This document shows positions 1 to 64,000 of a stretch of 64,000 nt of DNA, one piece after another; position 1 is the first letter of the stretch; the number at the start of each line of letters is the position of its first letter. The notes beneath the pieces are model-generated. The model did not search any database, was not told where the DNA came from, and was given only the letters and a program-made list of their open reading frames with translations. The stretch is taken from positions 372,001-436,000 of the forward strand of contig JAOADG010000008.1 of assembly GCA_026417415.1 (NCBI GenBank), written 5' to 3'. The DNA comes from a bacterium (GTDB taxonomy: Bacteria; Electryoneota; JAOADG01). The translations under genes were made by a program, and so were the position numbers.

Positions 1-150
1 CTGTGATTATACTCAATGATCATGGAAAATATCCTTCAATACAATTTGAGTTGCATTGTAGAACCAACATCGTTAATGTTAGGAATTCTTAATTGAATGG
101 TAACTCTTTGGAAACAAAATTCCCTTCATTTATTTGCTAATGGGGTAGCG

Positions 151-3100
151 ATGAAAAAACTGACCTTCCTCGTGTGTATGCTAATGTTAGCATTCACCAA
201 CAACGTTTTTGGACAAGCAACAGGTAAGATTACTGGGAAAGTAATGACCACCGATGCAGGACCTGCTATGGGTGCTTCTGTGTTGGTCGTTGAATTAAAG
301 AATGTAGGTGCTTCTACTGATTTAGAAGGTAACTATACCATTCTAAATATTCCACCGGGTACCTATACATTACGGTTTTCTTACATTGGTTATTCTGATG
401 TAGTGGTAAAAGGTGTAGTAGTTACTTCAGGTTTGACTTTTCGACAAAATGCTACCCTCAAACCGGAAGGAATTCAACGTGAGGAAATCATTGTTACGGC
501 TGAACGTCCGAAAATACAACTTGATGATGCTTCCGGTGGTGCAACCATTCGACAAGAAGATATTACACGAAGTGTTAGCAAAGACGTGGTCGGGATGATT
601 TCGAAGCAAGCAGGTGTGAAGATTGGAAAAGAAGGTGAATTACACGTACGTGGTGGAAGAAAAGGTGAAGTAGCATTCTTAATTGATGGTGTAGATGTCC
701 GTGATCCCATTTTAGCTACCAATACCAACATTAATCTTGATGCTGTCGCTGTTTCTGAAGTGAGTTTGCTTACGGATGGTTTTTCTCCTGAATATGGACA
801 AGCATTATCTGGGATTATCAATGTCAGTTTTCGTGAAGGCGATGCTGATAAGTATTCTGCAAAAGTTGAATATTTGACAGACCAACCTTTTGGGAAAGCA
901 TCTTTTGATACAGATAAAATGTTAATGTTTTTAAGTGGACCTGTCCCCGGTACCAAATCGTTAATGGTTAATCCACTCACATTCTTACTACAGGTGAATA
1001 GTATGTGGACCAATACCTATTTACCTTACAATGTAAAGCGGTCGTCAAATGATTATTTAGGAATTGGTCTAAATCTTCCGGAAAGACAACAGAATACTTA
1101 CGATATCACAGCAAAATTTGCCTATCAGTTACCTTCAAAAGAAGGCACAAAAGGGGGTGCAAAGAAGGTTTCGTTGACGTACACAGGTTTCTATCAAAAA
1201 TGGGACTTATATCCGTATGGTGAAGCCAATGTAAGTGGAAATTACGGTTATCGCTATAAGTACAATGTAGAAAATCGTCCTTGGGCTTGGTCTAAACGAA
1301 ATTCAGCAACAATTCAATTTGTTAACAACTTATCTTCCAAAACCAACTACAATTTAAGTTTTACTTATCAAAACAGCCATACTGAAGTACAACCCAGAAA
1401 TAAAAATCCCGGTCAATTTACCCTTAGAACGAAGGTAGAAGACCTTCCTTTTGCGGGAGGGTTGGATCTTGACGGAAACGGTTTCCCTGATGGTTTTGTT
1501 GATGCAAACAACAACAACATATATGATGGCGGTGGTGAGGGTTATACCGACTTAAATGAAAACGGACGGTGGGATAGAGGAGAGGATTGGATTGATCTGA
1601 ACCAAAACGGGGCTTATGATGCAGCAGAACCCTGGATAGATAGGCCTGATCCTGTAACAGGGCAAAATAATTTAGGGGTATATGATCCTTGGGATCCCTA
1701 TACGGATCTTAATCGAAACGGTCGCTGGGATGGTGCCGAACCTCAATTACCTTCACAAGATTGGAATCGAAACGGTCGTTGGGATGGTGAACGGTACCAA
1801 GATGCCAATGGGAATGGGCGCTTTGATCCTTGGGAACCTTATGAAGATACAAACGGAAACGGAATTTACGATCTTGGTGAACCCTTTACTGATTTAAACG
1901 GAAATGGTGTACACGATGACGGTGAAGGGTATGATGATATTAATTTTGATGGAAGGATGAATAGACGAGAATTAGTTTCTGCCAATCAAGATACCCAAGA
2001 GCCATTTTTAGATGGTGATTTCTTTTATGACACAGGCGAACCTTTTATTGATCAACCCGATCCTGTGACCGGTGCTTACAATGGACGTTGGGATATTGGT
2101 GAACCTTTCCTGGATTTACCATCTTCTAATTTTGGTTTTGGAATGTTTGAAGGTGGAATTCCTACACCGAATGGAATTTACGACGGTCCCGGGAATGGAG
2201 CGGATGAGTATGAACTGTTTTGCAGGCCTGCAACCCCTGCAGAGTTACGAGCGAATCCTGCGTTACCAGTAATTTATTCCTATAATTGGAATGCTGCTGG
2301 ATCAGATTGGCCAAGAGATGGACGTGGAAGGTTAGATCCTCTTCAATACGTGAACGGACGTTCAACATGGGTCAATCAAACGATTCATGACAGAAATAAC
2401 CCAAGATTTGATCCTCCTAATTTTTCATGGGATCCAGAAGAAGAAGCATTTATAGATTATAACCAAAATGGTGTTCAAAACGGTCGTGATTTGTTTTTGA
2501 ACCCCGGGTTATGGGATGAACAGGCAGTTTGGCAAGATCGTCGTTCGATTGAATATTCAATGAAGTTTGGATGGCAATCCCAAATCAATAAATTCCATGA
2601 ATTGAAAGCGGGTGTGGAACTGAAATATCGGGATTTAAAAATGCAATCCATTATTGGTCCTGATTTACCTTATACTGGGGAAGTTCCATTGCCACCAGGA
2701 AGCCCTTGGCCAGATCGTGGTGATATACGTGATTTTTATAATTACAAACCTATTGAAGGAGCGTTTTACTTTAACGATAAAATGGAATTTGAGGGGCTGA
2801 TTGTCAACGCTGGGATTAGAAGCGACTTTATGATTACCGATAGAAATTTAGTCAGAGAATCAAAAAGACAAGTGTCTTCTGGTATACCAGGGGCAATAGA
2901 GGCAAATCCAGGAAAAATAATATTTAGCCCTAGATTAGGAATTTCACACCCAATTACTAAAACGGCTAAATTGTTCTTTAATTATGGACATTTTTATCAA
3001 AGGCCTGATTTTTCAACCTTCTTCCGTTCAACGACGGCAAATGTAGCAGCCGGTTCCGTCATTGGAAATCCTAACTTAAAATATACCAAGACGGTTCAAT

Positions 3101-3927
3101 ATGCACTTGGTGTGCATACTGAGTTGCCGGATGGTACTACCTTTATGATTCAAGGGTATTACAAAGATTACTTTGATTTAATTGGTACACAAACGGAACA
3201 ATATGGTCCCTTGACCATTGATAGATACGCCAATAAAGCATATGGTCGTTCAAGAGGTTTTGAATTAGATGTGGATCGGACGTTCTCAGAAGTAGCACGC
3301 GATGGTGAATTTAGAGCCAACTTTACTTACGACTTTTCGTTTACAGCTGGAAAGAGTTCTTCTGATGATGCGGATGCAAGAAATCGTCTGTTAGGAGTAC
3401 CAGCCAATACTGAAGAGTACCCATTGGATTGGGATGAGCGACATCATATTAATGCTAGTATAGGGTTGCAATTCCGTGAAGGGAAATATCCACACTTTGG
3501 AGATTTCAAACTCCCCTTAGATGACTGGCTTTTGACAATGGAAACACAGTATGGTTCGGGTGTACCTTATACGCCATCCCAATACACGACAGGTATGCTG
3601 CCGAGTTTAATTCCAACCAATAGTGCACGATATCCTTGGACTGAAAACACCAATCTAAAGTTTGAAAAATATTTTAGGTTTGGAAAAGATAAACCTGCTG
3701 GTACTTTCAAGCGAACTATAGTAACAGTAGGTGTGGATGTGAACAATATATGGAATAAGAGAAATGTAAATAACTTATATTCTGAAACTGGAAATCCATA
3801 TCAAGCAATCCATCCAGAAAATCCTGCGTTTAATCCATTTGATAATCGGACGGAATATGATCGAAATCCAAGAAACTTCTCACCACCACGTCAAATTCTA
3901 TTTCGAATTGGCTTGGCATGGGAATAA
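151..3927 (+). CDS. TonB-dependent receptor with N-terminal carboxypeptidase-regulatory-like domain and Asp/Asn/Gly-rich repeat insert
   Basis: ORF 97..3927. In-frame ATG at 151 gives a signal peptide (MKKLTFLVCMLMLAFTNNVFGQ). CarboxypepD_reg-like N-terminus (GKITGKVMTTDAGPAMGASVLV), plug-like RxxxGRKGEVAFLIDGVDVRDP, and a C-terminal barrel. Confidence 0.9.
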   Translation: MKKLTFLVCMLMLAFTNNVFGQATGKITGKVMTTDAGPAMGASVLVVELKNVGASTDLEGNYTILNIPPGTYTLRFSYIGYSDVVVKGVVVTSGLTFRQNATLKPEGIQREEIIVTAERPKIQLDDASGGATIRQEDITRSVSKDVVGMISKQAGVKIGKEGELHVRGGRKGEVAFLIDGVDVRDPILATNTNINLDAVAVSEVSLLTDGFSPEYGQALSGIINVSFREGDADKYSAKVEYLTDQPFGKASFDTDKMLMFLSGPVPGTKSLMVNPLTFLLQVNSMWTNTYLPYNVKRSSNDYLGIGLNLPERQQNTYDITAKFAYQLPSKEGTKGGAKKVSLTYTGFYQKWDLYPYGEANVSGNYGYRYKYNVENRPWAWSKRNSATIQFVNNLSSKTNYNLSFTYQNSHTEVQPRNKNPGQFTLRTKVEDLPFAGGLDLDGNGFPDGFVDANNNNIYDGGGEGYTDLNENGRWDRGEDWIDLNQNGAYDAAEPWIDRPDPVTGQNNLGVYDPWDPYTDLNRNGRWDGAEPQLPSQDWNRNGRWDGERYQDANGNGRFDPWEPYEDTNGNGIYDLGEPFTDLNGNGVHDDGEGYDDINFDGRMNRRELVSANQDTQEPFLDGDFFYDTGEPFIDQPDPVTGAYNGRWDIGEPFLDLPSSNFGFGMFEGGIPTPNGIYDGPGNGADEYELFCRPATPAELRANPALPVIYSYNWNAAGSDWPRDGRGRLDPLQYVNGRSTWVNQTIHDRNNPRFDPPNFSWDPEEEAFIDYNQNGVQNGRDLFLNPGLWDEQAVWQDRRSIEYSMKFGWQSQINKFHELKAGVELKYRDLKMQSIIGPDLPYTGEVPLPPGSPWPDRGDIRDFYNYKPIEGAFYFNDKMEFEGLIVNAGIRSDFMITDRNLVRESKRQVSSGIPGAIEANPGKIIFSPRLGISHPITKTAKLFFNYGHFYQRPDFSTFFRSTTANVAAGSVIGNPNLKYTKTVQYALGVHTELPDGTTFMIQGYYKDYFDLIGTQTEQYGPLTIDRYANKAYGRSRGFELDVDRTFSEVARDGEFRANFTYDFSFTAGKSSSDDADARNRLLGVPANTEEYPLDWDERHHINASIGLQFREGKYPHFGDFKLPLDDWLLTMETQYGSGVPYTPSQYTTGMLPSLIPTNSARYPWTENTNLKFEKYFRFGKDKPAGTFKRTIVTVGVDVNNIWNKRNVNNLYSETGNPYQAIHPENPAFNPFDNRTEYDRNPRNFSPPRQILFRIGLAWE
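1711..1788 (+). repeat. Direct repeat inside the TonB receptor insert
   Basis: AATCGAAACGGTCG(C/T)TGGGATGGT at 1711-1734 and 1765-1788, one mismatch in 24 nt. Confidence 0.85.
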
Positions 3928-3945
3928 ACGGTAGGAGTGATTCAA

Positions 3946-5880
3946 ATGAAAAAAGCAATTCTTATTCTTCTATTATCAACTACCGTTTTCATTTGGTTAG
4001 GTTGTTCAAAAGATGAAGATAACAAACAAAATGTCGGAACGGGTGCAATTACTGGGAATTGGTACGGAAATCAGAGTGGTACTTTTACGGTAGCAGGAGA
4101 ACTAATTGTACCAGCAGGTCAAATCCTGACTTTAGCACCGGGTACCGTTTTGTCTTTCGAAAGATTTGCTTCAATGCATATCTACGGAAAATTGATTGCT
4201 ATTGGAACCAAAGATAATCCAATAATTTTCACTTCTTCCTCAACAATTCCTGACAGAGGGCATTGGGAAGGAGTTGTTTTCCATCCTAACCCCGATACCT
4301 CTGTAATCAAATGGGCTCAATTTCGGTGGGGTGGAAGATTTGATTTATCTACTGACACCATTTCTACACCTGGCGGTGTGTTCAAAGGGTTAATTTCGGT
4401 TGATAGTACAAATTTAATGATTTCAAATAGTATTATCACAATGGCTGGATGGGATGGAATTGAAGTTCAAAATAGCGGTTATGCTAATATTACCAATTGT
4501 ACCTTTTTCAAAAATGCTTTTAATGCTGTAAGTGTGCGTCTTGGTGGCAGGATAGAATTGTACAATAACATTATCAGTTCCAATGATGACGCAGCTTTTC
4601 GTATTCGAAGACCTGGAGGTGGAACGTTTACGGGTGGTTATACTTGCGTGTGGGATAATAACACCAATCCACCCTATATCAATGAATTGGGTGCACCATT
4701 TGAGCAATTACCGGGTGATTTTGTTCTTGATCCGTTGATGTTTGATCCGATGAATTTTGATTTTCGAATACGTGCAGGTTCAGGTGCAATTGATAAAGGA
4801 AATCCAGCTTCACCTTTAGACCCCGATAATACAAGAGCAGATTGTGGTGCTTTTTATTACCATCAAAGTCCAAATGAGCTTTTTGGTCCTCAGAAAGGAA
4901 ATTTAGCAGCAGGGACCTATCTTGTGAAATACGATATTTGGGTAGAACGTGGGGATACATTAACCATTGCACCAGGAACTACTATCAAATTCGATGGTGG
5001 ATATTCGTTGGTAGTTCATGGAAAACTATTTGCAAGTGGTACTCCTGAAAATCCTATTCGTTTTACCTCTGCTAAACTGATTCCTGCCCGTGGCGATTGG
5101 AAAAATATTTATTTTGATGGAACTGCTACTTCCAATAGCGAATTAAAACATGTAATTGTGGAATATGCAGGAATATTGATTCCCAATTCTTCTATCGCAA
5201 ATGGTGCTATCTCGATTAACAACTCAAATATGATTTTAGAAGATGTACAGATTAAAAATGCATTATTTGTTGGTTTGCATTTATCCAGTGGAGCAGGAGG
5301 ATCTATCCAAAGATTAGAAATCAATGGTTTTGGAATGTATGGTATTCACTGCGAATTAAATGTGACTACCGATATACAAAAGATAAAAATCTTAAATGGT
5401 CTTGGTACAGGTTTAAGAATCGAAAACAATTCTACACCCACCATTACCAATGCATTGATTGTTAGTAACAACGTTTCTGGAATAGAAATTGAGCGGTTAG
5501 CCAGACCAGTGTTATCATTTTTAACTGTAGCCCACAATGTTTACCATGGAATTTCCATTTCATCCAATTCTACAGTGACTTTAACCAATTCCATCATTGC
5601 AAGTAATGGATTACATGCTTTAGAGACCATGATTTCTTCTCAAATCAATCATACGCACAACATGTATTGGAGAAGTCCAAACAACAATGCCCATTTATTG
5701 GTGAATATTGAAAATACAAGAGTACGAGATATTGATTTAGATCCAACTGAACAAGTTGCTGATCCTCAATTTATTGGCGGAAATCCATTCAACTACCGTC
5801 TTAGTTCAAGTTCACCGGCTCGTAACGCTGCATCGAATGGTACGGATCTCGGTGCGTACGGCGGTTCGGGACTATTTTAA
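3946..5880 (+). CDS. Lipoprotein with right-handed parallel beta-helix repeats
   Basis: Lipobox FIWLGC after a hydrophobic N-terminus. Repeated N/I/S-rich rungs (ISNSIITMAGWDGIEVQNSGYANITNC). Start moved to ATG 3946 after TAGGAG. Confidence 0.75.
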   Translation: MKKAILILLLSTTVFIWLGCSKDEDNKQNVGTGAITGNWYGNQSGTFTVAGELIVPAGQILTLAPGTVLSFERFASMHIYGKLIAIGTKDNPIIFTSSSTIPDRGHWEGVVFHPNPDTSVIKWAQFRWGGRFDLSTDTISTPGGVFKGLISVDSTNLMISNSIITMAGWDGIEVQNSGYANITNCTFFKNAFNAVSVRLGGRIELYNNIISSNDDAAFRIRRPGGGTFTGGYTCVWDNNTNPPYINELGAPFEQLPGDFVLDPLMFDPMNFDFRIRAGSGAIDKGNPASPLDPDNTRADCGAFYYHQSPNELFGPQKGNLAAGTYLVKYDIWVERGDTLTIAPGTTIKFDGGYSLVVHGKLFASGTPENPIRFTSAKLIPARGDWKNIYFDGTATSNSELKHVIVEYAGILIPNSSIANGAISINNSNMILEDVQIKNALFVGLHLSSGAGGSIQRLEINGFGMYGIHCELNVTTDIQKIKILNGLGTGLRIENNSTPTITNALIVSNNVSGIEIERLARPVLSFLTVAHNVYHGISISSNSTVTLTNSIIASNGLHALETMISSQINHTHNMYWRSPNNNAHLLVNIENTRVRDIDLDPTEQVADPQFIGGNPFNYRLSSSSPARNAASNGTDLGAYGGSGLF

Positions 5881-5891
5881 AGTCGGAAAGG

Positions 5892-8696
5892 ATGCATTCA
5901 ATGCTTCATCGTTTTTTCATAGTATTTATTAGCATAAGTTTTGTGTTATCTGCTTGGGGTGCTTGGGATGTCGAAAGAGATGCACCGCGTGGGCCTGTTC
6001 GAAAAGAATTTGCAACACAGTTATCCAATCAAAATATGCAGAATCGGGTTCACCGAGCAGGCGCAATTTGGATGAATATTACCAATTATGGCTTCTTTGG
6101 AAATTTAGGTCGCACTGACTCTGACGCATTGAAAGATCCGGAATATCCCGGTACTTGGGCTCCGCAATTAGAATATCCCGGTGGTTCTGGACGGCAGTAC
6201 CTATTTATGGGTGCACTTTGGGTAGGTGCTATGATACGTCAAGAGGGTACTGAATTTCCAAGGGTAAGTGTTGGAATCGATGGATGGACAAATCCTTCTG
6301 GCAGACCAAGAGGTGAATTCTTCCCAGGTGAAGGTGCACAAAACGGAATAGTTGAACGAAGTACAAGATTGAATGCGTACAATCGCTTAGGTCAATACAT
6401 TACAGATACAATCAATGCAGTTAGTCAGCAAGATTTTGTTTGCTCTTTTACTGATACCTTAAAAGAAACTTATTATGTTGCGAATGATGAAATTGACGGA
6501 CCTCACTATCCATTAGGAATCAAAGTATATCAAAAAAGTTATTCTTGGACTTACAATTATGCTCAAAATTTCATTATTATTGATTATGAGTTTGAAAACA
6601 TTGCAACAAACTATTTGAAAAATTTATATATCGGTTTATATATGGATGCTGACGTTGGTCACATTGATGAAAACGTTTGGCATACTGATGACATCACTGG
6701 TTTTCAAGAGTTTTATTATCCCCCACCAAGACCTGATGGAAGAAGAGATTCCGTTTTAATTAACACCGCTTGGATTGCGGACAATGATGGGCGTCCTGCT
6801 AACGTCAGTAGTGGTTCAAATTTTACCTGTCCGGATGTTTTTGGTGCACGTGTGTTACGTGCGCCGAATCCCAGATTAAAGACCAGTTACAACTGGTGGA
6901 TTTCAAATGGAAATTCTGCATTGGATTTTGGCCCCTCGTGGCAAAATGATGGTTCCGAAGGGGATTGGACCGTTACATACGGTACACCTATGGGGGATAA
7001 AAGAAAATATTTTGTGTTATCTAATCGTGAATTTGATTATGATCAATTGTATGTGGATAATCCAACCTATATCCAGAACAACCCACAAAGAGATTTAGAC
7101 GTACCCGATGTTTATCATCAATGGCGAATCCCTGATGCTGCGAATGCTACAGATTTAGCCAATGGCTATGATACACGTTATTTACTCTCTTGGGGCCCTT
7201 TAGGAGTATTTGATTATTTTGATCCCCAAGGGAATCGTGTATATCGACTAAATCCCGGTGAAAGATTTTCCATGACCGTTGCCTTGGTTATGGGGCAAGG
7301 ATTTCATGATCCAAACAACCCGCAAATTGGAAATGTAAATATTGATCGAAACAAATTCCGATTTGATCTTTTACAACGTGCTGCTGCGCAAGCGGCTCGT
7401 GTTTATGATAATCCTATGAAAGATACCAAAACACGGCAATATCCAAATGGTGATGGATGGTATGGGGAAGATGTTGGTTCAGATGGACTTTATGCCAATG
7501 CACCCGGAGATAGCATCATTATTGATGGTTTATTCCGTGCTATTTATCCCGGTCCTGATATTGATGGTACTGAAAAAAACAACATTATAGACAATTTGAC
7601 CAACGCAGACTATCCCGAATTTGCAAATAAAACGGAAGATACCCATCCCTGGAAACCTGCAAGATACGATTACACTTCAGGGAATCGAGTTCTTGATTTA
7701 GGTGATGGGGAACCTGACTTTTTAGGTCCCCCACCCCCACCTTCACCAGTAGTGACAGTACTTTCAGATGGTTCAACCAATTCTGTGAAAATACGATGGT
7801 ATCCTTACCCTTCTGAAGATCCCCTCTACGTAGATCCATTCTCAGGGTTACAAGATTTTGAAGGTTATAGGTTGTATGTATCAAATACTGGTTTAGAAGC
7901 TGATTTTAGTTTTGTAAAACAATGGGATAGAGTGGATTTTGGTTACTACACAAGCAATGATTCCTTGGTTGAACCACCGGTCACTGCAGATTCAGCTGCA
8001 CATTTACCACCTGTGAAATTAAAAGACGGAATAACGGTTTATTTACGTCCAGTGGGACCAAATACTGGATTTGCTGAGATATTGGATAGTGTTTTAGTCA
8101 CTAGACGGTTTACAAGACCCAATGGTTCGGAATATGATTCGACATTTTATGAAAAATATTATGAATATGAAATGAAAGATGTTGCTCCCATTTTTGCGAG
8201 ATATTATGCAGTGACCGTGTACGATTATGGTGATCCCAAAACTGGTACTGAATCGCTAGAAAGTGCAAAGACCGCAACTGCAGTTTTAACTGCACCTTCT
8301 GGTAATCCAAACAATAAAGTACTAGCAGTTCCCAATCCGTACAGGGTAGATGTTGATTATACACGTGTGTATAGTGGTGGTTTAAGTTGGGAAAATCAAG
8401 ACGATGGAACTACAGGCTTTTTCCCACAACAAGACCGAAGAATATGGTTTATCAATTTACCGAAACAAGCACTTATTCGAATTTATACAGTTTCGGGAGA
8501 TTTAGTAGCAATGATTCCGCATAACATTCCTGGAGATAGCAACCTGTGTACCAATTTAGATTATGCGGAGTGCTGGAATCTTCAAAATCGAAATGAACAG
8601 CTTGTTTCTAGTGGTTTATATTTGTTCTCGGTGGAAGATAAAACACCAGGAAGTAGTGGTGATATCCAAACCGGTAAGTTTGTTATCATTCGTTGA
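5892..8696 (+). CDS. Large secreted protein of unknown function with C-terminal FlgD/T9SS-like domain
   Basis: Signal peptide (start may be ATG 5901). C-terminus LAVPNPYRVD...RIYTVSGDLVAMI...SSGLYLFSVEDK...GKFVIIR resembles T9SS cargo tails. Confidence 0.6.
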   Translation: MHSMLHRFFIVFISISFVLSAWGAWDVERDAPRGPVRKEFATQLSNQNMQNRVHRAGAIWMNITNYGFFGNLGRTDSDALKDPEYPGTWAPQLEYPGGSGRQYLFMGALWVGAMIRQEGTEFPRVSVGIDGWTNPSGRPRGEFFPGEGAQNGIVERSTRLNAYNRLGQYITDTINAVSQQDFVCSFTDTLKETYYVANDEIDGPHYPLGIKVYQKSYSWTYNYAQNFIIIDYEFENIATNYLKNLYIGLYMDADVGHIDENVWHTDDITGFQEFYYPPPRPDGRRDSVLINTAWIADNDGRPANVSSGSNFTCPDVFGARVLRAPNPRLKTSYNWWISNGNSALDFGPSWQNDGSEGDWTVTYGTPMGDKRKYFVLSNREFDYDQLYVDNPTYIQNNPQRDLDVPDVYHQWRIPDAANATDLANGYDTRYLLSWGPLGVFDYFDPQGNRVYRLNPGERFSMTVALVMGQGFHDPNNPQIGNVNIDRNKFRFDLLQRAAAQAARVYDNPMKDTKTRQYPNGDGWYGEDVGSDGLYANAPGDSIIIDGLFRAIYPGPDIDGTEKNNIIDNLTNADYPEFANKTEDTHPWKPARYDYTSGNRVLDLGDGEPDFLGPPPPPSPVVTVLSDGSTNSVKIRWYPYPSEDPLYVDPFSGLQDFEGYRLYVSNTGLEADFSFVKQWDRVDFGYYTSNDSLVEPPVTADSAAHLPPVKLKDGITVYLRPVGPNTGFAEILDSVLVTRRFTRPNGSEYDSTFYEKYYEYEMKDVAPIFARYYAVTVYDYGDPKTGTESLESAKTATAVLTAPSGNPNNKVLAVPNPYRVDVDYTRVYSGGLSWENQDDGTTGFFPQQDRRIWFINLPKQALIRIYTVSGDLVAMIPHNIPGDSNLCTNLDYAECWNLQNRNEQLVSSGLYLFSVEDKTPGSSGDIQTGKFVIIR

Positions 8697-8716
8697 TGCC
8701 TGCGCAAGGAGCGGTA

Positions 8717-9736
8717 ATGAGACGAAATTCTCTTAAACTATTGATCATTTTAGGTTTATTCATTTTCCCTTGGATTGTATGGGGACAAGCAAAAGTTGGA
8801 ACTTCTACATTTCAATTCTTAAAAGTAAGTCCTTCCGCAAGGGCAATGGGAATGGGAGAAGCATTTATTGGTTTAGCAAATGATGCTTCTGCAGCTTACT
8901 ATAATCCTGCTGCCTTATTAACTTTAAGAAGCCCAACTGGAATGATTACCCATGTAGCATATCCATCAGGTGTGCAATTTAATTATATCGGTGGAGTATA
9001 CCCCCTACCAGCGGTGTATGGTGCGATTGGTGGTTACATTGCGGGATTAACTACCGATGATATGATTGAAACAACACCTACTATGCCTTATGGTACCGGC
9101 AGAACGTTCAATGTGTCCGAATTTACTGCGTCTGTATCTTGGAGTCAAAGATTGACCGATAAATTCACTGTAGGGATCACTGGACGATACATTCGTTCTA
9201 ATTTAGCAGACGTTAGTGCCAATGGATGGTCTGCAGATGTTGGAACCTATTACGAAACAGGGTGGAAAAATATTCGTATAGCAATGGTAATACAGAATTT
9301 TGGTCCCGATGTCAAATATCTACAAACAGAGCACACCTTGCCCATCACTTTTAAGTTTGGTGGTGCAGCCGAGGTATTCAAACAGGGCGATCATTCTGTG
9401 ACTGCTGCTGTAGAAGGTTGGCATCCAAATGATAACATCGAATTAATTGCTATCGGTGCTGAATATAGTTTCCGTGATTTTGTTCAATTTCGGTTGGGAA
9501 AGAAAATTAACGGAATAAGAAGAGATAAATATGAAGAATACGTTGTAAATAGTAAAGGTAAAGACCCATTTGTTGAGTATCCTTTATTTGATGAAAATGG
9601 TAATCTTACATTTGATGGTACTTCAGTAGGATTTGGTGTATCGTTACCTATCGGTTTATCAGTGGATTATGCACTGTCCAATATTGGGTATTTCGGTGAA
9701 TTGCACCGAATTTCATTAAGTTATACTTTAAAGTGA
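8717..9736 (+). CDS. PorV/PorQ-family outer membrane protein
   Basis: FQFLKVSPSARAMGMGEAFIGLANDASAAYYNPAAL is the PorV-type N-terminal motif. AAGGAG precedes ATG 8717. Confidence 0.8.
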   Translation: MRRNSLKLLIILGLFIFPWIVWGQAKVGTSTFQFLKVSPSARAMGMGEAFIGLANDASAAYYNPAALLTLRSPTGMITHVAYPSGVQFNYIGGVYPLPAVYGAIGGYIAGLTTDDMIETTPTMPYGTGRTFNVSEFTASVSWSQRLTDKFTVGITGRYIRSNLADVSANGWSADVGTYYETGWKNIRIAMVIQNFGPDVKYLQTEHTLPITFKFGGAAEVFKQGDHSVTAAVEGWHPNDNIELIAIGAEYSFRDFVQFRLGKKINGIRRDKYEEYVVNSKGKDPFVEYPLFDENGNLTFDGTSVGFGVSLPIGLSVDYALSNIGYFGELHRISLSYTLK

Positions 9737-9743
9737 GGGGAGT

Positions 9744-12700
9744 GTGAAAAACATACATTTGAATCGCTCCATAATGGTTGTTCTGATCCTCATGTTGTGG
9801 GGATTTGTAGGAATATCAATGGCTGAAGACGTATCGGGAAGCGTTTCAGGCAACTGGTTGCGAAGCAACAGTCCTTATCGAATCGTCGGGAACGTGGTCA
9901 TTGAAACAGGAAATGCATTGTTTATTGAAGCAGGTGTATCGGTAATTTTTGCAGGACCGTATGCTATTGAAGTTCAAAGAAACGCTGTTCTCAAAGTGCG
10001 TGGCGACTCGTTGGTAGGGACTACTTTAGACGTTATTGATACTGTTAAATTTTATAGTGCTTCCAATCACAATGATTCCTTGGGAAGAGGGGTTCGCTTT
10101 AATGAAGCGAGCAATCTATCCGAAATTCGTTATGCCAAGTTTCAACGTTTACGTGCTCAGGGAATATGGCCCAATAACAACGGTGGTGCGATTTATGTGA
10201 ACGGATGTAACCCTACATTACAGTATTTGGAATTTTATCTTTGTAGAGCAGATGTATATGGTGGTGCAATTCATTTCATTTTTTCCAATGCAACACTAGA
10301 GCATGCATTAATTGATAGTTGTAGAGCGGTTGACGGTGGCGGGGCAATTAATCTACTATTTTCCAATGTAGTCCTGCGGCATGTGACTGCAGTTCGCAAC
10401 TCTTTACAAGGGACCTCAGGTGTCGGGACCTCTATTTTAGTGGGTGAAAATTCAAATCTTACCCTTTCCAACTCCGTTCTCTACCGAAATGCTGCTGGTG
10501 ACAGTGGAATCGCTAAAATTGGGAGTGGAAGTAGTTATTCCGCAAGTTATTCATATTGGCGTTACATTTCCAGAGGTTCTGGGAATGTGACGACTGAATT
10601 GCAACCAAGCCATTGGCAGGCGGGCACATGGAAACCCTCCCATTCAAGTCCGTTGATTGATGCAGGTGACCCTTCAATGCCTGTTGGGCCTGAACCAAGA
10701 CCAAACGGCAATCGTAGAAATGTTGGATATTATGGGGGTACAGTTTTAGCCACTCAATCATTCCCAGTTGCACAAATTACGCCAGCACCAGAACGGTCAG
10801 TCATTTTTGGGAATGTAAAAATCAATCGTCAAGTATCGCAATCCAAGCGTTTTTCAAATATTGGGCGTGCTCCACTTGCACCGTTATTTATTAAAAATAT
10901 CATTTCTTCGGATCCTGCAGTACGTTTTCAGGTCGGTGAAACATTGGTCACAAGAATTGATAGTTTAGCTCCACTCTATCCAGATAGTTCATACGAACTC
11001 AAAGTGATCTGGACTCCCACTACTATAGATTCATTAAGAAGTTTCATTACTTGGGAGTGGAACAATTTAGACACCATTTACCGTCGTGATACTATCATAG
11101 TTACCGGCAAAGGCATTAATCCGAGAATTTCAATCTCTCAAACATCTTTAAATTTTGGTAGCCACAGAATCTATTCCAGAGATACACTTTCTATCAACAT
11201 TTCAAATGTTGGACTTACCAATTTGTTTATTTCACGATTAGGGTATGGCATCCCATTTTCTGCAGGTTTTGGTGCTAATTTAGTGGATACAATTACTATA
11301 CCCCCCGGTTCACCGCCTGTACAAATGAAAGTGGCTTTTTCACCAGATACTATTGGGTATTTTTCATCTAGAATATCAATCTTTAACAATGATAGTATTG
11401 TTCAAGTGAACTTAACTGCTTATTCCGAGGGACCTTACGTAAAAGTTAATCAGTTATACAATTTTGGGTATGTACCAAGGGATACTGCCAAATTATGTTC
11501 AATCAAAGTTTACAATAGCGGTAACGAACCATTGCGAATTGATAGCATCCGATTTACAAACAGTGTATTTCGTTCAGCTATGACAGCCCCAATAACAATA
11601 GGAATAGCAGATACAGTTTTAGCACGACCTGACTCTGGGATAATTCCCATTATCTTTCAACCTACTGCAATTCAGGTCTATAATGCTCAAGCAATCATTT
11701 ATAGCAACGATGGGCGTTACGACACCATCAATGTTCGTGGTCAAGGGGTTTTATTTGGGACGTATCTTGCTGGAAATATTACTGAAAGGATTACAGTGGA
11801 TAGATCACCTTACGTAGTTACTGGAACTGCTGTAATCCCCCGTGGTACAGAAATACGAATCGAAGCCGGTTCAAGGGTTCTGTTCGAACCCAACGCGACC
11901 TTAAAAGTAGAAGGGGTTCTTTTAGCTGAAGGGAATCCAAACAACCGAATTACATTTGATTGTTTAGATTCTTCAAGAATTTCTACACCATATCTTGAAT
12001 TTTATGAAACAACCGCACAAAATGTACTTTCATTTTGTAATTTTTACGGTCCAGTGCGAACCGTTGGAGGCACATCTACACAACGTACACCGATAATCAA
12101 AGTATTTAGGTCAATTTTAGCAATTAAACATTCCAATTTCTTTGGACTTAATGCAGTTGAAGGGGGTGCTATTCATTCACGGTTGAGTAGTATTGAACTT
12201 ACAAGAAACACCTTTACTCAAGCAAATAGTACCAAAGGTGGATTTGTTTATTTAATTGATAGTCGAGTGGTTTCTACAAGAAATGAATATAGAAATGCAA
12301 GAGCGGATAATGGTGGCGTCTATTATGGTCAAAACCAAGCGGTTATTATCTCAAGAAATGATCTTTATGAAGAAAACGCAAGTAAATGGGGTGGGACATA
12401 TTACTTGGTGGACAATTGTCAAGCAATTGTTGACAATTCTGTTTTTGTTAATAATCAAGCTGATTCGAGTGGTTCACTGATGTACATCTCATTATCACCA
12501 GTTCGCTTTTCTTCCAACATTGTGACGGGGGTTTTAGGACCTAATGATTTTGCGGGACCTGGTGCCGATTTTACACAACCTCTCATTAATTATAGTTTAA
12601 TCGAACGAGTTAATTCTTCTTACACACCCTTAGCCATTTGGGGTACACCGATCAACTATCATGTTTTACCAGACAATTCTCCAGCAATTGATGCTGGTGA

Positions 12701-13682
12701 TCCGAACCCTGCGAAAAATGATTATTGGTTCCCACCTGCTAAAGGTACTGCAAGAAATGATGTCGGATTGACAGGTGGTCCTTATTATGGAATTGGAGAT
12801 TTGAATTTACTCGGAATTTCACTGTTTTCCAATCAAGGGATCGGTGGATTACCTGAAATCGTTGTATTTTCTTCTTCTCTAACCAACCCGGTAACCGTAG
12901 ATACATTGTTATATGTTCCCGATCAAGGTACATCTCAAGTTCTTCCGTTGACACCTATACCCAATGCGAACAGCGTTTTCCGTAGTAGAGTACCTCAATT
13001 AGGACCGGCTTTGTTGACTGCAAAAGGTCATACTGCAACGGAAAGAATTTCAGTAACCAGAAGAATCGGAGTGATTACATCTGGGACCATGTCATTAGGT
13101 CCTTGGGAGGTATCCCTTGGAAATGATCAAGGCTGGGTTATCGCTCAAATTGAAAGTGAATGGAATGATGGAACTTTTGGTCCCTTATTAAATTTACAAA
13201 CGAATCGTGAAGTAGAAATTACGTTTTGCGGCGAAGTCCCAGGTGGTGAAGAATTTATCTTCCAAAGATATGAAAATGGAACTTGGATTACTGCTTCCAA
13301 CAGTTGGAAAGGTAATGGTAGAATTATTGGAAGAGTTGATCAAAGTGGGCTTTACAAGATTGTAACGACACAATCTACATCTACGTTAGCCCCTCTGCCG
13401 AATACCATTGTGTTAGAAAAAGCATATCCAAATCCATTTAATGCATCAACTACTTTGAAACTCTTTGTACCCTCACAAGGACAATATAAAGTAACCATCT
13501 ATGATCTTTGTGGTAGGCAAGTGGCTACATTGATGGATGAACAACTTCAACGTGGTTATCATCAATTGTACTGGAATGGGTTAACGTCTAAGGGAGTTCC
13601 TGTTTCATCTGGATTGTATTATGTAAAAGCAACTGCAGAAACAGGTGGTTCCGATTTACAAAAAATCGTTTTGATTAAGTAG
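9744..13682 (+). CDS. T9SS-secreted beta-helix/ASH-like multidomain protein
   Basis: Two beta-helix modules flank choice-of-anchor-D-like repeats (ISISQTSLNFGSHRIYSRDTLSINISNVG). C-terminal type A sorting domain (YPNPFNASTTLKLFVPSQGQYKVTIYDLCGRQVATL...SSGLYYVKA...KIVLIK). GTG start. Confidence 0.8.
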   Translation: MKNIHLNRSIMVVLILMLWGFVGISMAEDVSGSVSGNWLRSNSPYRIVGNVVIETGNALFIEAGVSVIFAGPYAIEVQRNAVLKVRGDSLVGTTLDVIDTVKFYSASNHNDSLGRGVRFNEASNLSEIRYAKFQRLRAQGIWPNNNGGAIYVNGCNPTLQYLEFYLCRADVYGGAIHFIFSNATLEHALIDSCRAVDGGGAINLLFSNVVLRHVTAVRNSLQGTSGVGTSILVGENSNLTLSNSVLYRNAAGDSGIAKIGSGSSYSASYSYWRYISRGSGNVTTELQPSHWQAGTWKPSHSSPLIDAGDPSMPVGPEPRPNGNRRNVGYYGGTVLATQSFPVAQITPAPERSVIFGNVKINRQVSQSKRFSNIGRAPLAPLFIKNIISSDPAVRFQVGETLVTRIDSLAPLYPDSSYELKVIWTPTTIDSLRSFITWEWNNLDTIYRRDTIIVTGKGINPRISISQTSLNFGSHRIYSRDTLSINISNVGLTNLFISRLGYGIPFSAGFGANLVDTITIPPGSPPVQMKVAFSPDTIGYFSSRISIFNNDSIVQVNLTAYSEGPYVKVNQLYNFGYVPRDTAKLCSIKVYNSGNEPLRIDSIRFTNSVFRSAMTAPITIGIADTVLARPDSGIIPIIFQPTAIQVYNAQAIIYSNDGRYDTINVRGQGVLFGTYLAGNITERITVDRSPYVVTGTAVIPRGTEIRIEAGSRVLFEPNATLKVEGVLLAEGNPNNRITFDCLDSSRISTPYLEFYETTAQNVLSFCNFYGPVRTVGGTSTQRTPIIKVFRSILAIKHSNFFGLNAVEGGAIHSRLSSIELTRNTFTQANSTKGGFVYLIDSRVVSTRNEYRNARADNGGVYYGQNQAVIISRNDLYEENASKWGGTYYLVDNCQAIVDNSVFVNNQADSSGSLMYISLSPVRFSSNIVTGVLGPNDFAGPGADFTQPLINYSLIERVNSSYTPLAIWGTPINYHVLPDNSPAIDAGDPNPAKNDYWFPPAKGTARNDVGLTGGPYYGIGDLNLLGISLFSNQGIGGLPEIVVFSSSLTNPVTVDTLLYVPDQGTSQVLPLTPIPNANSVFRSRVPQLGPALLTAKGHTATERISVTRRIGVITSGTMSLGPWEVSLGNDQGWVIAQIESEWNDGTFGPLLNLQTNREVEITFCGEVPGGEEFIFQRYENGTWITASNSWKGNGRIIGRVDQSGLYKIVTTQSTSTLAPLPNTIVLEKAYPNPFNASTTLKLFVPSQGQYKVTIYDLCGRQVATLMDEQLQRGYHQLYWNGLTSKGVPVSSGLYYVKATAETGGSDLQKIVLIK

Positions 13683-13691
13683 GTGGCGACT

Positions 13692-14291
13692 ATGCGAAAA
13701 TATCTTGTACTTTTCCTTACGGTAGCAACCATCCTTTTCCAAATCAACGGATGTAAAGATGAAGATGAACAGAAACAAATTTTTGGAAACCCTGTTGAAC
13801 TGACTGAATATGGTTGGGAACTGTTTGAAGTTTCAGATTACCAAAATGCTGTTCGTTATTTTTCGGATGCGATTGCTGCAGACAGGTCTTATAGTGATGC
13901 TTGGACTGGCTTAGGTTGGAGTTATTTAAGACAAGCAAATATCGTTCAAGCATATGAAAATTTATCGGAAGCAGTTAGGTTGTCACCCAATTCAAATGAT
14001 GCACAAGCAGGATTGGCATTTTGTCAATTTTCACGCGGTGAATATGTACAAGCTGATAGCTCAGCACAACACATTCTTAATCGTTCTACAATATGGCAAT
14101 TCACACGTGACCGATCCATTGAATTATTGGATTTAAAAGTATTACAAGTATCTGCAAGGTATCTTACGGGAAATTTTGTTTCAGCACTGGCGTTATTACG
14201 TACGTTTGATCCGGATTTTAATTGTGATATTAATACACCTGAGGGATTAGCCGAATTATCAAACCGTATAGAAATGTGGAGTAGAAGATGA
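13692..14291 (+). CDS. TPR-repeat lipoprotein
   Basis: Lipobox FQINGC. TPR-like helices (GLGWSYLRQANIVQAYENLSEAVRLSPNSNDAQAGLAF). ATG 13692 after AGGTGG. Confidence 0.7.
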   Translation: MRKYLVLFLTVATILFQINGCKDEDEQKQIFGNPVELTEYGWELFEVSDYQNAVRYFSDAIAADRSYSDAWTGLGWSYLRQANIVQAYENLSEAVRLSPNSNDAQAGLAFCQFSRGEYVQADSSAQHILNRSTIWQFTRDRSIELLDLKVLQVSARYLTGNFVSALALLRTFDPDFNCDINTPEGLAELSNRIEMWSRR

Positions 14292-16285
14292 AATCCAACA
14301 ATTTCTTTATATTCCTATTCCTCTTTGGAATCATCCTCATTATCCATGGTTGTGCTAAATACGAAGGAAGCATACGGCCCAATCAAATCCCCATCGTAGA
14401 ATTTGCAACTACTCCACAAGACAGTTCGGTTTTTAATGCTGCTCCTATCATTTCTTGGTTTGGAAGAGATCCGGATGGTTTTGTTGAGTTTTATCATTAT
14501 GCGGATATCATTGATCCAGCAGCAATTGCAAACCCGAGGGATTATATTTCCCAGATTCCAAGAGATGCATGGGTAACTACACCAGCAACCAATGATACGA
14601 TTGTATTATTAACTACTGCTGGAGATACTACTGAACATATCTTCTATCTCAAAGCGACGGATGATAGAGGTGGAGAATCGGAGGTGATTTACCGAAGATT
14701 TTGGCGAACCAATCAACCACCCAACATTCCTGAAATTCGAACCCCTACCGGAGATACTTGGTCAACCCGCGTAGATGTGCAGGATACAATGTTTTGCATA
14801 GATACACCGAACGATCTTTGGCCTGGGATACCTATCAATTGGCGCGGTACTGACCCGGATGATCGTGTGGATAGACAAATTGAACTTCAATACAAGTACT
14901 ATCTCATTAAAGCCCCAAATGATACTATTCAAAGGTTTGTTTCACAACAATGGACCAATATCAAGACCATTACTTTATCCGGTTTAGAATCAGGTTCCTA
15001 TCGTTTTGAAGTGTATTCAAGAGATGATGGTTTGATTGTTTCACGATTACCTGGAGTGATGTATTTTTCAGTAATTCGTCCAACCTTTGAGCGAAGCATC
15101 TTGGTGTATATGGAGGGAACCAATCGTCCAACATCAGACAATACTGCAGGAATTTTAAGCGTCGATTCTGCAAAGGTTTATTACTACAATTTATTAAATG
15201 AGATACGCAATTCGGGTAATTTTATGTACTTAAATTATAATTTAAACGACCCGAATGATGTGACTTTTTACAATCATACCGGTGCTTCTAATGATAGCAT
15301 TCCTCCTGTGATTTTGTTGGCAAGATATCGCTGTGTGTTGTGGATGCAAGATGTCTTTAAGGCGAGTTCAGCAACAGGTGAAGCATATCTGATTAAACGT
15401 ACCAAGTTGTTTGGCCAGTATCTTGCTGCTGGTGGTAGAATGATGATTGGAGGAAGGCAATTATCAAGGATTGTATTTAACAGTCCTACATCAGGTACAA
15501 GTGAATGGGCACTTACGAGAGAAAATTTCTTCCGTGATTATTTTGGTGTAGAACTGACTATAGATCAGACACTTTCCACCAGTCCAGCACAAGCTGAATT
15601 TGTGGGTGCTAATCCTGCATTTATTGGGTTTAGTCCCATGACTGTGGATACAACCAGAATGTCCAGAAACCTTGCGCGCCCCTATCCTGCAAACACGGTG
15701 TACAATGGTATTCCTTGGATAAATTTGCTTGAACGTGTAGGAAATTCACAAACCATATTTACGTTCGTTTCGAATACCGATACACTTAACCCATATGTTG
15801 AAAATGAAGATTCTCAAGTAATCGGTAGTACCCCTGAAACCATCGCTGGTAATCAAGTGACCTCTCCGCCAACACCAACAAGTTGTTTAATCAAGATTCG
15901 AAAGCAAGGAATTTTGGATAGTATTATTTCTGTTCGCAACTTAACCAAATTCAATCGTGATCCCAATTCAAATTATTTAGGTGAAGTTCGCTCAATTACT
16001 GGAAGGTATGCATTCATTAGTTATCGTTATGGTGAACCTTGGAGAGATACAGATACTTTGAGTGTTACATATTATTATCGTGCAACTTCAAATTACCACT
16101 TAAAACCCACCTTGACTGCTTATGAAGCAACGCAAACGATTGGGAATACTGGAATTTCAATGTTAATCACCAAAACAGTGATCGGCACATTCCCGTGGTA
16201 TTTTATGGATCAGACCAATGTGGTTGCTAACTATGGAAAATTATTGAATTGGTTAATGGCACCTCCAAATGTTCAATTGAGATGA
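14288..16285 (+). CDS. Lipoprotein of unknown function
   Basis: Lipobox LIIHGC. Ig/Fn-like ISWFGRDPDGFVEFYHY repeats. Overlaps the preceding stop by 4 nt. Confidence 0.65.
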   Translation: MKSNNFFIFLFLFGIILIIHGCAKYEGSIRPNQIPIVEFATTPQDSSVFNAAPIISWFGRDPDGFVEFYHYADIIDPAAIANPRDYISQIPRDAWVTTPATNDTIVLLTTAGDTTEHIFYLKATDDRGGESEVIYRRFWRTNQPPNIPEIRTPTGDTWSTRVDVQDTMFCIDTPNDLWPGIPINWRGTDPDDRVDRQIELQYKYYLIKAPNDTIQRFVSQQWTNIKTITLSGLESGSYRFEVYSRDDGLIVSRLPGVMYFSVIRPTFERSILVYMEGTNRPTSDNTAGILSVDSAKVYYYNLLNEIRNSGNFMYLNYNLNDPNDVTFYNHTGASNDSIPPVILLARYRCVLWMQDVFKASSATGEAYLIKRTKLFGQYLAAGGRMMIGGRQLSRIVFNSPTSGTSEWALTRENFFRDYFGVELTIDQTLSTSPAQAEFVGANPAFIGFSPMTVDTTRMSRNLARPYPANTVYNGIPWINLLERVGNSQTIFTFVSNTDTLNPYVENEDSQVIGSTPETIAGNQVTSPPTPTSCLIKIRKQGILDSIISVRNLTKFNRDPNSNYLGEVRSITGRYAFISYRYGEPWRDTDTLSVTYYYRATSNYHLKPTLTAYEATQTIGNTGISMLITKTVIGTFPWYFMDQTNVVANYGKLLNWLMAPPNVQLR

Positions 16286-18198
16286 AAAAAAGTTTCTTGG
16301 ATCAGTTATCCCCCCTCAAAGAGGGGGGATTCGTATTTTCAATCCGTATATGGCTCATCATTTTATTTTATTTTTTTGTTTTTTTCCTTCTTGCTTGGAA
16401 TATCCCGAATCCAATCACCGGGATTGATAGCGGGTTAAAATGGTTAGGTGCTCAGCAATTTGCAAATCACAATACCATTACGTTACCAGATATCCAACAT
16501 CCTAATTTTCCTCCATGTCCAGCACCTTTTGTGGAATTGATCAACAGAAAACTTTATCCGGTATTTCCGCCTTTACCAATGATAATCAACGGTATTTTAT
16601 TCAAATATTTCACCGATCGTTTTTGGTGGTTGCTTCCTTTAGGATCTACTTTTTTACTAGTGATACTGTTGGTAAAAAAATATTCAATGAAGGGTACTTC
16701 TGTTCATTTTTTTATTGTAACCTTATTGTTTTCTACTCCGATTGCTGTTTATTCCATTTCATTTTGGGAACATACAACTGCTCTGCTTTTACTAGTTATT
16801 GGTTTTTTAGCCATAGAAAGTCATAAAAAACTATTCAAGATCGCTGCAGTACTATCGTTGGTATTGGCTTCGGCATTCCGACCTGAATCAATTTTGTTTA
16901 GTTTGGGTCTTTTCTTTTATTTGATAAAAAAGAGAAAACCCTTATCCACCCATTTACTAGTAATTTTCTTGATACTTCACTTTGTTTACTTTTTATTGCA
17001 CAAGATTATTATTGGCACGTGGCTACCCTTGCAAATCATATCCAATTATCACAGCAACCAATCCACCATAGCGCTTTTGCTACAGAAAAAAAATCCTATT
17101 CAATCTTGGTGGCGTCTATTGTTCGGTGCAGGAAACGGAAGAATTGAAATTGTCAGCATATTGTGTGTTGTTCTCTTTTACTGGGGTTATTTAAAAAAGA
17201 ATAAATTGGTTTATTCACTTTGTTTAATTCCACTTTTGTATCTTTATACTCGCATTTTCAACGAACAACCGATTTACAGCATCATTCGTGGCAATGGACT
17301 TTTATTGACGATGCCTATCGTGGTCCTTTTCTTTTTTTTACAAAATCAATTTCCAGAGTTAAAGAAGTGGTTTTATGCATCTATTTTTTTAATCATTGGC
17401 ACATTGTTTATGGGTCAAACCGTTGAAGGCATCCACTGGAGTGCACGTTTATTATTGCCTTTGGCGATTCCTTCAACCATTATTCTAAACCAATTGATTA
17501 ATGTAGATAAGTTTTGGAAGCAGTTTGGAAAGGCAATAGTATGGACCTCTACCTTGGTAACAATTTATGGGATTTATTGGACGGTTCACATCTCATTCCA
17601 ACAAAAAAAATGCATTCAATCTATTCCCTTAACAGGGGAACCAATTCTATCATCAATTCCTTGGTTAGGTGGGGATTTAGCCCCCCTCCAATTTTCACAA
17701 CCGATAGTGTTTTTATTTCACCGTGAGCAAGCAGGCAATTGGTTGTTTGAAACAAAATTAAAATCGGAAACATCTTTTAGATTTATCACACATCCTCAAA
17801 ATCCTCCGATTTTTGTTTCAGAAAAAATTTGGAGGCAATTGGTTGTACAAGATACAGTGTATCAAATTCCAATGCCAGAAAAAGGTTATTCTTATCATTA
17901 TTACCAATTTTCTTTAACGCAAGATACAGTTGCTTTTGCAAAACTTGCAGGTGAACTGGCAGCATTAAAATTTGCAAGAAACAGCGAAGAAGGAATACTA
18001 TTAGCAACTACTGCATTACAATGGAATCCCAATGATCTAAGGCCAGCAATGGCTTTAATTGCATTTGGTATAGCTCGTAAAAATGTTCAAGTGATAGAAA
18101 ACGCAATAAAATTTATTCCCGATTCTTTGCGTGATGAAAAAGTTGATAGGTTAATCAAAGAAGCAAAAGATTTTTTAAAGCGTCATCAAGAGAAATGA
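16282..18198 (+). CDS. Multi-TM membrane protein, possible glycosyltransferase family 39-like
   Basis: About 12 hydrophobic segments and a C-terminal TPR-like soluble tail. ATG 16282 overlaps the upstream TGA (ATGA). Confidence 0.5.
   Translation: MKKSFLDQLSPLKEGGFVFSIRIWLIILFYFFVFFLLAWNIPNPITGIDSGLKWLGAQQFANHNTITLPDIQHPNFPPCPAPFVELINRKLYPVFPPLPMIINGILFKYFTDRFWWLLPLGSTFLLVILLVKKYSMKGTSVHFFIVTLLFSTPIAVYSISFWEHTTALLLLVIGFLAIESHKKLFKIAAVLSLVLASAFRPESILFSLGLFFYLIKKRKPLSTHLLVIFLILHFVYFLLHKIIIGTWLPLQIISNYHSNQSTIALLLQKKNPIQSWWRLLFGAGNGRIEIVSILCVVLFYWGYLKKNKLVYSLCLIPLLYLYTRIFNEQPIYSIIRGNGLLLTMPIVVLFFFLQNQFPELKKWFYASIFLIIGTLFMGQTVEGIHWSARLLLPLAIPSTIILNQLINVDKFWKQFGKAIVWTSTLVTIYGIYWTVHISFQQKKCIQSIPLTGEPILSSIPWLGGDLAPLQFSQPIVFLFHREQAGNWLFETKLKSETSFRFITHPQNPPIFVSEKIWRQLVVQDTVYQIPMPEKGYSYHYYQFSLTQDTVAFAKLAGELAALKFARNSEEGILLATTALQWNPNDLRPAMALIAFGIARKNVQVIENAIKFIPDSLRDEKVDRLIKEAKDFLKRHQEK
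16308..16330. repeat. Perfect 10-bp palindrome inside the 5' end of the multi-TM gene
   Basis: ATCCCCCCTC-AAA-GAGGGGGGAT. Confidence 0.85.
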
Positions 18199-18221
18199 AA
18201 ATGTATAATTTTTCATTTTCT
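18191..18221. terminator. AT-rich hairpin between convergent genes
   Basis: AGAAATGAAAA ... TTTTCATTTTCT, one indel; lies at the junction of two convergent ORFs. Confidence 0.4.
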
Positions 18222-18223
18222 TG

Positions 18224-19288
18224 TCAGAGATACTTCTTTAATTGGTGTGGTAAAAGTTCTACTGCCCATAACCCTTCAGTACAATTTTCACACATCTTAA
18301 AAGGTGGTTTTGGACTGTTAAGAAATGCTTTACGAAATAGTTGTGCATTGGAATTGTTCCAAACATTTGTAAAACCCTCTTTAAGAACATTTCCGTAACT
18401 ATATTCAGAATTCTTATCAAAACAACAAGGCACCAATTCACCATCCGAGTGGATGACAGGATGCCACCATAATCTACTACAACCTTTCCATTTTCGTCTT
18501 AAAACTATTGTCCCATCTGGTTTTTCTATGTATCGCCATAGTTTCGGATTTGATGGTAAAAAAATTTTTGAATTTGGATCTTCTACACGATCTAACTGCA
18601 TTGTTTTATACACAATTCCATCACAACCAATTTTTTTAGAAAATTGAATCGCATCTATCCATTCAGCTTCATTTACTTTTGATAAAAGCATTTGCATGGT
18701 TAAGATAGGATACTTTTTTTTGCTAGCATCTCTAATTTTGCGAATTTGTTGAATACCCTGAATAGCCGTTTCTAACCGACCACCAACACGATATTGTTCA
18801 AAAGTTGTTTGTGTGATACCATCAATAGAAACAATCAATTCGTTTAATCCACAATCTACCAAGCGTTCGGCCCAATTATTTTTATGAAGCAGAATGGCAT
18901 TGGTAGAAGTAATTGAATAAGTTTTGGTTTTTGTGCATTCACGAATCATTTGGTCTAATGATTGTACCATGAATGGTTCACCTTGATTAAAAAGTAAGAC
19001 ATGTGCAATTTTACCTTGAAACGATTTCCAAATCGCTTGAAACTCTTCTAATTTCATTATCCCAGATCGCTTTAACTCGCCACGTCCCACCGGACATTCA
19101 GGGCATTTCAAGTTACAGCGAGCAATCGGTTCTATCATCGCTGAACTGGGAAAAGGAGCTCGTGTATCATTAGGCATCTTTAGTCGTAAAAGAAATTGGT
19201 GGAGAATTTGAGGATAACGGTGGGGAATCGAAAGGGATTTTTTAGAAATCGCTAAAATTTGTTTCAATCCAATACCATTCAAGATCAT
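18224..19288 (-). CDS. Radical SAM protein with SPASM-like C-terminal Cys cluster
   Basis: CNLKCPECP (CxxxCxxC) and C-terminal VPCCFDKN...CENC Cys motifs. Confidence 0.85.
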   Translation of the reverse strand: MILNGIGLKQILAISKKSLSIPHRYPQILHQFLLRLKMPNDTRAPFPSSAMIEPIARCNLKCPECPVGRGELKRSGIMKLEEFQAIWKSFQGKIAHVLLFNQGEPFMVQSLDQMIRECTKTKTYSITSTNAILLHKNNWAERLVDCGLNELIVSIDGITQTTFEQYRVGGRLETAIQGIQQIRKIRDASKKKYPILTMQMLLSKVNEAEWIDAIQFSKKIGCDGIVYKTMQLDRVEDPNSKIFLPSNPKLWRYIEKPDGTIVLRRKWKGCSRLWWHPVIHSDGELVPCCFDKNSEYSYGNVLKEGFTNVWNNSNAQLFRKAFLNSPKPPFKMCENCTEGLWAVELLPHQLKKYL

Positions 19289-20028
19289 TTTTTTTCCCAA
19301 ACTGAGACCCAATCGGTTGAATGGAATTCTTCAAATGGAGAACCTAAAAAATTACCAAATTCAGTAATGAACTTCCATCCGACATCTTGAAAAATGGTGA
19401 ACAGTTGATGATGAAGATGAGGGTACAACAAAACACTTGAACTACTCCAAGTTTCATTTTTCCATAATGCAACTGTCATTGTTATCGGACTTCCATTCAA
19501 TTTTGGTGGATAGTCAAGCAAGCGAATGAATAACCCTTGATTGGTTTGAACAGGTTTTAGAAAACGTTCACGTAAATAAAGAATTCTATTCCAATTACGA
19601 TTTTCAACGATCAACTGACCACCTGTTTTGCTACATTGGAACGCATTGACTAAAAACTGACGCAACTGTTTTTCATTGAAATGCGATAAAGTATTTCCTA
19701 AACATAAGAGTGCAGAAAATAAAGGCCAATGTTTTGGAACTTCCTCTAAAATATTTCCTACAATGATGTTATCAGAAAATTGTGGTAATTTCTGTTTAGC
19801 AAGTTGAATGAGTGATTGAGATAAATCCATACCAAAGCATTGGTACCCTTTTTCTGCAAGTGACTTTAGATGACCTCCAGTTCCGCAACCAAAATCAACA
19901 ATAGGACCATCTTCAGGTCTGGGTAAAAGTTTGAATAGGAGTGGCAATTCACGTTTTAAGCGATCGTCCCATTGAATCAAATTGTCATAATTTTCACTTA
20001 ACCAATTATACAATTCATGATTTTCCAT
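19285..20028 (-). CDS. Class I SAM-dependent methyltransferase
   Basis: Motif I VDFGCGTGGHLKSLAEKGYQCFGMDLS. Overlaps the radical SAM start. Confidence 0.8.
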   Translation of the reverse strand: MENHELYNWLSENYDNLIQWDDRLKRELPLLFKLLPRPEDGPIVDFGCGTGGHLKSLAEKGYQCFGMDLSQSLIQLAKQKLPQFSDNIIVGNILEEVPKHWPLFSALLCLGNTLSHFNEKQLRQFLVNAFQCSKTGGQLIVENRNWNRILYLRERFLKPVQTNQGLFIRLLDYPPKLNGSPITMTVALWKNETWSSSSVLLYPHLHHQLFTIFQDVGWKFITEFGNFLGSPFEEFHSTDWVSVWEKK

Positions 20029-20235
20029 AAACCCCTCAATTTAATCGGTCTGTCTCTTACGGTTTAGACGATAAAGGTAATCATAACACAACATCCAATT
20101 ATCATTGGTACGAAAATGGGATGAAATAATAATCAACAATATGAAACTTAATTGATGCGATTAAAAAGTAGAAAGAAAAAAACGATTGTAGGTTTCTATA
20201 TTGAAAAAATTCTAAAGTGTTCTTACAAATAAAAA

Positions 20236-20262
20236 ATAGGACGATTTGAAAAATCGCCCTAT
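20236..20262 (-). terminator. Hairpin after rho
   Basis: Minus strand ATAGGGCGATTTTTCAAATCGTCCTATTTTTT; one mismatch in the stem, T6 tail, ends 23 nt from the rho stop. Confidence 0.7.
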
Positions 20263-20284
20263 GATACAGAAAGTCAATTTAATC

Positions 20285-21541
20285 TTATGAAATCGGTTTT
20301 CCCATAGAGGCAAGAAATTCTTCGTTGTTCTTCGTATGTTTCATACGTTCCAATAAAAATTTCATCGTATCAACTGGTGAAAGTTCACCAAGCATATTGC
20401 GTAAAATCCAAATTCTATTGAGTTCCATTTCAGTCAATAAAAGTTCTTCGTGTCGTGTACCAGATTTATTAATATCAATTGCAGGAAAAATTCGCAATTC
20501 AGCCATTCTTCGGTCTAAAACGATTTCATTGTTTCCTGTACCTTTGAACTCTTCAAAAATAACTTCATCAAGTCGGCTACTGGTATCTACCAATGCTGTA
20601 GCGATGATAGATAAAGAACCGCCTTCTTCAATGTTCCGTGCTGCTCCGAAAAACTTTTTTGGATCATACAGTGCTGTAGCATCCATTCCACCCGATAATA
20701 CACGCCCTGAGTGGGGTGCTACTGCATTGTGAGCACGTGCAAGACGAGTAATTGAATCGAGTAAAATCACTACATCATGTCCATACTCTACCAATCGTTT
20801 CGCTTTTTCAATGACCATATTTGATATTTGAATGTGTCGTTCAGGTTTTTCATCAAAGGTAGAAGAGATCACTTCGCCCTTAACTGTCCGCTGCATATCG
20901 GTAACTTCTTCAGGGCGTTCATCAATTAAAAGAACGATGAGAATCACTTCAGGATGATTTCTAGTGATGGCATTTGCGATTCGTTGTAAGATAATTGTTT
21001 TTCCTGCACGAGGTGGGGAAACAATTAAAGAGCGTTGGCCTTTACCAATTGGAGTAAAAAGATCAATCATCCGATTGGTGACATCACAACCTTCGTATTC
21101 TAACCTAAGTTTTTCATTGGGATAAATAGGTGTTAGGTTATCAAACAACACTTTACTACGTGTTTCTTCAGGGGCTTCAAAGTTAATAGCTTCAACTTTT
21201 AGAAGTGCGAAAAAGCGTTCACTTTCTTTGGGTGGGCGTATTTGACCACTTACGATATGTCCTTTACGAAGGCCAAATCGTTTGATCTGTGATGGGCTTA
21301 CATAGATATCATCCGGTCCCGGTAAATAGTTTGAAGTTGGGCTTCGTAGAAATCCATACCCTTCCGGAAGAATTTCTAACACTCCATTTGCAAAAATTAA
21401 ACCATCTTTTTCGGTTTGGCGTTCTAAAATCTTGAAAATGAGATCTTGTTTAGTCATACCCGCATAATCCTCAATTTTTAAACTGCGGGCAATTTCATTT
21501 AATTCCGGGATCTTTAAGGATTTTAGTTCGGCGAGTTCCAT
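20285..21541 (-). CDS. rho: Transcription termination factor Rho
   Basis: Rho_N domain, [31 protein letters not shown], Walker [65 protein letters not shown]. Confidence 0.98.
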
Positions 21542-21555
21542 TGGTAATCTTCTCG

Positions 21556-21609
21556 AACGAGGTTAACAACATTAAACAGCAACCCACCTCGTTTGGGTTT
21601 CTACTGTTT
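21556..21609 (-). promoter_or_regulatory. rho leader with alternative hairpins
   Basis: AACGAGGT (21556-21563)/ACCTCGTT (21586-21593) competes with AACCCA (21581-21586)/TGGGTT (21594-21599) and AAACAG (21574-21579)/CTGTTT (21604-21609). Confidence 0.4.
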
Positions 21610-21795
21610 TCCTAATTATCAATTATTTGGCTAAAGCCATAGGTGAGTACTTGTAGACCTATGTAGTCAAAATAAGGTATGCTATAGTAAATTAAAGAAT
21701 TTTTTTTCCCAATGTCAAGCGAAGTAATACTAAAAAAAATTTTTTCATGCAACGTATTAATTACCATACTTATCCTTGATACTCTTTACAAATGA

Positions 21796-23112
21796 TTACT
21801 GAATACTTTGTAAAAATTCGCCAACGATTACATGAGACCCTGTAACGAGTATAATGTCTCCTTTGTTGTAACGTTGTTTTGCTGCATAATAAGCATCCCT
21901 TACGCAAGAATAAGCGGTGCATTCTACATTCACTTCTTGAAATGCAAAAGCAATCTCTAAAGGATTTCTATGCTTTACTGTTTTCAAAGGAACGCTGTAA
22001 CCGACGATTGGATAGTTCATTACTTGATTGACGATGCCAAATAGATCTTTTTCTTGCATAAGTCCAAAAATAAAATGAATGGTTCCTCCCTCTAAGAGAT
22101 AATGCTCCCGCAACGTTTTCATGACTGCTTCAATACCAGAAGGATTGTGAGCTACATCAAGAAAAAGTAAAGGTTCAGAAGAAAATTTTTCAAAACGTCC
22201 GCGCCAACGAGTAGTTGAAATGCCCTTTTGAATCTGTTCTGGAGACACTGAAATTCCTTGTTCTGACAAAGCAAAAAAAATAGTTAAAGTTCCATTAAAA
22301 TTATCAATTTGGTGTTTACCAAGAAATGGGAAATGGCAAATAAGATCATGCTCTAAGAATTTTTTTGTGTTTTCATTTAGACCGATCGTCTGAAGTGTAA
22401 CTTTGTCTGTTTCTGTAAATGAATTCTTTCTTACCATTTTCGTTTGAAAGAGTTCAGGTGCATAATAATATCGTTTTGCTTTTCTTTCTTTCCATCGTTT
22501 TTCTAAAAATTTTGCAACACCAGCGGTCTGTTTACTGGACGTAGCAATAGAATTGGGTTTCCAAATTCCAGTTTTATCTTGAGCAATTTCTAAACGATTT
22601 TTTCCTAATATTTCAGTATGATCAAGATCAACTTTTGTAATATGGGCTACCAATGGTTGAATAATATTGGTACTATCCCACGTTCCACCAAGACCGACTT
22701 CAATAACATTGATATCTGTTTGTAATATACGAAAAGCTTGCAAGGCAATGGCTGTAGTGACTTCAAAAAAAGTTGCTTGATACTGTTCGCAAAGCGGTTG
22801 AATGCTTTGAAGCAATTCAATCACCAATTCAACTGGAACAAGTTCTTGATTGATTTGTATTCGCTCACGCCAATCTACAAGATGTGGAGAAGTGTACAAT
22901 CCTACTTTGTAACCAGCCACAGAAAGAACGTTTGAAACCAGAGCACAAGTTGTTCCTTTTCCGTTCGTACCTGTAACATGAATGTAAGAAGAATATCTTT
23001 CTGGATGACCAAAATAATCTACCAATTTTCTAATCGTGTCCAAGGTTCTTGTCATCCCAAAACGGTGGCGTTGGAAAAGCCACTCCATTAGTTCTTCGTA
23101 AGATTTAGGCAT
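21796..23112 (-). CDS. folC: Bifunctional folylpolyglutamate/dihydrofolate synthase
   Basis: HVTGTNGKGTTCALVSNVL, LYTSPHLVDWRERIQIN, GGTWDSTNI, LDVAHNPSGIEAVM. Confidence 0.95.
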   Translation of the reverse strand: MPKSYEELMEWLFQRHRFGMTRTLDTIRKLVDYFGHPERYSSYIHVTGTNGKGTTCALVSNVLSVAGYKVGLYTSPHLVDWRERIQINQELVPVELVIELLQSIQPLCEQYQATFFEVTTAIALQAFRILQTDINVIEVGLGGTWDSTNIIQPLVAHITKVDLDHTEILGKNRLEIAQDKTGIWKPNSIATSSKQTAGVAKFLEKRWKERKAKRYYYAPELFQTKMVRKNSFTETDKVTLQTIGLNENTKKFLEHDLICHFPFLGKHQIDNFNGTLTIFFALSEQGISVSPEQIQKGISTTRWRGRFEKFSSEPLLFLDVAHNPSGIEAVMKTLREHYLLEGGTIHFIFGLMQEKDLFGIVNQVMNYPIVGYSVPLKTVKHRNPLEIAFAFQEVNVECTAYSCVRDAYYAAKQRYNKGDIILVTGSHVIVGEFLQSIQ

Positions 23113-23947
23113 GAGATTGGAATGAGTAAAATGTATTCTCGAGAGTTTCTAATGTTAATAACTCGTAATGTGAAAGAGTGGATTGAAGAAATAGCGAAGC
23201 ACTTTGTAAAAACGTATCATAGAGATCTGTTAAATAGATCTTGTATCGTTCTTGCAGATTTTTCTCTAACACAATTTCCTGATATAGTTTTCTAATTTGT
23301 AATTCATTCCGTACAGTAACCGCTGTCGATTCTGCACTATCTACAATTTGAACTTCAGGCCATAATTTACTAATAGTCGGTTTAATAATCGGGTAATGGG
23401 TACAACCCAACAACAAGGTATCGCATTGTTGTACCTTCAAAAAGATTAGGTATTTAGACAAAATCATTTCAAGGATGTCGCCTTCAATTTCGCCTTCTTC
23501 AATAAGTGGAACCAACAACGGGGCTGGTTGACTCCATACTTGTACATCATAAGAAATTCTTTTCAAAGTTTGTTCGTAAACACCACTTAAAACAGTTCCA
23601 CGTGTCGCTAAGACACCAATTTTCCCACGAGATTTTGAAATCGCAGCGATTGCTCCGGGTTGAATTACCCCAAATACAGGAATAGGAAGCGATTGTCTCA
23701 AAAGGGGAAGAGAATGAGCGCTGGCAGTATTACAAGCGACAACAATCGCTTTTACATTTTGTGAAACCAGCCAAGTTCCGATTTGTAATGAGAATAGTGT
23801 AACCGTCTCTGCAGATTTTGAACCATAGGGAACACGTGCAGTGTCGCCAACATAAAGAAACGTTTCGTTTGGTAAATGATGAAGGAGTGCTTTGAGTACA
23901 GTTAAACCACCAATACCCGAATCGAATACCCCGATGGGTCTATCCAC
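23105..23947 (-). CDS. murI: Glutamate racemase
   Basis: IGVFDSGIGGLTVLKAL, VYVGDTARVPYGSKS-like motif, VVACNTASA, LLGCTHYPII. Confidence 0.96.
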   Translation of the reverse strand: MDRPIGVFDSGIGGLTVLKALLHHLPNETFLYVGDTARVPYGSKSAETVTLFSLQIGTWLVSQNVKAIVVACNTASAHSLPLLRQSLPIPVFGVIQPGAIAAISKSRGKIGVLATRGTVLSGVYEQTLKRISYDVQVWSQPAPLLVPLIEEGEIEGDILEMILSKYLIFLKVQQCDTLLLGCTHYPIIKPTISKLWPEVQIVDSAESTAVTVRNELQIRKLYQEIVLEKNLQERYKIYLTDLYDTFLQSASLFLQSTLSHYELLTLETLENTFYSFQSHA

Positions 23948-23980
23948 TCAATCTGTTCTCCAATAGGATATAAGTTTAGT

Positions 23981-24008
23981 TAGGCGGACTTTGCAAAAGT
24001 CCGCCCTA
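23981..24008 (-). repeat. Palindrome after the tetraheme gene
   Basis: Minus strand TAGGGCGGACTTTTGCAAAGTCCGCCTA, one bulge, no T tail. Confidence 0.6.
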
Positions 24009-24030
24009 CTATTCAAAATTTGTAAGATGA

Positions 24031-24543
24031 TTATTGTTTTGGTTTACTATGATGTTCAATTTTAGGATACCATTCATCCAAGTTAAAGCCCTTAAATGTG
24101 GGGCTCTTTTCGTTATGGCAAACAACGCAATGTTCTTTGGGCTTTTCCACAAAACCATTTTCAATGGCTAATTTTTTATCTTTTGAGTGGGTGGTTTTGT
24201 AAGCAGAACCCGGTCCATGACAAGATTCGCAGTTGACCCCTTCGGTTTTAAATTCTGTTGACGAGATATGGCAGCTTAAGCACTCTTTGTCTTCTTGTGC
24301 AGAACCTTCACGACCAAGTTTTTTCATCACTGCCGCTGCTTCTTCAGTGCCCAAGGTAGCAAAAGCATTCGCATGTTTGGTTTTTTGCCAATCTTCATAA
24401 ATGTTCCCTTTTGCAGCACCCTTATGGCACATCACACATTTAGAATTGCCAATATAGGTAAAGCTTTTTTCGTTTTCTGCAAAAGCAATGATACTCATAG
24501 CCAATACGATGACTACAAGTAAAATAGAAAGAATTGTTTTCAT
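24031..24543 (-). CDS. Tetraheme c554-like cytochrome c
   Basis: Signal peptide; CVMCH, CLSCH, CESCH, CVVCH. Confidence 0.85.
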   Translation of the reverse strand: MKTILSILLVVIVLAMSIIAFAENEKSFTYIGNSKCVMCHKGAAKGNIYEDWQKTKHANAFATLGTEEAAAVMKKLGREGSAQEDKECLSCHISSTEFKTEGVNCESCHGPGSAYKTTHSKDKKLAIENGFVEKPKEHCVVCHNEKSPTFKGFNLDEWYPKIEHHSKPKQ

Positions 24544-24578
24544 AATTCGTCTCCTTTTAACTAAGAATTAGTGTTCCA

Positions 24579-25166
24579 TTAATTACTTTGAGTCCAGATA
24601 TGACCTGCTGGACCGTGACATCCTGTGCAGGTCAAAGTGGAATCGTTCCAACCAACACCGATTACTTCGGCAAAACCAGTGTCCAAATGACCCGTATCGT
24701 CCCACCGATTCGGTACTTGATGACAACCGGAGCAAGGTAATGGAAGGGATGGAGGAATGGAAGACAAATGAACTTGATGTGCGCCCACTCCACGTGCATT
24801 ACGAGATACGTTCCCGTTTAAATCTGTAGGTGGCGCCCAATTACGTGGTTCTAATGGATTTATACCAATCCCTTTCATACCGTGACAGAAATTGCAATCA
24901 GTAACAGTTATTCGGTTATTTTCAGAATGACACTTTCCACAACTCATACTTTGGTTGCCAAAACCATCAAAATTTGTTCCATGACACGCTGTACATTGTC
25001 CGATATCAAAACCATGACTTCTCAACCATTCATCATGAGTAACGTCTGCAGGTGATGGAAATGGATGTGGGTTTGATGAAAGTGGTACGTAAGATTCATT
25101 AATTTCTGCACCACAGCCAATTACTAAAAAAATAAAAAAAATAGAAATGATCAGATGCACTTGCAT
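24579..25166 (-). CDS. Pentaheme cytochrome c lipoprotein
   Basis: ATG at 25166 gives MQVHLIISIFFIFLVIGC lipobox; CTACH, CGKCH, CNFCH, CSGCH, CTGCH. Confidence 0.82.
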   Translation of the reverse strand: MQVHLIISIFFIFLVIGCGAEINESYVPLSSNPHPFPSPADVTHDEWLRSHGFDIGQCTACHGTNFDGFGNQSMSCGKCHSENNRITVTDCNFCHGMKGIGINPLEPRNWAPPTDLNGNVSRNARGVGAHQVHLSSIPPSLPLPCSGCHQVPNRWDDTGHLDTGFAEVIGVGWNDSTLTCTGCHGPAGHIWTQSN

Positions 25167-25176
25167 AGTTTTCTCC

Positions 25177-25863
25177 TTAATTATGGCACCTGACACAAGT
25201 TGGTTCCTGAGGGCTTTGGTCATGGCAAGCCAGACAACTTTCAAAGTACAATTTACCTTCTTCAGCATGTTTTCCACCAGCTCCAGTATTTGCCCACTGA
25301 TAACCCAATGGATGACGAATGGGAATACTCTTTCTATGACAATCAGTACAAAATTGCCGAGTTTCATGACAACTTAAACAGCGTCCACCCATAGCAGCAT
25401 CGGTTGAATGTTGAAAAATATAGTTTGGACTATGAGGTGAAAGATTTGATGTTGAATTTGAATGGCATTGATCACAACTCGCTTGTTCATGGCAAACGCG
25501 GCATTCCACTAAATTTGCACTGGCGTCCAACCCGTGAATCCTTGAATTCCATTCCGGTGATGTATGATTAAACGGTTTTCCAAAACCGCCGCCTTTAATA
25601 CCAGAAACGTGACAAGTATTGCATTCGTTGGTATTGTTTGTATTATGGCATTCTTTACATTGTTCGTGATTCGGATTTTTTCGGACACCTGCTTTTACTT
25701 CTTTTGCAGAACCATGACATTGAATACAGGTCATTTCTACAGTTTGAAGGTGTAGTGTGTGACTAAACTTTAATGCGGTAACGCTCTCATTTGCTCCAAA
25801 TACTAACCACGTGGTATTTAAAATAAATGTGAAAAGAAAAAGGAGTAAAATTTTGCGAATCAT
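25177..25863 (-). CDS. Nonaheme periplasmic cytochrome c
   Basis: Signal peptide and nine CxxCH motifs (CIQCH, CKECH, CNTCH, CRVCH, CDQCH, CLSCH, CTDCH, CLACH, CVRCH). Confidence 0.85.
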   Translation of the reverse strand: MIRKILLLFLFTFILNTTWLVFGANESVTALKFSHTLHLQTVEMTCIQCHGSAKEVKAGVRKNPNHEQCKECHNTNNTNECNTCHVSGIKGGGFGKPFNHTSPEWNSRIHGLDASANLVECRVCHEQASCDQCHSNSTSNLSPHSPNYIFQHSTDAAMGGRCLSCHETRQFCTDCHRKSIPIRHPLGYQWANTGAGGKHAEEGKLYFESCLACHDQSPQEPTCVRCHN

Positions 25864-27149
25864 CGTGTAATTCCTTGTGAGAAGGTATAAGTCAGTGTAC
25901 CAAGAACTCTACCATCACGTTTAAGTTTAGGATTAGAATAGTATTGGTATTCAAGTTCACCTGTCAAGAATTTGAACCGATTTGGAGTATAGCGAACACC
26001 GGAGATGAAATTGCGTGTGGTTTGCGTTTGAATGCCAACTTCTTCCCATTCTGATTGAATGCTGGATGCTCGCAGATACCAATGGATTTGTTTGAATGCT
26101 TCATAGTAAAGGGATATCCAAGGTCCATTGGACTTAGACAAATATCCGAAAGAATGTTGATAACCAATTTGACCATAAGGTGTAAGACACGCTACACCAA
26201 CTCGATGTCCTTCGTTACCGGAATAATAACTGGTCGCTTCGGTACGAAAGCCCCATTTTGCAGGTACAAAATAATAATCAAAGATGGTCTGCATTCTGGT
26301 CGAAAAGGGAAAAACTGCAATCCCAATGGGTGCGTCAATTTCAGTAGTTTTAGGAAGTTTGAAATTTCGAAACCAACTCGAACTTGAAATTTCTGGACGA
26401 TAAATTCCTATATCACTAAACCATATGATTTTTGACGATGCATACCGAATGCGTAAAGAACTGGTGCGAATATCTTGTGATAGAAGTCGGTATTGAGTAT
26501 TACTTAAAATTGTCCAATGAGCATTGATTCGTCCAAAAAGTTGTAACCCGAGATTGTTTCGGAATTCATTTCCTTCGCGATACTGATCAGCATAGGACAA
26601 TTTCAACATGAATCGTTGGAAAGGATGGAGTTCAAGTTTAGAATACCGAAACTCGCCACCATAGATTGGAGAATGACCTTTAGAAATCTCAAAACGATGA
26701 TTGTCAGGTGATACAATACCACCAAAAACAGTTATCCCCAAATATTTAGAAAGATCCGTTGTGTATTCTAAACCATCTATATTGCCTAATCCTACACCTC
26801 GGTATAGAAAAAAACGACCTATCTTGAATTCAGTATCAGAACCCCATTGACCATATTGCCAATAAGCCGAATACAAATGAAAATCACCTGATTCACTAAA
26901 TTGATCCGCATGATTTCCGCGATACTGAAAATGTGTGTTGAAAGAACTTTGCAAAGGTAAATCACTTAACTGACTCCTAATCCCACTAAACAACCAGAGG
27001 TGGTCTTCACTTCCACTATTTGTGGCGTTTACAAATTGATAAGAGTAAACGCTGGTATAAATACTACTTTGAATTCCAACAGCTGACCCCGTCGACGAAA
27101 AGCCAAGTAAGAAAAGGCAAAAAAGAGTAAAAATTAAAACAAATCTCAT
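25860..27149 (-). CDS. Predicted outer membrane beta-barrel (putative porin of a porin-cytochrome conduit)
   Basis: Signal peptide, no heme motif, no long hydrophobic helix after it. Alternating amphipathic strands with aromatic residues (FKIGRFFLYRGVGLGNIDGLEYTTDLSKYLGITVFGG). Overlaps both neighbours by 4 nt. Confidence 0.65.
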   Translation of the reverse strand: MRFVLIFTLFCLFLLGFSSTGSAVGIQSSIYTSVYSYQFVNATNSGSEDHLWLFSGIRSQLSDLPLQSSFNTHFQYRGNHADQFSESGDFHLYSAYWQYGQWGSDTEFKIGRFFLYRGVGLGNIDGLEYTTDLSKYLGITVFGGIVSPDNHRFEISKGHSPIYGGEFRYSKLELHPFQRFMLKLSYADQYREGNEFRNNLGLQLFGRINAHWTILSNTQYRLLSQDIRTSSLRIRYASSKIIWFSDIGIYRPEISSSSWFRNFKLPKTTEIDAPIGIAVFPFSTRMQTIFDYYFVPAKWGFRTEATSYYSGNEGHRVGVACLTPYGQIGYQHSFGYLSKSNGPWISLYYEAFKQIHWYLRASSIQSEWEEVGIQTQTTRNFISGVRYTPNRFKFLTGELEYQYYSNPKLKRDGRVLGTLTYTFSQGITR

Positions 27150-29818
27150 TTTAACTCCGAATCCGTACTGGAACTTTCATTAACTTTCAGATCCGTTTGA
27201 TCTATATGATCGGCATTATTTAGATGATTCGATGTATCAGAATCAGGGTCACCGGGATGAACAAAATTAGGTTGTCCTAAAGTTGCTTCGGCAGCTTTGC
27301 GATGATGGTGTTCCCATTCCTCTTTGCTCATTCTACCAGTTAAAAAAGTCAAAGATAAAGGATATTGTTTTGGATGGAAAATTACAAAAAAGAAATGCCA
27401 AATTAGGATTGCACCTACTGCTAAAATGGCTTCATAATAATGAATGACGCCCGAAACGCGTACTATCCATCCCGGCGCCCAAGAAGTGATAATTGTAGGG
27501 AACCACAAGATAAATCCGGTCAATCCCATAATGATGGTTCCCCAAACCAATGCCCAGTATTCTGCTTTTTGAGTATAGTCGTAGGTACCAAAATGAGGGG
27601 GGTCTTTACGTAAACGTAAATAATAAAGAACATTTTGAAATGCCAATCGGGTATCTTCTATTTTCGGGTAATAATTCTTTAATTTTTCACGACCGCGTTG
27701 TGTACCAAACAACCAAATGACATGCCAAACGGTGCCGATTAGTAACGTGATTGCTAAGACCCGATGCGTTGTTGCACGTCTAATTTCATTCATTCCAAAG
27801 AAATTCAGAATTTTTACCCACCAAGAATCTGCAAAGCGAAGTGCAAAGCCAGTGATGGCTAATCCAATGAATGTGAATAACAACAACAAGTGTTGCCAAA
27901 TCTCTTGTTTACTCATTCTAACAATGTAATCTTCTTTTTTATGTTTATGATAGTGTTCTCGTAAATAGTAAACGAAGATAATGACATTGTGAATAAGCAT
28001 ACCTCCTAATGTAAGTGCAATGAGGACAATATAAATTACGCGTACATAATCATGTTTTCCCCAAACTTGACCAAATGCTGCATGGGTATAGGATTGGGCA
28101 AATTCTGCATTGGAGTTGGGATGGCATTTCCCACAAGTTTGAATGACATGATTAGGATGTGTAGAGGAAGTAGGATCCAGATGGCTACGGATAGCATGGG
28201 TAGTATGACAATCATTACAGTTGGCAACGATTTGTGATCCTTTTAACGCCCATCCGTGGTAACTGTCTTGATAACTTTTAACTACACCATACCATATTCC
28301 AAAACGATCGGTTAAAGCACGATTCTCATGACATCTACCACAGTCCGATGCTATGTTTAGAGGGTAAGTTCGGGATGCAGGATTGGATTTTGGCAAAATG
28401 TAATGCGATTCGTGACAATCGTTGCAGGTAGGTGAATCAGTTATTCCACGACGTGCGGCTGCACCATGAATTGAAGTCAAATAATCTGCAGCTGCTTGTT
28501 CATGACATTTGCCACAAGCACGAGGTAAATTCTGTCGGTGGGTAATGCTTGCCGGATCACCAGCCGATTGGATTTCGTGGGTACCATGACAATCTGTACA
28601 CAATGCGCCCCTGCTAAGTGTTGTGTCCTGTTTCCATGCCTGCCACTTTTCTGCATGGATAGATTTCATATAATTGGAAAGAGTCATCGGTAAACGCACA
28701 AAATCTGACGTTAGAACCAAACTATCACCATGGCACTTACCACACATTTGTGGTTGATTAAATGGATGGGCCATACTTTTCCGATCGGTCACCCTACGAA
28801 CTCCATGTCCACCATCATGGCAATCCCCGCAATTGGCTGCCACTCCTAAACCTGTCGGATCGTCCCGAAAGTGCATTGAACGTTTATATTCTTCCAATTG
28901 TTGAGAATGGCAATCCCCACAATGAAAAGCTTGTTCGTTTGGTCTAAGATGAATAGAATGACAACTGGCACAAGTCATCTCTTGACTAATCAATTTTGCC
29001 ATATGGACAGATTCACTAAATTCATTCATGGACTTATGGTGACAAGCCAAGCAATTGGAAAATGCATCGTTGGATTTTTTTGGATTTGGAATTCCGTGCG
29101 GATCGTGACAACTGCTGCAAGAAACTTTAGCTACTAAACTATCAGTTGGTATGGGTTGATGTATACCGTGGATCCCATGAGGACCGTTTTTTAAGCGTGC
29201 CATCGCATCAATATGGCAATTTTGGCAGGTCTTTGTGATGGATACTGGGTCATTGAGTTTAATTTCGCCATGAGGTTTATGACAAGTTGCGCAAGCGTGT
29301 CCATCTTTTGAAGGGAATACTTTGAAATGTTTACTGGATTGAAATTGTTTACTTTCTTCACTATGACATTTGGTACAAGATAAACCTGCTACTCCGCTCG
29401 CATTTGAACCTATCCGATGCATATCACCATTGATGGTGTGGCAATCTTTGCATTGTGCTGCGATAAAAGGAGATGTTCCACCACCTGTGCCATGAACTGA
29501 TTTTCGCCAATTTTCTGTAATTCCTTCATGACAATCATCGCAGTTAACTGGAGTGTATTTCGTATAGTGAGGTACATCATCATAATTCCCTGCCGAATGG
29601 CAATCAATGCAATTTAGATTTCCATGTGCGCTTTTAGAATACTCTGAAGTTACAAACATCTTTCTATTATCACTACTTTTTAATGAAGCATCTGAGTGGC
29701 ACATCATACAGTACTCATTGGATTGCCATTCTGATTGTGCTGCAAAAGAAGTATCAAAAAATGAGAATGAGAAAATGAAAGATAAAAATAGAGAAAAAAG
29801 TGTTTTCGTTAGTTTCAT
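27146..29818 (-). CDS. 19-heme cytochrome c fused to a C-terminal FdnI/HydC-like cytochrome b membrane domain
   Basis: 19 CxxCH motifs counted by hand, then TM helices with His residues (HNVIIFVYYLREHYHKHKKEDYIVRMSKQEIWQHLLLLFTFIGLAITGFALRF...HRVLAITLLIGTVWHVIWLF). Confidence 0.88.
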   Translation of the reverse strand: MKLTKTLFSLFLSFIFSFSFFDTSFAAQSEWQSNEYCMMCHSDASLKSSDNRKMFVTSEYSKSAHGNLNCIDCHSAGNYDDVPHYTKYTPVNCDDCHEGITENWRKSVHGTGGGTSPFIAAQCKDCHTINGDMHRIGSNASGVAGLSCTKCHSEESKQFQSSKHFKVFPSKDGHACATCHKPHGEIKLNDPVSITKTCQNCHIDAMARLKNGPHGIHGIHQPIPTDSLVAKVSCSSCHDPHGIPNPKKSNDAFSNCLACHHKSMNEFSESVHMAKLISQEMTCASCHSIHLRPNEQAFHCGDCHSQQLEEYKRSMHFRDDPTGLGVAANCGDCHDGGHGVRRVTDRKSMAHPFNQPQMCGKCHGDSLVLTSDFVRLPMTLSNYMKSIHAEKWQAWKQDTTLSRGALCTDCHGTHEIQSAGDPASITHRQNLPRACGKCHEQAAADYLTSIHGAAARRGITDSPTCNDCHESHYILPKSNPASRTYPLNIASDCGRCHENRALTDRFGIWYGVVKSYQDSYHGWALKGSQIVANCNDCHTTHAIRSHLDPTSSTHPNHVIQTCGKCHPNSNAEFAQSYTHAAFGQVWGKHDYVRVIYIVLIALTLGGMLIHNVIIFVYYLREHYHKHKKEDYIVRMSKQEIWQHLLLLFTFIGLAITGFALRFADSWWVKILNFFGMNEIRRATTHRVLAITLLIGTVWHVIWLFGTQRGREKLKNYYPKIEDTRLAFQNVLYYLRLRKDPPHFGTYDYTQKAEYWALVWGTIIMGLTGFILWFPTIITSWAPGWIVRVSGVIHYYEAILAVGAILIWHFFFVIFHPKQYPLSLTFLTGRMSKEEWEHHHRKAAEATLGQPNFVHPGDPDSDTSNHLNNADHIDQTDLKVNESSSTDSELK

Positions 29819-29986
29819 AATTCTTTACTCTTGGTAGGTGAATCGTTGTGGGTATAAAAATATACTTTCCGATGCACTTTATATCAAGTTATTTCAAAAC
29901 ATTTGAATAATTCACATTAGACACTCTAAAAAAACAATCCGTAAGTTAAGTTGCAAATAAACAGTCAAAAAGTATAGAAAACAAAA

Positions 29987-32011
29987 TTATCGGATTAAAA
30001 TAGATTTGAGCAGTTTTTCTGTCAATTCAGGATTGTGTGCACCATTTGATCCATCATTCTTCACAGAAAGATAATTCTTACGTGTTTTCATACTAAGCGT
30101 TGAAAGGTTCATTTTTTCTACTGAATCTAACAATACACGAGTCATTTGTTGCCACTCTTTGCCCATTTTTATGTAACTTGCATCATGGCAATCCCCGCAT
30201 TGTTCTGTTGTAGGACGAATAATTTCTAATCCTGTTCCATGACAAGCAGTACATTCAACACCAGCTTCTGCCATCAGTGATGGTAAGGGTTTACCATCGT
30301 TTGCTGTGCCCAAGTACATCGCTTTTTGATATGTATGACAATGCTTACAACTTGTTTCGTCTTTGGCATTGGCATGATGACATTCTATACAATTATTACC
30401 TTTGGTTAACGTTACACCATGTTGTGTAGTGCTATGACAATCAGAACATTGGATCCCTTTTGAAAGGTGAATGGAATGGGGAAAGGTCTTTTGCCCCACC
30501 AACACTCCAATCGCATCAATCCCCGTGTGGCAATCATAACATTTAAGATTATGGGGTAGTGCTGGAGTACTTTTTTTCGTAAGTGCTTCTTTTTGACCTG
30601 TGAGCAATTCTAACGATTTTTCTAAAAGTGCATTTGCATATTTCGGATTGTGCCATCCACCTGCTTGCCGTACCAATTGATAATTGATGGTTGCTCTTTG
30701 GATTGCATCTTGTGAAACGGTGCGATTGTTTTTTGCAACTTGTAACGCCTCTTGAACATTCTGCAACTTGATTTGGAATGAAGTTTTCCATTGAGTAGTT
30801 AATTTTTGATAACTTGGATCATGACAAGGTAAACAATTGGCTTTTACAGGTTTATTCAATAAAAAGTGATCTTGATTGGTTGGATGGCTATGACAAGATT
30901 CGCAATTTAATCCTGCTTTCCACATAATATCTGGCTGTTCAGCAACCTCAACCCCGCCAGTTCCACGAAACAGCATTTCAGTAGCACTATGCAAATCCGA
31001 GTGACAACGGTTACAGTCGGTAATGGTAGTTTGTGCTTTGGATAAAGAAATATGTTGAATAGTGGTATGACAATTCTGACAATCTACTTTTCGTTCTGTT
31101 ACATGTTTTTGATGCATAAATTCAATTTCGTGAATTCTATCAATGTGATCTCTGGAGGCGTGGCAAATGTTGCAACGTTCATGAGGAACCTCACCGTTGC
31201 CAACTTTCATAGGGCCATGGCACATTTGACATTCAACTTGTTTCTTTATCCATTCAGTATGATCAAACTTTGGTTCCGGTTTCCCAACTTCTTTTACGGG
31301 AGCGGAATGACATTGGGTACAATGAACAGTACTCCCTTTTTGAAAGACATTACGATTGTTCAAATGCGAAGGAGAATCATTAGAAGAGGCAAAAGCCACA
31401 CTACTCGGAACATCTTTGAAATGACATAAAAAACACGTAGATTCTGTTACAGTGATATGAGCCCCTTGAACAATTTGGCCATGGCAAGAAGTGCAACGTA
31501 ATTGTTTGTTACGTACTTCGTGGGATAAGTGACTTTCATGATTGAATTTGATTCCTTGTTTCCATTCTAATGGTCCTACCAATAATCGTGATTCATGACA
31601 GTCACTGGTTGTACAATTTTGATCTTCAATTTCTGCCCAAGGTTTAGAACGTTTATAAACACCAGTTGCATAGTTAACCAACATGGAAGCTGCTACAAAC
31701 TTCCCTTCTATCTTACCTTTTAATCCAGGGGGGATATGACAGGTAATGCAATCCACATGTTTATGCGAAGAAGTTTCCCAACTTGCAAAATAAGGTTCCA
31801 TAATGTGGCAGGAACGGCAAAAGGCTGGTTGAGAAGTTGCTTTCACAAATACAACTGCAGTAATAACAGTGAGAATCACTCCTGCTAAGATAAGAAGAAT
31901 GATTTGACGAGCGCCTAAAGAAAAAAACCGTTGAAAACCAATTTTAGTAAGGGTAAAAGGAAGTAAAAAAACAACTTTAAGCGCTGATAAAAATTCTTTG
32001 AATAATTTCAT
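29987..32011 (-). CDS. NapC/NirT-type 18-heme membrane-anchored cytochrome c
   Basis: N-terminal TM anchor followed by FCRSCHIMEPYFASWETSSHKHVDCITCHIPPG (NapC/NirT-like). 17 CxxCH plus one CX4CH (CTTSDCH). Confidence 0.88.
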   Translation of the reverse strand: MKLFKEFLSALKVVFLLPFTLTKIGFQRFFSLGARQIILLILAGVILTVITAVVFVKATSQPAFCRSCHIMEPYFASWETSSHKHVDCITCHIPPGLKGKIEGKFVAASMLVNYATGVYKRSKPWAEIEDQNCTTSDCHESRLLVGPLEWKQGIKFNHESHLSHEVRNKQLRCTSCHGQIVQGAHITVTESTCFLCHFKDVPSSVAFASSNDSPSHLNNRNVFQKGSTVHCTQCHSAPVKEVGKPEPKFDHTEWIKKQVECQMCHGPMKVGNGEVPHERCNICHASRDHIDRIHEIEFMHQKHVTERKVDCQNCHTTIQHISLSKAQTTITDCNRCHSDLHSATEMLFRGTGGVEVAEQPDIMWKAGLNCESCHSHPTNQDHFLLNKPVKANCLPCHDPSYQKLTTQWKTSFQIKLQNVQEALQVAKNNRTVSQDAIQRATINYQLVRQAGGWHNPKYANALLEKSLELLTGQKEALTKKSTPALPHNLKCYDCHTGIDAIGVLVGQKTFPHSIHLSKGIQCSDCHSTTQHGVTLTKGNNCIECHHANAKDETSCKHCHTYQKAMYLGTANDGKPLPSLMAEAGVECTACHGTGLEIIRPTTEQCGDCHDASYIKMGKEWQQMTRVLLDSVEKMNLSTLSMKTRKNYLSVKNDGSNGAHNPELTEKLLKSILIR

Positions 32012-32132
32012 ACCATCAAGAAGCAAGTTCAAAAATTGGAAAAGGAAAATTTATAGAAAAGTGACGCACACAAAATAATCAAAGAATAAATTAAGAACCA
32101 ATCATTGTGAAAAAATTATTTTTGATACCATT

Positions 32133-32549
32133 CTATTTTTTATGACATGCAGTACAATTTTTATTGGAATGACAAGTGAAGCAACTTTCGTGAAGTACAA
32201 CTTTACTCTCTTGCACATCCCAACGAGTAACTTCCTTCTGATGACAATGACTGCAACTTTCAACGTGGTGGCATTCAATACACTGAATTTTCAAATCATG
32301 CTCGTGTAACTTGTGATTAAATACAATTTGCGTACCACCCAGGTATTTGGTTTGAAATACTTTTTCATCTGGAATAGGCCGTTTACGATTTGTCCAATCA
32401 TACAAGATTGAAGGTTCAGCTATCTTTGCACTATCTGATGGCTTTACTTCAACGGGTGCTTTTGTTTTGGGGTCTTTCGAATAAGCGTTCAACAGGAATA
32501 GAACCAGTGTATTCGTAAAAAGCAGAAATACAATCAAATATTTTTTCAT
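32133..32549 (-). CDS. Small tetraheme cytochrome c (c3/c7-like)
   Basis: Signal peptide; CIECH, CSHCH, CFTCH, CTACH. Confidence 0.85.
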   Translation of the reverse strand: MKKYLIVFLLFTNTLVLFLLNAYSKDPKTKAPVEVKPSDSAKIAEPSILYDWTNRKRPIPDEKVFQTKYLGGTQIVFNHKLHEHDLKIQCIECHHVESCSHCHQKEVTRWDVQESKVVLHESCFTCHSNKNCTACHKK

Positions 32550-32557
32550 ATTGACTC

Positions 32558-33766
32558 CTAAGTTGTTTCAACCATTTTCAAAGGTACAGTTTGATGCTCG
32601 TGGTTAGTGGTTTCTTCGTGTTCATGTTCAGGGAAAATTGGAAAGAATCGTGCTATAAAATAAAATGCCATGGTACCTATTGTGACTAAAAATAGTGAAA
32701 TCGCAATTTCGCTGTAAGAGGGATAATAGTTGGCATTTGATTGCCTTAGCATTCCAATCCAGCAAACATTGAAACGATTGTAAACAACGCCTACAACTAC
32801 TAGAAAGGCGGAAAAGAAAATCCAACGTGGGTTTTGTCTAAGTTTTTTTAGTCCTAAAAGAATAACAGGGACAATAAAGAAAGTCATTTCTAAAAGACCA
32901 TGAATACTTTCAAATGAACCTGTGAAAAATTCTTTGAATGCATCACGGATATAGAAATCTTGAAGTTTCACTCCGATGTAGATAATTAATGCAATTAACA
33001 AAAATCCAGCTAATTCAACTAGTACGGGTTTCTCCAAACTACGATGAAATGCTTTTGCACTAAATGTTGATTCAACAATAACCATTGCAGGTCCAACCAC
33101 AATCGCAGAGAGATAAAACATCAAAGGTAACATCGGTGTGTACCAAATAGGATGAAGTTTTTCAGGCACAATCAAGAATACTGAACCTAATGAAGATTGG
33201 TGTAATGTGGAAAGTAATATCCCTGCAATCACCAATGGGATAGTGGCGCGTTGCATAAATTTCAACAAACGGTGGAACTTGAATTTTTCTAATACTACAG
33301 GTAAAAATTCTAAGAATAGTACTGTTAAATACAACATCACACACCATGCAACTTCAAACATCACTGAATGGTGATTCCACATGATTACAGGATGCCATAC
33401 ATTGTAGTACTTTCCTAAATCGTACAGTAAGCCAACAGCAACTAAAGCATACCCTAAAAAAGCCGTAAGAACAGTAGCACGGACAACCGAATGAAATTTA
33501 TGATACCCAATTAAGTACACTAAAAAACACAACGTAAAACCACCAGCTGCTAATGCAACACCACTTACTACGTCAAAAGCAATCCAGAATCCCCAAGGAA
33601 ATTCATCCGATAAATTGGTGGTCGCACCAAGCCCTTTAGTAAAACGTACTATTGTTAAATAAATCCCTTGGATAATGATCAATAGATAAATGATCCAACG
33701 GATTTTACGAAAAGTACTCATTCCACGAATTTCAGTGCGTAGAAAAGAAACAACTGTTTGAAACAT
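32558..33766 (-). CDS. NrfD/PsrC/HybB-family integral membrane quinone-interacting subunit
   Basis: About 10 TM helices; GATTNLSDEFPWGFWIAFDVVSGVALAAGGFTLCFLVYLIG is HybB/NrfD-like. Start trimmed to 33766, adjacent to the Fe-S gene stop. Confidence 0.88.
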   Translation of the reverse strand: MFQTVVSFLRTEIRGMSTFRKIRWIIYLLIIIQGIYLTIVRFTKGLGATTNLSDEFPWGFWIAFDVVSGVALAAGGFTLCFLVYLIGYHKFHSVVRATVLTAFLGYALVAVGLLYDLGKYYNVWHPVIMWNHHSVMFEVAWCVMLYLTVLFLEFLPVVLEKFKFHRLLKFMQRATIPLVIAGILLSTLHQSSLGSVFLIVPEKLHPIWYTPMLPLMFYLSAIVVGPAMVIVESTFSAKAFHRSLEKPVLVELAGFLLIALIIYIGVKLQDFYIRDAFKEFFTGSFESIHGLLEMTFFIVPVILLGLKKLRQNPRWIFFSAFLVVVGVVYNRFNVCWIGMLRQSNANYYPSYSEIAISLFLVTIGTMAFYFIARFFPIFPEHEHEETTNHEHQTVPLKMVETT

Positions 33767-33767
33767 T

Positions 33768-34538
33768 CTAAGAATCCTTATCTTTTTTTCGTTTTTCAGA
33801 TCGAGAGGTTTCTTTATGTTCTTGCTCAAGAGACATTCTACGGTTTACTAACCAAGATATTCCACCTAACAGAATAGCGCCTGTAATCACCACATTCGGA
33901 ATTCTTCTGAGAACAGTACCAGTAAGTTCTGGAAGTTCAACTTCCGGTAAATCAGTTCTAAAACCAAGTTCTTCAAATGGAATACTACTTAACATCAAAA
34001 CTGAAGTTCCACCAACTTCTGTTTCTCCATAAACTTTATGAACATAACGATTTGGAAAAGTTAAAATTCGTTTGTGCGCAATTTCTAATAAGTACTCTCG
34101 ATCACCGAATCTACATGCTCCTGTTGGACAAACCCATGCACATGCTGTTGGAAGACCTTCTTTTACACGCTGGTGACACATGATACACTTACGAATGACA
34201 GGAATGGGTTTATCCCATTCATATTTTGGAATTTGAAAGGGGCAAGCCATCATACAGTAACGGCATCCCATACATTTACTGGGATAGTAAATGACAGGGC
34301 CGTTCTCCGTTTTTTCTAACGCAGCTACAGGACAAACGGAAACACAAGCCGGATGTAAACAATGCATACACATTTTGCGAAAATATTGGTGGTTTCGCTT
34401 GAGTACTACAGTAAAGTTTTTATAGTTTAATTTATCGTCAGGGGCATCGGAAGGAAGGTTATTTTCTTTAGCACAATATTCTTCGCATGCCTGACAACCA
34501 ACACAGCGTGTGAAATCCAAAAGCAAAGCTTTACTCAT
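33768..34538 (-). CDS. 4Fe-4S ferredoxin-type subunit (HybA/DmsB-like) with C-terminal TM anchor
   Basis: CVGCQACEEYC, CMHCLHPACVSVCP, CMGCRYCMMACP, CIMCHQRV...CAWVCPTGA. C-terminal VITGAILLGGISWLV helix. Confidence 0.9.
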   Translation of the reverse strand: MSKALLLDFTRCVGCQACEEYCAKENNLPSDAPDDKLNYKNFTVVLKRNHQYFRKMCMHCLHPACVSVCPVAALEKTENGPVIYYPSKCMGCRYCMMACPFQIPKYEWDKPIPVIRKCIMCHQRVKEGLPTACAWVCPTGACRFGDREYLLEIAHKRILTFPNRYVHKVYGETEVGGTSVLMLSSIPFEELGFRTDLPEVELPELTGTVLRRIPNVVITGAILLGGISWLVNRRMSLEQEHKETSRSEKRKKDKDS

Positions 34539-34679
34539 AGAACATCTCCAAAGATAAAATAAGGGGAATGAATAGTGCGGATGAAGGGATTAACTGGACA
34601 AGTAAGAATTCAGTGAAAAGATAATTAAAAAAATTATTTTAACCAAGCAGTGAATAAAAGCAATTGTAAGATAGATACT

Positions 34680-35066
34680 TTATTGTGATGTCATTTTCCC
34701 TTCCCGTTCGAGAATCCACCCTTTGACAGTCCTATGGATTTCTTTTAAAATATCTTTAGCAAGTTGAAGACCGCCATCAGAGTGTATCGGCACCTTTCCC
34801 TCTTTCATTTTATACAAATCGGAAATTTGCTTTTCAATACCTCGTGGAAAGCCACCGTGAAGCACAAAACGTTCATAAAAAATGGGTAAGGAATAATCAC
34901 GAGGAACGGATGTGATATCATTTAAAATGAAAACGGCTTCGATCCCTTTTTCTACAGCGACTGAAGCAAGTAAACAAACTGCCTCAGGGGGAAGTGTTTC
35001 TATTTGTGCGGCTTGTAAAAACAATCTACTTAAACGGTCAGCTTCCTTCGCTTGTAAAAGGTTCAT
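34680..35066 (-). CDS. Conserved-looking protein of unknown function
   Basis: Open frame with ATG at 35066 after GAGGAT. Starts just downstream of the phosphatase reading-frame end. Confidence 0.5.
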   Translation of the reverse strand: MNLLQAKEADRLSRLFLQAAQIETLPPEAVCLLASVAVEKGIEAVFILNDITSVPRDYSLPIFYERFVLHGGFPRGIEKQISDLYKMKEGKVPIHSDGGLQLAKDILKEIHRTVKGWILEREGKMTSQ

Positions 35067-35082
35067 AGGTATCCTCAATTTA

Positions 35083-35259
35083 TCAAAGTCGTTTAATGAA
35101 AATTACGGTCTGATCATCCGATAATACAGTAGTTCCAACATGTTGACGCAAATGGTCAAATAAAACTAACAAACCATCCTCAACTTTCGTCTTAGCAAGT
35201 AATGGGAGCAAGGATCTTAATTTTTCCATACCAAAAGGTTTTCCATCCACATTGAAAGC
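35083..35259 (-). pseudogene. Detached C-terminal tail of the SpoIIE-type phosphatase
   Basis: Same frame after TAA 35260-35262 encodes AFNVDGKPFGMEKLRSLLPLLAKTKVEDGLLVLFDHLRQHVGTTVLSDDQTVIFIKRL, ending at TGA 35083-35085. This matches the expected SpoIIE/PP2C C-terminus (EAxN...G..FG...L...DDxTxxxxK). Confidence 0.8.
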
Positions 35260-37572
35260 TTAGGGTATTCCATCAGAAAAAATAATTAAAAAGTCCCCGC
35301 TTTGTAAAGTGATTTCACCTGTATGATAAGGGATGTTCACGAATGAACCCACAACCGTCCCACCAATAGAGAGTTCTTCATAAGTAGAAGAATTTCGTAA
35401 TACTATAGGGTTGTCATGACCAGCATTTACGTACTTCACTAATCCAGTTTTCAGATTGAGTACTGCATAAAATAGTGTTACAAAGATTTCAGGTGATGTA
35501 GTTTTAACCAATTCATTATTCAATTTTTCAATGACTTTAGATGGATCTAAACTACTTGATGCTAACAAACGTAAGGCTGCTTGGACATTAGACATCAATA
35601 AAGCAGCAGAAATTCCTTTTCCAGAAACATCACCCAATGTGATGACAAGATTATCATTAGCAAGTTCAATAAAATCATAAAAATCGCCTCCAACCTGATA
35701 TGCTGTTTCATTTCTTGATGCTATTTCCCAACCTTGAAACTTTGGTGGGGAGGAAGGGAATAAATTCTTTTGAATGTTTCGAGCAATTTCTAAATCATGT
35801 TCAATCCGTTCTTTGATGCGAACTTCAGAAAGCAATTTAGAGATGTCACTAGCCATTAAATTGAATGAATAAGATAATTCACCTAATTCATCTTTCGACT
35901 CAACTGGAATACGATGTTCTAAGTTTCCTTTTCTTAATTCAAAGGTTCCATGCAACAAACGTAAAGTGGTTTGGACAAGAAGGTTAGTGATTTGGACTCC
36001 GAGGTGTACTACTACGAAAACAAATAAAAACAAAAGGATACTAAGAAAGCCAAGAATGTACCAAAATGATGAGCCAACAGGGTTGGTTTCGTTGATGAAA
36101 AAAGATTTCAATTGTGAAAAAGTGACATAAAAGATTGCTAAGGTGCCGACGCTAAAATTGGATGATGAAGAAAAATTGCTATTGGCAAGCCATGTAACTC
36201 CAAACAATAAAAAGAATGGTTTTTTTGAGGTTGTATCTCGAAAAGAGGATTGGTAAACTTGAACCAATGAAGTATTAAATGTACTATCTGAATTTGAAAC
36301 CTGTACCTCCGTAGAAGGTGTCTGAGAATTGGTATTAGAAATGTTGTAAAGGTTCATAGAACATTGTAAATGATTTTCTATTTCTAAAAAATCATTCTCA
36401 GATAATATTTTTCTTATACCAACAATTTGTTTTTCTTTTTCTATAAATGCAAAGACATAGATAGCATTGGATCCCGTTACAATTCCATAAAAAGGATAAT
36501 CTATTTTTTTACGATTGTAAACTAGATATCTAAAATCAGTATTAGAATGAACAGGGATAAATTCTTTGTGCTCACTTTTCTTAGAGGTTTGTAACTGAAA
36601 TAAGCCAATTTCTACGTTAACGGTGTCCTTTACAAAAAGTTTGAGTGGTGTGGTTGATATTGTATGGATGGGATTGTGATTGAAATTAGAGAGTACTTCC
36701 TGAACGAGTAGATCACTTTTTTTCAATAGAAATGCTTCTAACAATCGTCCATTCAGTTTCCCAATCAAAAGGATTAAAAACATCCAAAACAATAAGAAAG
36801 AGAAAAGGAGAGGCACAATACTTGTAAAAAGAAAGGATAGAATTAATTTAAAACGAACAGTATAATGTTTTTGAACAAGATTAATAATGGGTGTAATCAA
36901 ACCTCGAACAAACAATAAAAGTGTGGAAAGTAAAATGAGTAAACTGGTAAACGATAGAAAATGCTGTAAAAAAGAAGTGTTGTAAGGATTTTTTTGTATT
37001 GTATCCAAAATGGAAAGTGTACAGAATAAAAAAATAAATAGAAATAAGGTAAGAGAAAGAATAAAGAGAAAAAGTCGTTGTTTATTTTCCAACCTATCAA
37101 ATCGGCATAAAATGCCAACCAATAAAAATGCACACACAACTTCAAAAACCGTATTTTCTTGGGTTATGGAAACGATAAAGATTAAACTTGTGATAAACAC
37201 CCAAGAGAACTCATTTTGTAATACTATGTATTTAGGGATAAAGAAGTAGCGAAGTGTAAATGCGTAAACAACAAGAATAAACAAAGAAATAAAAAATGAA
37301 TTGGGGAAGCTATTGATTAAAATGGTAAGAACCAGAAAGAGAAAACTCAGAAATAAAACAAATCGGCTATTGAATTGAGAAAATGTGGGTAATCCCCATA
37401 CAAGACATAAAATTCCAAACAGTAAGAGAACTTTACTAGAAAATGCATCTGGAAGAAAAATTTGAATCAAGAAGTGCAATGAAAGAATGATTATACCAAG
37501 AAACGTTAGTACTTTATTGTCTAAGGAAAAAATTGAGGGGTTTCGCAGATATTTTATTAAAAAAGACATCAT
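35260..37572 (-). CDS. Multi-TM, HAMP-containing SpoIIE/PP2C-family serine phosphatase, C-terminally truncated by in-frame TAA
   Basis: N-terminal TM region, HAMP (LRKGNLEHRIPVESKDELGELSYSFNLMA), RsbU-like IQKNLFPSSPPKFQGWEIA, VGGDFYDFIEL, LGDVSGKGISAALLMSN, ends FLIIFSDGIP-stop. Confidence 0.88.
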   Translation of the reverse strand: MMSFLIKYLRNPSIFSLDNKVLTFLGIIILSLHFLIQIFLPDAFSSKVLLLFGILCLVWGLPTFSQFNSRFVLFLSFLFLVLTILINSFPNSFFISLFILVVYAFTLRYFFIPKYIVLQNEFSWVFITSLIFIVSITQENTVFEVVCAFLLVGILCRFDRLENKQRLFLFILSLTLFLFIFLFCTLSILDTIQKNPYNTSFLQHFLSFTSLLILLSTLLLFVRGLITPIINLVQKHYTVRFKLILSFLFTSIVPLLFSFLLFWMFLILLIGKLNGRLLEAFLLKKSDLLVQEVLSNFNHNPIHTISTTPLKLFVKDTVNVEIGLFQLQTSKKSEHKEFIPVHSNTDFRYLVYNRKKIDYPFYGIVTGSNAIYVFAFIEKEKQIVGIRKILSENDFLEIENHLQCSMNLYNISNTNSQTPSTEVQVSNSDSTFNTSLVQVYQSSFRDTTSKKPFFLLFGVTWLANSNFSSSSNFSVGTLAIFYVTFSQLKSFFINETNPVGSSFWYILGFLSILLFLFVFVVVHLGVQITNLLVQTTLRLLHGTFELRKGNLEHRIPVESKDELGELSYSFNLMASDISKLLSEVRIKERIEHDLEIARNIQKNLFPSSPPKFQGWEIASRNETAYQVGGDFYDFIELANDNLVITLGDVSGKGISAALLMSNVQAALRLLASSSLDPSKVIEKLNNELVKTTSPEIFVTLFYAVLNLKTGLVKYVNAGHDNPIVLRNSSTYEELSIGGTVVGSFVNIPYHTGEITLQSGDFLIIFSDGIP

Positions 37573-37709
37573 AAAATTTGGTAGGACCCTTAGAACACTT
37601 GAAAATGATTATTCTAACGATTAAAATAGAATAAGATAAATCATTCCACAAGAAAGTTTGAAACTAATTCAATTGAATAGTACTAAGTAGATCAAATAGG
37701 CCACTCCCA

Positions 37710-40700
37710 ATGAAATTAAAAAGCAAGATCCTTATTTATTTGGTAGCGACTCTTATTGTTACCATTGCCATCGTTTTTAGTGTACAATCCAGTTTCTTCG
37801 TTAGAAAATACTCCCGCTATGAAAAACAAATTCTTAGAAAATACATCCCCTCGACTTTACAAAAACTATTGGATCAGACCTCAGACTTAGATTTATTGTT
37901 ATTGAATTGGGCAAAAGAAAATGTTTATCAATCTTTATCAATACAGAGTGAAACTGATTTTTCCAAACAACTTATCATCCAATCATTGAAAAGTTTGGGA
38001 GTAACTTATATTGGTGTTTTCGATCAACAAGGAAAACCCATTTTCGTTCATGTTAAAGATATTCAAACCAATCAACCTTTAGAACTCCAATCATTAAAAG
38101 ATGAATTAATCATTCGTTATCCTTTTTTGATTCAACATCAAAACAAAGAAAGTGCCTATAAAGGACTTTTAGCGGTAGAAAACATACCCCTCTTGTTGGT
38201 ATCAAGACCAATCATCAACCACAATTCACAAATGATAGGCACTATGATTGTCGGTTTATTGTTAAACCACAACGTTTTATCCAAAAGTTACGGTAGTGAA
38301 TCGTTTTCAGTAAATTTTTATTCAAGATCGGATCCAAGTTTACCCAAAGATGTACGATTAGCTTTTGCTGAACTTACCCCCCAAAATCCTGTTCGTATTG
38401 AAACGGATAAAAAATCAAGTTTTTCAGTTGCTTATCATTTGATAAGTGACCTTACAGGTTTCCCAGAATTTTTAATTAAGGTTAATACCGCTTCTGAACT
38501 TGAAGGAATTCGTAACACTACGCTCATGCAATTGATTGTTGTGATTTTAGTTTCTGGAGTAATTATTGTTATAGTAGTGTTGGTTTTAATTAATCATACA
38601 GTTTTGAGAAGATTATTGAAATTTGATAAAGAAGTTACTGAAATCACGAAAAAAGGAAATACTACAATTCGTTTAACTGATTTAGAAAAAGATGAGCTAA
38701 GTAATCTTACTGCAAACATCAATGAAATGGTGACTAATTTGGTGCAATTGGCAGAAAATGCGAAGGAACAGGAAAGAAGGTTCCGTGATATCTTAACTAA
38801 CATTCGTATGTTTGGTGTAATATTAGATCAAAATTTTGAAATTAGATTTGTTAATGAATATTTCATAAGTGCTACGGGTTATCAAGAAAGAGAACTTCTG
38901 GGGAAAAACTTCTTTGATTTATTTATTCCAGATATTTCTAAAGAACAAGTAAAGAATGATTTTTTATCATTACTTGAATACAAACAGCACTTAGCACAAT
39001 ATGAGAATGATTTTGTCACAAAAGATAAGAAAGTACGTAGAGTTTCTATTAATGTAACGTTGATGCTTGACCTGCATAACAATATAAGTGGTTTAGCATT
39101 GTTAGCACAAGATATTACCGATTATATAACGGCTTTACAAAGTATTGAAAAAAGAGAAAAGTATTTAAGTTCATTAACACAAACCGCACAATTGTTATTA
39201 TTTAATCGCGGTGATATTCCATTTAATAAGTTTGCTGAAATAGTTGGAATCGCATGTGAAGCAAATGCTGTTTTAGTGCTGTTACATCAAAATAGAGAAG
39301 GTTCTCAATCTACACTTAAGACCATATCAGAATGGTACAGTCAAAAATATGTAATGGATGATTTTGCAACTTTAAGAAATTCAAAGAGTTATTATGATCT
39401 TGAGTTAAGTGGGTATTATCAAAGATTCTCATCTGGGGAAACCATTTATTGTAATTACTCAGATGCGCCACAAAAATTACAGCCATTTTTCAAGAAATTT
39501 AAACTACGTTCTATTGTTATTGTGCCTTTAATTACTGCTGATGAATTCAAAGGGCTGCTCTTTGTTGCTAATAAAATTGTTGAATTGTCTCTCGATCCTG
39601 TCGAATTAAATTTCTTACAAACAGCTGCAAATTATCTATCTCAAGTACTTTTGAGGGAACAGATTTATCGCACTCTCGAATTAGAAACTACCTATCTTGC
39701 TGGACTCTTTGAAAGTGCACCGGAAGGGCTAGTCATATTTAATCCCAATAATACTATTCGGTTAATCAATCAAAAATTTTACGAAATGTTCGGTTACACT
39801 AAAGAAGAATTAATTGGACAAGAATTGGATGATTTTATTGTTCCTACTGAGCTAAAAAAAGAGAGTAAAAAACTTTCTGAAAAGGTGATGAAAGGAGAGT
39901 ATATCAACCATGAAACAATACGAATAAGCAAAGATGGTAAAAAAATTGCAGTATCCATTTTGGGTGCACCAATACAATTTGGGAAAGAAGTTCATGGTGT
40001 TATTGGGATCTATCGGGACATTTCTGATAAGAAAAAACAAGAAGAAGAAATCAAAGAGAGCAATAAAAGAAATGAGTTGTTGTATAAATTAACCGGGCTG
40101 ATAACCAATCATCAGCGACTTGAAGAAATCTATCATTTTGCTTTTGAACATATTGATAATCATTATGGTGTAAAAAAACAGTCCATATGTTTTATTGAAT
40201 CAGATGGTCAATATCACCTTCGTGCAACCTTCAATCTAAATGAAAAAGAAAAAGAACTAACAAAAAAAATTTTAGAAACTTACATAGAGCATCAACATCT
40301 TCGTGAAAATATCTTTTTCTATTCGGACCAAATCAACAATGAATATTTAGTAAGCATTTTCCAAGAATTGAATATACATACAATAGGGTGTTTTCCAATC
40401 CTTTCAAATCGTCTCCCAATCGGATTTTACTTTGTTTATTTTAGCGAAAAACATGAATTTTCTGAAGCAGAAACAAGAATATATGAAGCGATCACAGATA
40501 CTTTATCAAATTCTGAAAGACATTTTCGTTCTTCCAGTTTATTAAAACAAAGCGAAGAAAGATTTAGAACATTATTTCATTCAGCCAAAGATGGATATGC
40601 ATTATTAACAAATGATTTAGAGATTCTGGATGTTAATCCGGCATTTTGCAAGTTAATTGAAAAGAAAAAATTTGAACTGATTGGAAAAATATTGACTAAT

Positions 40701-43295
40701 GAAGTTCCGATTGAATTTGCAAAACTCATTCAGTTCTATTTAGCTAATGAAGTAGATTTAGGAGACAGTTATACTTCTGATTTAGAATGCAAACGGAATA
40801 ATCTAAATAAAACGATTTTAGAGATTACGATTACAAAAATTAAAATTGAAAAAGATACACGATTTTTTATTTCTATCCGTGACGTAACCGAAACAAGAAG
40901 GTCTGAAAAGCTGCAGGCCTTTCTCTATGAAGTATCTAGAGCTGCTAATCTTGCGGTGAATGTACAAGAGTTTTATGAAACCATCCACTTTCAATTAAGA
41001 TTGCTTTTCCCTGCACAAAATTTTTATATCGCTCTTTACGATCCCAATACAGACAAATACACTTTTCCATATCAAGTGGATGAATACGATCCACCTATTT
41101 ATGGTGCAGTATCCATGAAAGGTACTCTCACTGATTTTGTTCGGTCTAATGGTCAACCGTTTTTAGTAAGTAAAGAAACTTATAAAGAACTGGTAGATTC
41201 AAAAAGAATACAACCATTAGGACGTCCAGCAAATAGTTGGATGGGAGTTCCATTGACTACAAAACATGGAATTATTGGTGTTGCAGTAATACAAACCTAT
41301 GATGAAACAATTTATTATAACCAACAAGATCTGGATGTATTTGCACTTGCATCTGAACAGATTGCTGTTATGATCGAAAAGAAGAGAGTAGAAGATCAAA
41401 TTATTCAGAGCGAGTTACGATATAGGCAGTTATTTGTTAACAACAAAGCCATTCAATTGTTAATCGATCCTACCTCAGGTTTAATCACAGATGCTAATGA
41501 CGCTGCTTGTCAGTATTATGGATATGAAAAAGAGGACTTACTAAATCTAACTTATTCGGACATTCATACTTTATCTATTCAAGAAATCAAATCACGCTTT
41601 TCTGATGTGCTGCAAAATAAAATAAATATCTTTGAAAGTCGGCACAAGTTAGCAAATAATGTAATTCGTGATGTAGAAGAGTTTTTAAGTCCAGTGGTTA
41701 TCAATGATAAAACTTTGATCTATGCAATTTTACACGATATAACAAGTAGAAAAGAGGCAGAAGCAGAAGTAAAACGTCTTGTTACCTTAGTAGAGTCAAC
41801 ATCAGAAGCAATTATCATTACTGATGAAAATGGTTTCATTGTGTATGTAAATCCTGCATTCACAGAATTTACAGGATATTCAAGAAGTGAAGTACAAAAT
41901 AAAACTCATTTAATATTGAAATACAATCCAGTTGAAGATAAGGTTTTTGATGAGTTTGACCATGTTATGCAAAGCGGTGAGGTATGGTCAGGAAGAACCA
42001 CAAATGTTAAAAAGGATGGTTCTATTTATTATGGTGATGCTACTGTGGTTCCGCTTAAGAATTCATTGGGTTTGATAGAGGGTTATGCTAAAATTGAGCG
42101 AGATATCACAAAAGAAATTGAGTTGCAAGAAAAATTAGAACGTAGTCAAAGATTGGCATCGGTTGGACAGTTGACTGCTGGTGTCGCACATAACTTCAAT
42201 AATCTGTTAACTGCTATTTTAGGAAATATTGGTCTTGCAAAAATGATATCCAATCCAGAAGCGATAGCTTATCTCAATATAGCAGAGCAAGCAGGAAATC
42301 GTGCAACAGACATTGTTAGACAATTGTTAGTTTTCAGTAGAAAGAAACAACCCGAGAAAAAAGTGATCAATATCAAATTATTGTTAAATGAAGTAACAAA
42401 ATTAGTAAGAGAAACAATTGATAAACGTATTGAGTTTACTCTTCATGAACCTAAAGAAGATTTAACTATTATTGCTGATGCGAGTCAATTACATGAAGTA
42501 ATTATTAACATATGCATGAATGCATCTGATGCTTTAAAAGCAGTAAAAGAATCGAGCGGTAAACCCAAACGAATAGATATCATAGCTGAAAAAACTCTTG
42601 TAACCAAAGACCAGGCAGAAAAAGATCCAGAAGCTTACCCCGGTGAGTTTGTAAAAATTTCTATTTCTGATACTGGAATTGGAATGACACCTGAAGTGAT
42701 TAAACATATTTTTGAACCATTTTTTACTACAAAGGAACAAGGAAAAGGGACCGGTTTAGGATTGGCAACAGTGTTTGGAATTGTCAAACAACACGAAGGG
42801 TGGATTACTGTTGAAAGCCAACTTTATGTAGGTACTACTTTCCATTTGTATTTTCCATTTCATCATGGTACAGTTGAAATTTCAGAAACGAAAAGCACAT
42901 TGGACAGTGATTTACCAAGAGGTAATGAAACCATTTTATTGATTGATGACGAAGAGGTGATTAGATTTTTAGGAACGTCAATCTTATCTAAATTAGGGTA
43001 CAAGGTTTTAACAGCTTCTAATGGACGAGAAGGGTGGGAATTGTATCAAAAACATTCTGATGAAATCAAACTCATCCTTCTTGATTTACTAATGCCTGTA
43101 ATGTCTGGTGCTGAAATGCTCCGATTGATCAGTTTATCTCAGTATAGACCAAAAATCATTATTTGTACCGGAATGAGTGAAGAACCTATCCCTACTATCC
43201 CAGGAATTGATACCTACAGTGTTATCTCGAAACCATATCGTGTTATTGAATTAGCCAATGTCGTTCGCTCTGCGTTAGATACTAAGAAAGAATAA
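37710..43295 (+). CDS. CHASE4-HAMP-PAS/GAF hybrid sensor histidine kinase with C-terminal receiver
   Basis: Two TM helices around an extracytoplasmic domain, HAMP, about 5 PAS and 3 GAF segments, H-box VGQLTAGVAHNFNNLLTAI, ATPase GTGLGLATVFGIVKQHEG, REC TILLIDDEEVIRFLG...LILLDLLMPVMSG. Confidence 0.92.
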   Translation: MKLKSKILIYLVATLIVTIAIVFSVQSSFFVRKYSRYEKQILRKYIPSTLQKLLDQTSDLDLLLLNWAKENVYQSLSIQSETDFSKQLIIQSLKSLGVTYIGVFDQQGKPIFVHVKDIQTNQPLELQSLKDELIIRYPFLIQHQNKESAYKGLLAVENIPLLLVSRPIINHNSQMIGTMIVGLLLNHNVLSKSYGSESFSVNFYSRSDPSLPKDVRLAFAELTPQNPVRIETDKKSSFSVAYHLISDLTGFPEFLIKVNTASELEGIRNTTLMQLIVVILVSGVIIVIVVLVLINHTVLRRLLKFDKEVTEITKKGNTTIRLTDLEKDELSNLTANINEMVTNLVQLAENAKEQERRFRDILTNIRMFGVILDQNFEIRFVNEYFISATGYQERELLGKNFFDLFIPDISKEQVKNDFLSLLEYKQHLAQYENDFVTKDKKVRRVSINVTLMLDLHNNISGLALLAQDITDYITALQSIEKREKYLSSLTQTAQLLLFNRGDIPFNKFAEIVGIACEANAVLVLLHQNREGSQSTLKTISEWYSQKYVMDDFATLRNSKSYYDLELSGYYQRFSSGETIYCNYSDAPQKLQPFFKKFKLRSIVIVPLITADEFKGLLFVANKIVELSLDPVELNFLQTAANYLSQVLLREQIYRTLELETTYLAGLFESAPEGLVIFNPNNTIRLINQKFYEMFGYTKEELIGQELDDFIVPTELKKESKKLSEKVMKGEYINHETIRISKDGKKIAVSILGAPIQFGKEVHGVIGIYRDISDKKKQEEEIKESNKRNELLYKLTGLITNHQRLEEIYHFAFEHIDNHYGVKKQSICFIESDGQYHLRATFNLNEKEKELTKKILETYIEHQHLRENIFFYSDQINNEYLVSIFQELNIHTIGCFPILSNRLPIGFYFVYFSEKHEFSEAETRIYEAITDTLSNSERHFRSSSLLKQSEERFRTLFHSAKDGYALLTNDLEILDVNPAFCKLIEKKKFELIGKILTNEVPIEFAKLIQFYLANEVDLGDSYTSDLECKRNNLNKTILEITITKIKIEKDTRFFISIRDVTETRRSEKLQAFLYEVSRAANLAVNVQEFYETIHFQLRLLFPAQNFYIALYDPNTDKYTFPYQVDEYDPPIYGAVSMKGTLTDFVRSNGQPFLVSKETYKELVDSKRIQPLGRPANSWMGVPLTTKHGIIGVAVIQTYDETIYYNQQDLDVFALASEQIAVMIEKKRVEDQIIQSELRYRQLFVNNKAIQLLIDPTSGLITDANDAACQYYGYEKEDLLNLTYSDIHTLSIQEIKSRFSDVLQNKINIFESRHKLANNVIRDVEEFLSPVVINDKTLIYAILHDITSRKEAEAEVKRLVTLVESTSEAIIITDENGFIVYVNPAFTEFTGYSRSEVQNKTHLILKYNPVEDKVFDEFDHVMQSGEVWSGRTTNVKKDGSIYYGDATVVPLKNSLGLIEGYAKIERDITKEIELQEKLERSQRLASVGQLTAGVAHNFNNLLTAILGNIGLAKMISNPEAIAYLNIAEQAGNRATDIVRQLLVFSRKKQPEKKVINIKLLLNEVTKLVRETIDKRIEFTLHEPKEDLTIIADASQLHEVIINICMNASDALKAVKESSGKPKRIDIIAEKTLVTKDQAEKDPEAYPGEFVKISISDTGIGMTPEVIKHIFEPFFTTKEQGKGTGLGLATVFGIVKQHEGWITVESQLYVGTTFHLYFPFHHGTVEISETKSTLDSDLPRGNETILLIDDEEVIRFLGTSILSKLGYKVLTASNGREGWELYQKHSDEIKLILLDLLMPVMSGAEMLRLISLSQYRPKIIICTGMSEEPIPTIPGIDTYSVISKPYRVIELANVVRSALDTKKE

Positions 43296-43297
43296 CA

Positions 43298-44329
43298 TTA
43301 ATTTTGAAGCCAACGAATCCCCAAACGAGCGTGTTCACGTACCAACTCTGAACTATCTTTGGATAGAAGTTGTAATCCTTCTTTAGCAAGTTCATTTCCC
43401 CAATTGGTCAATGCAATCGCCACATTTCTAAGAAATCCATTTCGTCCAATCCGTAGAATAGGAGTTTTATCATACATTTCTTTGAAATCTTGTTCCGATA
43501 ATGTGACCAAGTCAAGCAAATAGGGTACAAATTTTGAAGACAGAACTTTTTTTTCAATTTGAATTGTATGAAATCGATTCCACGGGCAACAAATTTGACA
43601 TTCATCGCAACCAAATATCCAATTTTTCATTTTACTCCAATATTCAAAAGGAATGTTCCCTTTATATTCAATGGTTAGATAACTGATACATTTTCTTGCA
43701 TCGAGTATGTATGGAGCGATGATTGCTTGAGTCGGACAAACATCAATGCATTGAGTACATCTGCCACATGAAACATTGGGAATAGTTTGTCTATGATTAT
43801 TTGGCTTAATAGTCACACTACTAAGAATGACTCCAATAAAAAAATAAGAACCCTTTTGGGGAATAATTGAACAACTATTTTTACCAAAAAAAGAAATACC
43901 ACTTGAAGTAAGAACATCTCGTTCAAGAACTGGACCTGTATCTATATATACCTTGGAATGAGAGAAATACTTGCAATCAATTTGATTAGCAATTTCTTGT
44001 AGGCGAGGAGTCAACTGTAAATGATAATCTTCAGATTGTGCATAATAAGCGATTCTGCCATAAGCGGGATTACACAAATTTTCGTTAATAATTGGATATT
44101 GTTTGTAAACTGTAATCCAACTTTTTGCATGATTGAGTAGGATACATGGATTTTTACGTTTTTCCAATCCACGAGGAAGGTAGGTCATTGTTCCGTAATA
44201 GGAATGATTGATCCAATTTTCAAAATACTGAAAAGTTCGTGGTGGAATTTCTAGGTTACAATAACCTACGCCATCAAATCCATAATCCGAAACAATACTT
44301 TGTAACCATTCAACGTCTATACAAGCCAT
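43298..44329 (-). CDS. queG: Epoxyqueuosine reductase QueG-like
   Basis: GVGYCNLEIPP, ENWINHSYYGTMTYLPRGLEKRKNP, CGRCTQCIDVCPTQAI, CDECQICCPWN. Confidence 0.88.
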   Translation of the reverse strand: MACIDVEWLQSIVSDYGFDGVGYCNLEIPPRTFQYFENWINHSYYGTMTYLPRGLEKRKNPCILLNHAKSWITVYKQYPIINENLCNPAYGRIAYYAQSEDYHLQLTPRLQEIANQIDCKYFSHSKVYIDTGPVLERDVLTSSGISFFGKNSCSIIPQKGSYFFIGVILSSVTIKPNNHRQTIPNVSCGRCTQCIDVCPTQAIIAPYILDARKCISYLTIEYKGNIPFEYWSKMKNWIFGCDECQICCPWNRFHTIQIEKKVLSSKFVPYLLDLVTLSEQDFKEMYDKTPILRIGRNGFLRNVAIALTNWGNELAKEGLQLLSKDSSELVREHARLGIRWLQN

Positions 44330-45609
44330 TACAAAATGCTATTATCAGGAATAATTGCATCTTTTTCAATCACCATAATTCCTTCACGTACCGTCCAACC
44401 ATTTCCACTCACATGTTCTTTAATAGAGCGGCGTCTAATGATGACATTATTTCCAACCCGAGCATTTTTGTCAATGATTGCTTCTTCAATGATACAATTC
44501 CGACCTATACCTACATCAGGTCTTCCAATTTTACGATTCAATTCGCGCTCTTCTTCGGTTTCGTAATAATCTGCTCCCATCATAAAAACTCGTTGTAATT
44601 TACTACCGGGTCCAATCCTTGAACGGATACCAATTAGGCAATCACGTAAAGAAACACCATCTAAATGACATCCTTCGGATACAACCGAACGTTGTATGGT
44701 GACTTGATTGAGTTTTGAAAAAGGCAAATGACGTATTCGTGTAAACAACCTGTTTTTGGAATGAAATAAATCAAATTTTGGATTGGGCTGTGCTAAATCT
44801 AAATTGGCTTCAAAAAAACTGCGAATTGTTCCAATATCTTCCCAATAATCTAGAAATAGATAGGCATTCACATAATATTTTTGAATTGCATTGGGGATAA
44901 CTTCCTTCCCAAAATCCATCATTGATTCATCTTCTAGTGCTTTTTCTAAAACGTCAACGTTAAATAAATAAATACCCATTGAAGCTAAATAAGGTTTTAC
45001 TTTCCATTCATATTCAGTTTCACTCTCTACGGGCTTTGTTCGTTTGAATTTTTCTACTAATGAAGGATGTTTTGGTTTTTCATAAAAATCCACAATTCTA
45101 TTTTTTTCATCCACCTGGAGAACCCCAAACCCAGAAATTTTCTCTTCTTCTACTGGGATAACTGCAATTGTAATTTCAGCAGAACTTTTACGATGGGATT
45201 CAATCATTTTACGATAGTCCATTCGGTAAATATGATCACCACTTAAAATGAGAATTTCTTTACAAGGATGTGGACGTAAATGTTTCAATGATTTTCGTAC
45301 AGCATCTGCAGTGCCTTGAAACCATGATTGGCTTTCGGGCGTTTGCTCTGCGGCAATGATGTCAACAAAACCTTCACGAAATGAATCAAGTGTAAAACCG
45401 TGATGTATATGTCGGTTTAGCGATGCAGAATTGAATTGAGTAAGGATAAAAATCCGATATAAATTACTATTGAGACAGTTTGAGATAGGAATATCAATTA
45501 AACGATATTTCCCCCCAATTGGGACCGCTGGCTTAGAACGATATTTGGTTAAAGGATGAAGTCGTGTACCTGCACCACCTCCAAGTATCACTGTTAAAAC
45601 ATTGTGCAT
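44329..45609 (-). CDS. glgC: Glucose-1-phosphate adenylyltransferase
   Basis: VLTVILGGGAGTRLHPLTKYRSKPAVPIGGKYRLIDIPISNCLNS, WFQGTADAVRK, ILSGDHIYRMDYRKMI. Start trimmed to ATG 45609. Confidence 0.96.
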   Translation of the reverse strand: MHNVLTVILGGGAGTRLHPLTKYRSKPAVPIGGKYRLIDIPISNCLNSNLYRIFILTQFNSASLNRHIHHGFTLDSFREGFVDIIAAEQTPESQSWFQGTADAVRKSLKHLRPHPCKEILILSGDHIYRMDYRKMIESHRKSSAEITIAVIPVEEEKISGFGVLQVDEKNRIVDFYEKPKHPSLVEKFKRTKPVESETEYEWKVKPYLASMGIYLFNVDVLEKALEDESMMDFGKEVIPNAIQKYYVNAYLFLDYWEDIGTIRSFFEANLDLAQPNPKFDLFHSKNRLFTRIRHLPFSKLNQVTIQRSVVSEGCHLDGVSLRDCLIGIRSRIGPGSKLQRVFMMGADYYETEEERELNRKIGRPDVGIGRNCIIEEAIIDKNARVGNNVIIRRRSIKEHVSGNGWTVREGIMVIEKDAIIPDNSIL

Positions 45610-45661
45610 AGCAACCTCAAATGGATAAAAGAAAATATACTTAACAATAAGAAATAAGAAA

Positions 45662-45690
45662 GGGGAGCCCATAGTGGACTCCCCTTTTTT
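45662..45690 (-). terminator. Hairpin terminator downstream of the T9SS cargo gene
   Basis: GGGGAGCCC-ATAGT-GGACTCCCC (one mismatch), T-rich flanks, 13-41 nt after the stop at 45703. Confidence 0.6.
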
Positions 45691-45702
45691 GAAAACGAAG
45701 GA

Positions 45703-48189
45703 TTATTTAATCAATAATACTTTTTGAACTGCTTGGAAATTGCCCGAATTCATTCTAATCAAATACATACCTGAAGAAAGATGACTACCATTGAATGAAA
45801 CGCTATGAAAACCTGCACTTAGTCGTTGGTTCACCAAGGTAACGATTTCACGACCATTTACATCATATACAGCCAACTTGACATCTGATGTAGTTGGAAC
45901 AGCAAAACGAATTTCCGTACTCGGATTGAATGGATTGGGATATGCTGGGTACAGGGCAAATTCGCTCGGTAAAGTAATATCCACGTTTTCACGAACATCG
46001 GTAACCGGTGTTAAAATGGCATGCAATCGGTAACTTCGGTTTTGAGCAATCCGAGTGGTTCCATTATAGGAGAAACCATGGCCGGGGATAAAAGCACCAA
46101 CGTTGTCATGACCAATGATGTTTGGTAATTGGGATGTCGCATCAATGCGTTCAAACCACACATAGAAATCACCAGTCACATTAATTGTGTATGTTAACTG
46201 AATGTCATGCCAATTGGGTAAAGTATTGGCCGCTTGTACAGTAACATCTTGTGTGTGTAATAAGTTGCCAACTTCACCATTATTATCAGCAAAAATCTTC
46301 AATCGTATCGTTCGTGTTTCTGTACCCATGTTCCCGTTCCATTGAACTCGAATGGTAGAAAGATTCCAACCACCGGTTGAAGGAGGTAATGAATCGGCTA
46401 TGGGTGTAAACTTCACCATCGGACCTTCACCCATTTGGAAAATGTACATATACTCAATCCTTCGTGCGTCATAACCCAATTCATAAGTATTCGCTGGCCG
46501 CACAAGAACTGTATCAGTTCTATTCAATGTAGCATTGTAAAAATTGGTCGTATCATTTGCAGGATTTTCGTCACCTGTTAATACCGTATATGCATCAACG
46601 ACAACTGGTCCTGCTGCAGTAGGTGTCCAACCTCGTGCTGCTTGGCCTGTAGTACCTGTTCTTAACAATACCGTCGTATCTTCTCCCGCAGGTAAATCAC
46701 CAATATTAATGGACGTTACTTGCCCTGAACGACGCCAACGGAGTATCACACTTGATTGAGCATTTCTTCCTACGTTTGAAACTTTAACAGTACCTTTTGT
46801 AGTATAACCTACTGTTGTGGGATAAGGTACCAATAAATTTGATGTCGCAAGGTCATTATTAGGTTGATCAGTACGTAAAATCATAATATCATCAACATAA
46901 AGACCAGCACCATTTCCGTTGCTGTTGTCCGTATCACCAATGGCAACAAAACGAAGTTGAATAGAATCGCCTACCCACGGAGATAAATCCATTTGTATGT
47001 TAGCTGATGAACCAAAGGGTGTTCCCGGAACGTAGGTAGTCCAACCATCTCCACCAGCACCAGTACGTTTATAGTCGTGATGTTGGTATCTCCATTGACT
47101 ATCTGGATGTGCAGCTTTTAGTTCTACACGGTAATAATCTTCAAGAGTATTTTGACCGGGAGACACATAATCCGGCATATCACACCACACGTTGTATTGC
47201 CACCAGTAAGTATACCCCGGTTGCAAATAGATGTAAGGTGAAGTTAATGCGGAACGGAAATTGGTAGGTGCATCATCAATCCACATTGTCCAAGGAACTG
47301 TATGGCCTACTGTAGTTTGTTGAGTACGTGCCCAATTGGTAGGAGAAACCGGATTTCCTGATACACTAACCAACTGTGATGGGATAGAAATGGCTTCAGC
47401 ATTATTGGCTAGAATTTGGGTTGCACCATCGGACAGTAAAATATTATCCACATGCATTCCGTATAGAGTTGGATCGTCAATTGTACAATATGCTGGGTCT
47501 GAGCACATAGCGAAACGCAACTTAAATTGTGCAACACGCATAGATGCTGGGATAGGAACTGTGACTTGTTGCCAACCATTGGATGAACCACCCCAACCTG
47601 GAATGTTTGGTCCCATTCCAAACTCTACACCAAAAGCATAAGAAGATGTTATGTTGTAAAGATAACCCGTTGCACCTGCTGCAGCGGTAATGGGAAGGGG
47701 TGCCCAAGTTGTTCCCCCATTGGTACTGTACCAAAGATTACCAGTATCCCACCCATTGTAACCAGTAGGTTCTCCGCCCGGTGCTTCTAAAGCAACGTAA
47801 ACACGAAACGTAAGAACTGGATTGGAAGTGCCTGAAAGATTTAATACTGGCGAATCCAAATACATTAGTTTATGATCTTCATATCCACCGTTTAATGGAA
47901 AACGGATAGTATCGCCACAGTACCAGCTTAAACCTGTTCCCCCATACGCACGCCGATAATCAACATGCCAATAGGGTGTTGCAGCTGTTAAATTGACCAC
48001 AGTCCAACCTTGTTCACCGCTTTCAAAATTCCAATTGTACACTGTGTCAACATTGATTTCATCAATTACACGATTACCAAAACGGTCATATGCGGGCAAT
48101 TGTAAACTGCGATCTGAATTCGTAGTCAGCGTTGTTGCCATAGCAGAAAAAGCAACAACCAAAATCATAAAGAATACCCAAGCTCTCAT
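45703..48189 (-). CDS. T9SS type A sorting-domain secreted protein
   Basis: Signal peptide, two jelly-roll/MAM-like segments, C-terminal YPAYPNPFNPSTEIRFAVPTTSDVKLAVYDVNGREIVTLV...SSGMYLIRMNSGNFQAVQKVLLIK. Confidence 0.85.
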   Translation of the reverse strand: MRAWVFFMILVVAFSAMATTLTTNSDRSLQLPAYDRFGNRVIDEINVDTVYNWNFESGEQGWTVVNLTAATPYWHVDYRRAYGGTGLSWYCGDTIRFPLNGGYEDHKLMYLDSPVLNLSGTSNPVLTFRVYVALEAPGGEPTGYNGWDTGNLWYSTNGGTTWAPLPITAAAGATGYLYNITSSYAFGVEFGMGPNIPGWGGSSNGWQQVTVPIPASMRVAQFKLRFAMCSDPAYCTIDDPTLYGMHVDNILLSDGATQILANNAEAISIPSQLVSVSGNPVSPTNWARTQQTTVGHTVPWTMWIDDAPTNFRSALTSPYIYLQPGYTYWWQYNVWCDMPDYVSPGQNTLEDYYRVELKAAHPDSQWRYQHHDYKRTGAGGDGWTTYVPGTPFGSSANIQMDLSPWVGDSIQLRFVAIGDTDNSNGNGAGLYVDDIMILRTDQPNNDLATSNLLVPYPTTVGYTTKGTVKVSNVGRNAQSSVILRWRRSGQVTSINIGDLPAGEDTTVLLRTGTTGQAARGWTPTAAGPVVVDAYTVLTGDENPANDTTNFYNATLNRTDTVLVRPANTYELGYDARRIEYMYIFQMGEGPMVKFTPIADSLPPSTGGWNLSTIRVQWNGNMGTETRTIRLKIFADNNGEVGNLLHTQDVTVQAANTLPNWHDIQLTYTINVTGDFYVWFERIDATSQLPNIIGHDNVGAFIPGHGFSYNGTTRIAQNRSYRLHAILTPVTDVRENVDITLPSEFALYPAYPNPFNPSTEIRFAVPTTSDVKLAVYDVNGREIVTLVNQRLSAGFHSVSFNGSHLSSGMYLIRMNSGNFQAVQKVLLIK

Positions 48190-48465
48190 AAGAAATCCTT
48201 TCTATTGAAATTGGAAAAAAACAAATGAAAACCAAACAATCGCGAATAATATGATCAAATTGAAAAGTATAAATAGAATTTCAAGAAAACAACATTCATC
48301 AATAAGTTTCAATTTTTTTATGTTCCAAATGTAAAAATTTACTGTCCTATTTTGGATTTGCAAACCTTAATAGCATATTGTAAACTTTAAAACTCACCCA
48401 TTACGAACAAAGTTAGGAGTGCCTATCACATTTTGCGAATGTACGAATAAGTTGAAAGAATACTT

Positions 48466-51400
48466 TTGAAAAATACATTCAATTTGTTCCGAAATAAATT
48501 TTCTACCTCAACAATAAGATTTGGGATAATCTTATTTTCTGTATTTGCTTGGGTTGCAACGGCTTCAACTCCATCAGTTGTACGTCTCAATATCAAACCA
48601 TCTTTACCACTTGTGCCTGATCCTTTTGAAAAAACGGGAAGACGTTTTCCAACATTAGGTTCCAGCCCTGCAATGCTTCTAGGTGGTTACCACAATTGGC
48701 TGATCCTTAAAGTCGAAATGGATACATTGACAAAAAACATTTATACCCAATATCAGTTAAAAAATAAACCATTTGGGAAACCCTTCGTACAAACATTATC
48801 CGAGTATAAAATTGCAAGATTAGAAAACAACAAAAAAAGATTATTTGCAGACGCTGCCTACAAAGCAGTTAGTTCTTATCGTGAACAACCCAAAGAAGCA
48901 CTTGAGATACAAGTTCCTTTGAAAGTCAAATCCAAAGTATTCAATCGCATTTTTGGGGGTGATCGTGTTGGATTACGAGTAAATGGTGAACTATCAATCA
49001 ACGGTGAAATACGAAAAGAATCTACTGATAGACAAATCACGCAGCAAGGTCAACAAGCAGCGACCAACTTTAAAATCGACCAAAAACAACGTTTTACAAT
49101 TACTGGAAATGTAGGTGACAAAGTTTCTGTTCGGATTGATCAAGATAGTGAGAGGTTATTTGAATTTGAAAACGCAATCAAACTTGAATATACCGGAAAT
49201 GAAGATGAAATCATTCAAAAAATTGAAGCCGGAAACATTTCGTTAGAATTACCCGGAACGCAATTGGCAACATTTTCGGGCCAAAATAGAGGGCTTTTTG
49301 GACTTAAGAGCATTTCAAAAATCGGACCACTAAAACTAACCACTATTGCTTCATTAGAAAAAGGTAAAAAAAACAAGTTAAAAATTTCAAACGGTGAGCA
49401 ACAAAGAGTTATTCAAATTCAAGATATCAATTTTATTAGTGGACAGTATTTTGCTTTAGATTCTGCTAATTATCTTAATGCCATTCGTAGTTTCGGACCT
49501 AACTTTTCTACCGACATTGGTGTCCCAAACGATCTGATCATTCGCGAAATTTATGTTTATGTATCTCAATCTCAAATCATTGGTGGACAAATCCCTATCC
49601 GTGGTTATGCAATGGCTTCGCCACCTAACCCAGCACAATTTGATACAGCCAATTTTACAGCAGATAATAGAAACAATTTTGTTGCCCAATTTGTTCGATT
49701 ACAAGAATCTGATTACACCATTGACATTAATCGTGGACTTTTAACCCTTAAAAGGCCGTTACAATATGGGCAAATCTTAGCAGTTGCTTATCGAACGGAT
49801 CGTGAAATTGTTGGTACACAACAAATATCACCACAAACACCACATTTAGTCCTCAAGTTGCTTCGTGGGCAGACGGATGACCCACAATCGGCAGTTTGGA
49901 ATTTGATGTTAAGAAATGTCTATTCCCTACAAGGAACGGATATTTCAAAAGACAACTTTGAAGCAACCATGTACAGAAGTTATACTAATCCACCACAACA
50001 AAGTAGAAACAATGTTTTCTATACGCATATATTTGGATTAGATAACAACGCTCCGAATGGTACACCTGTGATGAACGGCGATGGTTTGATTGATGTTATC
50101 CCCTCACTCATTGACTTACAAAATGGTGTCTTAAAATTTCCTGATTTAACTCCTTTTAACCCTTCTGGTTACTTTGTAAATGGGCAATTGGTAACCTATC
50201 AACTTGATTCAGCCGAAAAAAATCCATTGCTTTACCTAACCCCTAATCCACAAACTTCAGGCATTACATCAAAATTTTATATAGAAGCGAAGGTGCGTTC
50301 AAGGTCAAATACTCTAAATCTTGGAATAGCAGTATTAGAAAACTCCGAAGAAGTCACGTTGAACAATACAATTCGATTGGTGCGAGGCCGAGATTACACC
50401 ATAGATTATTTTTCTGGTACCTTAACCCTACTGGATCCACGTGCTTTAGCTCCCGGTGCTGATGTTGATGTCACTTATGAATCAGGGCAGATTTTTCAAT
50501 TAGATAGAAAAACTTTATTGGGAGTACGTGCAGAGTATGAATTATGGGATGAGTCCTTTGTGGGCTTTACTTTTCTATCTTTAAACGAAAAACCATTAGA
50601 CAAAAGAATTCGCTTGGGTAGCGAACCCATATCCAATAAAATATGGGACATTAATACCCGAATGGTTTTTCGTCCTACTTTATTTACGAAAATGATGGAC
50701 GCACTACCGTTAGTATCCACTGAAGAACCATCTCGAGCGGTTCTTGAGGGTGAGATAGCCCAAGTATTCCCAAATCCCAATACAATGACCAATGCATCTA
50801 CTGGTGATTACAACGGGATAGCGTATGTAGATGATTTTGAGTCCGCAAAACGAACCACACCGATTTCATTAAACCGATCTTACTGGTCATTGTCCGCGTT
50901 TCCCAAATCAGATTACATTCAACCTTCAGACAATTTAGCACCTTTTCAAGCCAGAGAATTCCGATGGTACAATCCCTTTAATCAAACTCCAATCAAAGAC
51001 ATATGGCCCAATCGAGATGTAAACAGCAACGTTGCCAATACGACTCAAACACTGGTATTGGAGTTTGATCCCAAAACTACAAGACAAGGTGTAGCAGATA
51101 CGACCATTTCGCCGAGAACATCTTGGGGTGCAATCACTCGATTTTTGGGGGGTGGCTATGCGAATCAACAAGAAGCGAAATATGTTGAAATTTGGCTAAA
51201 AAAAGAACGCGGGACAAACGGAAAACTGTTTATCGATCTTGGTAGAATCAGTGAGGATATCATCCCTGACGGTAGGGATCAACCAAGTACAGAAGATAAT
51301 CCTATTGTTGCAGGAACCAATCAAGGAGATGGCATTCTTTCACAGGCAGAGGATATTGGGTTAGATAGAATGGCTGGGAGTGATCCCAATGACTTTTGGG

Positions 51401-54400
51401 ATATTAATCGTAACGGAATTCGAGATTCTGCTGAAATTGTGGTCGGCACAACAAGAAAAACGGTGATGGAGCCGTTATCCTTTGATGATTATCTCAATGA
51501 ATCAAATTACAACGTGTACACAAAAATTAATGGTACTGAAGGAAATCGGTTGGATGAAGGCGGAAATGATCCTGATACTGAAGATTTAAATGGGAATGGA
51601 GTTACAGATAGACAAGACGATTTTTATCGCTTCATCATTGATATTGGCAATCCTAACTCTCCATACATTGCAGGAGGAAGAGACAATCCAAAAGGATGGT
51701 ATTTATACCGAATTCCTATCTCAGATACCTTACGTGTCAATAATCCCGATTTACAAAATATTTTCTATATACGTATTGGTTTAACTGATTTTTCTCAAGC
51801 AGTTGCAATTAACATTGCTGAAATCAATATCGTTGGAAATGAATGGAGACCACCAGGTCCTTATTCGTTACAGCGGACGGAATACCCGTTAGAAGCAGAT
51901 GTCATCAACACAGTGGATAATTATGACCCCAATAGCCCTGCTGGGTATGTTCCACCACCGGGAGTTTCTGGTGAGATAGATCCAATTACCGAAGTTAGGC
52001 AAAAAGAGCAATCACTAAGAATAAGAGTGAAAGAGCTTCCCACAGGACATTCCAGCTATTTGGTAAAACAATTGTATGAACCCATCAATTTACTTGAATA
52101 CAGAAGATTAAAAATGTTTATCCATGGGGGTGCATTTCAAACGAAATTGATATCTAACACCACACCGATTAATTCTTTTGACCGGTATCACGTGTATTTC
52201 AAATTAAGAATGGGGACCGATTCAACCCATAACTATTATGAGATTGCTAAGAGAATTTATACAGGGTGGGACCAAAGAAATCACATTGATATTCAATTAG
52301 AAGATTTGCCAACCTTAAAGTATGAAAGAATCACGCAAAATGCGGGATTGCCAGATACGACTACAAGAATGACAACCAAGATACTTGCTGACGGAACAGA
52401 AATTCGAGTTCGAGGGAATCCAACGTTGCAGCAGGTACGTGTGTTTAGCGTGGTTGTAGAGAACCGTGGCATTCCAATTACAGAAAATGACAAAGTCGAA
52501 ATTTGGGCAGATGAATTGCGGGTAACCGAAGTCAAACGTACGCCAGGATTGGCCTATCGGTTGTCTTCTGATTTAGATTTTGCGAAAATTATGGGAATAC
52601 GATTTCAATTATCACAGACCGATGGTAACTTTCATAACGTTAACGTTCGTACCGGTAGTAAGAACACAACTATTACAGGGACTGCAAATGCAAATATCAA
52701 ATTAGATGAATGGTTTCCAAAAGGCCTAAAGTTAAATTTTCCTCTTGCGACTACTTTTTCGCAAACCATTTCTAAACCTGATTATTTGAATAATGGAGAT
52801 ATTTCTTTGGATCGTTTAGCGGGTAGAACCCTAAACGTATGGGATCCTTTCTGGAAACACATCGTAACCAATCGATTTTTAAATTTCAAAGCAGGTGAAG
52901 GTGGTGATGATACTTTGTTATCGTACCAGAAACAATACAGTATTGGAGTAAACGGTCTTTCCAGAGTAGGAACGCCGACCGAATGGTGGGAAAAATGGTT
53001 GGTCAATCAAATCACAACTTCTGCCTCCCAAAACGAATCGTATAGTGCTTCTCCGACTTTACGTTATCAAAAACTTATAACAAGAACAGGTGCTATTGCC
53101 TACAATGTTCCAATTGAATTTGGGGAAGGTTTGAAGGTATTTGGTTGGACAAAAAATATACCATTTTTTAAGAAATTGTCTGAATCGAGATTAGGATATT
53201 ATCCGAATCGATTTACTTTAAACTACCAATTCAATGAACAGGTTGGCTCAAGCGCCACCAGAGAACGAAACATCCCCACAGACAATTGGTCTTTCGGTAT
53301 AAGTAGAAGTGTACAAACAGGGTACCGTTTCTTTCAAAATTGGAACTGGGAGTACGCTTTAAGCACACGTTTTAATGCGGTGCGGACGGAACGCGACCGT
53401 GTGCGTATAGGGTATGCAGCACGTGGATTTGATTTTATGTACACTGATACAGCACGCTATCGTGATTCTTCAGTTGTTTATCCAACCTTACCAGATAGTA
53501 TTGCTGGATTAAAACCAGATTTAAAGATATTTCAAAAGTTAGGTGGTTACTATTTAATCAAAGATCAATCAGACCAAAGTATATCTACCAACTGGTCGCC
53601 TTCCATACTTAGTTGGTTAGGAACAGATTACCGTTATACTACGCAATACACGTGGAATTGGGGAGCAAATTATGCATCTACGGGAAGAGGTGTTGCTTCC
53701 AGAACCAATGCAGATCAAACCTACACACTACGACTTAAACAACTGTTGAGAAGAGAATCTTCACCTCAAGAGACCCCGCGCAGAGGAAATGAATCTCAAA
53801 ACACCAGAAGAATGCGTTCGTTGGATAAGGGTGTCGGGGAGAAAAACTTTTCCACACCCAATCCAGAAGATTTCCAACCGAGTGATTCCCTAGAAAATAT
53901 CCAAGGGGGAAGAGGACGCAGGCGACGTCAATCGGTTTCAGAAAGCACTACCTATCAGGATACATCCAAAAAAACCATCAACTTTTTCCAGTTGTTCGGA
54001 AAATTATTAGATAAAATGGATGATATCACCATATCAATCCGAAGAAATCGTGAATATGCATTTCCTGCTGTTCAATCAGGACAAGCAGATTGGCGTTTTC
54101 AACTTGGGCTTTCAAATAATCCAAAATTAAAATCTATAGAGCGCGTGATAACGCGTCCAAGTGCAAGATTAACCAGAGATTATGAAAGTCGTACCAATCT
54201 TCGTCTCACACAAGATATTCTGGTCGGATTAGATCATAAGTGGTCAATTCAAGAAATCAATCAGGGGAATCGTTCAGAGATAAGACAACGCACAATTTTT
54301 ATGTTGAAGAACCCAGACGGTACCCCTAAATCACTGGATTTACCAAACTTTTCAATTCGTTGGTCTGGGTTCGAGAAATCTACTCCATTAAAAGATTTGG

Positions 54401-54999
54401 TTCAATCCATCACATTAGAAAACAGTTATCAAGCAACATCTACATCCAATTATGGATTTCGGCAAAATCCCGGTGACTCAATACAAGTTAAGTACATTGG
54501 AAGCATTGACTACACAAAAAATTGGAATCCATTAATTGGAGTTAACATCACTTGGAAAAATCGTATAACTACCACTATACGTTACAACAACACTTCTACT
54601 TTCAATGATAGTCGGCAAGGCAGGGAACAAAGAAGGAGATCAAGTCAAACCAATTTGCAAGTTTCAGCAGGTTATACTTGGCAAAAGGGGTTTCGTATTC
54701 CTCTTAAGTTTTGGCCCTTTAATAACAAATACTTCAAAAATCAATCGGAATTGTCGTTATCATTTAATCAATCTGAAACTAAAACAGAAAGTGCTGATAA
54801 ATTGTTGACAGGATGGTCTCCTTTTGTTGAAACTGCTGCTACCAGTACTTATACTCTTACTCCAAAGTTTACTATGACGTTCAGTCGTTCAGTAACGGGT
54901 TACATTCAATACGAAATGGGAGCGAATAAAACCAAAGGTGGGACAAGCACAAAAATTAATGCATTAAAATTTAACGTAAGCATCCAAATTAGAGGTTAA
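48466..54999 (+). CDS. sprA: SprA/Sov-like giant outer membrane T9SS translocon protein
   Basis: 2177 aa; VPLKVKSKVFNRIFGGDRVGLRVNGELSINGEIRKE, KAGNISLELPGTQLATFSGQNRGLFGLKS-like, YVDDFESAKRTTPISLNRSYW. TTG start. Confidence 0.92.
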   Translation: MKNTFNLFRNKFSTSTIRFGIILFSVFAWVATASTPSVVRLNIKPSLPLVPDPFEKTGRRFPTLGSSPAMLLGGYHNWLILKVEMDTLTKNIYTQYQLKNKPFGKPFVQTLSEYKIARLENNKKRLFADAAYKAVSSYREQPKEALEIQVPLKVKSKVFNRIFGGDRVGLRVNGELSINGEIRKESTDRQITQQGQQAATNFKIDQKQRFTITGNVGDKVSVRIDQDSERLFEFENAIKLEYTGNEDEIIQKIEAGNISLELPGTQLATFSGQNRGLFGLKSISKIGPLKLTTIASLEKGKKNKLKISNGEQQRVIQIQDINFISGQYFALDSANYLNAIRSFGPNFSTDIGVPNDLIIREIYVYVSQSQIIGGQIPIRGYAMASPPNPAQFDTANFTADNRNNFVAQFVRLQESDYTIDINRGLLTLKRPLQYGQILAVAYRTDREIVGTQQISPQTPHLVLKLLRGQTDDPQSAVWNLMLRNVYSLQGTDISKDNFEATMYRSYTNPPQQSRNNVFYTHIFGLDNNAPNGTPVMNGDGLIDVIPSLIDLQNGVLKFPDLTPFNPSGYFVNGQLVTYQLDSAEKNPLLYLTPNPQTSGITSKFYIEAKVRSRSNTLNLGIAVLENSEEVTLNNTIRLVRGRDYTIDYFSGTLTLLDPRALAPGADVDVTYESGQIFQLDRKTLLGVRAEYELWDESFVGFTFLSLNEKPLDKRIRLGSEPISNKIWDINTRMVFRPTLFTKMMDALPLVSTEEPSRAVLEGEIAQVFPNPNTMTNASTGDYNGIAYVDDFESAKRTTPISLNRSYWSLSAFPKSDYIQPSDNLAPFQAREFRWYNPFNQTPIKDIWPNRDVNSNVANTTQTLVLEFDPKTTRQGVADTTISPRTSWGAITRFLGGGYANQQEAKYVEIWLKKERGTNGKLFIDLGRISEDIIPDGRDQPSTEDNPIVAGTNQGDGILSQAEDIGLDRMAGSDPNDFWDINRNGIRDSAEIVVGTTRKTVMEPLSFDDYLNESNYNVYTKINGTEGNRLDEGGNDPDTEDLNGNGVTDRQDDFYRFIIDIGNPNSPYIAGGRDNPKGWYLYRIPISDTLRVNNPDLQNIFYIRIGLTDFSQAVAINIAEINIVGNEWRPPGPYSLQRTEYPLEADVINTVDNYDPNSPAGYVPPPGVSGEIDPITEVRQKEQSLRIRVKELPTGHSSYLVKQLYEPINLLEYRRLKMFIHGGAFQTKLISNTTPINSFDRYHVYFKLRMGTDSTHNYYEIAKRIYTGWDQRNHIDIQLEDLPTLKYERITQNAGLPDTTTRMTTKILADGTEIRVRGNPTLQQVRVFSVVVENRGIPITENDKVEIWADELRVTEVKRTPGLAYRLSSDLDFAKIMGIRFQLSQTDGNFHNVNVRTGSKNTTITGTANANIKLDEWFPKGLKLNFPLATTFSQTISKPDYLNNGDISLDRLAGRTLNVWDPFWKHIVTNRFLNFKAGEGGDDTLLSYQKQYSIGVNGLSRVGTPTEWWEKWLVNQITTSASQNESYSASPTLRYQKLITRTGAIAYNVPIEFGEGLKVFGWTKNIPFFKKLSESRLGYYPNRFTLNYQFNEQVGSSATRERNIPTDNWSFGISRSVQTGYRFFQNWNWEYALSTRFNAVRTERDRVRIGYAARGFDFMYTDTARYRDSSVVYPTLPDSIAGLKPDLKIFQKLGGYYLIKDQSDQSISTNWSPSILSWLGTDYRYTTQYTWNWGANYASTGRGVASRTNADQTYTLRLKQLLRRESSPQETPRRGNESQNTRRMRSLDKGVGEKNFSTPNPEDFQPSDSLENIQGGRGRRRRQSVSESTTYQDTSKKTINFFQLFGKLLDKMDDITISIRRNREYAFPAVQSGQADWRFQLGLSNNPKLKSIERVITRPSARLTRDYESRTNLRLTQDILVGLDHKWSIQEINQGNRSEIRQRTIFMLKNPDGTPKSLDLPNFSIRWSGFEKSTPLKDLVQSITLENSYQATSTSNYGFRQNPGDSIQVKYIGSIDYTKNWNPLIGVNITWKNRITTTIRYNNTSTFNDSRQGREQRRRSSQTNLQVSAGYTWQKGFRIPLKFWPFNNKYFKNQSELSLSFNQSETKTESADKLLTGWSPFVETAATSTYTLTPKFTMTFSRSVTGYIQYEMGANKTKGGTSTKINALKFNVSIQIRG

Positions 55000-55079
55000 A
55001 GCCAATCAACAAGTTATATTGGATTTGTATTCAAACTGAAGCAATTAAAAATGTCAAATAGTAATGGGAAAGGTTTTGA

Positions 55080-57092
55080 ATGACAAAATTGTACAGGCGT
55101 TCATTAAAGTTTTTTATTTTTGCGATAATCATTATTCTCTCGTGTATGCGTGTGCCAGAAAAACCTAAATGGGATGTGGATCTGGTTATTCCTATCAGTG
55201 AGAGAATTTACCGACTTCAGGATCTTGCAGCAGTACAAGTAACTTCCTTATCGGATACCCTTTTTCGTGATACTTTACCAACAGATCGTTTAGGTTTTTA
55301 CAGTTACAACGATACTTTAATGCTCTACATTGCTGCAAATTTTAATTCTTATACATTTTTTAATAAAATCACAAGCGATCAACAATCTAGTAAAGTTTTC
55401 AATTACGTATTAGATACCATTACTGTCGAACCAAGAGAATGTGGAGAAGTACTATTTCGTCCCATTGATTTTGGTCTCACTTCAAGTTCAACCATTCCTG
55501 TACCAGTAGATTTTGATACAATCCGACCATTAGACAGCATTGGACGTGGGTTTGAATGGATTGATTATTCTTCCGGCAGTATTTTTGCAATTGTTCACAA
55601 TCGTTTTCCGACAGTTATCAGAGTGTTTCGGCTCAACTATTATGATGAAAGCGGGAATTACATAGGTACTTCACCAACAATACCCAATATTCTTCCTATG
55701 TCTGAGGTAACGATACCAATTCAGATAGTAAATCCACCAAGAAGAGTGTACAATCGAATGAAAGTGCGGATTACAGGTCGATTGGATACTACTTCAAACC
55801 TTATTCAAGAGACAGATAGTTTGTTTATTACCATCAGAACTGATACCTTGAAAGCATTGGGAGTACGCGGTGAATTAGCTATGCAGATCGCTAATGCTGA
55901 CACTTTTATTCATACTGAAATCAATGATGAAATTTATTCTGCTGACATTCGTGAAGGAACAATTGAAGTTACAGTCGTAAACCACACCGGTGCGCATATT
56001 GACAGCGTTTGGGTTATGTTTCCTGAGATAACATACGATAATAGACCCTTAGTGAAATACTTTTACAATGTAGCGACTACGTTATCAGATGTCATCAATT
56101 TACGTGGGTATCATGTTGAATTACCATTACCAAACGTAGGTGAAACTCAAAAAGTACATTCCATTGGAAAAGCGTTTTCAAGACCTACAGCGACAGGTGA
56201 GTTTATTACGTTACTTTCTACAGATTACATTGAACTTCGCTATTCCATTAGCGGATTGAAATTTAGCAGATTTAGAGGAATACCCGATTCCATTGAAATT
56301 GATTTTGATCCTACCTATACTGCAATAACCGAACGATTAAACGGAAATCTTAACATACATCTCAATTCTGCGGACTTAGTGCTTCTACCAAAATCAAGTG
56401 TGAGAAATTTACCTGTAATTTTGGATTTAACTTTGGATGCTTCAAATCCAGAAGGCCAAACAGCAAGTTATAGGATACAAGATCGGTATTTTTCAAACCT
56501 CAATTCTTCTGCTGTATTTCCTAATGCACATCCCATTCTAAATTTGTTACCGGATAGCATTATCACAACCGGTAGAATTCGTTTAGGAAAGCAATTTCTT
56601 GGAAATATGCCCGAGATACGAGTAACAGAAGATGATTCTGTCTATGGAAAAGGTCTCATTGAAAGTCCAATGGTATTTACCATCAATGATCAAACATTAT
56701 ATACCGATCCCTACGAAGGGGTTGGACAAGATAGACCTATTCTTCGAGGAAAAGTGATTGTTCAAGGTGAGAACAGATTACCTATAGGTGGAAGAGTTCA
56801 TATTGAAGTTACCAATGATACAACGCGACAATATAGCAGAATTGCATCTGCAGATATTTTAAGACCACCGATCAATCGTACGACCAGACGACCGTCTGCA
56901 CCGACAACGTTCGTAGATACAATTCCTTTGCCAGATTCGACAATTCAGATATTCAAACGGAATAAGTTTTTTATACGACAAGTATTAGAAATTCAAGGAA
57001 GTGGAAATGATACACTATTAGGACACGGAGAAGATTATTTGCGTATAAAATCAAATGCTAAATTTACTATTGATACAGGAGGATTAGAATGA
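55080..57092 (+). CDS. Lipoprotein of unknown function, SprA-linked
   Basis: Lipobox IIILSC, secreted beta-rich sequence, overlaps the next ORF by 4 nt. Confidence 0.6.
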   Translation: MTKLYRRSLKFFIFAIIIILSCMRVPEKPKWDVDLVIPISERIYRLQDLAAVQVTSLSDTLFRDTLPTDRLGFYSYNDTLMLYIAANFNSYTFFNKITSDQQSSKVFNYVLDTITVEPRECGEVLFRPIDFGLTSSSTIPVPVDFDTIRPLDSIGRGFEWIDYSSGSIFAIVHNRFPTVIRVFRLNYYDESGNYIGTSPTIPNILPMSEVTIPIQIVNPPRRVYNRMKVRITGRLDTTSNLIQETDSLFITIRTDTLKALGVRGELAMQIANADTFIHTEINDEIYSADIREGTIEVTVVNHTGAHIDSVWVMFPEITYDNRPLVKYFYNVATTLSDVINLRGYHVELPLPNVGETQKVHSIGKAFSRPTATGEFITLLSTDYIELRYSISGLKFSRFRGIPDSIEIDFDPTYTAITERLNGNLNIHLNSADLVLLPKSSVRNLPVILDLTLDASNPEGQTASYRIQDRYFSNLNSSAVFPNAHPILNLLPDSIITTGRIRLGKQFLGNMPEIRVTEDDSVYGKGLIESPMVFTINDQTLYTDPYEGVGQDRPILRGKVIVQGENRLPIGGRVHIEVTNDTTRQYSRIASADILRPPINRTTRRPSAPTTFVDTIPLPDSTIQIFKRNKFFIRQVLEIQGSGNDTLLGHGEDYLRIKSNAKFTIDTGGLE

Positions 57093-58372
57093 AATTGAAA
57101 TTTGTTCTCATCCTCCTGTTGGGATTAACAATATCATCTATTTCTACTGCTCAATCTATGTCAACCGCATTTACCGCTTCAACAGTAGGTGCGAACGTAT
57201 CGCGCGTACGTGGAATTGAAGCAAGATTCGTAAATCCAGCATTAATGGGTTTGAGTCGTGATTTCAAACAAATGATCTATTTCCCAAGTTTTGCTTACCG
57301 TTTTGGCAACAACAGCATCCATAACGACCAAATGGTGAAGTGGTTTCAAAAAAACAGAGTTTGGACAGTATCCGAAAGACAGACATTAGTTCAAGCGGTG
57401 AAAAATGATTTTCGTATGAACGGTGCTGGTTATTTAGGGTTGGGATACCAATATTCAAATTTTATTGCAGCGTACGATGCGATCGGATATTTGGATACTA
57501 ACATTCCTGACGAATTCATTGATTTAATTGCTTTTGGCAATCAAAACCAAAGCAGTTACAATTTTGGAGGAGTACGAGCAGGTGCTTGGATAGGATCTAC
57601 CATTTCCTTATCGTTTGCAAAATCCTTGCAATATACTGGTGTATTCAAAGAACTTTCAGCGGGTGTAACGTTAAGGTACATGATTGGCCATAAATACATC
57701 GGACTTAACCAAGCATATGGTAATTTTTATACCACTATTCAACCAGACACCATTGTCGCTAACGGTAAATTTGTGACAGCACAATCAGATCAAGGGGATG
57801 GAATTTCAATGGATTTAGGAATGGCTGGAAAAATCAATGACAAACTTACCGTTTCCTTGGCATGTTTCAATCTCAGTGGAAAAATCAATTGGGATCGAAC
57901 AACTTTAAGAGAAAATAGTTTTTCCGTTTCGGACAATGGAATTCCAATTGATTCGCTTCATCGCGAGAATTTTTTAGAGGATTGGGCAAATTACGAAAGT
58001 AAAATAATAACGAAAAATGCGAGCGTTTCTATAAAATTACCCGCGTTTTTACAAATTGCAGGTGATTATATTGTAAATGATGATTGGAAAATTTTTACAA
58101 GTTTCTTACAAGGATTAAATAAAGGAAGACAAGTGGTTGGGGAAATGCCAATCGGAAAATTTGCATTTGGCGGCGAATGGAGTAAGTTAACCTATTTCCC
58201 CGTCCGAAGCGGGATTTCTTTGGGGGGTAACTCGGGATTTGAATTCGGGGTTGGATTTGGATTACGGCTGAGCAATTATTCTATGGATATAGCGGTAACT
58301 TATGAAGGGGGGCTAATGAATCATGCAAAAGGGTATGGTTTTGCTTTTTCCCATCAATATAAACTTAACTAA
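57089..58372 (+). CDS. Outer membrane barrel protein (DUF5723/PorV-like)
   Basis: Signal peptide; GIEARFVNPALMGLSRDFKQMIYFPSFAYRFGNNSI; glycine/aromatic-rich strand pattern. Confidence 0.6.
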   Translation: MKLKFVLILLLGLTISSISTAQSMSTAFTASTVGANVSRVRGIEARFVNPALMGLSRDFKQMIYFPSFAYRFGNNSIHNDQMVKWFQKNRVWTVSERQTLVQAVKNDFRMNGAGYLGLGYQYSNFIAAYDAIGYLDTNIPDEFIDLIAFGNQNQSSYNFGGVRAGAWIGSTISLSFAKSLQYTGVFKELSAGVTLRYMIGHKYIGLNQAYGNFYTTIQPDTIVANGKFVTAQSDQGDGISMDLGMAGKINDKLTVSLACFNLSGKINWDRTTLRENSFSVSDNGIPIDSLHRENFLEDWANYESKIITKNASVSIKLPAFLQIAGDYIVNDDWKIFTSFLQGLNKGRQVVGEMPIGKFAFGGEWSKLTYFPVRSGISLGGNSGFEFGVGFGLRLSNYSMDIAVTYEGGLMNHAKGYGFAFSHQYKLN

Positions 58373-58395
58373 ACCATATAAAAGATGCTTCAACA

Positions 58396-58430
58396 ACAAA
58401 AACACCCACCAGTAAGGTGGGTGTTTTTGT
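58396..58430. terminator. Bidirectional intrinsic terminator between convergent genes
   Basis: Perfect 15-bp inverted repeat ACAAAAACACCCACC-AGTAA-GGTGGGTGTTTTTGT. Confidence 0.9.
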
Positions 58431-58445
58431 AGATAGAATTACTTC

Positions 58446-59456
58446 TTAAGGATTATCTCCATAAGTTACATTACGAAAAGTTCGTGGTGGGTTAAAGTAA
58501 TTTGCATTTTGTTGCCATCCTGCATAACCAAACTTCATGTTTACGGCACGATAACCCAACGCATTTAAGTATGTAGTTGCATATGCACCTGAATGTCCGG
58601 TGTAGCAGTAAATCACAATTAGACGATTCGAGGGTAGTTTGCGTAATGTAGCAACATCATTCAAATCGCGAACAAATACGTTTCTGGCAGTGGGGATATG
58701 ACCAGCAGCGTAATCGGTAGCTTGACGAACATCAAGAATGAAGATGTTTGCACCAGCATTTAAAGAATCGCGAACAGCTGCAGCACTAATCACTGCTGTT
58801 GCTGTTGAAAGATAATTGTTTAGAGCAGTACGAACATCACCGGAACTTGGTTCAGGATAAGCATTGTAATCTTCTAAAGCATAAGCCACAGTATCTACTG
58901 TACCATTAATCGCTGACGTTGAAGTATAATGGCCTGTAAAGTTCAAACCATTAGCGTTGTTATCATCTGTCCACCCGCTCATTCCATATTTAAAGTTCAC
59001 AACGTTGTATCCTAATGCGCCTAATGCAGCAGTTGCTAATCCACCTGTATGGCCCGTAAAACAATACACTACTAATCGTTTCGTTTTGTTTCTAGTCCAA
59101 GTGTTTAACAAACTTTCATAGTTTGGATTAGCAACAGATTTCCACCATAATAAATGCGCACCCGGAATGTGGCCACCATACGGGGGATTTGCTGTCGGGT
59201 TTCCGCGATATACTGCGCTATCCCTAACATCCAAAACTACATAGTTGGTATCATTTAGAACTGGTTCCAATTGAGTAGCAGTCATTACAAAGGATGCAGT
59301 ATCAATGAAGCTGTTGAATGCATTGAAGATGTTCATAAAGTTTTGTGATGGAGTTACTGGTTGTGGAGCTGTAGGGCTTGTATCGTCGTCAGAGCAACCA
59401 ACTACCAAAATCACAAATAAACTGAAAAGAACAAAAGTGATGAATTTACTTTTCAT
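58446..59456 (-). CDS. Double rhodanese-domain lipoprotein
   Basis: Lipobox ILVVGC. Two domains, each with a Cys loop: LVVYCFTGHTGG and VIYCYTGHSGA, with LDVRDSAVYRG and LDVRQATDYAAGHIP. Confidence 0.88.
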   Translation of the reverse strand: MKSKFITFVLFSLFVILVVGCSDDDTSPTAPQPVTPSQNFMNIFNAFNSFIDTASFVMTATQLEPVLNDTNYVVLDVRDSAVYRGNPTANPPYGGHIPGAHLLWWKSVANPNYESLLNTWTRNKTKRLVVYCFTGHTGGLATAALGALGYNVVNFKYGMSGWTDDNNANGLNFTGHYTSTSAINGTVDTVAYALEDYNAYPEPSSGDVRTALNNYLSTATAVISAAAVRDSLNAGANIFILDVRQATDYAAGHIPTARNVFVRDLNDVATLRKLPSNRLIVIYCYTGHSGAYATTYLNALGYRAVNMKFGYAGWQQNANYFNPPRTFRNVTYGDNP

Positions 59457-59469
59457 TCGGTTTCCTCCT

Positions 59470-60888
59470 TTAATTTTCATGTTTCCCCGGTATTAGTGGC
59501 GGGGCGTTGGTGATTACATTGCGATTTGCATCGCGTTCTATTTCGTGCATTAATCCATGTTGGATTAAACTGTCAAGAAAACTTTCTGTTAAAAAGAACT
59601 CATTTCTACCATGGCAATTGTTACAAACGGGAATAGTCGTACGTCTTCCTAAACTATCTATGACAACACGAGAATTTTGTGGTGTATGTTTTTGAATATT
59701 ATGAGGTGTTGCCATCATCCAAGTTGCATCATTAATGTAATTCGGAAGTGATAAATTCCAGGGTTGCATATAAGTATTTGGAGATATTGGGATGTGACGG
59801 ACAACCACGTAATCATATTCATTCCGATCAAGGCGTGGGTTACGTCCAATTTTAAAATCAAAACTTGTCGTATCTACGACAAAACCGGTATCCATTGCAT
59901 GGCAACTGTAACAACTTTTAATTTTAACACTGTGGCAAACATTGCATTGAACACGAGAATGTTGAAGACCATGTTGTGGATTAGTTGAATTGGATAGGTT
60001 ATGGCATTGTGTACAGCTGGCGCGTGGTGTCACATTGTAACGATGTGGATAGGTCTGATTACTTTTTGCAGAATGCATTTCAAATTCATTATGGCAACTC
60101 ATACACGTCATACCCCTACGATGATGAACATCGGCACTTCCACCAGGAACTTCGCCACGAAAATCTGCACCAACTCTTGCACCATGGCAAGCAATGCAAT
60201 TCAAATCTTGATTTGGAGTTCGATTAAAGCGATGACCATTTACAAAACCACTCTTGACTGAACGTGGCATACTGATGTGACATTCACCACATGTGGTATG
60301 GCAAGCAATACAACGACGTTCAAACATCGGCCAATATTGTGAATGAGTGGTATCACCGCCGCGCTTGACAAATTGTCCGTGATATCCTGCTTGAGTGTAA
60401 TGAATTGATTGACGATGGGCATTTACAATGCCTTCATGACAATTTCTACAAACTCCACCGCCATTTTCTGCAGAAGGATCACGAATCAATCCAACGTGCG
60501 CACTATCTTTTGGCAAAAATCCATCACGTCCACTATGACAAGTGATACACCGAATACTAGCATGCGGATCATTTCTAAGATAATCCATAGAAACTAAAAC
60601 TTTTTCATGTGCTGGAACCTCCGGCACAGAACCACCTCAACCATCGCCTTGTATTTGATTGGAATACTTACGTAGCGGCCCTGAAGAAACTGAATGTGGT
60701 TGGGTCCCTTGTGAAGGACCTAATGTTGCCAGCAATGCGTTGGCATTTGTGTGGCAACTGATACAATCTCCTTTGGTTAAATCAGAGGTTGGACTGGTTG
60801 GAATGGGTTTAAATGAATCTTCTTTAAGACAAGAATTGTATAGAAAAAGAGAAACAAGTAAAAGAAGAACCATTAGTTTTCTAAACAT
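59470..60888 (-). CDS. 11-heme cytochrome c lipoprotein interrupted by in-frame TGA (candidate selenoprotein or nonsense/sequence error)
   Basis: ORFs 60637..60888 (lipobox LFLYNSC, CISCH) and 59470..60627 (ten CxxCH, no signal peptide) are in the same frame, separated by TGA 60637-60639 and three sense codons (GGS) before GTG 60627: ...NQIQGDG-(TGA)-GGSVPEVPAHEKV... Confidence 0.8.
60608..60628 (-). promoter_or_regulatory. Hairpin downstream of in-frame TGA, SECIS-like
   Basis: UGA-GGUGGUUC-[UGUGC C GGA (GGU) UCC A GCACA]: 5 bp, one mismatch, 3 bp, GGU apical loop starting 17 nt after UGA. Confidence 0.35.
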
Positions 60889-61307
60889 AGTTGAACCTTT
60901 ACATATTGGAGAATTTCTTTTGTCCATTGACGGATTTTTTCATTTTGGGATAAAAGTAAATCTTGGGAATTGAGTTTTTCAATGGAAAGACAACCAAATA
61001 ATGATAATAGGAACTGTCTAAATTTTCCGATTTCATTAGGTTCATTACGGCTAATAAAATGGATTAGTTCGTTGCAAGGGCAGTCGTCCGATGGTACAAA
61101 TTGTAATAAATCTTCAGGTTTCGTGTGTAACATTTCAAGTGCTTCTGCAACTGCTCTTTCAATGGAACCGGCAACAATTTCACATACTAACCGTCTTCGT
61201 AAAATTTTTGAGTTCACATCTCCACTTTCAATTAGTTGATTGTACAATGAAAGTGCTTCATCGTAATGACCGCTTAGAAATCGTTGATTGGCTAACATCA
61301 ATATCAT
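60873..61307 (-). CDS. Small TPR-like helical protein
   Basis: LANQRFLSGHYDEALSLYNQLIESGD. Start placed at ATG 61307. Overlaps the cytochrome start. Confidence 0.5.
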   Translation of the reverse strand: MILMLANQRFLSGHYDEALSLYNQLIESGDVNSKILRRRLVCEIVAGSIERAVAEALEMLHTKPEDLLQFVPSDDCPCNELIHFISRNEPNEIGKFRQFLLSLFGCLSIEKLNSQDLLLSQNEKIRQWTKEILQYVKVQLCLEN

Positions 61308-61415
61308 ATGTGAAAAGAATAGCAAAAGATATGCCAAAAGAAAATGTTCAATTGGAACGAGAAAAATCAAAGGAAATGAAACATAATGAAACAATCTAAA
61401 TGTTTCTGAAACGTT

Positions 61416-62807
61416 TTATATGGGACACTCTGGATTTGTTGAAGGAGAAGATAAATCCAAGTTTTCAACAGATTTTTCTTTTCCCGTTTGTTGCAGTGTT
61501 TTCAGTCGTCGCCAAAACGTTACGCGGGAAATACCTAACAATTTTGCAGCTTCATTAACTCGATGGTTTGCACGTGCCAATGCAATAAGTAAGGGATTAA
61601 CACCTGTTTGAATTGATTCTAAGTAAATTGAAGAATGAATAGGATCCTTACCATTCTGTTTTTCAAAAAGATATTTAGGTAAATGTTTAAGTGTTAAAAC
61701 GGGACCTTCACCGATTGCAATAGCATACGATATAGCATTTTCAAGTTCTCTTACATTTCCTTTCCATTCAAGGGATTGGAGAAATTTCATTGCGTCGTCA
61801 GATACCTTTACAAAATCCGTTTCTTTTTGAGTTTTTGCCCTTTTCAAAATAGCATCCACTAAATAGGGTATATCTTCAACGCGTTCTCTTAAAGGTGGAA
61901 TTTTAAGTTGAATGACTGATAACCGATAAAATAAATCCTCTCGAAAACGCCCTTCATGAACTTCTTCAAGCAAATTACGGTGGCTTGCTGCAATTACACG
62001 GACTTTTATTGGAATGCTAACTTCACCACCGACAGGTGTAATTTTTTGTTCTTCTAATACCCGTAACAATTTGACTTGCAATAGGGGCGATGCTTCAGCA
62101 ATTTCATCTAAGAATAGAGTTCCACCACTTGCGCGTTCAAAGTAACCGGTATGATGAGCTTTTGCATCCGTAAATGCGCCTTTACGATGCCCAAATAATT
62201 CGCTTTCTAATAATGTATCGGGAATAGCACCACAAGAAAGTGCTAAAAATGGTCCGTCAGAGACAGGACTATATTGATGAATAGCACGTGCTAATCGTTC
62301 TTTTCCGCTCCCCGATTCACCCTGAATAACCACAGTAGCACGACTTCTTTGAAGGGAACGTACGGTTTGAAAGAGTTCTTTCATCACTGGTGTGTGACCA
62401 ATCATTCCACAAAATTGATAATGTGAATTCTCTTCTGGCTCTATGGTTTCAATTGGCCTAAAAGTAACAATTCCACCAATGACTTCTCCTGTTTCTGACC
62501 GTAAAATTGAGGTATTGATCATTAATTGAATAGGAGTCCCGTCCATCTTTCGTAGTTCTACTCGATGATCATACTGATTCTTCCCGGATTGTAATGAAAT
62601 TGCAAGAGGACAATGATTGGCACAAGCACTTGTTTGAAACAATTGTTGGCAAATTCTACCAAGTACATCATTTTCGTTGACTTTTAAAAGTTGTTTAGCA
62701 ACTTTATTGATGTATTGAATTCGCCAATCGTTATTAACTACGAAAGCACCAAATGGAATTGAATCTAAAATAGATTCATATTCTTGAATGGATAGAGTTT
62801 GTTTCAT
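61416..62807 (-). CDS. Sigma-54-dependent transcriptional regulator (PAS-AAA+-Fis HTH)
   Basis: PAS with CQQLFQTSACANHCP, Walker A GESGSGKERLARAIHQ, GAFTDA, GGTLFLDEIAE, C-terminal NEAAKLLGISRVTFWRRLKTL. Confidence 0.94.
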   Translation of the reverse strand: MKQTLSIQEYESILDSIPFGAFVVNNDWRIQYINKVAKQLLKVNENDVLGRICQQLFQTSACANHCPLAISLQSGKNQYDHRVELRKMDGTPIQLMINTSILRSETGEVIGGIVTFRPIETIEPEENSHYQFCGMIGHTPVMKELFQTVRSLQRSRATVVIQGESGSGKERLARAIHQYSPVSDGPFLALSCGAIPDTLLESELFGHRKGAFTDAKAHHTGYFERASGGTLFLDEIAEASPLLQVKLLRVLEEQKITPVGGEVSIPIKVRVIAASHRNLLEEVHEGRFREDLFYRLSVIQLKIPPLRERVEDIPYLVDAILKRAKTQKETDFVKVSDDAMKFLQSLEWKGNVRELENAISYAIAIGEGPVLTLKHLPKYLFEKQNGKDPIHSSIYLESIQTGVNPLLIALARANHRVNEAAKLLGISRVTFWRRLKTLQQTGKEKSVENLDLSSPSTNPECPI

Positions 62808-62875
62808 TCGAACCTAAAAAATTGTTTCGTATTGAAAGAATGTATATATTTTCTTGTTTACATTCAAATAAAAAT

Positions 62876-63298
62876 ATGCTTGAAGAAATCGTAAGATTAT
62901 TAAAAGGTTTATCTGATCAAGGACGTTTACGAACTTTGGTATTGATTGCCAATAATGGCGAATTAAATGTCCAACAAGTTGCTCTTGCTTTGCAATTACC
63001 TTTTTCCACAGCATCAAGGTACTTAAGAACATTAGAAATATATGGATGGTTAACCAGTAGGCGAGAAAGTAGATGGATTTATTACAGATGTAGAAACTTC
63101 AATTCTGGAATTTCTACCTTGAAAGATCATCTATTCGATCTACTCAATGAAGAAGAATTGTTGATGGAAGATACTCAAAGATTATTCAATCAGTTGGCTA
63201 AAAAAGAAACCATCTATCCTTTGGGAAAAAAGAATCAAACGAAAACAAAACGTGAAAAAGAGATACTGCCTCCGTTACCCCCTTTTTCTTTAAAATGA
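62876..63298 (+). CDS. ArsR-family HTH regulator
   Basis: LLKGLSDQGRLRTLVLIANNGELNVQQVALALQLPFSTASRYLRTLEIYGWLTSRRESRWIYYRC. Confidence 0.85.
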   Translation: MLEEIVRLLKGLSDQGRLRTLVLIANNGELNVQQVALALQLPFSTASRYLRTLEIYGWLTSRRESRWIYYRCRNFNSGISTLKDHLFDLLNEEELLMEDTQRLFNQLAKKETIYPLGKKNQTKTKREKEILPPLPPFSLK

Positions 63299-63694
63299 TT
63301 ATTTCAATTTTTTGAGTGCACTTTCAATGAATTCGCGGGCATATTGTCCATGTTCCACAAGTTCTTTTGAACCTGTTTGAGCTATCACAGTTTCAGGGTT
63401 TAGTGCCCAAATTGTCACGATACCTTCAGGTTCTTCTTTTAAGCAAACGGAACAAGGTAAAAATACCCCTAATGCAGGTTGATTTTCTAACGCTTGATGT
63501 GCTAATCTGGGATTGCAAGCACCCAAAATTACATACGGTGAAGTTTCTACACCGATTTTATTTCGTAGTGTTTCACGAACGTCAATGCGCGTTAATACTC
63601 CAAAACCATTATCCATTAACGCTGCAGTGACTTTTGGCTCAACCTCTGAAAGTGTACCTTCTACTTGAAAAGTCAATGCAAAATCCATCGTCAA
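63299..63694 (-). CDS. DUF302 domain protein
   Basis: ALTFQVEGTLSEVEPKVTAALMDNGFGVLTRIDVRETLRNKIGVETSPYVILGACNPRLAHQALENQPALGVFLPCSVCL. Confidence 0.88.
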   Translation of the reverse strand: MTMDFALTFQVEGTLSEVEPKVTAALMDNGFGVLTRIDVRETLRNKIGVETSPYVILGACNPRLAHQALENQPALGVFLPCSVCLKEEPEGIVTIWALNPETVIAQTGSKELVEHGQYAREFIESALKKLK

Positions 63695-63699
63695 CTTCC

Positions 63700-64000
63700 T
63701 TAGTATTCTACGTTGATTATCTTGGTATTGGTTTTTCCTAAAAATAAAAGTTGTTTATGAACTTCAGATTTTTTTCCAACACATACAAGAATAAACTTGT
63801 CTGGATTCAACAATTCACCTGCAACACGCATGACATCCCCTTTAGTGACTTTAGCTATTTTTGAACGATATTCTGGAATTGTTTTAGGGGATAGTTTGTA
63901 GATTTCTAAATCAAGGATATGCGAAGCAATATCGTTGGGTGTTTCAAATTGTAAAGGATAATTTCCAGTCAAATACATTTTTGCTTGCATTAATTCATCA
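63700..64000 (-). CDS. Peptidase M16 family, C-terminal fragment (continues beyond window)
   Basis: Frame is open to the edge; DELMQAKMYLTGNYPLQFETPNDIASHILDLEIYKLSP is the M16 C-domain pattern. Confidence 0.8.
   Translation of the reverse strand, partial: DELMQAKMYLTGNYPLQFETPNDIASHILDLEIYKLSPKTIPEYRSKIAKVTKGDVMRVAGELLNPDKFILVCVGKKSEVHKQLLFLGKTNTKIINVEY

What the first reader, a model, noticed from the sequence alone, without database searches (positions are those of the whole stretch)
24031..34538. Nine-gene electron-conduit cluster with 59 c-type heme motifs
All nine genes are on the minus strand. In transcription order: 4Fe-4S subunit, NrfD-like quinone subunit, tetraheme, 18-heme NapC-type, 19-heme/cyt b fusion, beta-barrel, 9-heme, 5-heme lipoprotein, tetraheme. 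This order runs from inner membrane to periplasm to outer membrane. Heme motifs by hand count: 4+18+19+9+5+4=59. No terminal oxidase, nitrite reductase, molybdopterin or hydrogenase catalytic subunit is present. The family-level parts resemble extracellular electron transfer systems (Geobacter Cbc and porin-cytochrome complexes), but the combination and the oversized cytochromes look distinct. The extracellular role is inferred.
Basis: partly seen in the sequence, partly recalled or inferred. Interest (0 to 1): 0.85.

Follow-up and report, generated by a model that had tools for sequence, protein, structure and literature searches.

The report
Selenium-linked extracellular electron conduit cluster
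An uncultured bacterium carries a set of cytochrome and channel genes that most likely wires its respiration to substances outside the cell, and a conserved partner of this wiring, 24 kb away in the same window, is an apparently undescribed selenium-containing cytochrome paired with a sulfur-handling enzyme.

Summary
Nine minus-strand genes at 24031-34538 carry 58 CXXCH motifs plus one CX4CH (59). The barrel prediction passes: 22 strands, pLDDT 83. The electron-conduit reading is supported by architecture and conservation but not by experiment. The cluster is a mosaic of known kinds: an HmcBC/HybAB-like FeS-NrfD-tetraheme quinone module, a NapC/NrfH-anchored 18-heme cytochrome, a CbcL/MtoC/MtrH-type 19-heme/cytochrome b fusion, and a Pcc-like barrel-cytochrome-lipoprotein unit. 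All 42 loci examined with a homologue of the 9-heme gene (about 36 distinct) have a non-heme, barrel-sized ORF immediately upstream. Melioribacteraceae carry the same kind of set in one run, so it is not unique.

In relatives these lie beside or inside the conduit cluster. The TGA sits at one invariant motif (G-U-GG) in 12 homologues; 8 Ignavibacteria homologues have TGC (Cys) there. The host has SelB and tRNA-Sec. This is almost certainly a selenocysteine multiheme cytochrome, not matched by the ExtKL model. The system thus resembles Geobacter extHIJKL, whose porin is needed for selenite/tellurite reduction. Substrate and direction remain open.

The parts
33768..34538 (-). A: 4Fe-4S subunit, HmcB/HybA-like, C-terminal TM; lacks the Tat signal present in Melioribacteraceae homologues
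   Evidence: HmcB 245 bits, HybA 204 bits, both below cut-off; N-terminus alignment
32558..33766 (-). B: NrfD/HmcC/HybB-like integral membrane quinone subunit (start corrected from 33829)
   Evidence: NrfD 72.6 bits; HmcC 336 bits, below cut-off 550
32133..32549 (-). C: small tetraheme cytochrome c, third member of the A-B-C trio
   Evidence: 4 CXXCH; A-B-C contiguous in 7 further genomes of the phylum
29987..32011 (-). D: NapC/NrfH-type membrane-anchored cytochrome, 17 CXXCH + 1 CX4CH
   Evidence: NrfH 47 bits over residues 46-113; PDB NrfH 2j7a E 1e-9
27146..29818 (-). E: 19-heme DmsE/MtrA-like N-part fused to FdnI/Ni_hydr_CYTB-type cytochrome b (CbcL/MtoC/MtrH architecture)
   Evidence: MtrCAB entry 6r2q chain A E 2e-13; FdnI 1kqf_C E 2e-9; alignment
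25860..27149 (-). F: outer-membrane beta-barrel, 22 predicted strands
   Evidence: AF2 pLDDT 83; Foldseek barrels; no Pfam/NCBIfam/PDB sequence family
25177..25863 (-). G: 9-heme exported cytochrome, overlapping F by 4 bp; candidate barrel-plug cytochrome
   Evidence: 42 of 42 loci have an adjacent non-heme barrel-sized ORF upstream
24579..25166 (-). H: 5-heme lipoprotein cytochrome (start corrected from 25367; lipobox VIGC)
24031..24543 (-). I: 4-heme cytochrome c554-like, exported
   Evidence: (Cytochrome_C554 48 bits)
59470..60888 (-). Z: 11-heme lipoprotein with in-frame TGA (60639-60637, residue 84), predicted selenocysteine; GDG-U-GG motif
58446..59480 (-). Y: lipoprotein with two rhodanese domains, always next to Z
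61416..62807 (-). Probable regulator: PAS-sigma54 activator-Fis protein upstream of Z-Y; homologues (36-40%) lie just upstream of Z in Ignavibacteria
60873..61394 (-). ORF between regulator and Z (real start probably 61307 or 61298), homologue downstream of Y in Melioribacteraceae

Best explanation
This is an extracellular electron transfer apparatus of the porin-cytochrome type in a facultative anaerobe. Menaquinol would be oxidised by the A-B-C module and/or by the cytochrome b part of E. Electrons would run through the large periplasmic heme arrays of D and E, with C and I as small shuttles, into G seated in the barrel F, and across the outer membrane to the lipoprotein cytochrome H. Two further lipoproteins, the selenocysteine cytochrome Z and the double rhodanese Y, would add a surface or outer-periplasmic site that handles a sulfur or selenium species. 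Shown here: gene content, heme motifs, barrel prediction, conserved linkage, and conservation of the TGA/Cys position with Sec machinery in the host. Inferred: protein locations, the order of electron flow, its direction, and the substrate.
For: Heme density and exported/lipoprotein features. 22-strand barrel. Barrel-sized ORF next to G in 42 of 42 loci. E matches MtrA (1.8e-13) and FdnI (1.6e-9) and is conserved over its full length at 34-67% in many phyla. The cluster A-B-C-E-I-F-G-H-regulator-Z-Y is contiguous in Melioribacteraceae, the family of Melioribacter roseus, whose type strain is reported to hold a Geobacter-like Pcc (PMC7399161). Z-Y sits inside or beside the conduit in G004, G018, G009, G021 and Melioribacteraceae. 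The only Mo-domain protein found in the genome is a roughly 1069-aa alternative-complex-III-like one, so no molybdenum-dependent reductase is evident to use these cytochromes.
Against: No experiment. No sequence link of F to OmbB, MtrB or ExtI could be shown. The host also has COX1 and NrfA, so the periplasmic cytochromes could serve other reductases. In the nearest relative the inner-membrane A-B-C-D module and the E-I genes lie on different contigs, so one dedicated nine-gene pathway is not proven.
Confidence: 0.72

Rival explanations
1. The system's main job is reduction of sulfur or selenium/tellurium species (polysulfide, thiosulfate, selenite, tellurite) through the barrel, with Z-Y as the catalytic end, rather than metal or electrode respiration.
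For: Co-conserved rhodanese lipoprotein and Sec cytochrome (20 of 20 Z loci have Y next door). Geobacter ext has the same trio of parts (rhodanese ExtH, porin ExtI, selenocytochrome ExtKL), and the extI mutant is impaired in selenite/tellurite but not Fe(III) citrate reduction (PMC5877670).
Against: Many genomes carry F-G-H and E without Z-Y nearby, and only 10 of 39 phylum genomes have a strong Z match, so Z-Y is an add-on. A G. sulfurreducens strain with only extHIJKL still reduces Fe and Mn oxides (52% and up to 75% of wild type; PMC6148476).
Confidence: 0.25
2. Electrons run inwards: the conduit takes electrons from Fe(II), sulfide minerals or a partner cell and feeds the quinone pool and the terminal oxidase.
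For: CbcL/MtoC/MtrH homologues occur in both Fe(III) reducers and Fe(II) oxidisers and sequence does not tell the direction (PMC6295460). The host has COX1.
Against: Melioribacter, whose family carries a similar cluster, is known as an Fe(III) reducer, not an oxidiser (literature; not tested here). HybB/HmcC-type modules work in either direction.
Confidence: 0.15
3. A periplasmic electron hub for soluble acceptors (for example NrfA nitrite reduction), with F a general porin that merely sits nearby.
For: NrfA is encoded in the genome (418 bits); D has a NapC/NrfH N-terminus.
Against: NrfA lies about 135 kb away on the contig. F overlaps G by 4 bp and a barrel-sized ORF is next to G in every locus. 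The lipoprotein cytochrome H is consistently next to G.
Confidence: 0.1

Closest known systems
Porin-cytochrome (Pcc) clusters ombB-omaB-omcB of Geobacter, and Pcc clusters in Ignavibacterium album / Melioribacter roseus
   Same: Barrel, adjacent exported multiheme cytochrome, adjacent lipoprotein multiheme cytochrome; published Pcc clusters range from 2 to 9 genes in six phyla (PMC4245776).
   Different: H here has only 5 hemes against 12 in OmcB; homology of F to OmbB could not be tested; a selenocytochrome-rhodanese pair is co-conserved.
Geobacter extHIJKL(MNOPQS)
   Same: Rhodanese lipoprotein, porin, selenocysteine multiheme cytochrome and further cytochromes in one conserved neighbourhood (PMC5877670, PMC6148476).
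   Different: Z has 10-12 hemes with Sec after the first heme, whereas ExtKL is a pentaheme; Z does not match the NCBIfam ExtKL model; regulator is a sigma-54 activator, not LysR; quinone module is FeS/NrfD plus cyt b fusion, not Rieske/cyt b.
CbcL/MtoC/MtrH inner-membrane quinol oxidase family
   Same: Multiheme N-part fused to FdnI-type cytochrome b; 19 hemes within the published 3-23 range (PMC6295460).
   Different: Only the C-terminal cyt b and DmsE-like N-part were matched; no direct alignment to CbcL was possible.
Cbc4 (cbcSTU), SirCD, Hmc and Hyb membrane modules
   Same: FeS subunit + NrfD subunit + small c-type cytochrome (PMC11434368; HmcB/HmcC best NCBIfam matches).
   Different: Scores below HmcB/HmcC/HybA/HybB cut-offs; A has no Tat signal in this genome; no hydrogenase partner in the cluster.

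Membership tests
Porin-cytochrome (Pcc) conduit | Outer-membrane barrel gene adjacent to an exported multiheme cytochrome | tested here: met
   22-strand AF2 barrel; 4-bp overlap with G; barrel-sized ORF adjacent in 42 of 42 loci
Porin-cytochrome (Pcc) conduit | Adjacent outer-membrane lipoprotein multiheme cytochrome | tested here: met
   H: lipobox VIGC, 5 CXXCH, directly downstream of G; surface exposure not testable
Porin-cytochrome (Pcc) conduit | Sequence homology of the porin to OmbB | not testable with these tools
   No Geobacter porin sequence or model at hand; no Pfam/NCBIfam/PDB hit
MtrCAB | MtrB-family barrel with MtrA-type decaheme | tested here: not met
   Profile of F hits no PDB chain, including those of MtrCAB entry 6r2q, at E<=1; G matches 6r2q_A only over about 80 residues, E 2e-6
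CbcL/MtoC/MtrH | N-terminal multiheme c part fused to C-terminal di-heme cytochrome b domain | tested here: met
   Ni_hydr_CYTB 60 bits, decahem_SO 89 bits; FdnI 1kqf_C; invariant His in the membrane part
HmcBC / HybAB | Score above the equivalog cut-offs of HmcB/HmcC or HybA/HybB | tested here: not met
   245<420, 336<550, 204<263, 315<450 bits
ExtKL selenocytochrome (NF040886) | Match to the NCBIfam ExtKL model | tested here: not met
   Z scanned with TGA read through: no ExtKL match at E<=0.1
Selenoprotein (Z) | In-frame TGA conserved, Cys in homologues at the same position | tested here: met
   12 TGA and 8 TGC/Cys at the same G-x-GG motif
Selenoprotein (Z) | Sec decoding machinery in the host | tested here: met
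   SelB 386 bits (cut-off 242); tRNA-Sec 66.9 bits (gathering 47)
Selenoprotein (Z) | SECIS hairpin just downstream of TGA | tested here: inconclusive
   Hairpins predicted but z-scores only -1.1, 0.05, -1.6, -1.7 in four sequences

The most novel reading that the evidence does not exclude
Probability: 0.25. Interest if true: 0.78.

Novelty: new variant of a known kind. Interest (0 to 1): 0.57.

Why it matters
Extracellular electron transfer is well studied in Geobacter and Shewanella. Here a complete, conserved gene set is laid out for uncultured FCB-group bacteria and Melioribacteraceae. Its co-conserved selenocytochrome-rhodanese pair links electron conduits to selenium and sulfur chemistry in a second lineage besides Geobacter ext. 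Annotation pipelines will tend to call Z a broken gene because of the TGA, so the module is easily missed. Because Cys versions occur in Melioribacteraceae, a family with cultured members, the role of the selenol position becomes testable.

Tried and rejected
A genome-contig scan with the single E protein found no relatives; the alignment scan found 585 or more, of which the best 80 were kept. Rfam on the window: none. AF2 of Z: pLDDT 37.6, not used. SECIS by folding energy: inconclusive. PDB sequence search with F: none. NrfD subunit B against PDB: none. Considered and rejected: Z as a pseudogene or sequencing error (the TGA is conserved in 12 homologues and replaced by Cys in 8); the nine genes as one unique operon (modules separate in relatives; gaps of 100-170 bp around D); the 19-heme fusion as a new family (CbcL type); an MtrCAB assignment. 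A sigma-54-like site upstream of Z-Y in the window (61336) and a perfect one 44 nt upstream of Z in L106 are suggestive only: the other seven loci scanned had none.
Full report
OBSERVATION. Nine ORFs lie head to tail on the minus strand at 34538-24031. Counting motifs by script gives 4, 17 (+1 CX4CH), 19, 9, 5 and 4 CXXCH in the six cytochromes, 58 plus one, so the hand count of 59 is right if the CX4CH is included. The plus strand of the whole window has two CXXCH, so this is not chance. Starts are better placed at 33766 (B), 32011 (D) and 25166 (H). F and E overlap by 4 bp, G and F by 4 bp, and the H-I and B-C gaps are short; gaps of 100-170 bp surround D.

WHAT THE PARTS ARE. A and B best match HmcB/HmcC and HybA/HybB (245, 336, 204, 315 bits, all below the curated cut-offs), so they are an FeS-NrfD quinone module of that general type. 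With the tetraheme C they form a trio that recurs contiguously in seven further genomes of the phylum and, in the same-family genome, is followed by D. Published Cbc4 (cbcSTU) and SirCD modules have a comparable layout, Cbc4 also with a c-type cytochrome (PMC11434368). A lacks the Tat signal seen in Melioribacteraceae homologues, which I cannot explain. D has a NapC/NrfH N-terminus. E joins a DmsE/MtrA-like 19-heme part to an FdnI-type cytochrome b, the architecture of CbcL/MtoC/MtrH, for which 3-23 hemes in 15 phyla are published (PMC6295460). F is a predicted 22-strand barrel (pLDDT 83.1, pTM 0.72) with only generic outer-membrane barrels as fold matches. G, H and I are exported small multiheme cytochromes; H has a lipobox.

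CONSERVATION. E orthologues (34-67%) occur in much of the phylum and in MAGs labelled Melioribacter, Ignavibacteria, Zixiibacteriota, Acidobacteria, Gemmatimonadota and others. Close phylum relatives are deposited under names such as Calditrichaeota, Zixiibacteriota or unnamed bacterium, so the host belongs to the FCB surroundings; I did not fix its phylum name. In every one of 42 loci with G (about 36 distinct, because some contigs were fetched twice) a non-heme barrel-sized ORF sits directly upstream. This is the porin-cytochrome layout; Pcc clusters are already reported in Ignavibacterium album and Melioribacter roseus (PMC4245776, PMC7399161). In Melioribacteraceae the order is A-B-C - two-component genes - large cytochromes - E - I - F - G - H - sigma54 activator - Z - Y.

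THE MISSED PARTNERS. At 58446-60888, 24 kb upstream on the same strand, lie Z (11-heme lipoprotein) and Y (double rhodanese lipoprotein). Z is interrupted by TGA at 60639-60637. In G004 and G018 the order is F-G-H-I-Z-Y-E, in G009 H-Z-Y-E and in G021 Z-Y-F-G-H, so Z-Y belongs to this system. A profile search found 10 of 39 phylum genomes with a strong Z match, every one with TGA at the same (E/D)G-U-GG motif. Two more distant genomes also have TGA, and eight Ignavibacteria have Cys there. Y follows Z in all 20. The host has SelB (386 bits) and tRNA-Sec (67 bits). SECIS folding is inconclusive. Z is not matched by the ExtKL model or any other NCBIfam selenoprotein model; ExtKL, an octaheme cytochrome and an MtrB/PioB family are the related entries I found in the 2026 selenoproteome review (PMC13188914). 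A sigma-54 activator lies upstream of Z-Y in the window and in Ignavibacteria.

HOW IT MOST LIKELY WORKS. Menaquinol oxidation by A-B-C and/or the b-part of E, conduction through D and E arrays with C and I as shuttles, entry into G within barrel F, delivery to H outside, and a chalcogen-handling end formed by Z and Y. Gene content, linkage, barrel and Sec position are shown; location, flow and substrate are inferred. The genome's only detected Mo-domain protein is an alternative-complex-III-like one. COX1 and NrfA are present, so the host is probably facultative with a soluble-acceptor option too.

AGAINST THE KNOWN. The nearest functional analogue that also carries selenium is Geobacter extHIJKL (rhodanese lipoprotein, porin, selenocytochrome). 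Its porin mutant is impaired in selenite/tellurite but not Fe(III) citrate reduction (PMC5877670), yet an extHIJKL-only strain reduces Fe and Mn oxides (PMC6148476). The present system works like that and like Pcc, but membership in ExtKL, MtrCAB or the Hmc/Hyb equivalogs was tested and not met. I rate it a new variant of a known kind: the conduit is an ordinary though large Pcc-type cluster, and the selenocytochrome-rhodanese pair is the fresh part.

Noticed in passing
window 59470-60888 (minus), TGA at 60639-60637: In-frame TGA in an 11-heme lipoprotein, conserved as TGA in 12 homologues and Cys in 8; predicted selenocysteine. Now treated as part of the system.
   Followed up: yes
window 35060-37572 (minus): The RsbU-type phosphatase ORF 35260-37572 ends at an in-frame TAA, after which the same frame continues with what reads like the rest of the catalytic domain to about 35082; a broken gene or an assembly error (read).
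   Followed up: no
window 33768-34538 (minus): The FeS subunit A has no Tat signal although Melioribacteraceae homologues do; upstream frames hold no missing signal.
   Followed up: partly
window 61336-61321 (minus): Sigma-54-like site (TGGCATATCTTTTGCT) between the sigma-54 activator gene and the ORF-Z-Y run.
   Followed up: partly
L094 5840-7804: Two response regulators fused to a GCV_H-like domain inside the Melioribacteraceae electron-transfer cluster.
   Followed up: no
window 45703-48189 (minus) and 48466-54999 (plus): A T9SS-type secreted protein with C-terminal sorting domain next to a 2177-aa ORF.
   Followed up: no
window 37710-43295 (plus): 1861-aa multi-PAS/GAF hybrid histidine kinase divergently placed from the RsbU-type gene near the cluster.
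   Followed up: no

Follow-up and report, generated by a model that had tools for sequence, protein, structure and literature searches.

A gene trio of Candidatus Electryoneota that very probably encodes an outer membrane electron conduit of the Pcc family

Three consecutive genes on the minus strand of a Candidatus Electryoneota (AABM5-125-24) contig raise the question of whether this bacterium encodes a route for electrons across its outer membrane and, if so, to which known kind of conduit that route belongs. The genes lie in a 64,000-nucleotide stretch of DNA, here called the window. The original prediction had described overlapping or near-overlapping genes for a barrel, a 9-heme protein with a signal, and a 5-heme lipoprotein of about 195 aa, and had proposed them as a new porin-cytochrome conduit. 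All three genes were found, and they are closely coupled: those of the barrel and the 9-heme protein overlap by 4 bp, and 10 nt precede the lipoprotein gene. The part list and the conduit reading are well supported by barrel homology, heme counts, a lipobox, and conserved gene order. The conduit is not a new kind, because its barrel falls in the Pcc family. We are confident that the trio is a Pcc electron conduit of the OmbB-OmaB-OmcB/ExtABCD/ExtEFG family, on a divergent Electryoneota branch, and as judged from sequences and models it very probably functions as such in the outer membrane.

The barrel gene (25860..27149) encodes a protein of 429 aa with a hydrophobic signal at residues 3-21 and no heme motifs. 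Its AF2 model, built with eight sequences and of moderate quality only (pTM, 0.67; mean pLDDT, 76.8), contains 22 strands. The first strand starts at residue 24, immediately past the signal, and a plug domain is absent. The folds closest to the model were 22-strand TonB-receptor barrels (Z of 19.6 and below, residues 24-424; VIA). In TonB-dependent receptors, a globular plug fills the lumen of the barrel; such an identity was rejected here because no plug precedes the strands and no Pfam match was obtained. Sequence searches of the window barrel against Pfam, NCBIfam, and PDB sequences returned no match, and taken together with those of its family they were blank or generic. In Foldseek, the model retrieved numerous small porins and ranked substrate porins (OprD/Occ family, chitoporin) high; MtrB was absent among the matches listed, which is uninformative either way. 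The ideal radius of a 22-strand barrel is approximately 20 Å, compared with 16.5 Å for 18 strands and 23.5 Å for 26 strands, and a c-type heme wire is therefore not excluded by size. Barrel positions assigned to the lumen by strand parity are polar and show somewhat higher conservation than those facing lipid. Among the invariant strand residues, 24/32 face the lumen, and of these 24, seven are arginine. A conserved polar lumen of this kind, as modeled, would fit a fixed protein occupant; ordinary porins may trend alike, and we take the pattern as supporting evidence only.

The family of the barrel was determined by comparison with barrels from a genome family called Geobacterales-like on account of its member G345, which holds three PpcA-type genes over the cut-off. 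These reference barrels were assigned as Geobacter type (OmbB/ExtB/ExtE) on the basis of gene layout and PpcA markers rather than of named accessions. The barrel family is present in 31 of the 40 Geobacterales-like genomes, with up to 6 copies each among the matches listed. Three layouts were recognized: an ombB-omaB-omcB layout of barrel, 8-heme protein of 223-250 aa, and 9-12-heme lipoprotein (L165, L185, L187, L188, and L194); an extABCD layout of 11-heme protein, barrel, 5-heme lipoprotein, and multiheme lipoprotein (L163, L169-L171, and L191); and an extEFG-like layout of barrel, 5-heme lipoprotein, and large multiheme protein (L164, L186, and L193). An HMM made from the Geobacterales-like barrels only matched the window barrel with an E value of 1.4e-19, its sole match among the window open reading frames (ORFs). 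When the HMM was restricted to the five OmbB-layout barrels, it proved too narrow, reaching 7 relatives without reaching the window barrel. With hhalign, the profile of the window clade scored 99.0% against the Ext-layout set and 96.9% against the OmbB-layout set, and a wider Electryoneota profile scored 99.8% and 99.3%, respectively, while reversed and column-shuffled controls gave at most 0.4%.

Neither an MtrB nor an OmbB signature had been noticed in the barrel beforehand. The first half of that observation stands: PF11854 (MtrB/PioB) matched neither the barrel family, at E values up to 5, nor anything in the genome, and the profile comparison yielded nothing for MtrB/PioB, so this family was rejected. 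The second half does not, since the same comparison places the barrel in the Pcc (OmbB/ExtB/ExtE) family. The decaheme periplasmic cytochrome of MtrCAB/PioAB has no equivalent in the trio, whose periplasmic protein carries 9 CXXCH motifs. An ExtI-type barrel (ExtHIJKL) was likewise rejected, with hhalign giving approximately 1% against barrels beside ExtM/ExtN. Published Pcc systems have barrels of 18-22 strands, with 5-14 hemes in the periplasmic cytochrome and 1-15 in the outer one (Shi et al. 2014; PMC4245776). The 22 strands, 9 hemes, and 5 hemes of the window all lie within these ranges, and the homologous barrel is adjoined by genes for a secreted 9-heme protein and a 5-heme lipoprotein.

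Among named systems, OmbB-OmaB-OmcB of Geobacter sulfurreducens shares with the window the gene order (barrel, periplasmic multiheme protein, lipoprotein multiheme protein), a homologous barrel (96.9-99.3% in hhalign), and similar sizes of the barrel and periplasmic cytochrome. It differs in having 8 rather than 9 periplasmic hemes and a 12-heme outer lipoprotein where the window encodes 5 hemes in 195 aa; the window barrel, moreover, belongs to a distinct clade, and its operon includes inner membrane modules. Barrels homologous to that of the window are also found in ExtABCD and ExtEFG of Geobacter (99.0-99.8%), where the periplasmic cytochrome is unlike the window's in position, encoded first in ExtABCD and last in ExtEFG. 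Each of these two systems has a pentaheme outer lipoprotein, ExtC or ExtF, as described in a 2018 study of Geobacter conduits (PMC6148476). The count of five CXXCH motifs in the outer cytochrome is correct; the suggestion that it is unusual is not borne out, given these precedents and the 1-15 hemes of Pcc systems. The likeness to ExtC and ExtF is one of heme count; in alignments, the window protein goes with larger lipoproteins of its own phylum. MtrCAB of Shewanella has the same working principle and part list, but it differs in its 26-28 strands, its 10-heme inner wire, and an outer cytochrome with twice the hemes of that in the window, and its PF11854 domain is not matched by the window barrel.

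The middle gene (25177..25863) encodes a secreted c-type cytochrome of 228 aa, with a signal segment at residues 5-23 and exactly 9 CXXCH motifs, which we propose as the heme wire of the lumen and periplasm. It matches PF14522 (E=1.9e-10), can be aligned with 11-12-heme relatives, and resembles the MtrA chain of 6r2q weakly at the profile level; its AF2 model was unusable (pLDDT, 45). The third gene (24579..25166) encodes the lipoprotein cytochrome of 195 aa, the proposed outer cap, with the lipobox FLVIGC and 5 CXXCH motifs. Its start in the ORF list is 25367; the ATG at 25166 is the likely one, because it has a ribosome site (AAGGAG), stands 10 nt past the stop of the 9-heme gene, and precedes the coding sequence of a signal peptide with a lipobox. 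The protein is a shortened relative of the 6-12-heme lipoproteins of the phylum, without the C-terminal stretch in which these carry two more motifs, and the sister genus encodes an equivalent 5-heme lipoprotein of 198 aa. The lipoprotein might instead face the periplasm and merely feed the wire, leaving a conduit of barrel and 9-heme protein. Some Pcc clusters, in Anaeromyxobacter and Kuenenia, are without an outer cytochrome (PMC4245776), and sidedness is unreadable from sequence. However, gene order and lipobox are as in outer lipoproteins of the OmcB/ExtC type, and relatives carry up to 24 hemes at the lipoprotein position. In Escherichia coli, Asp at position +2 keeps lipoproteins in the inner membrane; the residue here is Gly. 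Placement on the periplasmic side is accordingly quite improbable, and surface exposure is the reading we favor. In loci L032-L041, the trio lipoproteins carry an acidic stretch directly past the lipidated cysteine (for example, C-GSEVADDW and C-SSEVDSEF), possibly a surface-export signal resembling, by analogy, that of Bacteroidota.

Relatives of the trio were searched by barrel sequence alone and not by hemes. The barrel is present in 25/39 sampled Candidatus Electryoneota genomes, and the order of barrel, 9-12-heme protein, and multiheme lipoprotein was constant in the phylum loci read, occurring 16 times besides the window and mostly with the 4-bp overlap kept; from this recurrence, the arrangement is not a product of chance. 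The lipoprotein at this position has 4 to 24 hemes across the phylum loci, which illustrates the range that an outer cytochrome can cover at one gene position within one phylum. Outside the phylum, the barrel family was found in 41 of the sampled genomes. A multiheme cytochrome gene stands beside the barrel in 39 of 40 further loci (39 of these loci outside the phylum), and the remaining locus is cut at a contig end. As these loci were found via the barrel rather than via hemes, they test the conduit reading independently. They also bear on a rival account, in favor of which OprD/Occ-family porins and chitoporin stood high in the Foldseek ranking, namely, that the barrel is a common substrate porin with periplasmic cytochromes as chance neighbors. 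Against the near-constant presence of multiheme cytochromes beside homologous barrels, the 22 strands, and the homology to barrels in conduit layouts, this account is highly implausible. Phylogenetically, among 76 barrels placed in one tree, that of the window pairs with that of the sister genus inside an Electryoneota clade (support, 100/100). This clade is separate from the OmbB and Ext clades, with one outside row nested within it and with weak support for the deepest branches.

Barrels with still larger neighbors were seen as well. A second barrel type, larger than the first and distantly related to it, is encoded in L047 (G003:C2) after the genes of a 20-heme and a 31-heme protein, and it also appears as matches of 530-584 aa in G009, G017, G022, G033, and G034; it may belong to a further conduit that holds many more hemes. 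In L143, L152, and L153, members of the barrel family directly adjoin proteins of about 920-960 aa that carry 22 to 33 hemes.

The trio had been delimited as three genes; the transcription unit is larger. The trio is among the last genes of an operon of nine on the minus strand, at the start of which lie quinol-linked inner membrane modules. In order of transcription, the genes upstream of the barrel encode an HmcB/HybA-like iron-sulfur protein (33768..34538; PF13247, E=2.3e-22; NF045715 HmcB, E=6.7e-73, below the cut-off); an NrfD/HmcC-like (HybB-like) integral membrane subunit (32558..33829; PF03916, E=5.8e-20; NF045714 HmcC, E=2.5e-100, below the cut-off); a secreted 4-heme cytochrome (32133..32549; 4 CXXCH); a NapC/NrfH-anchored 17-heme cytochrome (29987..32032; 17 CXXCH, one N-terminal transmembrane segment, PF03264, E=2.1e-9); and an inner membrane 19-heme cytochrome fused to a b561-type cytochrome b in a CbcL-like layout (27146..29818; 19 CXXCH, 5 C-terminal transmembrane segments, PF01292, E=3.6e-16), whose gene also overlaps that of the barrel by 4 bp. 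Directly downstream of the trio is a gene for a secreted 4-heme cytochrome with a c554 domain (24031..24543; PF13435, E=1.9e-12). Such a gene is also found 3' of the trio in most window-clade relatives, making the conserved unit a quartet.

Inner membrane modules of these types exchange electrons between quinol and multiheme carriers. We infer that the products of the trio form a complex, in which the 22-strand plugless barrel would span the outer membrane, the 9-heme cytochrome would serve as a heme wire in and below the barrel lumen, and the 5-heme lipoprotein would cap the barrel on its outer side. Electrons would then pass from quinol through the inner membrane multiheme modules to the periplasmic 4-heme carriers, onward to the 9-heme wire and the 5-heme lipoprotein, and from there to an extracellular acceptor. 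The same conduit could also run in reverse, taking up electrons supplied from outside the cell (by Fe(II), a mineral, or a partner cell) for delivery to the quinone pool. Homologous conduits are reversible in principle, and NrfD/HmcC-like and cytochrome b modules are able to run either way; however, the NapC-type and CbcL-like modules of the operon are quinol oxidizers in known cases, making uptake unlikely and outward flow the direction that we prefer. Pcc clusters with an inner membrane cytochrome resembling the cytochrome b of formate dehydrogenase have already been described (PMC4245776).

The machine itself is known from Geobacter, and its presence in Candidatus Electryoneota appears to be unreported: no earlier report was found in the literature searched, although reports elsewhere are possible. 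An open paper on the phylum mentions neither porin, conduit, nor multiheme, and the phylum is unnamed in the main text of a 2025 Nature survey of iron-oxide respiration. A single barrel family, unnamed in Pfam and NCBIfam, joins the OmbB-layout and Ext-layout barrels of Geobacter with conduits of many lineages and so offers a simple marker for extracellular electron transfer. With inner membrane modules and conduit in one operon, the locus is also a compact target for reconstitution.

Two further genes on the minus strand of the window, 32 kb from the trio, encode candidate partners only. The first (59470..60888) is split by translation table 11 at an in-frame TGA (60637-60639); with this TGA read as selenocysteine (Sec), as appears to be the case, it specifies a multiheme lipoprotein of 472 aa with 11 CXXCH motifs; the second (58446..59480) specifies a rhodanese lipoprotein of 344 aa (PF00581, E=1.4e-31, two rhodanese stretches). 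Among the best 24 loci with homologues of the Sec cytochrome in 386 sampled genomes (L207-L227, L229, and L230 among them), 23 have the in-frame TGA, preceded by a segment with a single CXXCH and followed by the multiheme C-terminal part, mostly in the context G-E-G-[TGA]-G-G (GEG-U-GG), and 22 have a rhodanese gene next door. The genome encodes a tRNA-Sec with anticodon TCA and a SelB over the cut-off. A SECIS-like hairpin just past the TGA has both-side changes in 5/6 pairs, and its covariation score was unmatched by any of 500 shuffles, both in a small set of 8 sequences. Geobacter ExtH/ExtKL comprises similar parts, a rhodanese lipoprotein and a Sec cytochrome. The NCBIfam ExtKL models did not match the window protein, and the multiheme cytochrome selenoprotein given in a 2026 review of selenoproteomes is ExtKL (NF040886); judged by sequence, the Sec lipoprotein may represent a selenoprotein family not described before. 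In L035, L036, L046, L116, L120, L121, and L123, the pair is located near a Pcc barrel, in several genomes immediately next to it. Tentatively, the conduit could be the half that crosses the membrane in a more extensive redox system of the cell surface, with the Sec cytochrome and rhodanese lipoprotein among the components of its outer end, a proposal that we consider less probable than not. If true, the conduit with these partners would serve surface sulfur or selenium species and not metal oxides. The Sec cytochrome, a side finding here, may outweigh the conduit in importance. Elsewhere in the window, an ORF of 2177 aa (48466-54999, plus strand) encodes a protein that may be similar to SprA, a component of the type IX secretion system.

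Follow-up and report, generated by a model that had tools for sequence, protein, structure and literature searches.

Does a single polypeptide that carries 19 heme-binding motifs and ends in a membrane-embedded cytochrome b domain represent a new kind of electron transfer system, or a heme-rich version of one already described, and in which direction would electrons move through it? This question is raised by a gene of a bacterium of the Electryoneota (GTDB lineage Bacteria; Electryoneota; JAOADG01), located at 27146-29818 of the 64,000-nucleotide stretch of DNA analysed here (the window; positions 372,001 to 436,000 of contig JAOADG010000008.1, assembly GCA_026417415.1). The coordinates given in the original prediction are correct, and the strand, missing there, is minus: this strand holds a single 890-aa ORF across 27146-29818, and frame 1 of the plus strand contains 46 stop codons. 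The claim that 19 CxxCH motifs are followed by a FdnI/HydC-like b domain within these 890 aa is borne out by an exact motif count, by six hydrophobic segments between residue 590 and about 815 in the C-terminal part, and by a Pfam match of residues 634-815 to PF01292 (Ni_hydr_CYTB; cytochrome b561/Ni-hydrogenase b type; E=3.6e-16). The parts of the gene are listed below.

27146..29818, minus strand: 19-heme cytochrome c plus six-TM FdnI-like cytochrome b (CbcL-type), 890 aa; from the ORF, motif count, Pfam, alignments and model
28121..29818, minus strand: residues 1-566, a signal peptide followed by the periplasmic c-type domain with its 19 CxxCH; from motif count and His conservation
29039..29611, minus strand: variable heme block, motifs of hemes 2-9, residues 70-260; wholly or partly missing in 10-12-, 16- and 17-heme relatives
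27359..28054, minus strand: six-TM b domain, residues 589-820; from Pfam, conserved His and fold match

The motifs extend from residue 37 to 566, at about 29 aa per heme, behind an N-terminal hydrophobic signal sequence. Pfam assigns c7/c3-type multiheme domains N-terminal to PF01292, and the NCBIfam model TIGR01583 (formate dehydrogenase gamma) matches weakly, under its cut-off. Chance or a gene-call artefact is ruled out as the origin of the ORF, as 19-motif homologs are encoded in other genomes and shuffled versions of the protein hold a mean of 0.12 CxxCH against the 19 present. The two halves of the c domain, compared with a possible internal duplication in mind, share about 24-26% identity, a figure obtained with composition correction off and inflated by the Cys/His spacing. 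Compared by sequence with solved structures, the protein gives matches restricted to short stretches. Its gene is single-copy in the 2.2-Mb genome.

The conserved histidines suggest how the hemes could be ligated. All 19 CxxCH are invariant in an alignment with 12 homologs from other genomes that have exactly 19 motifs. Outside the motifs, the c domain has 17 invariant His and a further two that are found in 12/13 and 11/13 sequences, a total of 19, i.e. possibly one candidate distal ligand per heme; no Met in the c domain is invariant across these 13 sequences. Because 19 candidate distal His are available for 19 hemes and an invariant Met is lacking, all of the c hemes are probably bis-His. 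Loss of the His in the membrane helices had been set beforehand as the finding that would speak against the original prediction, and the opposite was observed: all of 50 aligned relatives keep His 610, 643, 685, 793 and 808, and 49 of them also keep His699. From these conserved membrane His we infer two bis-His b hemes.

An AlphaFold2 model of the protein, built on the 50-sequence alignment, has a mean pLDDT of 78, with residues 380-800 mostly near or above 90 and the N-terminal heme block only at about 50-75. The fold of the b domain best matches that of FdnI (1kqf_C; Z 16.1 over 207 residues), followed by the cytochrome b of hydrogenase-1 (11.1). By phmmer, His793 and His808 fall over the corresponding region of FdnI, where their counterparts are, we assume, heme ligands. 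A Foldseek search with the heme domain gave no strong match, a negative that carries no weight as evidence.

Relatives of the protein are widespread. Of 61 genomes searched, its own among them, 33 give matches, and other genomes hold full-length relatives. In GTDB species genomes, relatives are encoded at 571 or more loci; 80 of these were retained, and the labels cover, among others, Krumholzibacteriota, Acidobacteria, Zixibacteria, Calditrichaeota, Ignavibacteria/Melioribacter, Gemmatimonadota, Planctomycetota, Latescibacterota and SAR324. A search for plasmid-borne relatives returned nothing beyond one weak partial match. Among 124 fusion-type ORFs, a tally that includes some paralogs and some duplicates between two collections, the commonest motif number is 19 (43 ORFs), with 16 in 36, 11 in 22 and 17 in 16. 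With this many related loci, with 19 the commonest number among the fusions, and with homologs of 3-23 heme motifs already covered by a published survey (PMC6295460), we reject a unique architecture, and the rarity of the 19-heme fusion that had been implied at the outset does not hold.

As read from the aligned sequences, the family is modular, with a core of 10 or 11 hemes and a variable insertion of 5 to 8. Across the 50 aligned sequences, hemes 11-19 are universal and hemes 1 and 10 occur in 49; hemes 2-9 are variable, being missing from the 11-heme forms and kept in part where there are 16 or 17 hemes. In a tree built from the core and b domain, the 19-heme protein falls in a well-supported, nearly pure 19-heme clade of 20 (support 1.0), which is surrounded by 16-, 17- and 11-heme groups; the tree also contains a second, divergent 17/19-heme paralog group that is often encoded next door. 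In many Ignavibacteria-type genomes (L053, L054, L060, L066, L072, L078, L082 and others) a split paralog adjoins the fused gene: one protein has 17-23 hemes and 1-2 TM, and the b part is a protein of its own with 3-4 TM. The genome studied here encodes, at another site (L154, G000:C29, 3275-7224, minus strand), an eight-heme protein of 524 aa with, as neighbours, a b-type cytochrome of 215 aa and two multi-TM proteins; we considered its b-type and eight-heme proteins as a split paralog of the fusion and rejected this, as they look like a separate octaheme-type system, which is possibly sulfur-linked.

The genes around the 19-heme gene, from the Fe-S protein to the c554-like cytochrome, lie together with it on one common strand.

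33768..34538, minus strand: HmcB/HybA-like 4x[4Fe-4S] protein with a C-terminal TM and no Tat signal (NCBIfam)
32558..33829, minus strand: NrfD/HmcC-like integral membrane quinone-interacting subunit (Pfam/NCBIfam)
32133..32549, minus strand: small tetraheme cytochrome, 138 aa (Pfam)
29987..32032, minus strand: NapC/NrfH-type N-terminus plus 17 CxxCH, 681 aa (Pfam/NCBIfam)
25860..27149, minus strand: outer-membrane beta-barrel, 429 aa, about 20 strands (AlphaFold2 model); its start overlaps the stop of the CbcL-type gene by 4 bp
25177..25863, minus strand: periplasmic nine-heme cytochrome c of 228 aa, sharing 4 bp with the barrel gene
24579..25166, minus strand: five-heme cytochrome whose signal resembles a lipobox (LVIGC); putative start at the internal Met of MQVHL
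24031..24543, minus strand: tetraheme c554-like periplasmic cytochrome, 170 aa (Pfam)

The model of the barrel is a complete transmembrane beta-barrel that aligns to outer-membrane barrels. Its fold matches are generic barrels, of the OprD and TonB-dependent types, and the 429-aa sequence has no match in Pfam or NCBIfam. A predicted barrel, multiheme neighbours and a lipobox-like signal, i.e. the gene layout of a porin-cytochrome set, are all found here, with the location of the products in the cell being predicted, and the 19-heme, barrel, nine-heme and lipoprotein genes form an apparent extracellular electron transfer operon. A genome of the same family (G001) keeps the order c554, lipoprotein, nine-heme, barrel and 19-heme, and its block adjoins a rho homolog and two ORFs resembling the same folC and murI by sequence. 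Genomes of the Melioribacter/Stygiobacter type have the same gene set beside 16-heme versions, usually also with Fe-S/NrfD genes and a 13-heme protein. The Tat signal that is usual in Melioribacter-type relatives of the HmcB/HybA-like protein (33768-34538, minus strand) is missing here, as it is in the relative L050, and because of this the protein may lie on a different side of the membrane from its relatives. With the product of 29987-32032 (minus strand), the cluster has another heme-expanded protein on the quinol side, whose relatives elsewhere carry 17-21 hemes. Further away in the window, a PorV-like (type IX secretion) protein encoded at 8693-9736 on the plus strand, near large secreted-type ORFs, points to a Bacteroidota/FCB-type envelope.

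We consider it likely, on the evidence of sequence, that the 19-heme protein acts as a heme-expanded inner-membrane quinol:cytochrome c oxidoreductase of the CbcL/MtrH/MtoC type, which serves extracellular electron transfer. Its architecture, homology to CbcL-type proteins, b-domain fold and conservation, and the operon layout and its recurrence, are established from sequence comparison and modelling; we infer each of the transfer steps. Menaquinol would be oxidised at the FdnI-like b domain, and the electrons would pass through the two bis-His b hemes, enter the c domain at its membrane-proximal hemes, beginning with heme 19, and then run outwards along the approximately 19 c hemes, for which the conserved His suggest bis-His ligation. 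The nine-heme cytochrome and the outer-membrane barrel would follow, reached either directly or via the tetraheme c554-like protein, and the surface lipoprotein cytochrome would be the last stop. The same genome holds an alternative-complex-III-like cluster (L156, G000:C3, 5590-11887) encoding a pentaheme protein, a 1069-aa Fe-S protein and an NrfD-type protein, so other quinol oxidation routes exist in the host.

The same components could also work in the opposite direction, with an extracellular donor such as Fe(II) or a partner cell supplying electrons that pass the barrel complex and reduce the quinone pool by way of the 19-heme chain. An inward direction has been suggested for MtoC homologs; however, Geobacter CbcL, the closest characterised relative by architecture, oxidises quinol, and iron reducers have been reported from the lineage of the Melioribacter/Stygiobacter-type cluster mates (PMC7399161), so that we regard reverse flow as unlikely. 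A function outside extracellular electron transfer, in which the protein would be the membrane anchor and conduit of a periplasmic reductase (e.g. for nitrite, sulfur or tetrathionate), is suggested by local hits, both among HAO/octaheme-type folds and with NrfB/DmsE-type HMMs, and DmsE-type decahemes also serve reductases. The HAO-type fold matches reach only Z <= 8.2, however, which is about the stated noise range of the tool, the candidate distal ligands are all conserved His, the cluster holds no gene recognisable as a catalytic reductase, and the 19-heme gene overlaps that of the outer-membrane barrel. Taken with these observations, a reductase partner appears very improbable.

Under the preferred reading, i.e. 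outward electron transfer from quinol, it is plausible, judging from the sequence, that one chain could span the periplasm as a long wire. A further step would be that the 5-8 heme block makes the protein a single-polypeptide conductor from the inner-membrane quinone pool to the barrel complex without a shuttle, and that the module is gained or lost together with its pairing to the barrel cluster. This is hinted at by the nine-heme and lipoprotein genes, which were found near 23 of the 58 forms with 16-20 hemes and near none of the 22 with 10-12 (P=2e-4, kinship ignored), in counts that rest on fetched flanks often ended by contig ends; in the 18-20-heme class, the flanks of 5/19 forms contain them. 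The conserved tetraheme c554-like protein could be an ordinary shuttle, which weakens the idea of a single wire, and we hold the conductor and its module pairing to be rather doubtful. If expanded forms do cross the periplasm in one chain, the shuttle step of extracellular respiration, a debated and possibly limiting part of it, would be bypassed. The 19-heme lineages are mostly uncultured; we found no work on their pathway in the literature, nor any experiment on a family member with 16-19 hemes.

By architecture, the closest known system is CbcL of Geobacter sulfurreducens (GSU0274), which has nine bis-His c hemes and a six-helix diheme b domain, passes electrons to PpcA and is required for low-potential extracellular acceptors (PMC9129911). 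A Geobacter-like family, reached via a genome with three PpcA-family matches (NF043011) above the curated cut-off (G345), has matches to the 19-heme protein in 20 of its 21 genomes. The best of these are 9-heme proteins, about 585-684 aa long and in most cases with 6 TM (E=3.7e-57 to about 1e-46); they are about 28% identical to it in an alignment that covers the core (membrane-proximal) hemes and the entire b domain, and the original prediction that Geobacter CbcL is the closest architecture is thereby supported. CbcL and its homologs share with the 19-heme protein a multiheme c domain and a six-TM HydC/FdnI-like diheme b domain, as well as bis-His c hemes, which are reported for CbcL and predicted here. 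The comparison of sequences used 22 Geobacter-type proteins, GSU0274 itself not being among them, and the b-domain His 610/643/685/793/808 are common to all; His699, in contrast, is Ser in most of them and Thr or Val in a few. They have 9 hemes against 19 here, with core positions 13 and 14 lacking a heme, and the partner of CbcL is the triheme PpcA, whereas the 19-heme gene has a barrel, nine-heme and lipoprotein set encoded beside it.

The b domain resembles FdnI, the gamma subunit of E. coli formate dehydrogenase-N, in its fold and in its conserved heme-ligand His region; FdnI, however, is a separate subunit without c hemes that is fed by an Fe-S protein, and the protein described here is a c/b fusion. 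The gene layout resembles that of porin-cytochrome complexes (Pcc, Mtr), in which an outer-membrane barrel gene adjoins genes for multiheme and lipoprotein multiheme cytochromes, but the barrel here, considered as a possible homolog of MtrB, OmbB or ExtB, has 429 aa, no profile match and generic fold matches. Several CxxCH, a six-TM HydC/FdnI-like domain, TM His and homology to CbcL-type proteins, i.e. the sequence marks of the CbcL/MtrH/MtoC family, are all found in the 19-heme protein. In their survey, Zhong and Shi (2018; PMC6295460) described 138 CbcL/MtrH/MtoC homologs of this same architecture from 15 phyla, with 3-23 heme motifs, 416-1034 aa and conserved membrane His, often encoded beside mtrAB or other c-type cytochrome genes; the modular heme block and the barrel/nine-heme/lipoprotein cluster are absent from the portion of the survey used here. 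Because the surveyed range includes 19 hemes, the protein falls within it, and it is a heme-rich member of a described family and no new kind of system. The architecture is already known and the new details, the modular heme block and the barrel/nine-heme/lipoprotein cluster, are modest; the characterised member of the family is a nine-heme protein, and the finding adds a conserved 19-heme lineage and a clear modular layout.
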